Origin: a bacterium
GTDB taxonomy: Bacteria; Vulcanimicrobiota; Vulcanimicrobiia; Vulcanimicrobiales; SCRA01
Reading direction: 5' to 3'
Assembly: GCA_004298675.1 (NCBI GenBank)
Contig: SCRI01000087.1
Coordinates: forward strand, 1-41,808
Length of the DNA: 41,808 bases
Shown here: one piece after another, positions 1 to 41,808 of the stretch
How positions within the stretch are numbered: position 1 is the stretch's first letter
Layout of the letters: every line of letters begins with the position of its first letter
The notes under the pieces: model-generated
The model's input: only the letters and a program-made list of their open reading frames with translations
The model's database searches: none
What the model was told of the DNA's origin: nothing
Made by a program: the position numbers and the translations under genes

Positions 1-591
1 ATTGGGCGGTGTGGTGATGGTGAAGGTGTAGGGCGTGCCCAGCGTGGTGCCGTCGGTTGCCTGCGTGGAGCCGGCGATGGTGATGGTGTACGTGACGCCG
101 GGGACTTTGCGGAACGTGATAGCCGGCGTCTTGCCGTAGTTCCAGAAGTAAACGGAGTTAGGTGCTGAAGGGCTGATGGTGTAGGAAAGCGTGGACTTGT
201 TCAGCGCTTTGTTGAACGTAACCGCCACGTCTTCGCTGTACTCGTACGAGTCGCCGGAGTGCTGTGCGACGTAGAGGTTGCCCTCGTAACCGCCAAGCGC
301 GCTCACGCTCAGCGGTGTACTCGTTGCCGCCGGTGTGGGCGAGGCGGTTGTGCTGAGTGGCGTCGAAGTGGCGGCGGGTTTCGGTGTGCCGGTGGACGTG
401 GGCTTCGGCGTGGCGGTCGCGGGTGCCGACGTGGGCTCCGGCGAGTGTTTCGATGCAGGTGCAACTGGAACGGATTGCGTGACGGGAGGGATTGGGCCGC
501 CCGCCGAGCCTGCGCCTCCGCCGCCGCAGGCCGCCAAAGCGAACAGAGTCATGCCGAGCACTACAGGCCGCGCGAACGTGGGGGGGCGCAT
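1..591 (-). CDS. Lipoprotein with Thr/Pro-rich linker and bacterial Ig-like domain (partial, C-terminus outside window)
   Basis: The gene enters from the left edge on the minus strand, with 197 codons visible and no stop. The ATG at 591-589 is preceded by a good Shine-Dalgarno (AAGGAGAC, 601-608). Residues 9-22 form a short hydrophobic segment ending in the lipobox L-A-A-C (19-22), followed by a Gly run, so lipid anchoring at Cys22 is predicted. About 70 residues of Thr/Pro/Ser/Ala-rich linker follow, including two T-S-T-P-L-S copies. Then comes a region resembling SbsA/Big_5 Ig-like domains: V-T-F-N-K-A-L-N, later Y-T-I-T-I-A-G and Y-T-F-T-I-T. It is probably a surface protein on an extended stalk. 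Its function is unknown. The architecture resembles the lipoprotein at 11410. Confidence 0.75.
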   Translation of the reverse strand, partial: MRPPTFARPVVLGMTLFALAACGGGGAGSAGGPIPPVTQSVPVAPASKHSPEPTSAPATATPKPTSTGTPKPAATSTPLSTTASPTPAATSTPLSVSALGGYEGNLYVAQHSGDSYEYSEDVAVTFNKALNKSTLSYTISPSAPNSVYFWNYGKTPAITFRKVPGVTYTITIAGSTQATDGTTLGTPYTFTITTPPN

Positions 592-707
592 CGTTGAGCC
601 GTCTCCTTGCGAGCGATCTCGCCTAAAAACGAAAAGGAGTCAGCCGGCGAGATCGGGCTCATCTGTGCCGGTAGCTGCAACGAACGGTCGTAGAACGCGG
701 GAAATTT

Positions 708-722
708 AGGCCGTGGCGGCCT
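708..722 (-). terminator. Small GC hairpin after the glycosyltransferase run (weak terminator candidate)
   Basis: AGGCCG (708-713) and CGGCCT (717-722) form a perfect 6-bp stem with a 3-nt loop. In the minus direction the stem is followed by TAAATTT rather than a clean U tract. It lies about 25 nt past the stop of the minus-strand glycosyltransferase, which is the right place for an operon end. The U tract is poor, so this is tentative. The rest of 592-745 holds only the Shine-Dalgarno of the lipoprotein gene and unassigned sequence. Confidence 0.3.
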
Positions 723-745
723 TTATGGCGCGATCGTGCGCGCGC

Positions 746-1879
746 TCACCGCGCGGCGTTGACGCGCGTTACCTCAGAAGTGACATGGTGCTCGAGAATC
801 TCCATCCATGCCGCGTCGACCAGCGCTCGCAGACGCGCCGCGAAATTCTCGACGGAGAAACGCTCGGCATGGCGGCGTAGTGCCGCCGGATCGATGGCGA
901 GATGCTCGACTTGACGTATCCCCTCGGTGAAGGCGTCGACGGATTGCTCGTCGACCAGGATACCGGTGCGCCGATGGATCACCGTTTCAAGCGCTCCACC
1001 GCGGCCGTATGCCACGACGGGCCGGCCGCATGCCATCGCCTCCAGTGGCGCCATGCCGAAATCCTCGAGTTGCGGAAAGAGCAGGGCGCGACACCCGCGC
1101 ATCAGCGTCACCAGCTCATCGTCGCTGACGTGACCGAGGGCTTCGACGTGCGGCTCGCGCGCAAAGCTCGATCCGGCGCCGCCGGCGATTACCAGCCGCC
1201 GCCCCAGGCGCGCGGCGGCGGCGACGGCTAAATCGATACGCTTGTACGGCACCGGGCGTGAGGCCACGAGATAGTAATCGCCCACGCTGCCGCCGGGAGT
1301 GAAGCGGCTTACGTCGATGGGCGGTGGGATGACCGCGCTCTCCCGGCCGTAGTGCTTGGCGATGCGCCGGCGCGTGGTCTCGCTGTTGGCGACGAAGTGA
1401 TCCACGCGTTGCGCGCAGGCTGCGTCCCAGACGCGCAGGCGTTGCATCAGCAGCGCCGCGGCCGGACGCAGCGGAGCCGCCAGCGTCGCCAACTCTTCGT
1501 GTGGGCGCTCCCACAGCGCGCGCATCGGCGTGTGACAGTAGCAGATGTGCACCTGGCCGGCGGATCGCAGCAAGCCCTTTGCCGCCGTGTGATGCGAGGA
1601 GATGATGACGTCGTAGCCGCGCAGGTCGAAGCTCTCGACCGCGGCGGGGTAGAGCGGCAGCAGCCAACGGTGGCGCCGGGCCGCCCCCGGGATGGCCGCG
1701 AGCCAGGACGGGATGATGCGCTGGCGCAACTCACGCGGGCCGCTGCGCTCGGAGTAGAGCAGGGTGAAGACCGGGGCCTCCGGGTAGAGCTCCGCGATCG
1801 TCTGCACGACGCGTTCCGCTCCGCCGCGCTGCACCAGCGGATCGGAGACGATGGCGACGCGTGGTATTGGACGCCTCAC
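746..1879 (-). CDS. GT4-family glycosyltransferase
   Basis: A 377-aa protein with the two-domain GT-B layout. The N-terminus has an I-V-S-D-P...G-G-A-E-R acceptor-domain motif (residues 10-23). H-I-C-Y-C-H-T-P sits near the middle, and the C-terminal nucleotide-sugar site has the E-x7-E signature (E272 and E280 in E-D-F-G-M-A-P-L-E). It probably adds a hexose to a lipid-linked or surface glycan at the cytoplasmic face; donor and acceptor are not predictable. The reading frame stays open far upstream over the preceding gene. I chose GTG at 1879-1877 because homology begins there and it overlaps the preceding stop as GTGA, which suggests translational coupling. It is last in a three-gene glycosyltransferase run. 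Confidence 0.85.
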   Translation of the reverse strand: MRRPIPRVAIVSDPLVQRGGAERVVQTIAELYPEAPVFTLLYSERSGPRELRQRIIPSWLAAIPGAARRHRWLLPLYPAAVESFDLRGYDVIISSHHTAAKGLLRSAGQVHICYCHTPMRALWERPHEELATLAAPLRPAAALLMQRLRVWDAACAQRVDHFVANSETTRRRIAKHYGRESAVIPPPIDVSRFTPGGSVGDYYLVASRPVPYKRIDLAVAAAARLGRRLVIAGGAGSSFAREPHVEALGHVSDDELVTLMRGCRALLFPQLEDFGMAPLEAMACGRPVVAYGRGGALETVIHRRTGILVDEQSVDAFTEGIRQVEHLAIDPAALRRHAERFSVENFAARLRALVDAAWMEILEHHVTSEVTRVNAAR

Positions 1880-3003
1880 GCGGCGGCTCGGCGCAGGATC
1901 GCCGCGACGCTGCCGGCATGCGAGCGTGCGTCGTAACGCGGCAGCAGAGCCTGCGCCGCCAGGCCGGCTGCACAGCGCAGCCGCTCGTCGCGCGCGAAAG
2001 CCAGCATGGCATGCGCCAACGCGTCCTCGTCGCCGGCGGGAACGACCAATCCGCTCTCGCCGTCGACGATCAGCTCGGCGGTCCCGCCGTCGTCGAAGCA
2101 GATCGTCGGCACGCGTGCGGCGGCGGCCTCCAGACTGCTGCGGCCGAACGGCTCTCTGGTTGAGCAGTTGCACAGCACGTCGAGCGCCGCATAGGCAGGG
2201 CGAGGGTCGGCCATCCACGGGAGAAACGTTACGTGGGCGGCGATGCGCAGGTCCTGAACCAGCGTATGCAACTCGGCGACGAAGTCGGCGTCGCGAAAGA
2301 GCGGTGCGCCGACGATCGCGAAGTGGGCCGCCGTTTCGCGCAGCACCGCGGCGGCGGCGCGCAGGAACCGGTCGTGTCCCTTCCAGCGGTTGATGCGTCC
2401 GATCATCCCGAGCAGCGGTACTCCTTGCGGAAGGTTCAGCAGCGCGCGCGCTTGGGCACGCGCGGGCAGTGCGCTCGCCGCGCCGAGGTCGAGTGGGTTG
2501 GGGACGACCTCCGTTCGCGGCAGTGCGTACGCACGTGCCACCGCCTGCGAGATGGCGATGCGCTCCCTACTGCACGCGGCCGCCACGATGCGCAGCGCCA
2601 GACGCGCGCTCCCCTCGAGGATGTCGCGGAGATGCACGACGCAGGGGATGCCGGCCAGACGCGCGGCGCTCGCGCCCACCACGTGAGCTTTGAGCGTGTT
2701 GGTATGCACGGCGTCGATGCGCTCGCGGCGCAGGCGCCGTGCCAACTGCAGCGCCGCGCCCGGAACGCCTAAGGCGCCGGCCACTCGCGGGTGCTCGCGC
2801 GTGGAATTCGAGATGGCCGTGCCCACCGGCAGGATCGCGGTACGCAGCCCCAGCGCGCGCAGCCGCTGAGCGTAGGCCCCGTCGTGAAAGAGCAGCACCA
2901 ACGGATCGATATCGGCGGGAAGATTGCGCAGCAACAGCGTCAGGCTCTCCTCGGCCCCACCGGCGTCGTCTCCGGTTTGGTCGACGAATGCTACGCGGAG
3001 CAC
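1876..3003 (-). CDS. GT4-family glycosyltransferase
   Basis: A 375-aa GT-B glycosyltransferase, second in the minus-strand run. The N-terminus reads V-L-R-V-A-F-V-D-Q-T and then G-G-A-E-E, which fits a GT4 acceptor domain. The sugar-nucleotide domain begins near G-M-I-G-R-I-N-R-W-K-G and carries E284/E292 in E-P-F-G-R-S-S-L-E. GTG at 3003-3001 is the start that fits homology. It overlaps the 3' end of the upstream gene by 13 nt and has only a weak purine-rich RBS, so coupling to upstream translation is likely. The longer open frame upstream is a shadow of the neighbouring gene. The sugar transferred is unknown; the context implies surface-glycan assembly. Confidence 0.83.
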   Translation of the reverse strand: MLRVAFVDQTGDDAGGAEESLTLLLRNLPADIDPLVLLFHDGAYAQRLRALGLRTAILPVGTAISNSTREHPRVAGALGVPGAALQLARRLRRERIDAVHTNTLKAHVVGASAARLAGIPCVVHLRDILEGSARLALRIVAAACSRERIAISQAVARAYALPRTEVVPNPLDLGAASALPARAQARALLNLPQGVPLLGMIGRINRWKGHDRFLRAAAAVLRETAAHFAIVGAPLFRDADFVAELHTLVQDLRIAAHVTFLPWMADPRPAYAALDVLCNCSTREPFGRSSLEAAAARVPTICFDDGGTAELIVDGESGLVVPAGDEDALAHAMLAFARDERLRCAAGLAAQALLPRYDARSHAGSVAAILRRAAA

Positions 3004-4100
3004 CGCAGCGGAGTCTCTTTCGACAAGCCGAGGAGCGCGGCCAAGCGTTTCGCGGTATGGCTCCAGGTGTAGCAGGCCAGCGCGCGGCGGCGGGCGGTCA
3101 AACCCAGCGAGAGCGCCCAGGGCCGGTCGATCAGCAGACGCGTGAGCGCACGCGTCAGCGCCGGCACGTCGTTGCCGTCGATCAAGAGGCCCGTGACGCC
3201 GTCCAGCAGCGCATCTTCCGCGCCGCTGCCGCGACCGCCGATCGCCGGCAGTGCGGCTAGCGCCGCCTCGAGATAGACGATACCGAAGCCTTCGACGTCG
3301 TTGCCTTCGCTGCGTGCCGGCAGTGCGAAGCACCACGCACGGCCGTACGCGTCGTGCAGCGCGGCGTCGTCCAGCGCGCCCAGCAGCTGCACGTGTTCGC
3401 GGACGCCCAGCCGCTCTGCCAGCGCCAGCAGCTCCTCGCGTTGCGGGCCGTCTCCCACGATCTCGTAGCGCACGCCGGGAAGGCGGCGTTTGAGCGCGGG
3501 CAGTGCGGCGATGACGCGGTCGAAGCCCTTACGCGCGATCAGACGTCCCACGGAGAGGATCGTCGGCTCCGTCGCGGGGCGGCGCGCGATCGACCAGGCG
3601 TCGACGCCGCACGCGACGACGTCGACGCCATGCACGATGCCGGCGCGCGCGAGCAGGCCCGCGGTGAAGCGGCTGTTGGCGATGCGGTGGCCGGCGCGCG
3701 CGAAGACGGCGCGCTGCAATGCCAGCCGCAGCGGTGAGGCGCCGGGAGCGATCTCGCTGCCGTGCGCCAGAATCGCCAGCCGCGCCGGCGTCCAGCGGTG
3801 GTAGAAGGCCGCGGCGAGGCCCGCCGGATACCACGACGAGCAAATGGTGCGGCCGTCGGAGATCAGGCGGTGGGCGCGCACCAGGGTGTCATACATGCGC
3901 GCCGGCTGCGACCAGCGCGTAGGCTCTCCGTAACGCAGCACGGGGTAGGACAGTCCAGCGTCGGCGTGCGTCTGCCGCTCGCCGGGCGCCACCACGGCGA
4001 CGGCGTGGCCGTCGTCGTGAAGTGCCTGAGCAAGTGCCGACATATAGCGCTGAATTCCCCCACGGCTGGGAGGAAAGTCCGCGGTAAGCAGGACGGGCAT
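2991..4100 (-). CDS. GT4-family glycosyltransferase (PimB-like)
   Basis: A 369-aa GT-B enzyme and the first gene of the three-glycosyltransferase run. It starts L-L-T-A-D-F-P-P-S-R-G-G-I-Q-R-Y, the classic N-terminal motif of PimB/WcaL-like GT4 enzymes, with the GGI loop that contacts the acceptor. The second domain has S-V-G-R-L-I-A-R-K-G and the E-x7-E pair E270/E278 (E-G-F-G-I-V-Y-L-E). The ATG at 4100 has a GAGGAGA Shine-Dalgarno about 10 nt upstream. The 88-nt gap to the luxR-type gene holds no recognisable feature. The specificity is not determinable from sequence. Confidence 0.87.
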   Translation of the reverse strand: MPVLLTADFPPSRGGIQRYMSALAQALHDDGHAVAVVAPGERQTHADAGLSYPVLRYGEPTRWSQPARMYDTLVRAHRLISDGRTICSSWYPAGLAAAFYHRWTPARLAILAHGSEIAPGASPLRLALQRAVFARAGHRIANSRFTAGLLARAGIVHGVDVVACGVDAWSIARRPATEPTILSVGRLIARKGFDRVIAALPALKRRLPGVRYEIVGDGPQREELLALAERLGVREHVQLLGALDDAALHDAYGRAWCFALPARSEGNDVEGFGIVYLEAALAALPAIGGRGSGAEDALLDGVTGLLIDGNDVPALTRALTRLLIDRPWALSLGLTARRRALACYTWSHTAKRLAALLGLSKETPLRCSA

Positions 4101-4188
4101 CGAGCGTACGTCTCCTCTGCGCCCATCCTACGCGCCGGCGGCGGCCGGGCGCAGAGGCTGCGGGGAGGCTCGCGTTGGGACCAGCGGC

Positions 4189-5205
4189 CTAGTGGCTCTC
4201 CATGTGCCAGCCCAGGATCTTCGCGATCATCTCGGCCCGGTTACGGGACTCCGTCTTGGCCAAGAGGCGTTTGACGTGATCGTGCGCGGTGGACTCGGCA
4301 ATCGAGAGACGCTCCGCGATCTCCGCGCTGCTTTCACCTTTGAGGAGCAGCGCCAGCACCTCCAGCTCGCGATCGGAGATCGAGAAGCGATTGGCGGCCC
4401 ACACCAGCGAGTTGCGCGGTTGATAGCGCTCGACCAGCACGCCGATGCGCGGCCCCGTTGCTCCATCCATCGGAACGACGCGCACGATGAGGAATGGCAA
4501 CGGCATGGCTACCTGCACGCCGCGGCGCTCCGGCGCGTTGAACCAGCCCTCCGTCATCATCCGCACCGTCTTCTCCAAGACCGGTGGAAGGCGATGATTC
4601 TCCGGTCGCAGCAGCGCTCCCATGGGATTGGGATGCTCGTCGTACGGGTTCCAGAACGACTCGACGCGCATCTCCCGGTCCACGACATAGAGCGTTGGCA
4701 CCGCGCGCTCGAGTGCGTGACGCTTAGGGTCACCGTCGACGTCGAAGATACGCAGGCGCGCCAGCATCTCGGAGCCGCCCAGCGTCGCGCTCCACAGCGC
4801 TTGGATTTCGGATGACGAGTAGGGACCGACGCTTTGGTCGCGCATGCAGACGAGCATGGCGTAGGTCGCGCGCCGGTCGGCGAAGAGCATCGTGACGCCG
4901 TACGTGTCGGGAGCGATGGGCACGAGCGTGGCCGCCGTGCGCGGACCGCTGCGCGCTTCGCGCCGTTGGCGCGAGCGCTCGTCATGCAGGAGCTTGAGCG
5001 TGGCCTCCACGTCCCGGCACGGTTCGGAGAACAAGAACTCGCACAAGGCGTCGTTCTCGGCATAACGCGCGAAGACCCAGCGCGTACAGGGTACAAGGTC
5101 CACGATCGTTTCGACGAGAGCCCGGCTGCGGTCGGTCGCGGGCAGGTCCACCACGTTGCGCAGCGTCTCGACGACGCGCTGGTCCCCCTCGTTGGATGGT
5201 GCCAA
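4189..5205 (-). CDS. LuxR-type transcriptional regulator
   Basis: A 338-aa protein. Residues ~270-338 form a LuxR/NarL DNA-binding domain: S-D-R-E-L-E-V-L-A-L-L-L-K-G...A-E-I-A-E-R-L-S-I-A-E-S-T-A-H-D-H-V. The first ~265 residues match no family I can name; there is no receiver motif or Walker A. They may form a GAF/PAS-like sensory region. The start is TTG (5205-5203), with GGAG eight nt upstream. An ATG at 5264 opens a different frame that does not continue into this protein. It is divergent from the response regulator at 5448 and downstream on its own strand lie the glycosyltransferases, so it may regulate either. Confidence 0.8.
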   Translation of the reverse strand: MAPSNEGDQRVVETLRNVVDLPATDRSRALVETIVDLVPCTRWVFARYAENDALCEFLFSEPCRDVEATLKLLHDERSRQRREARSGPRTAATLVPIAPDTYGVTMLFADRRATYAMLVCMRDQSVGPYSSSEIQALWSATLGGSEMLARLRIFDVDGDPKRHALERAVPTLYVVDREMRVESFWNPYDEHPNPMGALLRPENHRLPPVLEKTVRMMTEGWFNAPERRGVQVAMPLPFLIVRVVPMDGATGPRIGVLVERYQPRNSLVWAANRFSISDRELEVLALLLKGESSAEIAERLSIAESTAHDHVKRLLAKTESRNRAEMIAKILGWHMESH

Positions 5206-5235
5206 AAGCCTTTCTCCGCGCGGCCCGGGCCGCTT

Positions 5236-5252
5236 GTACCGGTCGCCGGTAC
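5236..5252. repeat. Perfect 7-bp inverted repeat upstream of the LuxR-type gene
   Basis: GTACCGG (5236-5242) and CCGGTAC (5246-5252) are separated by TCG. The element lies about 30 nt upstream of the TTG start of the minus-strand luxR-type gene. It could be an operator or a hairpin in the leader. A chance occurrence is possible in DNA this GC-rich. Confidence 0.35.
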
Positions 5253-5271
5253 GTTCTCCCCCAAATTTAGG

Positions 5272-5303
5272 GATTTAAATCACACTTTTTGCCATGCTAT
5301 AAC
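5272..5303 (+). promoter_or_regulatory. Candidate extended -10 promoter with upstream AT palindrome
   Basis: TATAAC (5298-5303) matches TATAAT at 5/6 and is preceded by TGC, giving an extended -10. GATTTAAATC (5272-5281) is a perfect 10-bp palindrome where the -35 box would lie. No good -35 hexamer is visible, which suggests activator dependence. Transcription would start near 5310 and give the response-regulator gene a leader of about 135 nt. This is read from sequence only. Confidence 0.35.
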
Positions 5304-5378
5304 CAGCCCATAGTCTCCTGGCTCCCCTGCCGGAGATGTCCCCCAATAACCTTCGACCCCCCTAAGAGGGCGCCAAAC

Positions 5379-5401
5379 GGTGGACCTGGACCTGGTCCAC
5401 C
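5379..5401. repeat. Perfect 8-bp inverted repeat between divergent regulators
   Basis: GGTGGACC (5379-5386) and GGTCCACC (5394-5401) flank the 7-nt spacer TGGACCT. The right arm ends 46 nt before the ATG of the response regulator. A 23-bp element of this shape fits a dimeric operator or a leader hairpin. A second -10-like hexamer, TATATG, follows at 5412-5417. The binding protein, if any, is unknown. Confidence 0.4.
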
Positions 5402-5447
5402 CTTTGTTCCCTATATGCTGTGACTCTCATGTAAGGATAGGCGAAAG

Positions 5448-6089
5448 ATGGAAGCGATGACTGGTACGATAAGGGTGGTGGTGGTTGAGGGGCAGGCTCT
5501 CTTCGGCAAGGCCCTCTGTCAAGTACTGGCGACGGATCGGGCTATCGAAGTCGTCGGCGACGCGGAGAACGTGGCGGCGGCGCCGCTCGTGGCTCTGCAT
5601 CCGGATCTCATCGTGTTGGATCTCGACGGGCACACCGTCGAGCTAGGTGACGCGATGGGCCAATGTCGCGCGGCGGCGCCCAATGCGCGTATCTGCGTGC
5701 TCTCCGCGCACTTGCAGCCCGAGGTCATGCAGCGTTGCCTGACCGCCGGAGCCGACGGCTACATCGTGAAAGACGTCACGCCCGCCGAGCTCATTCGTGC
5801 GGTCAAGACGCTTGCCGGCGGTTCCTCGTACGTCGATCCGCGTATCGCCGGGCACGTCTTGCGCCGGCGCAGCATGAACAACGGACGCGCCGATCTCAAC
5901 GAGCTCTCCGTGCGCGAGACGGAAGTCGTTCGCTTGATCGCCGAGGGCCTCTCGAACAAGGAGATCAGCGCCCGGCTGAAGCTCTCCGAGAAGACCGTCA
6001 AGAACCATATCAGCAGAATCTTCTCCAAGCTCAATATCACGGCCAGGACTCAGGCCGCCGTCCACGCGATCAAGACGGGCCTGGTATAA
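5448..6089 (+). CDS. NarL/FixJ-type response regulator with atypical receiver
   Basis: A 213-aa protein with a receiver domain (about 8-125) and a LuxR-type HTH (about 150-213, E-L-S-V-R-E-T-E-V-V...N-K-E-I-S-A-R-L). The phosphoacceptor-position D58 (V-L-D-L-D), S86 and K108 (I-V-K-D) are kept. The acidic pair that binds Mg2+ is V-E-G-Q (E14-G15) instead of V-D-D-H, so one carboxylate is missing. Phosphorylation may be weak, or output may be phosphorylation-independent. The start is ATG 5448 (AAGGAT at 5432) or ATG 5457. No histidine kinase is in the window. It sits divergently to another LuxR-type regulator and next to a receiver-only paralogue. Confidence 0.88.
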   Translation: MEAMTGTIRVVVVEGQALFGKALCQVLATDRAIEVVGDAENVAAAPLVALHPDLIVLDLDGHTVELGDAMGQCRAAAPNARICVLSAHLQPEVMQRCLTAGADGYIVKDVTPAELIRAVKTLAGGSSYVDPRIAGHVLRRRSMNNGRADLNELSVRETEVVRLIAEGLSNKEISARLKLSEKTVKNHISRIFSKLNITARTQAAVHAIKTGLV

Positions 6090-6132
6090 GGCAGTAGGAC
6101 CTCCCAACGGGGTCCCAAAGGCCACTACGCCG

Positions 6133-6178
6133 CCGTCCGAACGGGCGCTAGACTGAAATCCAACGCACGTTCGGACGG
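6133..6178. repeat. Inverted repeat (10-bp arms) ending at the RBS of the receiver-only gene
   Basis: CCGTCCGAAC (6133-6142) and GTTCGGACGG (6169-6178) are exact reverse complements separated by 26 nt. The right arm runs into the purine-rich GGGAGG (6177-6182) that precedes the GTG start at 6187. In RNA the stem could mask the RBS; in DNA it could be a pair of operator half-sites. It lies between the two receiver genes. Upstream, GGACC/GGTCC arms at about 6098-6115 form a weaker hairpin just after the first gene. Confidence 0.5.
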
Positions 6179-6186
6179 GAGGCGCT

Positions 6187-6597
6187 GTGGACCGGATACG
6201 GTCGTACGTCGTCGAAGCCCAGGGGATTTTCGCTCCGTATTTGGTGGCGATTCTGGCTGAGGCGGGGCTCGACGTCGTACACGTGGGGAACTCCATGGAC
6301 CTCCAGTTGATGAGTCATCTGGCGCCCGACCTGTTGTTCGTCGACTTGGATTACGTGGATGCCGATCCGTTGGAGTCGATCCGCATGACGCGCTTCATGT
6401 TGCCGCATGCGGTCATCTGCGTCTATACGGGCGATGCGCGTCCCGCGTGGGCGGCGGCATGCCATCTTGCCGGTGCCAACTGCGTGCTCACCAAGCGTGC
6501 TGAGGGCGAGGAGATCGTCGAGGGAATCCGTCGTGCGCTGGCCGTGGGAGCCTACACGGACAAACGCTACGAGACGCCCGAGTCGCCCACGTGCTAA
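6187..6597 (+). CDS. Stand-alone receiver-domain protein
   Basis: A 136-aa protein consisting of one receiver domain and no output domain. D53 (F-V-D-L-D), T81 (V-Y-T-G-D) and K103 (L-T-K-R) occupy the phosphoacceptor, switch and lysine positions. As in the neighbouring response regulator, the acidic pair is degraded (V-V-E-A-Q, E10-A11). The two genes share V-V-E-x-Q-x-(I/L)-F and probably arose by duplication and loss of the HTH. The GTG start has GGGAGG only a few nt upstream. The stop (6595-6597) overlaps the stop of the convergent nucleotidyltransferase gene. Its role may be phosphate sink or protein-interaction switch; the partner is unknown. Confidence 0.75.
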   Translation: MDRIRSYVVEAQGIFAPYLVAILAEAGLDVVHVGNSMDLQLMSHLAPDLLFVDLDYVDADPLESIRMTRFMLPHAVICVYTGDARPAWAAACHLAGANCVLTKRAEGEEIVEGIRRALAVGAYTDKRYETPESPTC

Positions 6598-7733
6598 CGC
6601 GTCAGGAAGGGCCGAAGCGCGCGGCGGGCGCCCCCGCTCAAGCGCGCCAGCAGCGAGCCGCGTCCGTCGTTCTCGGGGTGCGCCGAGGGGCGCAGGTTCT
6701 CCCAGAGCAGTTGCGCCCGCTCGTCGTTGCGCTCGAGCCAAGCCAGGCGCAGCCAGGTGCGGAAGCCCTCGCCTTGCGCGAAGAAGCGCGCCTGCGCGCG
6801 GGGTACGAGCCGCCGCGCCAGCGGGCCGCCGCGCCACGGCTCCAGCGTCGCCAGCATTGCGTGCGGCACGGGCGCGTCGAGCAGATCGCGCGCCATCTCG
6901 AGCGACGGCAGCAGCACCTGGCCGGCATGCTGTTGGCGTGTCAAGCCGCCAAGCAGCTCCCAGTTCAGACCCGCCCGTACGGTCTCCGCGATGTCCACCA
7001 AGCCGATGGCATGCGCGGTGAAGCCGTTGCCCCACGCCAGATGCACGGCCAGATGGATCGCGCGGTCCTCGGGCGACAACACCAGCGTCCGTTCCCCGCC
7101 CACGACCGCGAGCACTGCACGTTCGCGCATGCCATCGTAGTCGAGGCGGAACGGATGGGGGCGCCGCGCGAATCCCCAGTGCAGCTCGATCGTCATCCCG
7201 CCGCCGCTGCGCTGCAGCGGCGGCAAGTGGTAATAGTTGAGGTCGTACCAGGAGCGGTCGTGCGGCGACGCCGAGACCGCGTAGCCGATCTCACGCAGCA
7301 GCCGCTCCGCGCTTTCGATGTCGCCGCGCGGCAGCAGGACGTCGAGATCGCCGAATTGGCGCAGGCCGGTGTCGACGTAGAGCGCCTCCGCCAACGCCAC
7401 CCCTTTGAGTGCGACGGGGGCAAGTCCGCCGGCGTGCAGCGTGCGCAGCGCCTCCGCGGCGGCGTCCAGATAGAGCACGTTGCGCGCGCGTCCAAGGCGC
7501 AGCCGCTGCGCGAGCGCCTCGCGCGCCTTACGCGGAACCGCCTCCAACCCGTCGCACGCGCGCGCCAACAGCCCATCGTAGCGCAAGGCGGTCGCTTCCG
7601 CAACCAGCGCCTCCCAGTCGCCGACCGTGCCGGCCAACTGGGCCAGCTGCGTCCGATCCGCTTGCAGGCGCGCGCCGGCGAGGATGAAGCGGCGCTCCGG
7701 AGTCAGGCTCACCGCTATGGGTTGCACTGGCAT
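6594..7733 (-). CDS. Nucleotidyltransferase-fold protein (NTP_transf_5 type)
   Basis: A 379-aa protein of the uncharacterised nucleotidyltransferase family often found beside PqqD-like proteins, HPr-kinase-like proteins and lasso-peptide genes. Visible motifs are P-V-A-L-K-G (109-111 for LKG), then R-Q-F-G-D-L-D-V-L-L with the D129-x-D131 metal pair. E-L-H-W and A-I-H-L-A-V-H-L-A-W follow. In known lasso clusters with a kinase, such relatives extend a phosphate on the peptide; here that role is inferred from context. The ATG at 7733 is preceded by GGAGA. A longer in-frame start at 7802 would overlap the divergent ABC gene and is less likely. Only 37 bp separate the two divergent starts. Confidence 0.8.
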   Translation of the reverse strand: MPVQPIAVSLTPERRFILAGARLQADRTQLAQLAGTVGDWEALVAEATALRYDGLLARACDGLEAVPRKAREALAQRLRLGRARNVLYLDAAAEALRTLHAGGLAPVALKGVALAEALYVDTGLRQFGDLDVLLPRGDIESAERLLREIGYAVSASPHDRSWYDLNYYHLPPLQRSGGGMTIELHWGFARRPHPFRLDYDGMRERAVLAVVGGERTLVLSPEDRAIHLAVHLAWGNGFTAHAIGLVDIAETVRAGLNWELLGGLTRQQHAGQVLLPSLEMARDLLDAPVPHAMLATLEPWRGGPLARRLVPRAQARFFAQGEGFRTWLRLAWLERNDERAQLLWENLRPSAHPENDGRGSLLARLSGGARRALRPFLTR

Positions 7734-7770
7734 GGCGATGTCTTTTCTCCGGTCCCGCGAGGCAACCTTG

Positions 7771-8562
7771 ATGGCGTGCGTCGTCGCTGAAGGATTGACC
7801 AAGAGCTACCCTGAGACCGTCTCCCTGACGGCGTGGCTGCGCGCGCGCGGCAGGCCACAGCGGCGTGCCGCGTTGCGCGGCGTCAGCTTCACCGTGCGCG
7901 AAGGCGAAATCTTCGGGATCCTGGGCGCGAACGGTGCGGGCAAGACGACGATTCTGAAAATCCTCTCGACGCTGGTGGTTCCAGACGGCGGCCGGATGAG
8001 CGTGGCCGGACACGACGTGGCGCGCGAGCCCGCGCTCGTGCGCGGGGCCATCGGTCTCTGCCCGGCGGAGGAGCGCTCGTTCTACACGCGGCTCTCTGGG
8101 CGCGAAAATCTGCGTTTCTTTGGCCGCCTGCAAGGGCTGGGCGGGGCTGCGCTGGAGTCGCGCATCGAGTCGAGCGCGGTGCGTTTAGGGATCGCCGATC
8201 GTCTCGATGGGTTGGTCCAGGGCTACAGCACCGGCATGCGCCAGCGCCTCAATCTGGCGCGCGCGCTCCTGCCCGCGCCGCGCGTCCTCGTCTTGGACGA
8301 GCCTACCAAGGCGCTCGATCCGCTCTCCGCGTTGCGGCTGCGCCGCTTCGTGCGCGAGGAGTTGGTCGCACGCGACGGGCACACGGTGATCATCGCCACC
8401 AACCAGTTGGACGAGGCGTGGTCGCTGTGCGACCGGCTCCTGGTGCTCAGCGCGGGATGCGCCGTCGCGGAGGGCACCTGCCGAGAGTTGGAGGCGCTCA
8501 CGCCGGAAGCCAAACGAGCTGGGGCGCTCGAGAGTTTTCTGCATCTGGTGGGTGAGGCATGA
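7771..8562 (+). CDS. ABC transporter ATP-binding protein (switch His replaced)
   Basis: A 263-aa ATPase subunit. Walker A is G-A-N-G-A-G-K-T (52-59), the signature is Y-S-T-G-M-R-Q-R (152-159), and Walker B is V-L-V-L-D-E-P-T (172-179). The H-loop reads A-T-N-Q-L-D-E-A, with Asn211 where the switch histidine of S-T-H-x-x-D-E-A normally sits. This may slow hydrolysis. About 15 extra residues (P-E-T-V-S-L-T-A-W-L...) follow the A-loop Tyr13, as in several ABC-2 exporters. The start is ATG 7771 with GAGG upstream. It overlaps the permease gene by 4 nt. It is probably the exporter of the peptide product of this locus, though polysaccharide or drug export cannot be excluded. Confidence 0.9.
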   Translation: MACVVAEGLTKSYPETVSLTAWLRARGRPQRRAALRGVSFTVREGEIFGILGANGAGKTTILKILSTLVVPDGGRMSVAGHDVAREPALVRGAIGLCPAEERSFYTRLSGRENLRFFGRLQGLGGAALESRIESSAVRLGIADRLDGLVQGYSTGMRQRLNLARALLPAPRVLVLDEPTKALDPLSALRLRRFVREELVARDGHTVIIATNQLDEAWSLCDRLLVLSAGCAVAEGTCRELEALTPEAKRAGALESFLHLVGEA

Positions 8563-9368
8563 CCGCGCGCTTGATCTACGCCTTTGCCCGCCGCGACATC
8601 ATGGCGCGCTCGACCTCGCCGTTCTCGTGGGTGGTGCAGATCGCCTCGCTGCTCTTTTTCGCGAGCATGTTCTTCTTCATCGGAAGGACGTTCGATCAAA
8701 GCGCCGCGCCCTCGCTGCGCGGGTTCCACGGCCACTACTTCGCCTATGCCCTGGTGGGATTGGTCTTCGCGCGCTTTCAAACTGCCGCGCTGCAATCGTT
8801 CGCCACGGCAGTCCGCACCGACCAGACCGCGGGGACGCTGGAGGCGATGCTCGTGACCCGTGCGAGCGTGCCGGCGATCGTCTTCTCCGCCGGCGCCTGG
8901 TCCTTCGCCTACGCGGGCATTCAGGTCGTGCTCTACCTGCTGTTGGGGGCGCTGGTGTTCGGAGTCGACCTCCACCACGCCAACGTGCTGGCGGCGGCGC
9001 TCGCATTGCTACTGGCCGTGGCTGCAACCTCGCCGGTTGGCATTCTCGTCGCCGCCTGTGTGGTGGCGTTCCGGCAGGGCAACGCGCTGCTTTCGGTGAT
9101 CGCTGCCGCCACCAGCTTGCTCAGCGGTGTCTTCTACCCGGTCGCGGTGCTGCCGCGCGTGCTGCAAGTCTGCGCGGTGCTGCTCCCGCCCACCCACGCG
9201 CTCGATGCGTTGCGGCAAGCCGTCCTGTTGGGCGCGAGCGTGCGCGCGATCTGGCCCGACCTCTCGATCCTCCTGGGATTCGCGGCCCTGGGCATGCCCC
9301 TGGCGTTGGGTGCGTTCGCGCTGGCGGTGCGGCAGGCCAAGCGCGTAGGTTCTTTGTCCTACGTTTAA
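8559..9368 (+). CDS. ABC-2 type transporter permease
   Basis: A 269-aa membrane protein with about six hydrophobic segments, including W-V-V-Q-I-A-S-L-L-F-F-A-S-M-F-F-F-I near residues 24-42. It has the ABC-2 layout and the late L-P-P-T-H-A-L-D-A-L-R motif typical of the family. The ATG overlaps the ATPase stop (ATGA), so the two subunits are co-translated. One ATPase and one permease would give a homodimeric half-size exporter. The gene is followed by the promoter-like sequence at 9407 and the two small peptide ORFs. The substrate is not determinable by sequence; the next genes suggest a peptide. Confidence 0.88.
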   Translation: MTARLIYAFARRDIMARSTSPFSWVVQIASLLFFASMFFFIGRTFDQSAAPSLRGFHGHYFAYALVGLVFARFQTAALQSFATAVRTDQTAGTLEAMLVTRASVPAIVFSAGAWSFAYAGIQVVLYLLLGALVFGVDLHHANVLAAALALLLAVAATSPVGILVAACVVAFRQGNALLSVIAAATSLLSGVFYPVAVLPRVLQVCAVLLPPTHALDALRQAVLLGASVRAIWPDLSILLGFAALGMPLALGAFALAVRQAKRVGSLSYV

Positions 9369-9406
9369 GGAAGAGCTTGGTCCCCCAAACGCCCCTAATG
9401 GCCCCT

Positions 9407-9434
9407 TTGTCCAAACCAAGCCTGCTCCTAGAAT
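9407..9434 (+). promoter_or_regulatory. Sigma-70-like promoter for the small-peptide/PqqD/kinase genes
   Basis: TTGTCC (9407-9412), a 16-nt spacer and TAGAAT (9429-9434, 5/6 match to TATAAT). Predicted transcription starts near 9441, 28 nt before the first peptide ORF. GCTTGGT (9375-9381) and ACCAAGC (9415-9421) form a 7-bp inverted repeat that spans the -35 region. The repeat could be an operator or a weak end signal for the permease transcript. Confidence 0.45.
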
Positions 9435-9468
9435 CGTGACATGATCGCTCGCGTCCGAGGAGTGAGCT

Positions 9469-9579
9469 ATGCGTAGGTACAGTAAACCGGCGATTCTCGT
9501 TTCGTATCTGTCACGGGACATCTATGCGGCGGCTGCCGCGAGCTTCGGCTCTCCCGGCAGTGGGGTGACGCTCGGATGA
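9469..9579 (+). CDS. Candidate RiPP precursor peptide 1 (36 aa)
   Basis: A 36-aa ORF with a strong GAGGAG Shine-Dalgarno (9457-9462) six nt before ATG 9469. It begins M-R-R-Y-S-K-P-A-I, so Y4-x-x-P7-x-I9 matches the YxxPxL pattern by which lasso leaders bind their PqqD-like recognition protein. The second half is small and low-complexity: five Ala (20-24), then S-F-G-S-P-G-S-G-V-T-L-G. No Cys is present. There is no Gly followed 7-9 residues later by Asp/Glu, so a lasso ring is not predicted. Its stop overlaps the start of the second peptide (ATGA), and PqqD follows. The ORF is real on RBS, motif and context; precursor function is inferred. Confidence 0.65.
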   Translation: MRRYSKPAILVSYLSRDIYAAAAASFGSPGSGVTLG

Positions 9580-9704
9580 ATCCGTACGAGCAGCCCACGA
9601 TCCGCGCGTCGTTCCTCAAAGGCGACTTGCTGGGTTCCGTTGCCGCCTTTCAGTCGACGTACGTCAATTTCAACGACCCGATTCTCGACTTCGAGAATTC
9701 GTAG
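9576..9704 (+). CDS. Candidate RiPP precursor peptide 2 (42 aa)
   Basis: A 42-aa ORF translationally coupled to peptide 1 by ATGA overlap. It starts M-N-P-Y-E-Q-P-T-I; aligned without gaps to peptide 1, it shares Y4, P7, I9, S12, aromatic 13 and L14. The rest contains G-D-L-L-G-S (16-21), Q-S-T-Y (26-29) and an acidic tail D-F-E-N-S ending in Ser42. Kinase-containing lasso systems such as paeninodin phosphorylate a C-terminal Ser near acidic residues, so this tail is a plausible substrate for the kinase at 10004. No lasso-ring acceptor spacing is seen. The stop TAG overlaps the AGGAG RBS of the pqqD-like gene. Confidence 0.65.
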   Translation: MNPYEQPTIRASFLKGDLLGSVAAFQSTYVNFNDPILDFENS

Positions 9705-9712
9705 GAGAACGG

Positions 9713-9979
9713 ATGCTATACGAACGCGCCGAGCATCTCCAACTGCGTAAAGCAGGCGAGGAGATGCTCGTTCACGATCTCGCTAACGAGAAGATCCACG
9801 TGCTCAATCAGACGGCGGGAGACCTGCTCGAGCACTGCTCGCGCAGAACGCCGGAGGAGTTGGCGAGCTTCTTGCGCGCGCGCTACGAGGTCAACGGTCA
9901 AGACATTGACCGGGACGTGCGTGAGATCTTGGAGCGCTTCGTGGAGAACGGCCTCGTCAACGAGGTTCCAATCTCGTGA
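9713..9979 (+). CDS. PqqD-family RiPP recognition element protein
   Basis: An 88-aa stand-alone PqqD-like protein. It shows the family pattern: R-K-A-G-E-E-M-L-V-H-D-L (12-23), a second strand around K-I-H-V-L-N-Q-T-A-G-D-L-L-E, and a helical C-terminus, E-I-L-E-R-F-V-E-N-G-L-V. Such proteins are winged-HTH domains that bind leader peptides and hand them to modifying enzymes; in lasso systems the equivalent is B1. It lies 8 nt after peptide 2 with a tight AGGAG RBS (9703-9707). Its most likely ligands are the Y-x-x-P-x-I segments of the two peptides just upstream. Confidence 0.85.
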   Translation: MLYERAEHLQLRKAGEEMLVHDLANEKIHVLNQTAGDLLEHCSRRTPEELASFLRARYEVNGQDIDRDVREILERFVENGLVNEVPIS

Positions 9980-10003
9980 TGCGGGCTTCGGAGAACTAAC
10001 GCC

Positions 10004-10873
10004 ATGAGGGGCGCGCGGCCGGAGGCGCCCGACCGCGCCTCCATGGATTTGCGCCACCGTATCGCCGGCATCACCCTATGCTTCGGGTCCGACGATGAGC
10101 GCGTGGCACTGCTGCAATCCCGGCGCTACCGGCGCATGCTCGTCGACGCTGGCTCAATCGCCGATGTCAATGCTTTTGCCGTCTGCCGCACCGACGACCC
10201 CTACGTCGTCGTCGACGACGAGATCGTGCATTGCTGCCGCAACGACGCTGCCGGTGAGCGCGGCTTCACCCCGGAGCTGATCGAAGGGCGCGCGATGCTC
10301 GAGGTCAACCGGCGGATCTTCGCGCGGCGCCCCGAGCTCGTGGTCTGCCACGCCGGCACCATGGTGCTGGGCGGCAAGGCCGTCGTCGTGGCCGGGCCGA
10401 GCCGGGCCGGAAAGAGCACGCTGATGCTGGCGCTGATGTTGGCGGTGCGGGGCGTGCGCATGCTCTCCGACGAGTTCGCGCTCGTCAACATCGACAAAGG
10501 TACGGTCGAGGCGTTTCCGCGCCTGCTCTCAGCGCGTCCCGGCACGCGCCGGCACCTGGGTCTCAACGTGCTTCATCTGGTGTGGGATGCCTTCGATCCG
10601 GCCGGCATTCTCGTCGAGAGTTGGGCCGACAAGGCTCCCATCGGCGAGGTCTTCGTGCTCGCGGGACACGACGGTTCCACGCGGGTGCGGCGTTTGGGCG
10701 AGGCCGAGGCGATGCTCGCGCTGCTGCCCAACGTGATGGGCGCGGAGCATGGTCTCGCGATTTTAGACAAGGTTGAAGCGGCGCTGAAAGGCGCCGCGGT
10801 TTACGAGCTGATTGCGGGGCCGCCGCAGGAGGCCGCCGCGACCGTGCTCGAGATCGTTCAACAGCGTGCTTGA
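10004..10873 (+). CDS. HPr kinase-like P-loop protein (HprK-related)
   Basis: A 289-aa protein of the HPr-kinase-like family. The P-loop is G-P-S-R-A-G-K-S-T (131-139). The family's second motif, G-V-R-M-L-S-D-E-F-A-L-V, places S155-D156-E157 at the catalytic/Mg2+ position. The N-terminal ~125 residues resemble those of HprK-related kinases in peptide clusters, not the N-domain of true HprK, and no ptsH is nearby. Relatives in lasso clusters phosphorylate a Ser of the precursor. ATG 10004 has GGAG ten nt upstream; ATG 10043 is an alternative. It follows the PqqD gene by 24 nt and overlaps or abuts the S26-like gene. Peptide phosphorylation is inferred. Confidence 0.82.
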   Translation: MRGARPEAPDRASMDLRHRIAGITLCFGSDDERVALLQSRRYRRMLVDAGSIADVNAFAVCRTDDPYVVVDDEIVHCCRNDAAGERGFTPELIEGRAMLEVNRRIFARRPELVVCHAGTMVLGGKAVVVAGPSRAGKSTLMLALMLAVRGVRMLSDEFALVNIDKGTVEAFPRLLSARPGTRRHLGLNVLHLVWDAFDPAGILVESWADKAPIGEVFVLAGHDGSTRVRRLGEAEAMLALLPNVMGAEHGLAILDKVEAALKGAAVYELIAGPPQEAAATVLEIVQQRA

Positions 10874-10880
10874 GGGCCCC

Positions 10881-11282
10881 GTGCCGTGGCTCGATCGCAT
10901 CGTGCGTCTGGCCGCGCCGCGCGCAGCGTTCACGGTCACGCTCTTTGGATGCAGTATGCGGCCGGCTTTGCGTGAGGGTGACCGGCTGATCGTCGAACCG
11001 TTGCAGTGCCGGCCGCATGTGGGCGACGTCGTCGTGTTTCCATACGCGGGGCGAATGCTCGCCCACCGCGTGATCGCATGTGCCGCCCGCGCACTCATTA
11101 CCGCCGGCGATGCCAGCAGCGGACAGCGCGAGCGCATCGCGCTGGAAGACGTGGTGGGTGTCGTACGCGCCGCGCGGCGCGGCGGCAGAGCGCTGCCGCG
11201 GCCCTCGTCGCGCATGCGCGCGCTGCTTTTGCGCGCACGACTGGCGATCGGTTATCGCCTGCGCATGGGCAGAGCGTCCTAA
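10881..11282 (+). CDS. Small soluble S24/S26-type peptidase (signal-peptidase-like, Ser/His type)
   Basis: A 133-aa protein with the S26 core and no membrane segment. Ser25 lies in L-F-G-C-S-M-R-P-A-L. G-D-V-V-V-F (48-53) precedes L-A-H-R-V, so His62 replaces the Lys of bacterial signal peptidase I, as in the archaeal/ER/SipW type. T-A-G-D (74-77) gives the expected acidic residue. GTG 10881 has GAGGG upstream; an in-frame GTG at 10866 would overlap the kinase stop. Such soluble members recur beside PqqD and nucleotidyltransferase genes. It may remove the leader of the small peptides, which would compensate for the missing lasso-type B2 protease. Catalytic activity is not proven by sequence. 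Confidence 0.7.
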   Translation: MPWLDRIVRLAAPRAAFTVTLFGCSMRPALREGDRLIVEPLQCRPHVGDVVVFPYAGRMLAHRVIACAARALITAGDASSGQRERIALEDVVGVVRAARRGGRALPRPSSRMRALLLRARLAIGYRLRMGRAS

Positions 11283-11409
11283 GCGATCCTGGGTCTCCTG
11301 CGCGAAGCAAACAGGCCGCTTTTCCACGGGCATTGGTGCGCGCGTACCTGACGGTTGCCGGCTTCGCGAGCATAGGATGTGAAGACGACCGACAGACGGA
11401 GGTACGTTG

Positions 11410-12438
11410 ATGTCTCGCATGTATCGATACGCGGTTGCCGCTGCGCTTGGGCTGAGCCTCTCCACACTGCTGGCCGCGTGCGGAGGGGGCGGGGGCGCGT
11501 CGAGCGGAGTTGGTGCCACCATTCCGCAGACTCCACCCGGGTCGAGTAACCCGACGCCGCCTCCGCCGCCGGTCATTCCGCCGCTCTCCGGAGATCCAAC
11601 CGGTCTGGCGGGGAATCAGTCGCTGCTCCAGCAGTTGTATGCCGATGCCGGACTCTCCAGCGAGTACGTCGCGAGTGCGGCACGCGCTCCACAAAGTCTG
11701 AGTCCTCAGAGCAGCGCCGTCTTCGCCGCGCAGGTCGCGGCGGGAACCTCGACCATCGCGCGCCCGAACAACGCCGCGAACGCCAGCACCGGCTTCCTCA
11801 TGACCTACCGCGATGCCGCCGGCAGCTGCGAGTGCAACTTCAACGGAAATCAGACGGCGCCGAATCCGCCCGCCGCCACCATGAGCGCGACGGGCTGGAA
11901 CAACGGTGCCGCCTACAAGACGGTGGGATCGGCGACGGTGGTGCTGCTGCCTTTCAGCGGACCCAATCTGCCGCTTCCCAGCGCTGGACCGTACACGTAC
12001 ACGGTCTCGGCGTGGCTGAACGATCCCACGGCGGTGAGCGCGACGAGCGGCTTCATCAACCCGAGCCTCGCGTTGCCGCGCGCGGCGACGCCGACGATCG
12101 TGGAGAACAAGGATAGTTCCGGGCATTTGCAGTCGATCTCCGTTTCCTGGGCACCGGTTACGGGGGCGACGCAATACTTCCTGAACTTTCTCACCAACGT
12201 GACGGCTAACGGCACGAAGGTGCCGACGCACGTCGCCGGCGTGGTGATCACGCCCGGTACGAGCATCACGATCGCGGCATCAGGCAACCTCTACACCAAT
12301 ACGGTATATCAGGTGCTGCTGATCGCCTCCGATCAGAGCTGGCTGAATGGCGTGCTGCTCTCGACCGCGCAGTCGCCGGCGCTGCCGGCGCAAGTCGACT
12401 GGTCCGTGTCGCAACTCGCATCGTTCCAGACGCCGTAG
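11410..12438 (+). CDS. Secreted lipoprotein with fibronectin-like region
   Basis: A 342-aa protein. ATG 11410 follows a GGAGG (11398-11402) RBS. A signal peptide ends at the lipobox L-A-A-C (21-24), followed directly by five Gly and a Pro/Ser-rich stretch. The mature part has a C-E-C-N-F motif and a later segment, S-I-S-V-S-W-A-P-V-T-G-A-T-Q-Y, that resembles a fibronectin III strand pair. It may be surface-exposed and glycan-associated, since it precedes the polysaccharide export gene by 19 nt. No enzymatic family is recognised. The 127-nt gap before it has no convincing promoter that I can see, although this is where the exopolysaccharide operon should begin. Confidence 0.75.
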   Translation: MSRMYRYAVAAALGLSLSTLLAACGGGGGASSGVGATIPQTPPGSSNPTPPPPPVIPPLSGDPTGLAGNQSLLQQLYADAGLSSEYVASAARAPQSLSPQSSAVFAAQVAAGTSTIARPNNAANASTGFLMTYRDAAGSCECNFNGNQTAPNPPAATMSATGWNNGAAYKTVGSATVVLLPFSGPNLPLPSAGPYTYTVSAWLNDPTAVSATSGFINPSLALPRAATPTIVENKDSSGHLQSISVSWAPVTGATQYFLNFLTNVTANGTKVPTHVAGVVITPGTSITIAASGNLYTNTVYQVLLIASDQSWLNGVLLSTAQSPALPAQVDWSVSQLASFQTP

Positions 12439-12457
12439 CCGGCAACGGAGAAGCACC

Positions 12458-13519
12458 GTGAGATACGCAACGATCGCCGCCCTTGCCTCGTTCGCCGTTG
12501 CCGCTGGATGGAGTCCGGCCCAAGCCGCGCTCCATCCCGGCGACCAACTCGCGATCACCGTCTACAATCATCCCGAGCTGCAGTCCAATGCCACCGTCGA
12601 CGGCTCCGGCAGAGTCTCGCTGCCGCTGGCGGGCCAGATCCAGGCCAAGGGTCTCGATACGCAGCAACTCGAGCGGCGCATCGTCGCGGCGCTCCAGCCG
12701 TACGTCATCAAGCCTGCCGTCGACGTGCGGCTGATCTCTCAGAATCCCGCCATCTTCCTCGCCGGCGGTCCCGGCGGCAGCCTCCTCTATCATCCCGGTG
12801 ACACGCTCGTGGGCGCACTGGGCGCGGTCAAGGTCGGCGAAGGCGTGGACACCGCGCGCGTGCGGATCGATCGCGACGGAGCGGAACTGGGTCCCTTCGA
12901 TCTCGCGGCACTGACGGCCAAGGGGAACGGCGGGCCGGTGTTGCAGCCCGGTGACACGATTCAGCTGCCGAGTAAACCCGTCGCCGTCAGCGTGGGTGGG
13001 GCCGTGCTGCATCCAGGTTTCGCGTACGTCAATCCAGGCGGCACGCTGCGTGAGGCCATCGACCAAGTTGGCGGGCCCGCACCCAACGCGGCTCTGACGC
13101 AAGTCGTGCTCGATCGCGGCGGCAGCCGCCAGGCGCTGGCGCTCTCCGGCAGCGATCTCTCGCAGCCCGCGCAGAACGGCGACCGCATCACGGTCCCGGA
13201 CGCGGCGCAAGTCGAGGTGGTTGGCATGGTCACCAAACCGGGTGTGGTGATGCTGCGCAACGACTTCACGTTGCTCAGCGCGTTGTACCAGGCCGGCGGA
13301 CCCGGTCAATACGCGGATATCCGCGCCGTCCAAGTGCTGCACGCAGGTCAGAAGAAGACCTACGACGTCACCGCGCTCACGCATGGGGATACCTCGCAGG
13401 ATCCGGCGCTGACCGATGGTGATGTGGTCTTCGTTCCCGAGGGCCACAAGATCGACTGGCGCAATCTGTTCTCGAGCATCGTGACGCTGCGCTGGTTCTT
13501 CCCGGGCGGGCGGTTCTGA
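12458..13519 (+). CDS. Polysaccharide export protein (Wza-like, SLBB domains)
   Basis: A 353-aa protein. GTG 12458 is chosen because GGAG sits 7 nt upstream and a clean signal peptide follows (cleavage after A-Q-A, about residue 24). Next comes the Poly_export domain, L-H-P-G-D-Q-L-A-I-T-V-Y-N-H-P-E-L, with strand pattern G-R-V-S-L-P-L-A-G. SLBB-like repeats follow (V-G-G-A-V-L-H-P-G-F...; V-V-G-M-V-T-K-P-G-V...). No lipobox Cys is seen, unlike E. coli Wza. It should form the periplasmic/outer-membrane exit of the polymer. Its stop overlaps the next ATG (TGATG). This gene is the main evidence for an outer membrane in this organism. Confidence 0.9.
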   Translation: MRYATIAALASFAVAAGWSPAQAALHPGDQLAITVYNHPELQSNATVDGSGRVSLPLAGQIQAKGLDTQQLERRIVAALQPYVIKPAVDVRLISQNPAIFLAGGPGGSLLYHPGDTLVGALGAVKVGEGVDTARVRIDRDGAELGPFDLAALTAKGNGGPVLQPGDTIQLPSKPVAVSVGGAVLHPGFAYVNPGGTLREAIDQVGGPAPNAALTQVVLDRGGSRQALALSGSDLSQPAQNGDRITVPDAAQVEVVGMVTKPGVVMLRNDFTLLSALYQAGGPGQYADIRAVQVLHAGQKKTYDVTALTHGDTSQDPALTDGDVVFVPEGHKIDWRNLFSSIVTLRWFFPGGRF

Positions 13520-14139
13520 TGCCCGCGGCGCAGCGGCCGGCATACTTCGTCTATCGCGAGCGCGTTGGATATCGGCTGCTGCGCCGGATCATGGACGTGG
13601 CGGTTGCGCTGCTGGCATTGCTGCTGCTGGCTCCGGTGCTGGCAGCGGCCATCGCAGCGATCGCGCTCGACGACGGTGCCCCGGTCCTGTTCCGCCAACG
13701 GCGGGTGGGCCGCTTCGAGCGCACCTTCACTATCTACAAGCTGCGGACGATGCGGCGGGAGAGCTGCGGCGACGCCTATACCGCGCGCGCCGGCGGCGAT
13801 GCGCGCGTCACCCGCGTGGGGCGTTGGTTGCGCAAGCTCTCGATCGACGAGATTCCGCAGCTCTTCAACGTGCTGCGCGGCGAGATGTCGCTGGTGGGCC
13901 CGCGTCCGGAGATGCCGTTCATCGTGGCGCGCTACCAGCCGTGGCAGCACGTGCGCCATCTGGCCCGGCCCGGAATCACCTGCATCTGGCAGACGCGCTG
14001 CCGTTCCACGATTCCGCTAGAGCGGCCCGAAGCCACGGCGTTGGATCTAGAGTACATGCGGCGTGCGTCCCTGCTGACCGACGGGGTCCTGTTGGCGCAA
14101 ACGCTGAGTGCGGTGCTCACGGCGCGCGGCGCGTATTGA
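13519..14139 (+). CDS. Initiating sugar-phosphate transferase (undecaprenyl-phosphate, Bac_transf family)
   Basis: A 206-aa protein of the PglC/WcaJ catalytic-domain type. One N-terminal hydrophobic segment (about 25-50) is followed by the conserved core: F-R-Q-R-R-V-G-R, then I-Y-K-L-R-T-M-R, then L-S-I-D-E-I-P-Q-L-F-N-V-L-R-G-E-M-S-L-V-G-P-R-P. R-P-G-I-T-C-I-W-Q comes later. These enzymes move a sugar 1-phosphate from a UDP-sugar onto undecaprenyl phosphate and start repeat-unit assembly. The short length means it lacks the multi-TM N-terminal domain of WcaJ. Which sugar is used is not visible. It is coupled to the export gene by a 1-nt overlap. Confidence 0.92.
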   Translation: MPAAQRPAYFVYRERVGYRLLRRIMDVAVALLALLLLAPVLAAAIAAIALDDGAPVLFRQRRVGRFERTFTIYKLRTMRRESCGDAYTARAGGDARVTRVGRWLRKLSIDEIPQLFNVLRGEMSLVGPRPEMPFIVARYQPWQHVRHLARPGITCIWQTRCRSTIPLERPEATALDLEYMRRASLLTDGVLLAQTLSAVLTARGAY

Positions 14140-14162
14140 AACAGCCTTATATGAGGAGCACG

Positions 14163-15476
14163 ATGTCCAAGAAGATCTGCATCGTCGGAACGGGCTATGT
14201 GGGCATGGCCAGCGCTATCGGTCTGGCGGAGCTCGGCTGGAGCGTCACCGGCTACGACATCATGGGCGAGCGCATTGCCGGCTTGCGCGCCGGTATCACG
14301 CCCTATCGCGAAGCCGGTATCGACGAGCCGTTGCATCGTCACCTAGCCTCGGGCGCGCTTTCATTCGTGACCGATCTCGCCGCCGCCGTGCGCGGTGCGC
14401 GCATCGTGATCCTCACGGTGGGAACGCCCTCCAGTGCCGATGGCTCCGCGGACCTGAGCGCGTTGAACGCCGCCGTCGAAGCGTTGCTGCATGTGCCGTT
14501 GGCACCGGCGGCAATCGTCGCGGTACGCTCGACGGTCCCCGTAGGCACCTCCGACGACCTGGCCGCGCGCTTAGCCGGACGAGCCCGCGTCGTCTACGCG
14601 CCGGAGTTTCTGCGCGAGGGCTCGGCGCTGCGAGACTTTCTGCACCCGGACCGCATCGTGGTGGGGACGGACTCGATTGGAGCGGCCACGGCCTACGCCG
14701 CGCTCTTCGAAGCGCTGGATGCCCCGGTCCTGATGACCTCGCGGCGCAATGCCGAGCTGATCAAGGGCGTCTCCAACGCCTTCCTGGCACTGAAGATCAG
14801 CTTTGCCAACGAGATCGCCAACCTCTGCGACGAGGTGGGCGCGGACTCCGGTGACGTGCTGCGCGGCGTAGGGTACGATCGCCGCATCGGCGGCGCGTTC
14901 CTGGCGCCGGGCATCGGCTTCGGCGGACCATGTTTCGAAAAGGACGTCAAGAGCCTGCGCCATGTTGCCGAGGGCGCCGGCACCGGCTACGAGCTGCTGC
15001 GCGCCGTGCTGCGCGTGAACGATGCGCAGCCTCTGCGCGTGGTCGCCGCGCTGGAGCGCGAGTTAGGCGGCTTGAAGGGCCGGACCATCGCGGTTTGGGG
15101 GCTGGCGTTCAAAGCCGGCACCGACGACGTGCGCGATTCGCTGGCGCTGCGCGTGCTGGAAGAGCTCTCGCGGCGCGGTGCGCGCGCCGTGGCTTACGAT
15201 CCGGCGGTGCGATCGGCGGCGCTGCCCCAAGGCTGCCGGATCGCGGCGAGCGCGCTGGAAGCCACCAATCGCGCCGATGCGCTGCTGTTGCTCACCGAGT
15301 GGCCGTCGTTCCGTGAGATCGATCCGGCTGCGCTAGCCGCATCGCTGCGGCGCGGGCTGGTCGTGGACGGACGCAATCTCTTGGACCCCGAGCGCTTCGC
15401 CGCGGCTGGGCTGCGGTATCGCGGGATCGGCCGGAGCCTCGATCCCGCTGCGCGCAGCCTAGCCGTTGCCGGTTGA
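14163..15476 (+). CDS. ugd: UDP-glucose 6-dehydrogenase
   Basis: A 437-aa NAD-dependent dehydrogenase. It has the Rossmann motif V-G-T-G-Y-V-G at the N-terminus, K201 in A-E-L-I-K-G, and catalytic Cys257 in G-I-G-F-G-G-P-C-F-E-K-D. Cap-domain motifs include W-G-L-A-F-K and D-D-V-R-D-S. It oxidises UDP-glucose to UDP-glucuronate. GDP-mannose or UDP-ManNAc use is possible in this superfamily, but the decarboxylase at 23341 supports UDP-glucuronate. ATG 14163 is preferred (AGGAG at 14154); an in-frame ATG at 14151 would swallow the RBS. Confidence 0.9.
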   Translation: MSKKICIVGTGYVGMASAIGLAELGWSVTGYDIMGERIAGLRAGITPYREAGIDEPLHRHLASGALSFVTDLAAAVRGARIVILTVGTPSSADGSADLSALNAAVEALLHVPLAPAAIVAVRSTVPVGTSDDLAARLAGRARVVYAPEFLREGSALRDFLHPDRIVVGTDSIGAATAYAALFEALDAPVLMTSRRNAELIKGVSNAFLALKISFANEIANLCDEVGADSGDVLRGVGYDRRIGGAFLAPGIGFGGPCFEKDVKSLRHVAEGAGTGYELLRAVLRVNDAQPLRVVAALERELGGLKGRTIAVWGLAFKAGTDDVRDSLALRVLEELSRRGARAVAYDPAVRSAALPQGCRIAASALEATNRADALLLLTEWPSFREIDPAALAASLRRGLVVDGRNLLDPERFAAAGLRYRGIGRSLDPAARSLAVAG

Positions 15477-15491
15477 GAAGGGAAGCGAGTC

Positions 15492-16820
15492 ATGGAATTC
15501 AAGGACGCATTGGAGATACTCTGGAGACGCCGTACCGCCGTCTTGTACGTGCTGCTTCTGGGCGTGATCGCCGGCCTCGCGGCGTATCTGCTGGTGCCGC
15601 GCATGTATCAGGCCACGGCCTCGACGCTAATCGTCGGGCAGGCGGTGGGGCGCGATCCGTCGATGAGCAGTCTCGACATGCCGACGCTGGTGCAGAGCGA
15701 GTCGGTGATCGACGCCGTCAAGCGCAAGCTGCACCTGCGGGTGCCGTTGCCGGTCATGCAATCGCGCATCGCGGCGAAGATCTCGCTCGGCTCGAGCGTC
15801 ATGCCCATCACGTATCAGGATCCGGATCCGCGGCAGGCCGTCGTCGTCACCAATGCGCTGGCAGCGGCTCTGGTGAGCTACTATCGCCAAATCTCAGGTA
15901 CGCGCTACGATGACCTCGCGCACTTCCTCAACAACGGCATGCAGCGCGAGCGCTCGCGCATGGAGGATCTCGACCGCAAGCTGCAAGAGGCGGCGGTCAA
16001 GGATCCCGCCGTCGGCCAAGCGCAGGCCACCGACGTCATCACCGGCCGGCTCCTGGCGCTGCAGGTCGAGCGCCAGCAAATCGAGGCGACGTTAGCCGGA
16101 CATCAGGCTGAAGCCGCCATCGAAGCGCGTCAATTGGAGCAGGTCCGTCCGTTGATCGACCAAGAGTTGGCCGATCGCGATCCCGCCTACAAAGCGCTGG
16201 CGGATCAGGCAGGGAAGGATCGCGCCCAACTGCGCGTCGACCGCGCGCAGTATACGGACAAGTATCCCGGCTTGCCGGGTCTGGAAGAGAAGGTAGCGCG
16301 TGAGAGTGCGGCGCTGACGGCGGCTGCCAAAGAGGCCGATGCGCGCCCGCCCGTGGCCAGCGCCACCTTTATGGCCCTGATGCAGAACAAGGGGCGCACC
16401 GATGCGCAACTCGCGGCCGATCGTGCGCAGCTCACGGCCATCGACGATCAGATCGGGCAGGCCCAGGCGCACCTCACGGCCATCCCGGGTCTGGGCGTGA
16501 AGATCGCCGCGCTGCGGCGCGATCGCGACGCGGCCAGCGCCGCGTATCAGCAGATGGCGCAGCGCTTGACCACCACGCTCTCCGATCAGGCCGAGGCGGC
16601 GGCGTTGGGCTCCGTGGTAGTCATCGACCGCGCGCGCTCCGCGCAGAGCGTCGTCTCCAAGCACGGCGCGCTGCTGGTGGCGGGTGCCGTGCTCGGTTTT
16701 CTCGTCCTTGGCATCACACTGGCCTTCTTGCTCGAGATCACCGACGTCAGGCTGCGTACGCCGCGTTCGGTTGAGGATCTGTACGGCCGGCCGGTCATCG
16801 CAACGATCGGCCGGGCCTAG
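15492..16820 (+). CDS. Wzz-type polysaccharide chain-length/co-polymerase protein
   Basis: A 442-aa protein with the classic Wzz layout. A cytoplasmic stub (M-E-F-K-D-A-L-E-I-L-W-R-R-R) precedes TM1 at 16-35. A long periplasmic region rich in Gln/Ala/Arg heptads (about 130-340) is predicted to be coiled-coil. TM2 lies at about 393-415, then a short cytoplasmic tail with R-S-V-E-D-L-Y-G-R-P-V-I-A-T-I. It controls polymer length and couples polymerisation to export. The ATPase half of tyrosine-kinase Wzc is absent here and is supplied by the next gene as a separate protein, as in CapA/CapB systems. Confidence 0.9.
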   Translation: MEFKDALEILWRRRTAVLYVLLLGVIAGLAAYLLVPRMYQATASTLIVGQAVGRDPSMSSLDMPTLVQSESVIDAVKRKLHLRVPLPVMQSRIAAKISLGSSVMPITYQDPDPRQAVVVTNALAAALVSYYRQISGTRYDDLAHFLNNGMQRERSRMEDLDRKLQEAAVKDPAVGQAQATDVITGRLLALQVERQQIEATLAGHQAEAAIEARQLEQVRPLIDQELADRDPAYKALADQAGKDRAQLRVDRAQYTDKYPGLPGLEEKVARESAALTAAAKEADARPPVASATFMALMQNKGRTDAQLAADRAQLTAIDDQIGQAQAHLTAIPGLGVKIAALRRDRDAASAAYQQMAQRLTTTLSDQAEAAALGSVVVIDRARSAQSVVSKHGALLVAGAVLGFLVLGITLAFLLEITDVRLRTPRSVEDLYGRPVIATIGRA

Positions 16821-16850
16821 CGACACGTGCACAACGGGGAGGGATCGACC

Positions 16851-17498
16851 GTGGAACAACACTTGCAAGAGAATTACCGCCTCCTGCGCGTCTCCGTCGA
16901 AGCGCTGGTGGCCGCGCCGGGGCTGATCGTCGTCTCGTCGGCGCTGAGCGGCGACGGCAAGACCGAGGTCGCGTGCGGACTCGCCCGCGCGCTGGCTGAG
17001 TGCGGCCACAAGACCGCGCTGATCGACACCAACTGGCAGCATCCCAGCGTGGCGGCGAGTCTGGGGATCGATGAGATTGCACCGGTCATGCAGCTCGATC
17101 GTATCGCGGACTCCGGCCGCAACGGCGCGGTGAAGAATCTCGAGGCGATCTCGGTGGCCGACCAGCGCTTCCCCGCGCTGATCTCCACGCCGGTCATGCA
17201 GGCGCTGATCGCGGATCTGCATTCGCGCTATCACTACACGATCATCGATTCGGCTTCGATCAACGTGGGCATGGCTGGACTGCAGTTTGCACGTTTCGCC
17301 GACGGCGTGCTGCTGGCGGTGCGTTTGGGCCGCGCTCCCAAACCTGCCGACAAGATGGCGATCGGGACCCTCGAGCGCGTGGGTGCGCGCGTGCTCGGCA
17401 TCGTGGCCACGGGTGCGCAGGAGCACACGCCCAAGAGCACGAGCATGGCCGCGTTCGAGCAGGAGCCCGCACGTGTAGCGGTCGGCGTGGGCGTGTGA
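16851..17498 (+). CDS. CpsD/CapB-like ATPase, probably not a tyrosine autokinase
   Basis: A 215-aa P-loop protein. It opens E-Q-H-L-Q-E-N-Y-R-L-L-R, like the E-x-x-R-x-L-R-T helix of BY-kinases. Walker A is S-G-D-G-K-T-E (33-39). Walker A' reads L-I-D-T-N-W-Q-H-P (D59-T-N61) where D-x-D-x-R-x-P is usual, so the second Asp is lost. Walker B is I-I-D133. The C-terminus has no tyrosine cluster. It probably partners the Wzz protein as a structural or ATP-binding regulator. GTG 16851 has GGGGAGGG seven nt upstream; an earlier GTG at 16827 is less well placed. The end overlaps the flippase start by 4 nt. Confidence 0.78.
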   Translation: MEQHLQENYRLLRVSVEALVAAPGLIVVSSALSGDGKTEVACGLARALAECGHKTALIDTNWQHPSVAASLGIDEIAPVMQLDRIADSGRNGAVKNLEAISVADQRFPALISTPVMQALIADLHSRYHYTIIDSASINVGMAGLQFARFADGVLLAVRLGRAPKPADKMAIGTLERVGARVLGIVATGAQEHTPKSTSMAAFEQEPARVAVGVGV

Positions 17499-18895
17499 GC
17501 AATTTCGCGCGCGTGCTCCGGAACGCCGCCAACCTCGGCACGGCCGAGGCGGCGGGGAGAGCCGTCGGCTTCGTGCGGACGGTGGTGCTCGCGCGCGTGC
17601 TCCACGCCGCTGGATACGGTACGTTCGCCGCCGCCATGGCGTTTGGCGTGCTGCTGGCAGCGCTGGCCGAAGCGGGGTTGTCGTACTTCACGGCGCGGGA
17701 GGTCGCGCGTGCGCCGCATGCGGCGCGGCGGTTGGTGTGGACGGCGTACGTACTGCACGCGGCGCTGTGCGTGGCGGCGCTCGCGCTGGGGTTGGCGGTG
17801 CTTCCGCTCTTCCGTTTCAGCGGTCAGGAGGCACTGGCCGCCATGCTGCTGCTGGCGGGTGCCTGCGCCGACGGCATGACGGGGCAGGCGCTGGCGCTCT
17901 TCCGTGGGCGTCAGCGCATGGGCGTGGAGGCGCGCGTGGTGACGTTTGGGCGCTTCGTGCTGCTGATCGGCGTGATCGCCGTCGCGGTCTTCGCGCCGAC
18001 GGTGCTGTGGGCCGCTGCGGTGACCGCGGTAGGCTCCGCCCTCACCGCCGCGATCGCCCTGACCGTTGCCGCGCTAGCCGAACGTCCGGTGCGCCCGAAG
18101 CGGCGCGAACTGGCGGCGGTGGCGCGTGCGGCGCTGCCGTTCGCGGCCAGCGGGTTGCTGAGCATGATCTATTTTCGCGTCGACGTGCTGCTGCTGCGCA
18201 TGCTCGGCATCGCCGACGCTCCCATCGGCGCCTACTCCGCCGCCTATCGCGTGATGGAGGCGCCGCGCTCGGCGCCGGGTGTCGTGGCTTCGGGCTTCTT
18301 CCCGGAGGCGGCGCGGCTGGCGCGCGAGGGCGACCGCGGCCGGCTGCTGAGCCTGGGGGCTCGTTCGTTGACGCTGGTGGTGGCCGCCGTGGTGCCGTTG
18401 TCGGTGGCGTTCGTCTCCGCACCCGCCTTCATCACACGCACGCTCTTTGGCGTGGACTTCTCCGGATCGGCGGAGCTGCTACGCATCCTGGCGCCGATGC
18501 CGGTGCTGATGGCGATGAATGCCATCGCTATCGCGTTGGTCAACGCTTCCGGTGGACAGCGTCGCGTGGTGACCATCTTCTCGGTCTGCACGGCGGTCAA
18601 CGTGGGCGCCAATCTACTGCTGATTCCGCTACTGGGCGTCACCGGTGCGGCCATCGCCACGGTGCTCACGGAAGCCGTGGAGCTGGTGGCATTCGTCCTC
18701 TGGATACGCGCCAACTTCGGCGCGCTGCGCGCACCGCTGACCGGCGTTGCGGTGGCGGGTGCCACGGCGCTGGCGGCTGCCGCCTTCGTGCCGGGGGCAC
18801 AGGGGCTCTGGCGCATCGTGGTCGCGACCGCCGCCTACCTGGGCGTGCTGGTGCCGCTGCTGCTGATAGCGCGCCGTGGAGTAGCGGCGGTATGA
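17495..18895 (+). CDS. Polysaccharide flippase (Wzx/MATE-like)
   Basis: A 466-aa integral membrane protein with about 12-14 hydrophobic helices. Polar linkers such as G-R-A-V-G-F-V-R-T-V-V-L-A-R-V-L-H-A-A-G-Y fall at helix 1-2, as in the polysaccharide_synt family of the MOP superfamily. It should flip the undecaprenyl-linked repeat unit across the inner membrane. The GTG start overlaps the previous stop (GTGA), and the stop overlaps the next ATG (ATGA). Position and size fit Wzx. Confidence 0.87.
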   Translation: MSNFARVLRNAANLGTAEAAGRAVGFVRTVVLARVLHAAGYGTFAAAMAFGVLLAALAEAGLSYFTAREVARAPHAARRLVWTAYVLHAALCVAALALGLAVLPLFRFSGQEALAAMLLLAGACADGMTGQALALFRGRQRMGVEARVVTFGRFVLLIGVIAVAVFAPTVLWAAAVTAVGSALTAAIALTVAALAERPVRPKRRELAAVARAALPFAASGLLSMIYFRVDVLLLRMLGIADAPIGAYSAAYRVMEAPRSAPGVVASGFFPEAARLAREGDRGRLLSLGARSLTLVVAAVVPLSVAFVSAPAFITRTLFGVDFSGSAELLRILAPMPVLMAMNAIAIALVNASGGQRRVVTIFSVCTAVNVGANLLLIPLLGVTGAAIATVLTEAVELVAFVLWIRANFGALRAPLTGVAVAGATALAAAAFVPGAQGLWRIVVATAAYLGVLVPLLLIARRGVAAV

Positions 18896-20034
18896 ACGTC
18901 GCGCTTGTGGCCCCGCGCTTTCCGCCCTGCTTCGACGGCGTGGGCGATCATGCGGCGCATCTGGCCGAGGCGCTCGCGCGCGCTGGCCACACGGTCACGG
19001 TGTTGAGCGAGGGGCGTCCGCTCCCACAGAGCGCGTACCGCGTCCAAAGCGTGGGCGATGCCTGGAGCACGCGTGCCGTGCGCGAGGTCCATCGCGCGGT
19101 CGGAGCGTGCGGCGCTGATCTGTTGGTCGTGGAGTACACGCCGTTCAACTTCGGTGCGGCGTCGATGGCGCCGGCCGTGCTCCCCAGGATGGCGCGTGCG
19201 CGCGGCATCCGCGCGGCGTTGATCGTTCACGAAGCCTTCCACGCCGAACGCGCCGGCATTCGCAGCCTGGCCAAGCGGCGTTTTCTGGAGGCGCGCGACC
19301 GCCTCGTGCTGGCTGGAGCAGACGCCGTCTGCATCGCGAATGATGCCTTGCGCGAGCGTATCGTGCACGAGCTTCCCGCGCTGCTGAGCCGGGTCGTGAC
19401 GGTGCCCATCGCCGCCAATATCGAGCCGTCGCCGTCACAGAAGTGGCTGCCGCAAACACGCGGGCGCGTGCGCCTGGTGACCTTCGGAGTCGTTGCACGA
19501 CGGCGTAGACTCGAGCTGCAGATCCGCGCCTTGGAGGCGTTGGTGCGCGGCGGCGTCGACGCCGAGCTGCGTGTCGTGGGCAGAGTCTTCGATCGCGAGT
19601 ATGCCGAGGCGTGCCGCCGGCTGGCGGCGGAGCTGGGGATGGGCGCACGTGTGTATCTGCTCGGCACGCTGCCCGGGGAAGAGGTTAGCGCCGAGTTGCT
19701 CGCTGCCGACCTCGCGCTGCACACCGCCGAGGAGGGCTCGATTCCGTCGAGCGGCGCGCTGCTCTGCCTCATGGCGCACGGCCTGCCGATCGTCGCGGCC
19801 GCCACGGTGCACGACGTGGCGCCGTTCACGCTGGCGGTGCGCGGTGTAGCGGCGCAGGCGCCGGCGCTGGCGGCCACCGCCGCGGACTTCCTGCGCGGAG
19901 CGTTGGATCGCGCGGCCGCCGGCGCGCGTTGCCGCGAGATCTACGAATCGAACTACGCCTGGCGCGAGATCGCCGAGCGCGTCGCGGCGCTGGGCGCCAC
20001 CCCACGGAGCGTGCGCTATGCAGCAGGTCTCTGA
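18892..20034 (+). CDS. GT4-like glycosyltransferase with incomplete E-x7-E motif
   Basis: A 380-aa GT-B protein. The N-terminus is V-A-L-V-A-P-R-F-P-P-C-F-D-G-V-G-D-H, a GT4 acceptor-domain start. The second domain begins around V-T-F-G-V-V-A-R-R-R. In the catalytic region, H-T-A-E-E-G-S-I-P-S-S-G-A-L-L, the first Glu is present but the second position is not Glu, so donor binding may differ. ATG 18892 overlaps the flippase stop. The frame is open far upstream, but that part is a shadow of the flippase gene. The 3' end overlaps the next gene by 17 nt. Confidence 0.8.
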   Translation: MNVALVAPRFPPCFDGVGDHAAHLAEALARAGHTVTVLSEGRPLPQSAYRVQSVGDAWSTRAVREVHRAVGACGADLLVVEYTPFNFGAASMAPAVLPRMARARGIRAALIVHEAFHAERAGIRSLAKRRFLEARDRLVLAGADAVCIANDALRERIVHELPALLSRVVTVPIAANIEPSPSQKWLPQTRGRVRLVTFGVVARRRRLELQIRALEALVRGGVDAELRVVGRVFDREYAEACRRLAAELGMGARVYLLGTLPGEEVSAELLAADLALHTAEEGSIPSSGALLCLMAHGLPIVAAATVHDVAPFTLAVRGVAAQAPALAATAADFLRGALDRAAAGARCREIYESNYAWREIAERVAALGATPRSVRYAAGL

Positions 20035-21454
20035 GCGCCTGACACCCGCGGCGATCGTCGTCGCGGCGCTTTTGAGCGTGCTGGCCGTTGCCATGGCCGT
20101 GGGGGCAGGTATCGGCTCGACCAACATCGTCGGAGCGACGCTCTTCCTCTCGGTGGCGCTGTGGTTCGTGCTCTCCTGGCGCATCGGCGTGGCCGCGTTG
20201 ATCGTGATCTCGTGCGTCGACGGGTTCGTCAAACTCGTGCATGCGTCGACTGCCACGTTCTTGCTCAAAGACGTGACGCTGGCGCTCCTGCTGATCGGCA
20301 TGGTGGCGGCGTTGGCGGTCCGCCCGGAGCTGCGGCCGCGCGGCGCGTGGCGGGGCCTGTGGCTCTGGGGGTGCTTCTTCGCGTTCCTCGCGCTCGAGGC
20401 GGTCAGCCCCACGACCTCGCTCTCGCACGGTTTGGCGGGCTTCCGCGCACATGCGCTCTTCGCGCTGCTCTTCGTCGTCGGCGCGGTCTACTTCAACGCG
20501 CCGCAACGCCTCACCAAGATGGCCGATCTCATCGTCGGCGCCATCACCTTCGCCGCGTTGATCGGCATCGTGCAATATCTGATGGGCGATGCTTGGCTCT
20601 CCATCGCCGGCGGCCTCGCGGTAGCCAGCCGTCACTACGTCACCTTCTCTCCGCTGGCTGCACTCCTGCCGGGACAGAGCGGACTGGTGTACCGCGCGTA
20701 TGGCACGCTGGTCGATCCCGAGGCGTTGGGCCTGGCCTGTTCTCTCGGCCTGCTCTACGCGGCCGCCGCGCTCGCACGCGCGCGTGGTCTGAAGACGCTC
20801 TGGCTCGCCGGCGCGATTGCGATCATGATGTCGGGGCTGGTCCTAGCGGGTGCGCGCTCGGCGATGCTGGGTGCCGCGGTGGGCATGGCCGCGCTGCTGA
20901 TCTTCGCCTTTACGCAGGCCTCGTTGCGGCGCATCGCGTGGCTTGCGCTGGTGGTGTGCGCGTTGGCGTTGCCGCTGGGCGTCAAGCTCGGCAACGGCAC
21001 GCTGCAGGAACGCTTGACCGGCGATGCCACGACCTACGCCGCGCAGACCCGCGACCGCAGCGCCAGCCTGGTACTTGCCGCCGTCGCGCGTAAGCCGCTG
21101 GGCATGGGCTTGGGGGCCACCGGCGCCGGCGGAAAATACCGTGGTGAGAGCGACTCCAACCGGCTCGCCGTGGACAACCTTTACCTGGCGTATCTCTACG
21201 AGCTAGGGCCGCTGGGACTGGGCATGCTGGTGGCGCTGCAGCTCGGCTTCTTCGTGCTCACCTATCGCGCGTTGCGCTCGGCTGCAAGCATCGAGACGCG
21301 CGCCACGTATGCCGGCATGGCCGCGGCGCAAGTGGCGCTGCTGGCGGCGGGTTTCATGACGCAGGGCGCGTTCGACTATGCGCCGGTGGCACAGGCGTTC
21401 TGGCTGATGTCCGGCGCGATCGCGCTGCCCGCGCGTGTCGAGGGGCAGGCGTGA
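20018..21454 (+). CDS. O-antigen polymerase/ligase-like membrane protein (Wzy/WaaL type)
   Basis: A 478-aa protein with roughly 11-12 transmembrane helices and a large polar loop. Conserved-looking elements are R-A-Y-G-T-L-V-D-P-E-A-L-G (near 230-242), G-A-R-S-A-M-L-G, and the late G-M-G-L-G-A-T-G...D-N-L-Y-L-A-Y-L-Y-E-L-G. These are typical of Wzy_C (O-antigen ligase/polymerase) proteins. Polymerase is the likelier role, because the operon contains Wzx and Wzz but no other Wzy candidate; a ligase role cannot be excluded by sequence. ATG 20018 lies inside the previous gene's end. Confidence 0.85.
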   Translation: MQQVSERLTPAAIVVAALLSVLAVAMAVGAGIGSTNIVGATLFLSVALWFVLSWRIGVAALIVISCVDGFVKLVHASTATFLLKDVTLALLLIGMVAALAVRPELRPRGAWRGLWLWGCFFAFLALEAVSPTTSLSHGLAGFRAHALFALLFVVGAVYFNAPQRLTKMADLIVGAITFAALIGIVQYLMGDAWLSIAGGLAVASRHYVTFSPLAALLPGQSGLVYRAYGTLVDPEALGLACSLGLLYAAAALARARGLKTLWLAGAIAIMMSGLVLAGARSAMLGAAVGMAALLIFAFTQASLRRIAWLALVVCALALPLGVKLGNGTLQERLTGDATTYAAQTRDRSASLVLAAVARKPLGMGLGATGAGGKYRGESDSNRLAVDNLYLAYLYELGPLGLGMLVALQLGFFVLTYRALRSAASIETRATYAGMAAAQVALLAAGFMTQGAFDYAPVAQAFWLMSGAIALPARVEGQA

Positions 21455-22575
21455 TGCAGGCGATCGTGGTGGGCCATGCCATGATCCGCGCCACCAATCG
21501 CAGCATTTACCGCGCGCTGACACGCCGCGGCGTCGACGTCACGCTGGTAGTGCCCACGCGGTGGCCCACGCCGCTGGGCGATCTGCAGGTCGAGGACGAA
21601 CCGGAGGAGAGCGGCGTGCGCGTGGTGGCGCGCCGGCGTTGGGGGCGTGCTCACTCCAACTGCTACGTGCTCGCGGGGAGCCTTGCTCCGCTGGTTGCGC
21701 CGGGCGCTCCAGCGGCGTTCTACGTGGATGAAGACCCTGCGGGTTTCGCGGCGGGGCAGGCGGCGCGTGCGGCGCGCCGCGCCGGCGCGGGGCTGGTGGT
21801 GTTGGCGATTCAGAACATCTTCAAGCGTTATCCGCCGCCGTTTTCGGCGCTGCAACGCAGCGTGCTGCGCGCCGCACGGGCGGCGGTCTCCACGAGCGCG
21901 CAGGCGGCAAGCGTGCTGCGCCGGCGCGGTTACGGCGGGCCGGTGGTACCGGTGCCTTTCGCTACCGACCTGGCGCCGCTCTCGCCGCGGCAGCGCGAGG
22001 AGGTTCGCGCGCGCTACGGGTTGGGCGCGCCGTTGGCGGGCTACGTCGGGCGTCTGGTGCCGGAGAAGGGTGTCGACACGTTGATTGACGCGCTGGGCGC
22101 GCTGCCCGGCGCGCGCGGCGCGATCGTCGGCGACGGCCCCGCACGCGCCGAGTTGGAGGCGCGAGCCCGCGCCGCTGGTTTGGCGGAGCGGCTGATCTTT
22201 CTTGGCGCGCTGGCCCCCAGCCAAGCGGCGGAGGTCATGGGCGCGCTCGATTGTTTGGTGTTGCCCTCGCGCACGACGCGCGCGTGGTCCGAGCAATTCG
22301 GACGCGTGCTGATCGAGGCCATGGCCTGCGGTGTGCCCGTGGTTGCCAGCGCCGGTGGCGCTATCCCCGAGGTTGTCGGCGACGCCGGCATCTTGGTTGC
22401 GGAGGGCGACGTTTCAGGCTTCGCGCGATCGATCGATCGAGTGCTCTCAACGGGTGCCGGTCGCGATCTCGCGGGGAGGGGGCGCGCGCGGGCTGCGCGC
22501 CTCTTTTCTATCGACGCGGCGGCTGCGGCGCTCCACACCGCGCTGCTCGCCGCCGCGCCTACGGAGGTGGCATGA
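21454..22575 (+). CDS. GT4-family glycosyltransferase
   Basis: A 373-aa GT-B enzyme. The sugar-nucleotide domain starts G-Y-V-G-R-L-V-P-E-K-G-V-D-T-L, followed by G-D-G-P and an intact E280/E288 pair (E-Q-F-G-R-V-L-I-E). A-G-G-A-I-P-E-V-V supports the usual diphosphate-binding loop. The N-terminal domain (G-H-A-M-I-R-A-T-N-R) is less typical. ATG 21454 overlaps the preceding stop (TGATG) and follows a GAGGGG purine run. It is expected to add one of the repeat-unit sugars. Confidence 0.87.
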   Translation: MQAIVVGHAMIRATNRSIYRALTRRGVDVTLVVPTRWPTPLGDLQVEDEPEESGVRVVARRRWGRAHSNCYVLAGSLAPLVAPGAPAAFYVDEDPAGFAAGQAARAARRAGAGLVVLAIQNIFKRYPPPFSALQRSVLRAARAAVSTSAQAASVLRRRGYGGPVVPVPFATDLAPLSPRQREEVRARYGLGAPLAGYVGRLVPEKGVDTLIDALGALPGARGAIVGDGPARAELEARARAAGLAERLIFLGALAPSQAAEVMGALDCLVLPSRTTRAWSEQFGRVLIEAMACGVPVVASAGGAIPEVVGDAGILVAEGDVSGFARSIDRVLSTGAGRDLAGRGRARAARLFSIDAAAAALHTALLAAAPTEVA

Positions 22576-23330
22576 CGACAATGGCCTATGGATGGGAACA
22601 GCACACGGTAGCTCACTCGCCGCTACGCCGGCTGGCACACCGCATGCTTGGAACGTACGATCTGGGTGCGCGCGTGCGTTACCAGGCCGTCGAGCGTGCG
22701 CTCGGCGCGCTGACACCGCCTGCGTCGATCCTCGATGCGGGCTGCGGGCGCGGCCAACTCTGCTTTGCCATGCACCGGCGTTGGCCGGAGGCGCGGATCG
22801 TGGGCGTGGACGTCGAGGCGGAGCTCGTGTCGCACTGCCATGAGGTCCAGGCCCGCGTAGATGCAGGCGCGGCCTTACGCTTCGAGCGCCGCACGCTGCC
22901 CGCTGACCTCGGAGAGAGCTTCGATCTCGTGACCTCGGTGGACGTGCTCGAGCACGTGCAGGACGACCACGGGTTCCTGCGCGCGCTCTTCCGCGCCACC
23001 AATCCCGGTGGAGCGCTCGTGCTCCACACGCCCGCGGCACCGCAGCGGCGCTTCATCGCGGAGTTCGAGGAGCAGCACGATCACGTGCGCGACGGCTACG
23101 TCCTGGGCGAACTGGCCGCGCTGCTGTTCCACGCTGGGTACGCGCAGGTACGGGTGCGCCACACGTTCGGGACGCTGGGCGCGCTGGGCTGGGAGGGCTT
23201 TGCGCTGGCGCGGCAGGGTAACGGCGTGGCACGCGCGCTGTTGCCGCTCTCGTACGCTCTCTCGGCGGTGGACGGATGGAGCGAGCCGCGCCGGGGCAAT
23301 GGGCTCTTAGCCGTGGCACGGCGCGCGTAA
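22572..23330 (+). CDS. SAM-dependent class I methyltransferase
   Basis: A 252-aa protein with the class I motif I signature S-I-L-D-A-G-C-G-R-G-Q (about 54-64), followed by G-V-D-V-E-A-E-L. F-D-L-V-T-S-V-D-V-L-E-H-V-Q-D-D-H is the motif common in sugar and ubiquinone-type methyltransferases. It may O-methylate a sugar of the repeat unit or cap chain growth. GGAGG at 22562-22566 gives a firm ATG at 22572, which overlaps the glycosyltransferase stop (ATGA). Confidence 0.85.
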   Translation: MTTMAYGWEQHTVAHSPLRRLAHRMLGTYDLGARVRYQAVERALGALTPPASILDAGCGRGQLCFAMHRRWPEARIVGVDVEAELVSHCHEVQARVDAGAALRFERRTLPADLGESFDLVTSVDVLEHVQDDHGFLRALFRATNPGGALVLHTPAAPQRRFIAEFEEQHDHVRDGYVLGELAALLFHAGYAQVRVRHTFGTLGALGWEGFALARQGNGVARALLPLSYALSAVDGWSEPRRGNGLLAVARRA

Positions 23331-23340
23331 GGGGGCAGGG

Positions 23341-24309
23341 ATGGCGGTTGTCGTAACGGGCGGAGCCGGATTCGTCGGAAGTCACCTCGTGGATCGCCTC
23401 GCCGCGCGCGGTGAGCGCGTGGTCGTGATCGACGATCTCTCGACTGGACGCGTGGGCAACCTCGCAGCGGTGATCTCGCGAGCCGAGGCGATCTTCATCT
23501 ACGCGGATCTCGCCGCGCCGGAGTTCGATCTCGCGCAGGCGATCGCGGAGGCCGCGCCCGAGCGCGTCAGTGAAATCTACCACCTCGCCTCGCCGGCCAG
23601 CCCTGAGGCCTATGGTGCCCGTCCGTGGGAGACGCTGGCGGTCAACTCCATTGGAACGATGCGCGTGATCGAGTTGGCGCTGGCGCAGCGCGCGCGCCTG
23701 CTGTTGGCCTCGACTTCCGAGATCTACGGCGACCCACTCGTGCATCCGCAGCCCGAGAGCTACTTCGGCAACGTGAACTCCGTCGGACCGCGCGCCTGTT
23801 ACGACGAAGGCAAGCGCTTCGCGGAGGCCGCGGTCGCGGTGGCCGCGGCGCGGCGCGGTTTGGATGGACGCATCGTGCGTGTGTTCAACTGTTACGGGCC
23901 GCGCATGCAGTTGGGCGACGGCCGGCTGGTGCCCGCGCTCTTCGCGGCGGCGTCGGAGGGGCGCCCGCTGCCGATTCACGGGGACGGGCGGCAGACGCGC
24001 AGCATGACGTACGTGGACGACCTCGTGTCGGGAATGTTAGCCGTTGCGCACGCCTCGCAACCCACGCTGCAGCCGGTGAATCTCGGGAGCGAGGAAGAGG
24101 TGAGCGTCGAGGATATCGCGCGCGCCGTGGCCGGCGTGGTTGGGGTTCCGTTCACGCCGGCCTATCTGCCGGCACGCCCGGAGGATCCCCAACGCCGCCG
24201 GCCGTGCCTCGATCTGGCACGCGCACTGGGCTGGGAGCCGAGCACCGCACTGCGCGAGGGGCTGCGCGCGACCCACGCGTGGCTGCGGCGCGAGTTGGTG
24301 TTGGCCTAG
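23341..24309 (+). CDS. uxs: UDP-glucuronate decarboxylase-like NAD-dependent epimerase/dehydratase (UDP-xylose synthase)
   Basis: A 322-aa extended SDR protein. The NAD motif is G-G-A-G-F-V-G (7-13). The sequence around S124-T-S-E-I-Y-G130 and Y154-D-E-G-K158 gives the catalytic S/E/Y/K set. H-L-A-S-P-A-S-P-E-A-Y and C-Y-D-E-G-K-R are characteristic of UXS rather than GalE or RmlB. It should oxidise, decarboxylate and re-reduce UDP-glucuronate to UDP-xylose, using the product of the dehydrogenase at 14163. It closes the exopolysaccharide operon. Its stop is 7 bp from the convergent gene. Confidence 0.87.
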   Translation: MAVVVTGGAGFVGSHLVDRLAARGERVVVIDDLSTGRVGNLAAVISRAEAIFIYADLAAPEFDLAQAIAEAAPERVSEIYHLASPASPEAYGARPWETLAVNSIGTMRVIELALAQRARLLLASTSEIYGDPLVHPQPESYFGNVNSVGPRACYDEGKRFAEAAVAVAAARRGLDGRIVRVFNCYGPRMQLGDGRLVPALFAAASEGRPLPIHGDGRQTRSMTYVDDLVSGMLAVAHASQPTLQPVNLGSEEEVSVEDIARAVAGVVGVPFTPAYLPARPEDPQRRRPCLDLARALGWEPSTALREGLRATHAWLRRELVLA

Positions 24310-24316
24310 CGCACGC

Positions 24317-24979
24317 TTAGAAGTCGCTCTCTTTGAGGCCCGGGTTGAGCGCGACGTCGATGTAGTGCTCGCTCTTGACCAGGGCCGAGCCTGCGAAGCG
24401 TTGGCGCTCCACCGGGAGGTGCGTCTTCGTGGAGATCAAGAGCAGATCGCGCGTTACGCCGCCGGTCTTGGTGGGATCGAGATCGGTTAACACGATCTCA
24501 TCGGTGGGAGCGCCGTCGACGGCCGGACCGGCTGCCTGGGTTGCGTGCGCGTCGTTCCCGCGATAGTAGTCGAGCAGGTACTGGAACGCAGCCGTGTCCA
24601 TAGTGTCGCCGCGCAAGCTGGTAGCCCGGCCGTCGTGGATGCTGACCGTGAGATGAATGCCTCGCAAGAGACCGCCCTGGTGGCCGCTGACGGTGTCGCC
24701 GCCGTGCCAGGTGGCGCCACCGCCGTGCCCTGGGCCGCTATCGATGGAGATCTTGGCGAAGTGCGGTTTGAGGTATTCGTAGCCATACGTGCGGTCTTGG
24801 GTGGAGCTGTCCTTGGTCTCGTGGGTGACGATCTTGCACGTGTAGCTGTCGACCTTACTCCAAGCGCTGGAGAAGGCGTCGAGTGCGGGCAGCGGATCCG
24901 CCTGCGCGGGCAGCGACACCGGAGCGACGAATGCAGCGATCAACGCGGCGATAAAGAACGGACGCGACGGATAGGTCAT
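24317..24979 (-). CDS. Secreted LolA/RseB-fold-like protein (function unknown)
   Basis: A 220-aa protein with a signal peptide: F-F-I-A-A-L-I-A-A-F-V-A-P-V, cleaved after A-Q-A near residue 28. The mature part (S-A-W-S-K-V-D-S-Y-T-C-K-I-V-T-H-E-T; D-R-T-Y-G-Y-E-Y-L-K-P-H-F-A-K-I; L-P-V-E-R-Q-R-F) looks like the outer-membrane-lipoprotein-sorting (LolA/DUF1571-like) fold that holds lipids or lipoproteins. That assignment is by pattern only. ATG 24979 has a very strong AAGGAGGG RBS; the longer start at 25015 would overlap the kinase gene. It is last in the rplS-headed run, 28 nt after the kinase. Confidence 0.7.
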   Translation of the reverse strand: MTYPSRPFFIAALIAAFVAPVSLPAQADPLPALDAFSSAWSKVDSYTCKIVTHETKDSSTQDRTYGYEYLKPHFAKISIDSGPGHGGGATWHGGDTVSGHQGGLLRGIHLTVSIHDGRATSLRGDTMDTAAFQYLLDYYRGNDAHATQAAGPAVDGAPTDEIVLTDLDPTKTGGVTRDLLLISTKTHLPVERQRFAGSALVKSEHYIDVALNPGLKESDF

Positions 24980-25007
24980 CAAACCCTCCTTGGCAATCGT
25001 GAATATG

Positions 25008-26273
25008 CTAGCCAAAATGTTCGGGGATGCGGCGGAACGCTTGGATCATGCGCTCGGTGTCGGCTAACTCCGTGCGCATGTGACGGGCATGGAAGATGGG
25101 GATGGCTCGCTCCAGCATCTGCATGCCGCGCGTGATCTCATCCCGCTTCGCGAGGCCCTCGGTGGCCTTCTGCAAGACCATCAGCCCGAACTTGAGCGCG
25201 GTCTTCGCCCATTCGATTTGCTGACCGCCGATTTGATCGAGCGTCTCCAAGGCGGTGTTGTAGGATTGCTCGGCTTCGTCGTAGCGCCGGTTGCGCGTGG
25301 CCAGCATGCCGGTCATCACCGCGCCCAAGGCCTGGTTGAGCGAGCGCGTCGGGCGCAGCGAAGCGTCGAGCATGGAGCGCACGATTGCGGTGCTGTCGTC
25401 GTTCGCCGCCGGCCGCGGCGTGGCGGCTGGGTTCGCGGCGGCTTGCGGTGCGCTGGAGAGCAGCGAGCGCAGCTCGTTCGCGGTTTGCGCGGCGCTGGGA
25501 GGACGCTGGCCGGGGTCTTTGGCCAGCAGGCGCAGCACCAGCGCGTCGAGCGCCTCGGGAATCGCGGAATCGTACGTGCGCGGCGGCTTCGGCGGCTGAT
25601 TGATGTGCGCGAAGATCACGGCGACGAGATCCTCGTCGGGGCTCTCGAACGGCAGATGTCCCGTGAGCAGTTCGTACAGTACCACGCCCAGCGAGTAGAG
25701 ATCGCCGGCGACGTCGCCCGCGCGTCCCAGGAAGCGCTCCGGCGGCAGGTACGAGATCGTACCGACGATCTCGCCGGCTTGCGAAGACATCGAGACGTCG
25801 GTGGTGCGCCGCGCCAGACCGAAGTCCATCACCTTCAGTACGCCGGCGGGGGAGACCATGATGTTGCTGGGCTTGATGTCACGGTGAATCACGCCCTGGG
25901 CGTGGGCGTACTCCAACGCATCGCAGAGCTCAACGAAGAGCGCGATCGTATGGTCGACGGTGGTGCCTTCGTCGGCTAACGCGCTCAGCGTGCGCCCCTC
26001 TGCGAGCTCCATGATGATATAGGAAACGCCGTCGGCCTCTCCGGCATCGTAGACTGAGACGATGTTGGGATGGTTGAGGCGCGCCATCGAGCGCGCCTCG
26101 CGCAAGAAGCGCTGGCGGATGTTGCCGCTGCGATCGGTGAGGATCTTGACGGCCACGGGCCGGTCGAGGGTCGTGTCGAGCCCACGGTAGACGTCGGCCA
26201 TCCCACCGCTTCCGATGAGCGAGTCGACGCGATACCGTCCCGCGAGGACCGAACCGATGGGCGATAGAGTCAA
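25008..26273 (-). CDS. Cytoplasmic Ser/Thr protein kinase with helical C-terminal region
   Basis: A 421-aa Hanks-type kinase. The glycine loop is G21-S-G-G-M-A-D-V; K43, E59, H130-R-D132-I-K-P-S-N and D150-F-G are all present, then S-Y-L-P-P-E-R. The kinase domain ends near 270. An Ala/Pro-rich linker follows, then a helical, TPR-like region (R-R-Y-D-E-A-E-Q-S-Y-N-T-A-L-E-T-L). No transmembrane helix or PASTA domain is seen, so it is soluble. The start is TTG 26273-26271, overlapping the yraN stop (TTGA). No SD is obvious, so coupling is likely. Confidence 0.88.
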   Translation of the reverse strand: MTLSPIGSVLAGRYRVDSLIGSGGMADVYRGLDTTLDRPVAVKILTDRSGNIRQRFLREARSMARLNHPNIVSVYDAGEADGVSYIIMELAEGRTLSALADEGTTVDHTIALFVELCDALEYAHAQGVIHRDIKPSNIMVSPAGVLKVMDFGLARRTTDVSMSSQAGEIVGTISYLPPERFLGRAGDVAGDLYSLGVVLYELLTGHLPFESPDEDLVAVIFAHINQPPKPPRTYDSAIPEALDALVLRLLAKDPGQRPPSAAQTANELRSLLSSAPQAAANPAATPRPAANDDSTAIVRSMLDASLRPTRSLNQALGAVMTGMLATRNRRYDEAEQSYNTALETLDQIGGQQIEWAKTALKFGLMVLQKATEGLAKRDEITRGMQMLERAIPIFHARHMRTELADTERMIQAFRRIPEHFG

Positions 26274-26617
26274 AAGGCACCTGCGAGGTGGCGAACGATG
26301 GTACGGGTTCCGGATCTCTCAACCGTGACAACGTCAAAACGCGCAAAAGCGTTCGGTGCGGCGGTCTGCAGCCACTCCTCGGCTAGCCGGCGCAGCCGCG
26401 CGCGCTTGCGGGCGTCGACGGCGCCCAGCGCCGGTCCAAACCGGCTCGATGCGCGTGCCTTCACCTCGACGAAGACGATGGTGGCCCCATCCTTGGCGAT
26501 GATGTCGATCTCTCCCCTCGGCCCCAGGCGAACGTTGCGTGCCACGATGCGCAGACCTCGCGCCGTCAGATGCTCCGCCGCGAGACGCTCCCCTTCGGGG
26601 CCGAGGCCGCGGCTCAC
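26270..26617 (-). CDS. yraN: YraN/UPF0102 family nuclease-like protein
   Basis: A 115-aa protein with the family motifs G-E-x-x-A-A-E-H-L (near 9-17), N-V-R-L-G-P-R-G-E-I-D-I-I-A and F-V-E-V-K-A-R. These form a restriction-endonuclease-like fold with the E/D-E-x-K core. A role in DNA processing has been suggested for the family but is not settled. GTG 26617 overlaps the rnhB stop (GTGA). Its position after rnhB is conserved in many bacteria, which supports the call. Confidence 0.9.
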   Translation of the reverse strand: MSRGLGPEGERLAAEHLTARGLRIVARNVRLGPRGEIDIIAKDGATIVFVEVKARASSRFGPALGAVDARKRARLRRLAEEWLQTAAPNAFARFDVVTVERSGTRTIVRHLAGAF

Positions 26618-27291
26618 TCCTGACCGTCGAGGGTGTCGAAGAGGGAGACGGCGTGAAGGTTGCCCAGGAAGCTGCGGCGATGGATGGGGCAGGGGCCGTG
26701 CGCGCGCAAGGCCTCCAGGTGGCGGCGCGTGGCGTAGCCTTTATGCTCGTCGAATCCGTAGGCCGGGTAACGCTGGTGGAGTTCGGTCAACAGCCCGTCG
26801 CGGTGGACTTTGGCGATGATCGAGGCCGCCGCGATCGTGGCGGAGCGGGCATCGCCGTGGATCAACGCCTGCTGTTCGCCGGCAAAGCCCGCCACGTGCA
26901 TGGCGTCCACCAGCAGCAGGTCCGGCAGGGCCGCGAGGGCCTCCAATGCGCGCTCCATGGCCAGGAGCGTGGCGCGGTAGATGTTGAGGCGATCGATCTC
27001 CTCGATCGAAGCCGAGCCGATCGCCCAGCCGTTGCAGCGCTCCCGGATCTGCAGGGCCAGATGTTCGCGCCGCTCGCGGGGGACGACTTTTGAGTCGTCC
27101 AGCCCCTCGAGCAGGAGCGGCTTGGCGCTGACGACGCAGGCGGCCACCACCGGACCGGCTAGCGGGCCGCGCCCCACCTCGTCGACGCCCCCTACCAGCT
27201 GGATGCCGCGCGCGAAGGCCGCCGACTCGTGGTAGTTGAGGGCGGCCAGCCGCCGCCGCTCGCGCCGGGGATCGGCGCGCCGCGCGCTCAC
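26614..27291 (-). CDS. rnhB: Ribonuclease HII
   Basis: A 225-aa protein with the RNase HII signature G-V-D37-E38-V-G-R-G-P-L-A-G-P-V-V near its N-terminus. A second active-site Asp lies in L-L-L-V-D-A-M, and late S-I-I-A-K-V-x-R-D and G-F-x-x-H-K-G-Y-A-T motifs follow. It removes RNA from RNA-DNA hybrids and single ribonucleotides. GTG 27291 overlaps the rbgA stop (GTGA) and gives a normal family length; the longer open frame upstream is a shadow. The N-terminal ~15 residues are Arg-rich. Confidence 0.93.
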   Translation of the reverse strand: MSARRADPRRERRRLAALNYHESAAFARGIQLVGGVDEVGRGPLAGPVVAACVVSAKPLLLEGLDDSKVVPRERREHLALQIRERCNGWAIGSASIEEIDRLNIYRATLLAMERALEALAALPDLLLVDAMHVAGFAGEQQALIHGDARSATIAAASIIAKVHRDGLLTELHQRYPAYGFDEHKGYATRRHLEALRAHGPCPIHRRSFLGNLHAVSLFDTLDGQE

Positions 27292-28073
27292 GGTGCCAAC
27301 TCGAGCGTGAAGCGCCCGAAGCGCCCCTGGTTGAACTCGCGCAGGTAGAGTTGGGCGGCCCGCGCGAGGTCCGGGAGCCCGCCGCGCTGGACGCAGCCGC
27401 GTGCGGCGGCAAACGTCGCGAGATCGAGCGGAGCCTGCTGACGTTCGGAGGCGGGTTGTCCGGCTAGCCACGCGCCGAAGGCCGCGATGACCGCCTCGGC
27501 GTCAAAGCGCTCGGCTGGGACGGCGCCGCAGAGCGCCAAGCGCCACTGTGCCTCCGGCGTGTCGATCTTGGGCACGAGCACGCCCGGCGTATCCATCAAC
27601 TCGAGTCCCGGAGAGACGCGAAACCAGCGCAGATCGCGCGTGACGCCCGGGCGGTCCTCGGTTTTCGCCGCGGCACGGCGCAGCAAGGCATTGATCACCG
27701 ACGATTTCCCCACGTTCGGTATGCCGAGCACCAGCGCGCGGATGCTGGGACGGCCGGCACCGGCTTGCACGATCAGCCGCCGCAAACGCTGGATACTTCC
27801 CTGATCCTTCCCGCGCACGGCCAGCGCGCGCAAGCCCGCGCCGGTGAGATGCGCCAGCCACCGCGCCGTCTCCCGCGGCTGCGCCAAGTCTTCCTTGGCC
27901 AAGGCCACCAGGTGGACGCGCCGCCCCACCAGCGCCGCCAGCGCGGGATTCGCGCTGGTGACCGGTAGGCGCGCGTCGCGCACCTCCACCACCACGTCGA
28001 CGCTTTGGAGGCGGCGCGCCACGTCCCGCAGCGCCGCGGCCATGTGCCCGGGAAACCACTGGATCGGCTGCAT
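27288..28073 (-). CDS. rbgA: Ribosome biogenesis GTPase RbgA/YlqF
   Basis: A 261-aa circularly permuted GTPase. It begins Q-W-F-P-G-H-M, the family N-terminus, followed by D-A-R-L-P-V-T-S-A-N-P. The permuted motif order is G4 at 59-62, G1 at 117-125 (G-I-P-N-V-G-K-S-S), G2 T145, and G3 D161-T-P-G. G4 reads A-K-E-D instead of N-K-x-D, so guanine recognition could be altered. It acts in late 50S assembly, which fits its place in the operon after rplS and lepB. ATG 28073 has a TAAGG RBS overlapping the lepB stop. Confidence 0.9.
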   Translation of the reverse strand: MQPIQWFPGHMAAALRDVARRLQSVDVVVEVRDARLPVTSANPALAALVGRRVHLVALAKEDLAQPRETARWLAHLTGAGLRALAVRGKDQGSIQRLRRLIVQAGAGRPSIRALVLGIPNVGKSSVINALLRRAAAKTEDRPGVTRDLRWFRVSPGLELMDTPGVLVPKIDTPEAQWRLALCGAVPAERFDAEAVIAAFGAWLAGQPASERQQAPLDLATFAAARGCVQRGGLPDLARAAQLYLREFNQGRFGRFTLELAP

Positions 28074-28087
28074 GCCGCGGCTGCGCC

Positions 28088-28597
28088 TTACAACCGGCCG
28101 ACGTGGTCGGGCGGCCAGAGCACCATCAAGGCCTGCCCGATCACCTGCGAATCCGAGACGAAGCCCCAGGCGCGCGAGTCGTCGCTATCGGCGCGATTGT
28201 CGCCCAGGACGTAGAGATCGTGCGCCGGCACGATCAGCGGCGCGAAGCTGCGGTGATCGGGATAGCGCACGTAGCGCTCGTCGAGTACCACGCCATCGCG
28301 GATGACGCGGCCGTCGACGATCTCGATGCGATCGCCCGGCAAGCCGATCACGCGCTTGAGATAGACGATGGGCGTGGCGGCGTTGTGCTCGAAGGCGATG
28401 ATCTCGCCGCGCTGGAGCGGGCGGAAGCGGAAGGAGAGCGTGTCGATCAAGACGTGCTCGCCGCTGGCGATGCGCGGCTCCATCGAGAGTCCGGAGACGA
28501 CGGGGGCGCGCAGGAAGAAGACGAGGATGAGGACGGCGAGCAGCGCCACTTGCAGAGTGACGCTCGCTGCGTTGCGGATGCGCGAAACCGAGAGCAC
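28088..28597 (-). CDS. lepB: Signal peptidase I (second copy)
   Basis: A 169-aa type I signal peptidase. One N-terminal TM (about 14-29) is followed by V-S-G-L-S38-M-E-P, the nucleophile box, and Y-L-K81-R-V-I-G-L-P-G-D, the general-base box. L-G-D-N-R-A-D-S-D-D-S-R follows as box E. GTG 28597 is preceded by GGGGTGG. It lies 43 nt after the first lepB. Catalytic residues are complete. The copy is shorter than its neighbour and lacks its ~40-residue N-terminal extension, so the two may differ in substrate preference. Confidence 0.92.
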   Translation of the reverse strand: MLSVSRIRNAASVTLQVALLAVLILVFFLRAPVVSGLSMEPRIASGEHVLIDTLSFRFRPLQRGEIIAFEHNAATPIVYLKRVIGLPGDRIEIVDGRVIRDGVVLDERYVRYPDHRSFAPLIVPAHDLYVLGDNRADSDDSRAWGFVSDSQVIGQALMVLWPPDHVGRL

Positions 28598-28640
28598 GTT
28601 GAGCCACCCCGTTCGCCGTAAGGCTGGCGCGTGCCTCGCG

Positions 28641-29327
28641 CTAGTGAGCGAAGATGCCGATGCGCCGCGGCGGCCAGAAGCGGAACATCGCGTGGCCGAC
28701 GAAGTTCTTGCGCGGCAGGAAACCCCAGATGTGCGAGTCCTCGGAGTTGTTGCGGTTGTCGCCCATCATGAAGTAGTAGCCGTTGGGGATGCGATCGCAC
28801 GACTGCCAGGCGCTGCGTGGCGGCACGGTTGCCGGCGGAGCTTGCAGTGCTACGCCGTCGACGACGATCTGACAATTCTTGATTGCGAGATCGTACGCGG
28901 GCGGCTCGGCGATGTAGGGCTCGCTCAGCGGCGTGCCGTTGACGATCACCTTCCCGCCGTGGATGGCGAAGGTGTCGCCGGGAACGCCGATCACGCGTTT
29001 GATGAAGTCGTTGCTCGAGGGAATAGGCGGCTTGAACACGGCGACTTGAAGACGCCGGGGATTCTCGACGTGATACTGCAGCTCGTTGACCACGAGCACG
29101 TCGTCGATCTGGAGTGTCGGCTCCATCGAGCCCGATGGAATGTAGAACGTGCGGACGACGAAGGCGATCAGCACCAGCGCGACGCCGCCCGCCACGATGA
29201 ACGCATCGAGGTACTCGCGGACGGTGGTCAGCGTCTGGCTCTGCTGCTCCGAGCGTGGGCGCGTGGCGATCACTAAGCGCACCACGGCGAAGAGCGAGAT
29301 GAGCCCGAAGAGCTGAAGCGGCGTCAC
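28641..29327 (-). CDS. lepB: Signal peptidase I (first copy)
   Basis: A 228-aa signal peptidase with two hydrophobic N-terminal segments (about 4-21 and 42-58). The catalytic boxes are I-P-S-G-S67-M-E-P-T-L, F-I-K110-R-V-I-G-V-P-G-D, and M-G-D-N-R-N-N-S-E-D-S. The region between strands (N-C-Q-I-V-V-D-G...P-P-R-S-A-W-Q-S-C) holds an insert with two Cys that could form a disulfide. GTG 29327 sits 13 nt after the rplS stop with no clear SD, so read-through coupling is possible. Confidence 0.92.
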   Translation of the reverse strand: MTPLQLFGLISLFAVVRLVIATRPRSEQQSQTLTTVREYLDAFIVAGGVALVLIAFVVRTFYIPSGSMEPTLQIDDVLVVNELQYHVENPRRLQVAVFKPPIPSSNDFIKRVIGVPGDTFAIHGGKVIVNGTPLSEPYIAEPPAYDLAIKNCQIVVDGVALQAPPATVPPRSAWQSCDRIPNGYYFMMGDNRNNSEDSHIWGFLPRKNFVGHAMFRFWPPRRIGIFAH

Positions 29328-29340
29328 GTGTGGGGCGGGC

Positions 29341-29703
29341 TTACGCCGAATTCCGCTCGGTCTTGCGCTCCTTGATGCGCGCGGCCTTGCCGACCTTCTC
29401 GCTCAAGTAGTAGAGGCGGGCGCGGCGCACGATGCCGCGCTTGGAGACTTCGATCTTCTCGACGCGCGGGCTGTGCACCAAGAACGATTTCTCGACGCCC
29501 ACGCCATGCGAGCTGCGGCGCACGGTGAACGACTCCGCCAGACCGCCGCCCTTGCGCACCGTCACCACGCCCTCGAACATCTGGACGCGCTCTTTGCCGC
29601 CTTCCACGACCTTCGAGTAGACCTTGACGGTGTCGCCGGGGCGAAACTCCGGGACGCTCGCCTTGAGCTGGCCCTCTTGGACCAGCGTAACCGCGTTGCT
29701 CAT
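29341..29703 (-). CDS. rplS: 50S ribosomal protein L19
   Basis: A 120-aa L19. Recognisable parts are [33 protein letters not shown] and R-R-A-R-L-Y-Y-L. It binds at the 30S-50S interface. ATG 29703 has an AGGAG RBS. The longer open frame upstream to 29817 is not used, because the promoter lies at 29808-29836. It heads the run to lepB, lepB, rbgA, rnhB, yraN and the kinase. The usual upstream genes rpsP, rimM and trmD are not adjacent; a DoxX gene is there instead. Confidence 0.96.
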
Positions 29704-29807
29704 CGCTGTGCTCCTGAATGGCCCGCCGCGATCGTAGGGGCGCGCGAGAGCGGACCCCTTGTTAGGACCGGGCGGCGGGTGTTGATGCCCTAGTCGACAA
29801 CCCCGGT

Positions 29808-29836
29808 AGTATAGCAAAGGGCCGCCCAGGCAGCAA
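29808..29836 (-). promoter_or_regulatory. Sigma-70-like promoter of the rplS operon
   Basis: Read on the minus strand: TTGCTG (29836-29831), a 17-nt spacer, and TATACT (29813-29808). The -10 matches 5/6 and the spacing is ideal. Transcription should start near 29801, giving a leader of about 98 nt before rplS. The leader is GC-rich; I cannot assign a known L19-leader structure to it. The promoter lies just past the DoxX stop. Confidence 0.7.
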
Positions 29837-29874
29837 GAGCCCGCATGAGTCTCACCCGGAATCCGACCCGGCTC

Positions 29875-30390
29875 TTAAGACTTGTCCCCGCTGGGTGCGG
29901 GGGCGTGGCGCAGCAGCAGCGTGACGCCGCCGCCGGCGATCCCCGCCAGGATCAGGATGACGGCCACCGTGGGGTAGCCTAGTGCGGGGACTCCGATCAG
30001 GGAGTCCAGTGCCAGGCTGCCCGGGCCCACGAAGGCGATGATCAGGACGATCATGGCGTACATCGACGGTAGCTCGTAGCCGCCGTTGTAGCTGTAGAAG
30101 CCGTGCGGAAGGTGCTCGCTGACCGAGGCTACGAGCATGACGGATATGATCAGCGCAGGGCCGATGGCGCCCAGCCAGCCCAGCGCCAGGAGCAGGCCGC
30201 CGACGAACTCGCCGAGTCCGGCTAGGACAGCCAACGCCACCGGTGCGGGGAAGCCCAGCGAGCGAAAGTAGCCGCCGATCCCCTGCGGGCCACTGCCGCC
30301 GAACCAGCCGAAAAGTTTCTGCGAGCCGTGAGAGGCAAGCCCCAGGCCGGCCACGAGGCGTGCGATCAAGAGCGCAATTGCCGTAGACAT
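29875..30390 (-). CDS. DoxX family membrane protein
   Basis: A 171-aa protein with four predicted helices. It has the DoxX pattern L-L-I-A-R-L-V-A-G-L-G-L-A-S-H-G-S-Q-K-L-F-G-W at the N-terminus and G-L-G-E-F-V-G-G-L-L-L-A-L-G-W. Family members are linked to respiratory or redox membrane functions; the specific role here is unknown. ATG 30390 fits homology; the long open frame upstream is a shadow. A TATTAT hexamer at 30419-30414 on this strand may be its -10. Confidence 0.87.
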   Translation of the reverse strand: MSTAIALLIARLVAGLGLASHGSQKLFGWFGGSGPQGIGGYFRSLGFPAPVALAVLAGLGEFVGGLLLALGWLGAIGPALIISVMLVASVSEHLPHGFYSYNGGYELPSMYAMIVLIIAFVGPGSLALDSLIGVPALGYPTVAVILILAGIAGGGVTLLLRHAPAPSGDKS

Positions 30391-30454
30391 AATTGATAGA
30401 TACCCCTGTTTCCCATAATAGGCGCGCGCGTGCCGGGAGTTGCAGTCCTCGTCT

Positions 30455-31159
30455 TTAGGCGGCGGAATGGAAGTTGGGCGGCGGACCGATGGGGGGATAG
30501 GTGGGCGTCCCCGTGACCTGGTGCGTATGGAACGTGAGCAGGACGAGCGGGGTGAGGTAGGGCCAGAGTTGCGGTGAAGCCGCCGGCGGCAGCACCTCGG
30601 CGACTTGCGGACTGGGGCTGGGCGCTGGATCCGTTGGCAGCGGCGCGGGCGGCGGCGTAGGTCGAGCGGGAACCGGCGTGGGGTGCGGCTTTGGCGGCGC
30701 AAGCGCGGCGACGCGCCGGGGGCGCGCCAGCAGCGAGAGATTGCCGCAGGCGGCAGGCAGAAAGAGCGAGAGCGTACGCCCGGGCCCCGGAATGTCGACC
30801 TCCCAGCCCATCGTGTTCGAGGGGATCAGCACGTCTTTGATGACGTGGACGTTGTCGCCCGCGGCCCAAGTCATTCCGTCGAGATGCCGCGGAATCTCCA
30901 CCCAGCGCATCTGGTGGGTGCGCCACTGCTGCAGGAAGGCGTTGAACTCGCCGGGCGTCAGTCCCAGTTTGCCGGCGGCATTCCGGACCAACGCCTCGTG
31001 CTCCAGGATCTTGGAGAGCTCGCTCGAGGTCGAGGCGCTGGGTCCCAAGAGCGGCGCGGTGCCTAACGTGTGGATGACGGTCGTTCGACCTAGCGCGGGT
31101 GATGCGATGACGAAGATCAGGGCGCTGCTCGCCAGCGCGCGGCCGACGCGTACCTTCAT
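30455..31159 (-). CDS. Secreted proline-rich protein of unknown function
   Basis: A 234-aa protein. An N-terminal signal peptide (V-G-R-A-L-A-S-S-A-L-I-F-V-I-A-S-P-A-L-G) precedes a ~115-residue ordered-looking part with I-P-R-H-L-D-G-M-T-W-A and an A-C-G-N-L-S-L element. A Pro/Ala/Thr-rich tract (about 155-205) and a short hydrophobic C-terminal stretch, W-P-Y-L-T-P-L-V-L-L-T-F, follow. I do not recognise the domain. It is divergent from the DUF5693 gene across 159 nt. Confidence 0.6.
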   Translation of the reverse strand: MKVRVGRALASSALIFVIASPALGRTTVIHTLGTAPLLGPSASTSSELSKILEHEALVRNAAGKLGLTPGEFNAFLQQWRTHQMRWVEIPRHLDGMTWAAGDNVHVIKDVLIPSNTMGWEVDIPGPGRTLSLFLPAACGNLSLLARPRRVAALAPPKPHPTPVPARPTPPPAPLPTDPAPSPSPQVAEVLPPAASPQLWPYLTPLVLLTFHTHQVTGTPTYPPIGPPPNFHSAA

Positions 31160-31203
31160 GTCTTCGAGTATGCGAGCATTTTGACGGCGGGGTTAGGGCC
31201 GCC

Positions 31204-31278
31204 GGTGGAAGCAGGCAGGGTGCCTCCGCCCTCGCTGTGATCGGGACCACAGGTGAGCCTGGTTGGGACCTCGGCGAG
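31204..31278 (+). other. Potential structured leader upstream of the DUF5693 gene
   Basis: Nested complementary arms are visible: GGTGGA (31204-31209) with TCCGCC (31225-31230, one G-U pair), enclosing GGCA/TGCC (31214-31224). Next, CTCGC (31231-31235) pairs with GCGAG (31274-31278), enclosing CAGG-TGAG-CCTG (31249-31261). The sequence does not match a T-box, cobalamin, FMN or ydaO core that I can recognise. High GC makes chance pairing likely. The rest of 31160-31318 has no visible gene. Confidence 0.2.
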
Positions 31279-31318
31279 CGCCAGGAGCCCAGTCTCTCCG
31301 CAGAAAAGGGGGCGCCCC

Positions 31319-33358
31319 GTGATCGAGACATATCGTTACCGGCGCTTCCTCTATGCTCTGGCTTGCCTAGCACTTCTGGCGGCGCTGGGCGTGGCGGCTT
31401 GGCGTGCGCATTCCGAGCACCACGCGCGCCGGGTCGAGATCGCGCTCGACGCGGGCGATTTCCTGAGCTTCGCCCATGCCTACGGTTACGATCCGCGTGC
31501 CTTTCTCGTCGCGCTGCGGCGGGCGGGGCTGACGTCTCTGGCCGTGACCGAGGAGCTGGGCGGCAACATCAACGGCTCCGACCACGGCGTGGCCTACTCC
31601 GGGCGGCAGTTGTTGGACCAGGCGGCACTCTCGCCCGTCACCGACCCGGGTTTCGCGGCGCTGCTGCGCGCGCATCGGGTTCGCCCCGACTGGGTCTACG
31701 TGGAGGCCTTCGACCGCGCCACTTACGAGCGATATCTGCGTTCGCTGCGCCGTTACTTCGAGCCGCGCGACGTGGCGGCGATTCGCACCAGCGCTCCCTA
31801 CATCGTGGCGGCCAAGACCGACCTCGATCTCTTCGATAACCTCGCACTCGGGCTGCCGGACGATCAGCTCGCGCTGGCGCGCGATCTGCATCTGCTCTTG
31901 ATTGCGCGCATCCAGAACGACGAGCGCTACACGCCGGCGGCCATCGACGATCTCTTCGCCGACTTCATGCGCCACCAGCGCGTCTCTACCGTGATCTTCT
32001 TTGGCTTGCGCAACCAGGTCTTGGGCTTCCCCGATCAGCTGCCGGCAACCGCTGCGGCCTTCCAGCGCACGCGCGTCAACTTCGGCACCATCGAGGTCTA
32101 CTCCAAGGACCAGGTGCAGAAGGGCAACCTCGGCTTGGCACGCGAGATCCCCCACCAAGTGGTGCGCGTCCAGGCCATCGCCAAACTCGAGTTGGACAAG
32201 CTGGATCTGCCGACCGTGGTCTCGCGCTATGCGCTAGGGGCGCGCGAGCGCAACGTGCGCGTGATCTACCTGCGCCCATTCCAGCACGAGTATCAGAAGA
32301 AGTCGATCGAGGCCACGAACGTGGCGCTGGTGTCGGAGATCAAGGCGGCGCTGCTGCGCGACGGTCTGCGCACCGGGCGGGCGACGCCGTTCGAGCGTTC
32401 GCGCGTGGCGCCTCTGATCGAAGCGCTGGCGCTGCTGGCCGCGCTGGCGGTCCCCGCCGGCTTCCTGCTCTTGATCGAGTTCCTGCGCGAGAGCGGCGCG
32501 CCCGCGGCGGGCGAGTTGGTCCCGCGTGCCGTTCTGCGCTGGGCGGTGGCGCTCTTTGCCGCCACCATCGTGCTGGTGCTCGGCACGCTGGCCGTCGGGC
32601 ATGGCTTGCTGGGGCGTAAGCTCGTCGCGCTCAGCGGCGGGTTGACCTACGGCACGCTGGCGTTCGTCTCGTTGGCAAACGTCTTCCGCCGGCGCCCGGA
32701 AGCCTCCGCCGGCGCGGCTCTCTGGGCCGGCATTCGCGCGCTCTTGATCGCGCTGGGCGTCGCGCTGCTGGGCGGGCTCGTGGTGGTGGGGCTGCTCTCC
32801 GAGCCGCTCTTCATGACGGAGGTGGAGGCGTTCTCCGGCGTCAGGCTGCTGCTGTTGGTGATTCCGTTGGCGGCGCTGGCGATCGCGCTCTACTCTCCGC
32901 GCTTCGGCGGGGCGATGTCCGGAGAGAGTCTGCTCGCGCCGGTGCGCGTCTGGCAACTGCTGGCCGGCATCGCCGTCGTGGCTCTGGGGGCGTTGATCGC
33001 GCTACGCTCCGGCAACCAGAGCGACATCGGCCCCTCGGCTCTCGAGACCCACCTGCGCTCGGGGCTGACGCACCTGCTGGTGGTGCGCCCACGCTTCAAG
33101 GAGTTCGTGGTCGGCTGGCCCTCGATCGTCGCCGCGGCCGTGCTCTGGCCGCGCCACCGCCGCTGGCTGCTCTGGCTCCTCGCGCTTGGCGCGGGCGTCG
33201 GCCTGGGCGACGTGGTCGACACCTTTTCGCATCTGCACACCGAGCTCTGGGTGGGCGTGCTGCGTATCGTCAACGGTCTGGTGGTGGGCGTGGCGATCGC
33301 GGCCGTGGCGGCGTGGATCTACCGCCGTTGCGCCACGGGAGAGCCGGCGGCCAAGTGA
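31319..33358 (+). CDS. DUF5693 family membrane protein
   Basis: A 679-aa protein: one N-terminal TM (about 8-28), a large extracytoplasmic domain to about 355, then seven or more C-terminal helices. It contains the family-type phrase A-V-T-E-E-L-G-G-N-I-N and a later E-R-N-V-R-V-I-Y-L-R-P-F. Members commonly sit directly before csaB, as here, which suggests a role in secondary-cell-wall or surface polymer assembly; the biochemical activity is unknown. GTG 31319 has AAGGGGG about 7 nt upstream. The in-frame start at 31253 adds a charged, poorly conserved tail. It overlaps csaB by GTGA. Confidence 0.83.
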   Translation: MIETYRYRRFLYALACLALLAALGVAAWRAHSEHHARRVEIALDAGDFLSFAHAYGYDPRAFLVALRRAGLTSLAVTEELGGNINGSDHGVAYSGRQLLDQAALSPVTDPGFAALLRAHRVRPDWVYVEAFDRATYERYLRSLRRYFEPRDVAAIRTSAPYIVAAKTDLDLFDNLALGLPDDQLALARDLHLLLIARIQNDERYTPAAIDDLFADFMRHQRVSTVIFFGLRNQVLGFPDQLPATAAAFQRTRVNFGTIEVYSKDQVQKGNLGLAREIPHQVVRVQAIAKLELDKLDLPTVVSRYALGARERNVRVIYLRPFQHEYQKKSIEATNVALVSEIKAALLRDGLRTGRATPFERSRVAPLIEALALLAALAVPAGFLLLIEFLRESGAPAAGELVPRAVLRWAVALFAATIVLVLGTLAVGHGLLGRKLVALSGGLTYGTLAFVSLANVFRRRPEASAGAALWAGIRALLIALGVALLGGLVVVGLLSEPLFMTEVEAFSGVRLLLLVIPLAALAIALYSPRFGGAMSGESLLAPVRVWQLLAGIAVVALGALIALRSGNQSDIGPSALETHLRSGLTHLLVVRPRFKEFVVGWPSIVAAAVLWPRHRRWLLWLLALGAGVGLGDVVDTFSHLHTELWVGVLRIVNGLVVGVAIAAVAAWIYRRCATGEPAAK

Positions 33359-34437
33359 GGGTTCTGCTCTCCGGCTACTACGGCTTCGGTAACCTCGGCG
33401 ACGAAGCGCTGTTGGCCGAGATCGCGCGGGGGCTGCGCCGCCGTTTTCCCGGCGTGGAGATCGTCGCGCTCTCCGCCGACCCGCCGGCGACCGCGCGCGC
33501 TTACGGCATCGAGGCGGCGCCACGCTGGGATGTCGGCGCGGTGCGCCGCGAGCTTACGCGTGCCGACGTCTTCCTCTCCGGCGGCGGCGGCCTGCTGCAG
33601 AACTCCACCAGCCTCAAGAGCCTGCTCTACTATGCAGGCTTGGTGCGCCAAGCAGTGCACGCGCGCAAGGTCGTGGGAATCTTCGCGCAGTCGATCGGTC
33701 CGCTGGACTTCTGGGGCAAGGGCATCGTGCGCGAGTTTTGCAAGGGCGTCACCTTCGCCACCGTGCGCGACGACGCCAGCCGCGCGTTGCTGGCCTCACT
33801 GCTGCCGGGCGTGCCCGTGGAGCGCACTGCCGATCCCGTCTTTCTCTACGAGCCGCCGGAGCGTGGCGTTGAGGACGCGCTGGTGCGCGAGGGACTGGGC
33901 GCGGCCGCGCAGCCGCTGGTGATCGTTAGCGTGCGCAAGACCGCGGCGCAGCGCGAGGTGGGCGCGCGCGTGGCTAGCGCGGTGGACGCGCTGGCGGAGC
34001 AAGGCGCGCACGTGGCCTTCCTCCCCTTCCAATCGCCCGAAGACGCGGAAGCGGCAACCGACATCATCCGGAAGTGCCGCTCCGCGCCCACACTGCTGCC
34101 CGGCGGCGACCTCGACGCGGTAGCGCGCGCCATCGCTTCGGCCCAGGCCGTCATCGGCGTGCGTCTTCACGCGTTGGTGTTGGCGGCGCGCTTCGCCGTG
34201 CCGTTTGCCGCCGTCTCGTACGATCCGAAAGTTGGCGCGCTGCTCAGCCTGCTCGACTACCCGCTGCCGGCGCTGTGGGAGCCGGGCGCGCGTAAGGGCG
34301 ACGGCGAGTTCTCCGCACGCGTTGCGACGCAGCTCTGGAGCGAGCGCGTGCAGCTCGCCGCGCAGCTGCGCGAACGCCTGCCCGAGTTGCAGCGCGCGGC
34401 GCGCGCGAACTTCGAAATTTTGTCGCGCTACGTGTAG
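33355..34437 (+). CDS. csaB: Polysaccharide pyruvyl transferase CsaB
   Basis: A 360-aa protein with CsaB hallmarks: L-L-S-G-Y-Y-G-F-G-N-L-G-D-E-A-L-L near the start, then L-S-G-G-G-G-L-L-Q-N-S-T-S, F-A-Q-S-I-G-P, T-V-R-D, and late G-V-R-L-H-A-L-V-L-A-A. CsaB adds pyruvate ketal to a wall polysaccharide so that SLH-domain proteins can bind. The GTG start overlaps the DUF5693 stop. The pairing is well known from Gram-positives and some diderm Terrabacteria. It implies SLH-anchored surface proteins in this organism. Confidence 0.92.
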   Translation: MRVLLSGYYGFGNLGDEALLAEIARGLRRRFPGVEIVALSADPPATARAYGIEAAPRWDVGAVRRELTRADVFLSGGGGLLQNSTSLKSLLYYAGLVRQAVHARKVVGIFAQSIGPLDFWGKGIVREFCKGVTFATVRDDASRALLASLLPGVPVERTADPVFLYEPPERGVEDALVREGLGAAAQPLVIVSVRKTAAQREVGARVASAVDALAEQGAHVAFLPFQSPEDAEAATDIIRKCRSAPTLLPGGDLDAVARAIASAQAVIGVRLHALVLAARFAVPFAAVSYDPKVGALLSLLDYPLPALWEPGARKGDGEFSARVATQLWSERVQLAAQLRERLPELQRAARANFEILSRYV

Positions 34438-34468
34438 GTTCGTGCCGTGAACGGCCGAACATCAAGAT

Positions 34469-35245
34469 ATGGCGCAACTCCTGCGCGGCTCCATGTGGAT
34501 CGGTCGCTGTTTTGGCATCCGCGTCGGCATTCATCCGTCGTGGCTGCTGGTGTTCGCGCTTGCGGTTTGGATGCTCAGCGAGTCCTTCGGCGACTTGGGT
34601 GCGATGTACGCGTTGAGTGTGTCGGTGATCACGGCGCTGGCGCTTTTTGGCAGCGTGGTCGTGCACGAGTTCGCGCACGCGTTGATCGCGCGCCGCTTCG
34701 GTGTGGCGACGCTCTCGGTGCGGCTCTTCCTCTTCGGTGGCGTGGCGACGATCGCGGCCGAGCCGCCCACACCGGGAGCGGAGGCGGCCATTGCCGTCGC
34801 GGGGCCGCTCTGCAGCGCGGCGCTGGCGGGCCTGTGCGCACTGGCTCTGGAGGCGATGCGCCACCTCGGCGGCGAGCCGCACCTCGCGCTCGTGCTGATG
34901 GCGTTGGCGGCCGCCAACGCCTTCTTGGCCGCGTTCAATCTGCTGCCGGCCTTCCCCATGGATGGCGGGCGCATCTTCCGCGCCGCCGTCTGGCGCCTGC
35001 GGGGCGATCGCGCCGCGGCCACGCGCCTCTCGTCGCTGACCGGCATGGCCTTCGCGCTGGCGTTGGGACTGCTGGGCATGGAGCTGGCGTGGCAGACGCA
35101 CGACTGGGAGCCGCTCTGGTACGTCGCGCTGGGCGGGTTCGTCTCCATCGCGACGATTCAGAGCTACCAAGACGCTCGCTGCACGCGCTGCGAGCGGGTG
35201 CCCGGGGGGAGCGGGGACGCGCCGCAGCGTAAGCCTGCCGCCTAA
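34469..35245 (+). CDS. M50 family site-2 protease-like metallopeptidase
   Basis: A 258-aa membrane protease with HEFAH (66-70) inside a helix and F-P-M-D165-G-G-R as the third zinc ligand motif. About five to six helices are predicted, with no PDZ or CBS domain. The C-terminal tail has C-T-R-C. This matches the compact SpoIVFB-like/rhomboid-distant M50 group. Targets are unknown; intramembrane cleavage of an anti-sigma factor or a membrane protein is possible. No good SD precedes ATG 34469, and a start at 34493 (M-W-I-G-R) cannot be ruled out. The stop overlaps ileS (TAATG). Confidence 0.85.
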   Translation: MAQLLRGSMWIGRCFGIRVGIHPSWLLVFALAVWMLSESFGDLGAMYALSVSVITALALFGSVVVHEFAHALIARRFGVATLSVRLFLFGGVATIAAEPPTPGAEAAIAVAGPLCSAALAGLCALALEAMRHLGGEPHLALVLMALAAANAFLAAFNLLPAFPMDGGRIFRAAVWRLRGDRAAATRLSSLTGMAFALALGLLGMELAWQTHDWEPLWYVALGGFVSIATIQSYQDARCTRCERVPGGSGDAPQRKPAA

Positions 35246-38049
35246 TGGCGACCGAAGCGACGAAGAGACCCGACTACCGCAAGACCCTCAATCTCCCGCA
35301 GACCGAGTTTCCCATGAAGGCCGACCTGCCGCAGCGCGAGCCGGCGCGGATCGCCTGGTGGGCGGAGCGCCGCACCTACGAGCGTCGCCTCGAGGCCAAC
35401 GCCGGCGCACAGCCTTGGATTCTGCACGACGGGCCGCCCTACGCCAACGGCGGCCTGCACATGGGCCACTTCCTCAACAAAGTCCTGAAGGACATCTTCG
35501 TCAAGGTCCACCTGCTCGACGGCCTCGCCGCGCGCTTCGTCCCAGGTTGGGATATGCACGGGCTGCCCATCGAGATCGAAACCCTCAAGCATCTCGGCGT
35601 GCACTTTCGCAGCGTGCCGCCGGCCGAGCTGCGCGAGAAGTGCCGCGAGCGCGCGCTGCATTGGCTGGGCGTTCAGCGCGATCTCTTCATGCGCATGGGC
35701 TGCTTCGGGCTCTGGGAGACGCCGTACCGCACGATCGATCCGTCCTTCGAGGGGACCATCGTCGACGCGCTGGCCGAGCTTGCGCAGCAGAAGTATCTCT
35801 ATAAAGGGCTGCGCTCCACGTACTGGTGCCCCACCGACGAGACGGCGCTGGCCGAGGCGGAGATCGAGTATCGCGATCACGTCTCGCCGTCGGTGTACGT
35901 GCGCTTTCCCACCGACGCCGCGCAGCGCGACGATCTGCTCGCGCGTTTCGACGGCGGTGCGGAGGAGGCGGGCGAGCTGCCGCTGGCCGTGCTGTGCTGG
36001 ACGACCACGCCGTGGTCGCTCCCGGGCACGGTGGGCGTGGCCTTCAACCCCGCAGCCGAGTACGGGCTCTTCCGCTTCCGCCATCCCGGTGGTGGTGAGG
36101 AGTTGCTGATCTTCGCGACGGCGCTGTTGGAGAGCGTGCTGGCGCTGGTGCCCGGCACCACCGCGCGGACCCTGGCCACCACCACGGGAGAGCGCCTGGT
36201 GGGCGGGATCGTGCGCCATCCGTTCATGGACTTCAGCGTGCGCCTCGTGGATGCGCCGTACGTCGAGCTCAGCACCGGCACCGGCGCGGTGACCACGGCG
36301 CCGGGACACGGGCCCGAAGACTTCGATACCGGCGTGCGCTGTGGCTTACCGATCATCACGCCGGTGGACGAGAGCGGGCGCTTCACCGCGGAGGCCGGCC
36401 CCTTCCAGGGGCTGCACGTGCTGCGCGACGCCAACGCGAGGATCATCGAGCACCTGCGCGCCAGCGGCATGCTGTACTTCCAGCTCGACTACGAGCACAG
36501 TTACGCGCACTGTTGGCGTTGCCACAACCCCGTCATCTTCCGTGCCACCTCGCAGTGGTTCATGGCGCTCGACGTCAACCATCTGCGCCGCCGCATCACG
36601 GATCAAGTGAGCGGCGTCGCGTGGCACCCCGCCTGGGGCGAGGAGCGCATGCGGCAGATGATCGAGAACCATCCCGATTGGTGCCTCTCGCGTCAGCGCA
36701 CGTGGGGCACACCCATCCCGGCCTTCGACTGCGGGGAGTGCGGCAAGGAGATTCTCGACGCGCGCGTGGCGCGCCACATCGCGAACCTCTTCCGCGAGCA
36801 CGGCGCCGTGATCTGGTGGACGTGGGAGGCCGAGCGGCTTCTGCCGGCGGACTTCCACTGCCCGCACTGCGGCTCGGCCAAGCTCACGAAAGAGATGAAC
36901 ATCGTCGACATCTGGTTCGAGTCGGGCGTGACGCATCTGGCGGTGCTCGGCTCGCGCGAGCTGCCTTGGCCGGCCGACGTCTATCTCGAAGGCAGCGATC
37001 AATACCGCGGCTGGTTCCGCAGCAACCTCATCACCGCCGTCGCCATCAAGGGCGCGCCGCCGTACCGCGAGGTAGTCTCGACCGGCTGGGTGGTCGACCC
37101 TGACGGCCGCGCCATGCACAAGTCGGCCGGCAACTACATCGCTGCCGACGGCGCCATGAACACCTACGGCGCCGACGTGATGCGCCTGTGGGTAGCCTCG
37201 GTGGACTACGAAGCCGACGTGCGCGTGGGCACCTCGATCTTGGCCAACGTCGGCGAAGTCTACCGCAACCTGCGCAATCGCGTGCGCTTCATTCTCGGCA
37301 ACCTCTTCGACTTCACGCCGGAGGCGGTGGTGGCGCCCGGCGCGCTGCAGCCGTTGGACCGGCTGGCGGTTGCCGCCGCGAATGCGCTGGCGGACCGCTG
37401 CGCCGCGGCCTACCGCGAGTATCGTCTGCACGACGTCTACCTCGCGCTCTCCGCGTTCGTGAACGAGGACCTCTCCGCGTTCTATCTCGATGCGCTCAAG
37501 GACCGCCTCTACTCCAGCGCGGCCGGGTCGCCGCAGCGGCGCAGCGCGCAGACCGCGCTCTGGCACATTGCCAAGACACTGCTCGCGCTCTATGCTCCCG
37601 TGCTCTCGTTCACGGCCGAGGAGGCCTGGCAGAGCGTACCCGCGGCGCTGCGTGCCGATGCCGACTCCGTCTTCTTCCTGATGCTGGCACAGGCGCATCC
37701 GGCACCGGCGGAGGCAGAGCTCGCGCTGTGGGAACGACTGAAGTCTCTACGCTCGCAGGTCAAGGCGCAGAGCGAGGTCGAGGGCAAGGACTTCGAGCTG
37801 CGCGCGGTCGTGCGGGCCGATGCGCAGAGCATGGACGCGCTGCGGGGATTGGGCGATGACTTGCGCGAGGCGCTGGTGCTTTCGGCACTCGAGCTCGAGA
37901 GCGGCGCTGAGGGCGTGCAGTTGACGCTGGCGCGGGCGGACGGAGCCAAGTGCGCACGCTGCTGGAAGTACCGGGAACTGGGCGTCGACGCGAACTACCC
38001 GCTCATCTGTGCCCCCTGTGCCGAGGTGGTGCGCTCGCTCGAGGGCTAG
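35245..38049 (+). CDS. ileS: Isoleucyl-tRNA synthetase
   Basis: A 934-aa class I synthetase. The HIGH box is H-M-G-H (72-75) in P-Y-A-N-G-G-L-H. The editing domain has W-T-T-T-P-W-S-L-P and G-T-G-A-V-T-T-A-P-G-H-G-P-E-D. Two C-x-x-C pairs lie near 495-555. The KMSKS loop reads A623-M-H-K-S-A-G-N. A C-terminal zinc ribbon uses C903/C906 and C922/C925. It charges tRNA-Ile and edits valine. The loop variant (A-M-H for K-M-S) keeps the final K-S. The start ATG 35245 overlaps the protease stop. Its stop overlaps the convergent lgt stop within CTAG. Confidence 0.96.
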   Translation: MATEATKRPDYRKTLNLPQTEFPMKADLPQREPARIAWWAERRTYERRLEANAGAQPWILHDGPPYANGGLHMGHFLNKVLKDIFVKVHLLDGLAARFVPGWDMHGLPIEIETLKHLGVHFRSVPPAELREKCRERALHWLGVQRDLFMRMGCFGLWETPYRTIDPSFEGTIVDALAELAQQKYLYKGLRSTYWCPTDETALAEAEIEYRDHVSPSVYVRFPTDAAQRDDLLARFDGGAEEAGELPLAVLCWTTTPWSLPGTVGVAFNPAAEYGLFRFRHPGGGEELLIFATALLESVLALVPGTTARTLATTTGERLVGGIVRHPFMDFSVRLVDAPYVELSTGTGAVTTAPGHGPEDFDTGVRCGLPIITPVDESGRFTAEAGPFQGLHVLRDANARIIEHLRASGMLYFQLDYEHSYAHCWRCHNPVIFRATSQWFMALDVNHLRRRITDQVSGVAWHPAWGEERMRQMIENHPDWCLSRQRTWGTPIPAFDCGECGKEILDARVARHIANLFREHGAVIWWTWEAERLLPADFHCPHCGSAKLTKEMNIVDIWFESGVTHLAVLGSRELPWPADVYLEGSDQYRGWFRSNLITAVAIKGAPPYREVVSTGWVVDPDGRAMHKSAGNYIAADGAMNTYGADVMRLWVASVDYEADVRVGTSILANVGEVYRNLRNRVRFILGNLFDFTPEAVVAPGALQPLDRLAVAAANALADRCAAAYREYRLHDVYLALSAFVNEDLSAFYLDALKDRLYSSAAGSPQRRSAQTALWHIAKTLLALYAPVLSFTAEEAWQSVPAALRADADSVFFLMLAQAHPAPAEAELALWERLKSLRSQVKAQSEVEGKDFELRAVVRADAQSMDALRGLGDDLREALVLSALELESGAEGVQLTLARADGAKCARCWKYRELGVDANYPLICAPCAEVVRSLEG

Positions 38050-38858
38050 CCTTGCGTGGCCGGGCGCGGATAGCGCACGTTCACCCAGATCAGCATCACC
38101 ACGCCGATGACAATCTGGGGCACGGCCAGCAGTTGTCCGCCGGTGAGCCCGAGAACGTAGAAGCCGGGTTCGCGGAAGAACTCGGCGATCGTGCGCGTCA
38201 CGCCGTAGTAGGTGAACCAGAACCAGAACAGGCTGCCTTCGGCGAGATCGAGCCGGCGCACCGCGAAGAGCAGCGGCAACGCGAGGATGTCGAGCGCCCC
38301 CTCCATCAACTGCGAGGGCCAGCGGTAGCCTGGAAAATTTGGGAACTGCACGCCCCAGGGGTCGCTCGCCGGCACGCTGCGCCCCGGCAGCTCGTCGTTG
38401 ATGAAATTGACGACGCGCGTGAGTGCGATGCCGATCGGCAGCAGCATCACCACCTGATCGCCCAAGACGCGGTAACTCAGGCCGGGATGCTTGCGTAAGA
38501 AGAGCAAGCCCGCGATCACCACGCCGATCAGCCCGCCGTGGAAGGCCATCCCGCCCTGCCAGACCGCGATGAAGTCGATGGGGTGCGCCAGATAGGCCGC
38601 GAAGTTGTGGTTGGTGATGATGTCGGCGATGACGAAGAGCGTGCGCCCGCCGACGATCACGCCCGCGAGCGCATACACCATGAAGTCTTGGATCGCATCC
38701 GTCGTCAGCCCCAAGAGCGCGCGCGACGTTGGGCGGGTCAGCCAGAGATAGACGCAGATGAAGCCGACCAGGTACGAGATGCCGTACCAATGCACCGCGA
38801 GCGGGCCGAGGTGGAATGCGATCGGGTTGATGTTGGGGTAGGTGATGTAATGGTGCAT
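38046..38858 (-). CDS. lgt: Prolipoprotein diacylglyceryl transferase
   Basis: A 270-aa, seven-helix membrane enzyme that attaches diacylglycerol to lipobox cysteines. Family motifs are H-W-Y-G-I-S-Y (23-29), G-M-A-F-H107-G-G-L, and a signature R148-V-V-N-F-I-N-D-E156 in place of R-I-G-N-F-x-N-G-E. Y-Y-G-V-T-R...E-F-F-R-E-P follows. The key Arg, Asn and Glu are kept. ATG 38858 starts at homology; the GGAGGG at about 38872 is rather far, and an in-frame ATG at 38909 exists. It serves lipoproteins such as those at 1 and 11410. Confidence 0.93.
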   Translation of the reverse strand: MHHYITYPNINPIAFHLGPLAVHWYGISYLVGFICVYLWLTRPTSRALLGLTTDAIQDFMVYALAGVIVGGRTLFVIADIITNHNFAAYLAHPIDFIAVWQGGMAFHGGLIGVVIAGLLFLRKHPGLSYRVLGDQVVMLLPIGIALTRVVNFINDELPGRSVPASDPWGVQFPNFPGYRWPSQLMEGALDILALPLLFAVRRLDLAEGSLFWFWFTYYGVTRTIAEFFREPGFYVLGLTGGQLLAVPQIVIGVVMLIWVNVRYPRPATQG

Positions 38859-39004
38859 GGTTTCGGAAGTACCCTCCGGCGGCCGGCCCAGGGCACGACA
38901 CAGGCGCATGCCCCCCGATGTCGTACCATACGGGCGATGACCACCCCAAGACTCCCCGTTTCCGGCGCCGGCGCGGGCGTCCTTCTCTCCGTGTGGAGCG
39001 CGCG

Positions 39005-39385
39005 GTGACGATTAGCGAAATCGTGCGCCGCGTGATGGTGGCGCTAAGCGCCGTCGTCGTGCTGGAGGGATTGGCGCTCTTGATCGCGTTTCGCGAAAGC
39101 GGCGGCCTGGCCGTCGCCATCGTCGCGGCCTTCTTCGCGCTGGCGGCGCTCTACGTGGGTCCGCGCGCCGCGCGCGACGCCGCCGAGGCTCCGGGGGTCG
39201 TCTACACCGTGACGGCCGGCCTTATGCTCCTGTTGGCGCTGCTGATGCTCGATCCGTTGGCGGTGGGGCTGTTCCACCACCATGTGGCGACGGCCATGAC
39301 GGTCTTCGTGATGCCGATCGTGATCTCGGTGCTGACGGGGGGAGCCGCCTTCGCCGTCGCGGTCTCCGGCGGAAGGCGCCGCTGA
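39005..39385 (+). CDS. Small four-helix membrane protein of unknown function
   Basis: A 126-aa protein made almost wholly of four hydrophobic segments (A-L-S-A-V-V-V-L-E-G-L-A-L-L; A-V-A-I-V-A-A-F-F-A-L-A-A-L; T-A-G-L-M-L-L-L-A-L-L-M-L; V-F-V-M-P-I-V-I-S-V-L). GTG 39005 is preferred because GGAG lies 6 nt upstream and TM1 begins soon after. An earlier ATG at 38918 would add 29 Arg-rich residues. I do not recognise the family. It lies between lgt and lspA, two nt before the lspA start, so a link to lipoprotein or envelope processing is possible. Confidence 0.55.
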   Translation: MTISEIVRRVMVALSAVVVLEGLALLIAFRESGGLAVAIVAAFFALAALYVGPRAARDAAEAPGVVYTVTAGLMLLLALLMLDPLAVGLFHHHVATAMTVFVMPIVISVLTGGAAFAVAVSGGRRR

Positions 39386-39387
39386 CC

Positions 39388-40005
39388 ATGGCGCCCATGC
39401 TCTGGCTAGCGGCGGCGCTGCTCTGTTTCGCGCTCGATCAGTTCAGCAAGACGGCGGTCCGTCACGCGCTGCTGCCGGATCAGACCGTGGTTGGGATCCC
39501 CCACCTCATCCTCTTCACGTACGTGCAGAACCGTCACGGCGCGTTCGGTCTCTTCGGATCGCATGCCGTGGTGCTGATCGCGCTGGCCCTGGCCGTGCTG
39601 CTGCTGTTCTACCTGGCGGTGCGCCGCAGCATCGCACGCTCGCCGCTCGTGGCCGTGGCCTTCGGCATGATCGCGGGGGGCGCCGCGGGCAACATCGTCG
39701 ATCGCTTGCACTACGGCTACGTGGTGGACTTCCTGCAGTTTGCGTTCTGGCAGGCCTATCCGGTCTTCAACGTCGCCGATGCGCTGATCTTGACCGGCGT
39801 ACTGCTGCTCTTTCTGGTCTCCTCGGAGGGCGGACGCCACAGTGCGCGCCGCCCGGAGACGGTGATGGACCAGCCCGAGAGCGGCGGCCGCGCCGCCTGG
39901 TCCGAGCGGCGTCACGACGAGATCGAGTATGCGCCCACGCCGGAGGCTGAGCGCGCGCTGCGGCGGCTGCGCGGCGGAGGCTCGGGCGAGATCGACGCGC
40001 GCTGA
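39388..40005 (+). CDS. lspA: Lipoprotein signal peptidase with C-terminal extension
   Basis: A 205-aa LspA. Motifs are D-Q-F-S-K (17-21), V-Q-N-R-H-G-A-F-G, G-N-I-V-D105-R-L, and V-F-N-V-A-D131-A-L, the last two giving the aspartyl dyad. Four helices end by about residue 147. A further ~55 residues form a charged Arg/Glu/Gly-rich tail not usual in the family, which is about 150-170 aa. It removes signal peptides from Lgt-modified prolipoproteins. Its stop overlaps the next ATG (TGATG). Confidence 0.92.
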   Translation: MAPMLWLAAALLCFALDQFSKTAVRHALLPDQTVVGIPHLILFTYVQNRHGAFGLFGSHAVVLIALALAVLLLFYLAVRRSIARSPLVAVAFGMIAGGAAGNIVDRLHYGYVVDFLQFAFWQAYPVFNVADALILTGVLLLFLVSSEGGRHSARRPETVMDQPESGGRAAWSERRHDEIEYAPTPEAERALRRLRGGGSGEIDAR

Positions 40006-40910
40006 TGCAGGCCACCGTGGACGCCCTGCTGGCGGGGGCGCGTCTGGACACCGCGCTGGCCAGGCTTGCCGGCGTTCCGCGCACCCGTGCCGCCGCCGCC
40101 ATCCGTGCGGGGACGGTGCGGCGCAACGGCGCGCTTGCCAAGGGCAGTGAGATCGTACTCGAGGGCGACCACGTCGACTACGAAATCGGCGCGCCGCCGC
40201 CGCTGGCCGCGCGCGCGGAGTCGATTCCGCTCGAGATCCTGTACGAAGACGATGCGCTGCTGGTGGTGAACAAGCCCGCCGGGATGGTGACCCACCCCGC
40301 GCACGGTGCCTACAGCGGCACGCTCGTCAACGCGCTGCTGGGCCACGTGGAGGCGCTGCCGGTTGGGCAGGGCGCGGAGGCGCCGCTGCGCCCGGGCTTG
40401 GTGCATCGCTTGGATCGCGACACGTCGGGGCTGCTGGTGGTGGCCAAGACGCCCCGCGCGCTCGAGCTGTTGGGGCGCGCCATGCAGCAGCGGCTCATCT
40501 CGCGCCACTACGTAGGCATCGCGCTAGGCACCGTGAGCCCGCCCGCGGGTACGCTGGCGGGCGCGATCGGACGCGATCCGCGCCATCGCCAGCGCATGGC
40601 CGTGCGCGAAGCCGGCAAGCATGCCGTGACACACTACCACACGCTGGAGGTGCTGCGCGGCGCGACCGAGTTGGCGTTCGAATTGGAGACGGGGCGCACG
40701 CACCAGATCCGCGTCCACATCGCGGCGCTTGGGCACCCGCTGCTCAACGATTCCGTCTACGGCCACGCCGATCGCCGCGTTGGGCTGCCGGGGCAGGCGC
40801 TGCACGCCGGTAACCTCTCCTTCCGTCATCCGCTCAGCGGTGAGCCGCTGGCATTCTCCGTGCCGCCGCCGCTGGAGTACGCCGCGGCCAAGGAGTTGTT
40901 CCGTGGCTAA
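40005..40910 (+). CDS. RluD-type pseudouridine synthase
   Basis: A 301-aa RluA-family enzyme. An S4-like N-terminal domain (R-L-D-T-A-L-A-R-L; A-A-A-A-I-R-A-G-T-V-R-R-N-G) precedes the catalytic box H134-R-L-D137-R-D-T-S-G. Later it has S-R-H-Y-V-G-I and E-T-G-R-T-H-Q-I-R-V-H. D137 is the catalytic Asp. It probably modifies 23S rRNA at RluD-type positions. lspA-rluD adjacency is common in bacteria. The ATG overlaps the lspA stop. RluD is the likeliest identity, but RluA/RluC substrates are possible. Confidence 0.92.
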   Translation: MQATVDALLAGARLDTALARLAGVPRTRAAAAIRAGTVRRNGALAKGSEIVLEGDHVDYEIGAPPPLAARAESIPLEILYEDDALLVVNKPAGMVTHPAHGAYSGTLVNALLGHVEALPVGQGAEAPLRPGLVHRLDRDTSGLLVVAKTPRALELLGRAMQQRLISRHYVGIALGTVSPPAGTLAGAIGRDPRHRQRMAVREAGKHAVTHYHTLEVLRGATELAFELETGRTHQIRVHIAALGHPLLNDSVYGHADRRVGLPGQALHAGNLSFRHPLSGEPLAFSVPPPLEYAAAKELFRG

Positions 40911-41808
40911 GTTCACCGTGCGTGCGCGTGACGGCGCGGCACGGCGCGGCACCTTGGAACTGGCGCACGGGGTAGTGGAGACGCCGATCTTCATGCCCGT
41001 CGGCACCGCCGCCACCGTCAAAGGGCTCACGCCCGAACAGGTGCGCGAGGCGGGGGCACAGATCGTCCTCTCCAACACGTATCATCTGTGGCTGCGGCCG
41101 GGGCGCGAGCCGATCGAAGCCTGCGGCGGGCTGCACCGCTTCATGCATTGGGAGCGCCCCATCCTCACCGACTCGGGTGGCTTTCAGGTCTTCAGCCTGC
41201 AGGGGTGCCGCACGCTAGATGAAGATGGTGTGCTCTTTCAATCGCACATCGACGGCAGCCGCCACCGCTTCACGCCCGAGGGCGTGCTCGAGTTCCAGCA
41301 GGCGCTGGGCGTGGACGTGGCGATGGCGCTGGACGTCTGCGTCAAGCTGCCGGCGAATCGCGGCGACCTCGAGCGTTCCGTGGCGCTGACCGCGCAGTGG
41401 GCGCGCCGCTGCAAGGAGGCCTGGACGCAGCGCGAGCGTACCGCCCTCTTCGGGATCGTCCAGGGCGGGCTCGAGCGCGATCTGCGCGCGCGCAGCGCCG
41501 AGGCGCTGGTGGCGTTGGATCTGCCGGGTTACGCCATCGGCGGCCTCTCCGTGGGCGAGACGCGCGCGCAGATGTTCGAGCTGGCCCGCTATACCGCGAG
41601 CCTGCTGCCCCCAGAGCGGCCGCGCTACCTGATGGGCGTGGGCACCGTGATCGACGTGGTCTTGGCCGTGGAGGCCGGCATCGACATGTTCGACTGCGTC
41701 TATCCTACACGCTGCGGGCGCAACGCGCGTGCCATCACGCGCGCGGGTGAGCTCAACCTGCGCGCGGCGCGTTTCAAGCTGGACACCGCGCCCGTCGATG
41801 CGGCCTGC
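40903..41808 (+). CDS. tgt: Queuine/preQ1 tRNA-guanine transglycosylase (partial, right edge)
   Basis: 302 codons are visible and the frame is open at the window end. GTG 40903 is preceded by AAGGAG (40890-40895) and overlaps the rluD-type gene by 8 nt. Family motifs are V-G-T-A-A-T-V-K-G-L, S-N-T-Y-H-L-W-L-R-P-G, L-T-D90-S-G-G-F-Q-V-F, G-I-V-Q-G-G, G-G-L-S-V-G-E, and M-F-D264-C-V-Y-P-T-R with the nucleophile. M-A-L-D-V-C replaces the usual M-x-L-D-E-C. The C-terminal zinc site is outside the window. It swaps guanine 34 for preQ1 in tRNAs decoding Asp, Asn, His and Tyr. Confidence 0.95.
   Translation, partial: MAKFTVRARDGAARRGTLELAHGVVETPIFMPVGTAATVKGLTPEQVREAGAQIVLSNTYHLWLRPGREPIEACGGLHRFMHWERPILTDSGGFQVFSLQGCRTLDEDGVLFQSHIDGSRHRFTPEGVLEFQQALGVDVAMALDVCVKLPANRGDLERSVALTAQWARRCKEAWTQRERTALFGIVQGGLERDLRARSAEALVALDLPGYAIGGLSVGETRAQMFELARYTASLLPPERPRYLMGVGTVIDVVLAVEAGIDMFDCVYPTRCGRNARAITRAGELNLRAARFKLDTAPVDAAC

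Follow-up and report, generated by a model that had tools for sequence, protein, structure and literature searches.

Two overlapping small genes with YxxPxI leaders beside a PqqD gene as probable precursors of an LPP-like RiPP system

In the window, by which we mean the whole stretch of 41,808 nucleotides of contig SCRI01000087.1 that was analysed, two small open reading frames were found on the forward strand in the gap between a permease gene and a gene encoding a PqqD-family protein. The first (ORF1, 9469..9579) encodes a peptide of 36 aa, MRRYSKPAILVSYLSRDIYAAAAASFGSPGSGVTLG, with a YxxPxI leader, and the second (ORF2, 9576..9704) encodes one of 42 aa, MNPYEQPTIRASFLKGDLLGSVAAFQSTYVNFNDPILDFENS. 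ORF1 has a GAGGAG ribosome-binding site (9457..9462, +) six bases before its ATG, which reads AAGGAG in a relative of the same genus, and the stop of ORF1 overlaps the start of ORF2 in an ATGA at 9576-9579. The ATG of the PqqD gene is at 9713, 8 nt downstream of ORF2. For the peptide operon, a consensus scan gave a weak candidate promoter (TTGTCC-16-TAGAAT, 9407..9434, +), whose TAGAAT box is conserved in the alignment with the same relative.

The first-pass annotation of this DNA had described two overlapping ORFs sharing Y-x-x-P-x-I in register, a gapless N-terminal match at Y4, P7, I9, S12, aromatic 13 and L14, a GAGGAG site before the first ORF, ATGA coupling of the second and a PqqD gene 8 nt further on. 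All of these features were seen again, and D17 can be added to the residues that the two peptides have in common. Neither peptide matched any Pfam family. A match of ORF2 to the CrpP family (E 0.025, 14.7 bits against a cut-off of 55) was rejected as noise.

The relative used for comparison is a genome of the same genus (G029, contig 68, which is SCRA01000077.1 of MAG FW021_bin.48), with which the window is collinear for 29.5 kb at 78.7% identity and in which the two peptides have the counterparts MRRYRKPTIVVSFQTKDIYAAAAASFGSPGSGETIG and MKLYEAPIIRASFSENDVLGTVAAFQSTYVNFNDPILDFENG. Frameshifts or stops in close relatives had been named as evidence against the two genes, and dN/dS across relatives as a check. 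Both ORFs are intact in this genome, with identical starts, stops and overlap and a good ribosome-binding site, and the dN/dS values are 0.075 for ORF1 and 0.125 for ORF2, next to 0.122 for the PqqD gene. ORF1 shows 9 amino-acid changes where 17 were expected by permutation (P=1e-4), and ORF2 shows 10 where 20 were expected, none of 20,000 permutations giving so low a number. Third codon positions hold 18 of the 28 differences in ORF1 and 19 of the 32 in ORF2. Both ORFs, of 36 and 42 aa, are genuine genes, coding and conserved.

The first-pass annotation had also expected a conserved leader followed by variable cores. This stands for the comparison of the two peptides with each other, as their C-termini differ, but not for the comparison within the lineage. 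Only two amino-acid changes fall in codons 19-36 of ORF1 and likewise two in codons 20-42 of ORF2, the C-terminal part of each peptide being better conserved in the relative than its own leader, and the cores are therefore not hypervariable within a lineage.

The same leader, which aligns without gaps and has the pattern Y-x-x-P-x-[VI]-x-[AV]-[ST]-..-[AGST]-x-[AV], is encoded by small ORFs in eleven other genomes of the phylum (Eremiobacterota-type), with 1-3 such ORFs per genome. These ORFs adjoin kinase genes, most of them have a Shine-Dalgarno sequence, and in several genomes they form tandem pairs or triples. When 21 precursors were aligned without gaps on the Tyr, the Y, P and V/I were in register in all 21, these being the residues (Y, P and +5) by which the family precursors were selected. 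Counted from the Tyr, the consensus has [VI] at +5 and [ST] at +8, with mostly [AV] between them at +7; positions +9, +14 and +15 are hydrophobic, +16 is mostly [AGST], +18 is [AV] and +20 is mostly [GA]. A leader matrix trained on only 14 precursors, all from other genera, was applied to the 61,892 stop-free 21-mers in the six frames of the window and ranked ORF2 first and ORF1 second. Without Y and P the ranks were 1 and 24, and with +7 to +20 only they were 1 and 275. ORF2 is thus an independent match to the family, and the case for ORF1 depends more on the Y, P and I, on its position and on the selection acting on it. Short ORFs are common in the G+C-rich DNA of the window and two of them might have arisen by chance in the gap before pqqD; against this, the purifying selection, the conservation of start, stop, overlap and ribosome-binding site and the match to the leader matrix leave such an explanation with practically no weight.

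The genes around the two peptides can be set beside the lppAKBSDN genes of Paenibacillus alginolyticus, which belong to the Linear Polyphosphorylated Peptides (LPP) of Popov et al. 2026 (PMC13381572) and whose parts include an RRE (LppB), an HprK-like kinase (LppK), an archaeal-type signal peptidase (LppS), an NTP transferase (LppN) and an exporter (LppD). The PqqD gene (9713..9979, +) encodes a discrete, LppB-like RRE of 88 aa (PF05402, E 5e-12), which also matches TIGR04353 (PqqD_rel_X) with an E of 3e-5, below the curated cut-off. Its AF2 model has a pLDDT of 93.8, and the best Foldseek match is the TbiB1-leader complex, with a TM of 0.82. Searched against PDB sequences, the family profile gave TfuB1 (1.5e-7) and TbiB1 (1.9e-5), and only weakly LppB (9x8z, 0.21). 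The closest solved relatives, in sequence as in fold, are thus lasso B1 proteins with bound leaders, namely TfuB1 and TbiB1. Moreover, N32 and D68 are invariant in all 15 aligned RREs. In LppB, N33 holds the Pro and D70 the Tyr of the leader (PMC13381572), and an equal-length placement of RRE residues 26-86 on residues 43-103 of the 9x8z chain would bring N32 and D68 onto N33 and D70 if the numbering of the chain is offset by 18, so that the two pairs appear to correspond. The role of this protein as the predicted binder of the YxxP leader is well supported.

Downstream of the RRE lies a gene for an HprK-like P-loop kinase, LppK-like (10004..10873, +), with a match to TIGR04352 (HprK_rel_A, E 4e-14) that is also below its cut-off. 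It has a Walker A motif S-x-x-GKST and a DE pair, and its model, of moderate confidence (pLDDT 69), has a fold like that of HprK and of its relative PEP carboxykinase (PEPCK); a search against PDB sequences gave no useful direct match. The next gene (10866..11282, +), which probably starts at a GTG that overlaps the stop codon of the kinase gene, encodes an S26 protein like the archaeal-type signal peptidases (TIGR02228, E 2e-8; PF00717), which is LppS-like and the predicted leader peptidase. Among curated models it scores best against archaeal and bacterial signal peptidase I, and the catalytic Ser, His and Asp (in SM-x-P, AHR and GDA) are invariant in the seven aligned peptidases. Upstream of the peptides are an NTP_transf_5 nucleotidyltransferase, LppN-like, on the reverse strand (ORF bounds 6594..7802, start probably ~7733; PF14907, E 3e-41), the ATPase of an ABC exporter (ORF bounds 7627..8562, +, start probably ~7800; PF00005, E 3e-29) and an ABC-2 type exporter permease (8559..9368, +; PF01061, E 3e-19).

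Directly before the nucleotidyltransferase, at 5448-6597 of the window, are genes for a response regulator of the LuxR type and for a receiver-like protein, which may be regulators of the peptide genes or of those for exopolysaccharide (EPS). A Wzy-type EPS locus occupies positions 12347-21454, with genes for Poly_export, a sugar transferase, a UDP-sugar dehydrogenase, Wzz, a ParA/CbiA-type ATPase, Wzx and Wzy. The genome of the window also carries a second HprK-like gene (L035:10151-11077), near a gene for an ABC protein and with no PqqD in the stretch read, and the same-genus relative likewise has a second one (L034).

The set of PqqD, HprK, S26-like peptidase and NTP_transf_5 was found in 16 of the 149 genomes searched in the phylum, that of the window included. 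The usual order is peptides, kinase or kinases, peptidase and nucleotidyltransferase, with the ABC pair and the PqqD gene alongside. An HprK-like kinase is present in every one of these 16 cassettes, frequently in two copies, and the ABC ATPase and permease are present in 15. In most cassettes the peptidase and NTP_transf_5 are fused into one protein of ~500-600 aa; they are separate in the window, in the same-genus relative and in RYN_347 (L128), which is recorded as Candidatus Eremiobacterota and belongs to the same order. This fusion indicates that the two separated genes of the window belong to one system. A genome scan with the close PqqD alignment gave six loci, five of them of the LPP-like system and one a different cassette. 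In the two remaining genomes of the genus (G030 and G031) there was no PqqD, HprK or NTP_transf_5 match, and their EPS region is either not syntenic or not assembled; the presence of the cassette thus appears patchy within the genus, as was also reported for the LPP of Bacillota (PMC13381572). The named relatives are metagenome-assembled drafts, in which a gene that is present is a surer finding than one that is missing.

We also observed a second type of cassette in the phylum (L097, L117, L126, L105 and the left part of L050), which contains an HprK fragment, a B2 Transglut_core3 and NTP_transf_5, with no Asn-synthetase cyclase. The first four of these loci also encode a PqqD-like protein whose C-terminal tail ends in SAFDPSxPLxE, and L105 has two precursors with the leaders YEPPKVIVSLDAL. 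One genome (G082) has this second type ~10 kb from its LPP-like cassette. In addition, a locus of a Proteobacteria MAG (L132:9878-13151) combines PqqD and HprK-like genes with a small ORF, MKKEYESPKVITYSEDEIIDLLGPAQTCSPSPCPTYQ, and a gene for a radical-SAM-like protein with CxxxCxxC; this is another RiPP-type cassette, distinct from the others although its leader is similar.

Across the family, the [AGST]-x-[AV] at +16 to +18 from the Tyr resembles a signal-peptidase site. At the cut predicted from it, Glu stands at -2 in 10 of the 21 precursors and Ser at +3 in 10. For comparison, LppA is cut in F-E-T before A-Q-S, which also places Glu at -2 and Ser at +3 (PMC13381572). In peptide 1 the predicted cut would fall after A22 (AAA), which would make S25 position 3 of the core. 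For peptide 2 the prediction is ambiguous, the cut being placed after either V22 or A24 (GSV/VAA), and S27 would be position 3 in the latter case.

The YxxPxI leader and the likeness of the PqqD protein to lasso B1 proteins might suggest that the peptides are lasso precursors and the PqqD protein their B1. HprK and NTP_transf_5 are, furthermore, known lasso tailoring enzymes (PMC13381572). However, no B2 Transglut_core3 matched in the whole draft genome, which is 98.5% complete, and the only Asn_synthase match there is a weak fragment of 72 columns and 21 bits on another contig. The sister cassettes tell the same, with no cyclase in the stretches read of the 16, and 10 of the 16 genomes gave no B2 anywhere. 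The putative core of ORF1 (residues 23-36) has no D or E at all, and so none at core positions 7-9 for closing a ring. A lasso product is largely refuted by the missing B2, the missing cyclase and this acid-free core, and we consider it very improbable. The motif together with a B1-like RRE is a feature common to lasso and LPP systems. The earlier reading, in which a YxxPxL-like motif would be bound by the PqqD protein in the B1 manner, is therefore retained for the tandem RiPP-type precursors, the YxxPx[I/V] motif and the B1-like RRE, and given up for the lasso class.

We propose that both ORFs encode precursor peptides of an LPP-like RiPP system, to which we give a probability of about 0.8. 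The PqqD-type RRE would capture each leader via Y4-x-x-P7-x-I9 and present the peptide to the HprK-like kinase, which would phosphorylate a Ser near the start of the core, the likeliest sites being S25 of peptide 1 and S27 of peptide 2. The archaeal-type signal peptidase would then remove the leader at the small-x-small site ~18 residues past the Tyr, near residues 22-24. The NTP_transf_5 enzyme might add a further group to the phosphate, and the ABC-2 exporter might move the linear product out of the cell, possibly to the cell surface or to the exopolysaccharide of the adjacent locus. Leader binding, phosphorylation and cleavage are suggested here by analogy with the LPP experiments, in which Ser3 of the core was phosphorylated and cleavage was assisted by the RRE (PMC13381572); the details of the nucleotidyl-transfer and export steps and the biological role are speculative. 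Against this reading are the departures from the LPP leader, its spacing and its exporter described below, the published restriction of LPP to Bacillota, the presence of Ser at the predicted core position 3 in only 10 of the 21 precursors, the ambiguous site of peptide 2, the HprK match below the curated cut-off and the confidence of the kinase model, which is only moderate.

As the locus abuts the Wzy/Wzx-type EPS cluster and two response-regulator genes, the RRE and kinase might instead sense or control exopolysaccharide synthesis, with the peptides acting as unsecreted signals or regulators. The leader peptidase of all 16 cassettes and the ABC exporter of 15 argue for a product that is processed and exported, which makes such a regulatory role hard to believe.

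A less remote, though still unlikely, possibility is a distinct RiPP class that arose by convergence, reusing RRE, kinase and signal-peptidase parts, and whose defining chemistry would be not polyphosphorylation but the reaction of NTP_transf_5, such as nucleotidylation or the transfer of a glycosyl-phosphate. The fusion that most of these genomes have between NTP_transf_5 and the peptidase, of which we found no mention for the LPP of Bacillota, would fit such a class, as would the different leader consensus and exporter and the fact that no activity was seen for LppN in the published heterologous host (PMC13381572). Nevertheless the set of components is otherwise that of LPP, and the kinase is always present and often twice. 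In a more specific form, to which we give a similarly small chance, a separate Eremiobacterota class would use its peptidase/nucleotidyltransferase to couple leader removal to the transfer of a nucleotide- or sugar-phosphate onto the phosphoserine. If this were true, small Ser/Gly/Cys/His-rich peptides would end up attached to surface polysaccharide or decorated like it.

Under the preferred LPP-like reading, a RiPP family described only in 2026 and stated to be restricted to Bacillota (PMC13381572) would now be found in a second, distant and uncultured phylum, and frequently so. The fusion with the peptidase would point to a coupled last step for LppN. Moreover, the family offers ~20 natural precursors in which the leader aligns without gaps and a small-x-small site recurs at constant spacing from the Tyr, so that RRE binding and leader cleavage by the signal peptidase become directly testable.

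Among known systems, the HPr-rel-A system (TIGR04352, TIGR04353), on which our literature search found no paper, has the same pair of PqqD and HprK-like proteins, whereas those of the window stay below the curated cut-offs of both models. Phosphorylated lasso systems of the paeninodin and Bsf type resemble the locus in the RRE (B1), HprK-like kinase, NTP transferase and YxxP/WxxP leader, and differ from it in having a B2 cysteine peptidase and an Asn-synthetase-like cyclase. The comparison with LPP, of which the leaders are YxxPxV and the loci lie inside capsular polysaccharide loci (PMC13381572), goes much further. Differences do exist. The HQ and FET of the full consensus YxxPxVLxHQxIxFETxxS occur in none of the 21 precursors, the Tyr lies 18 residues from the presumed cut instead of 15, and the cores are of roughly 10-25 aa against 45 in LppA. 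The exporter is an ABC-2 ATPase and permease instead of an MsbA-like protein, two HprK-like genes and the peptidase fusion are common, and this branch belongs to another phylum; Bacillota relatives sought in plasmids were not found. As both an MsbA-like exporter and the complete consensus of the leader are lacking, we do not claim strict membership of LPP. The locus shares with LPP the YxxPxV/I leader, 1-3 precursors, a discrete RRE with an archaeal-type signal peptidase of intact Ser/His/Asp beside it, an HprK-like kinase, an NTP transferase, ABC export, a cluster free of cyclase and adjacent polysaccharide genes, here an exopolysaccharide locus, and we are inclined to regard it as an LPP-like variant that would work like LPP.
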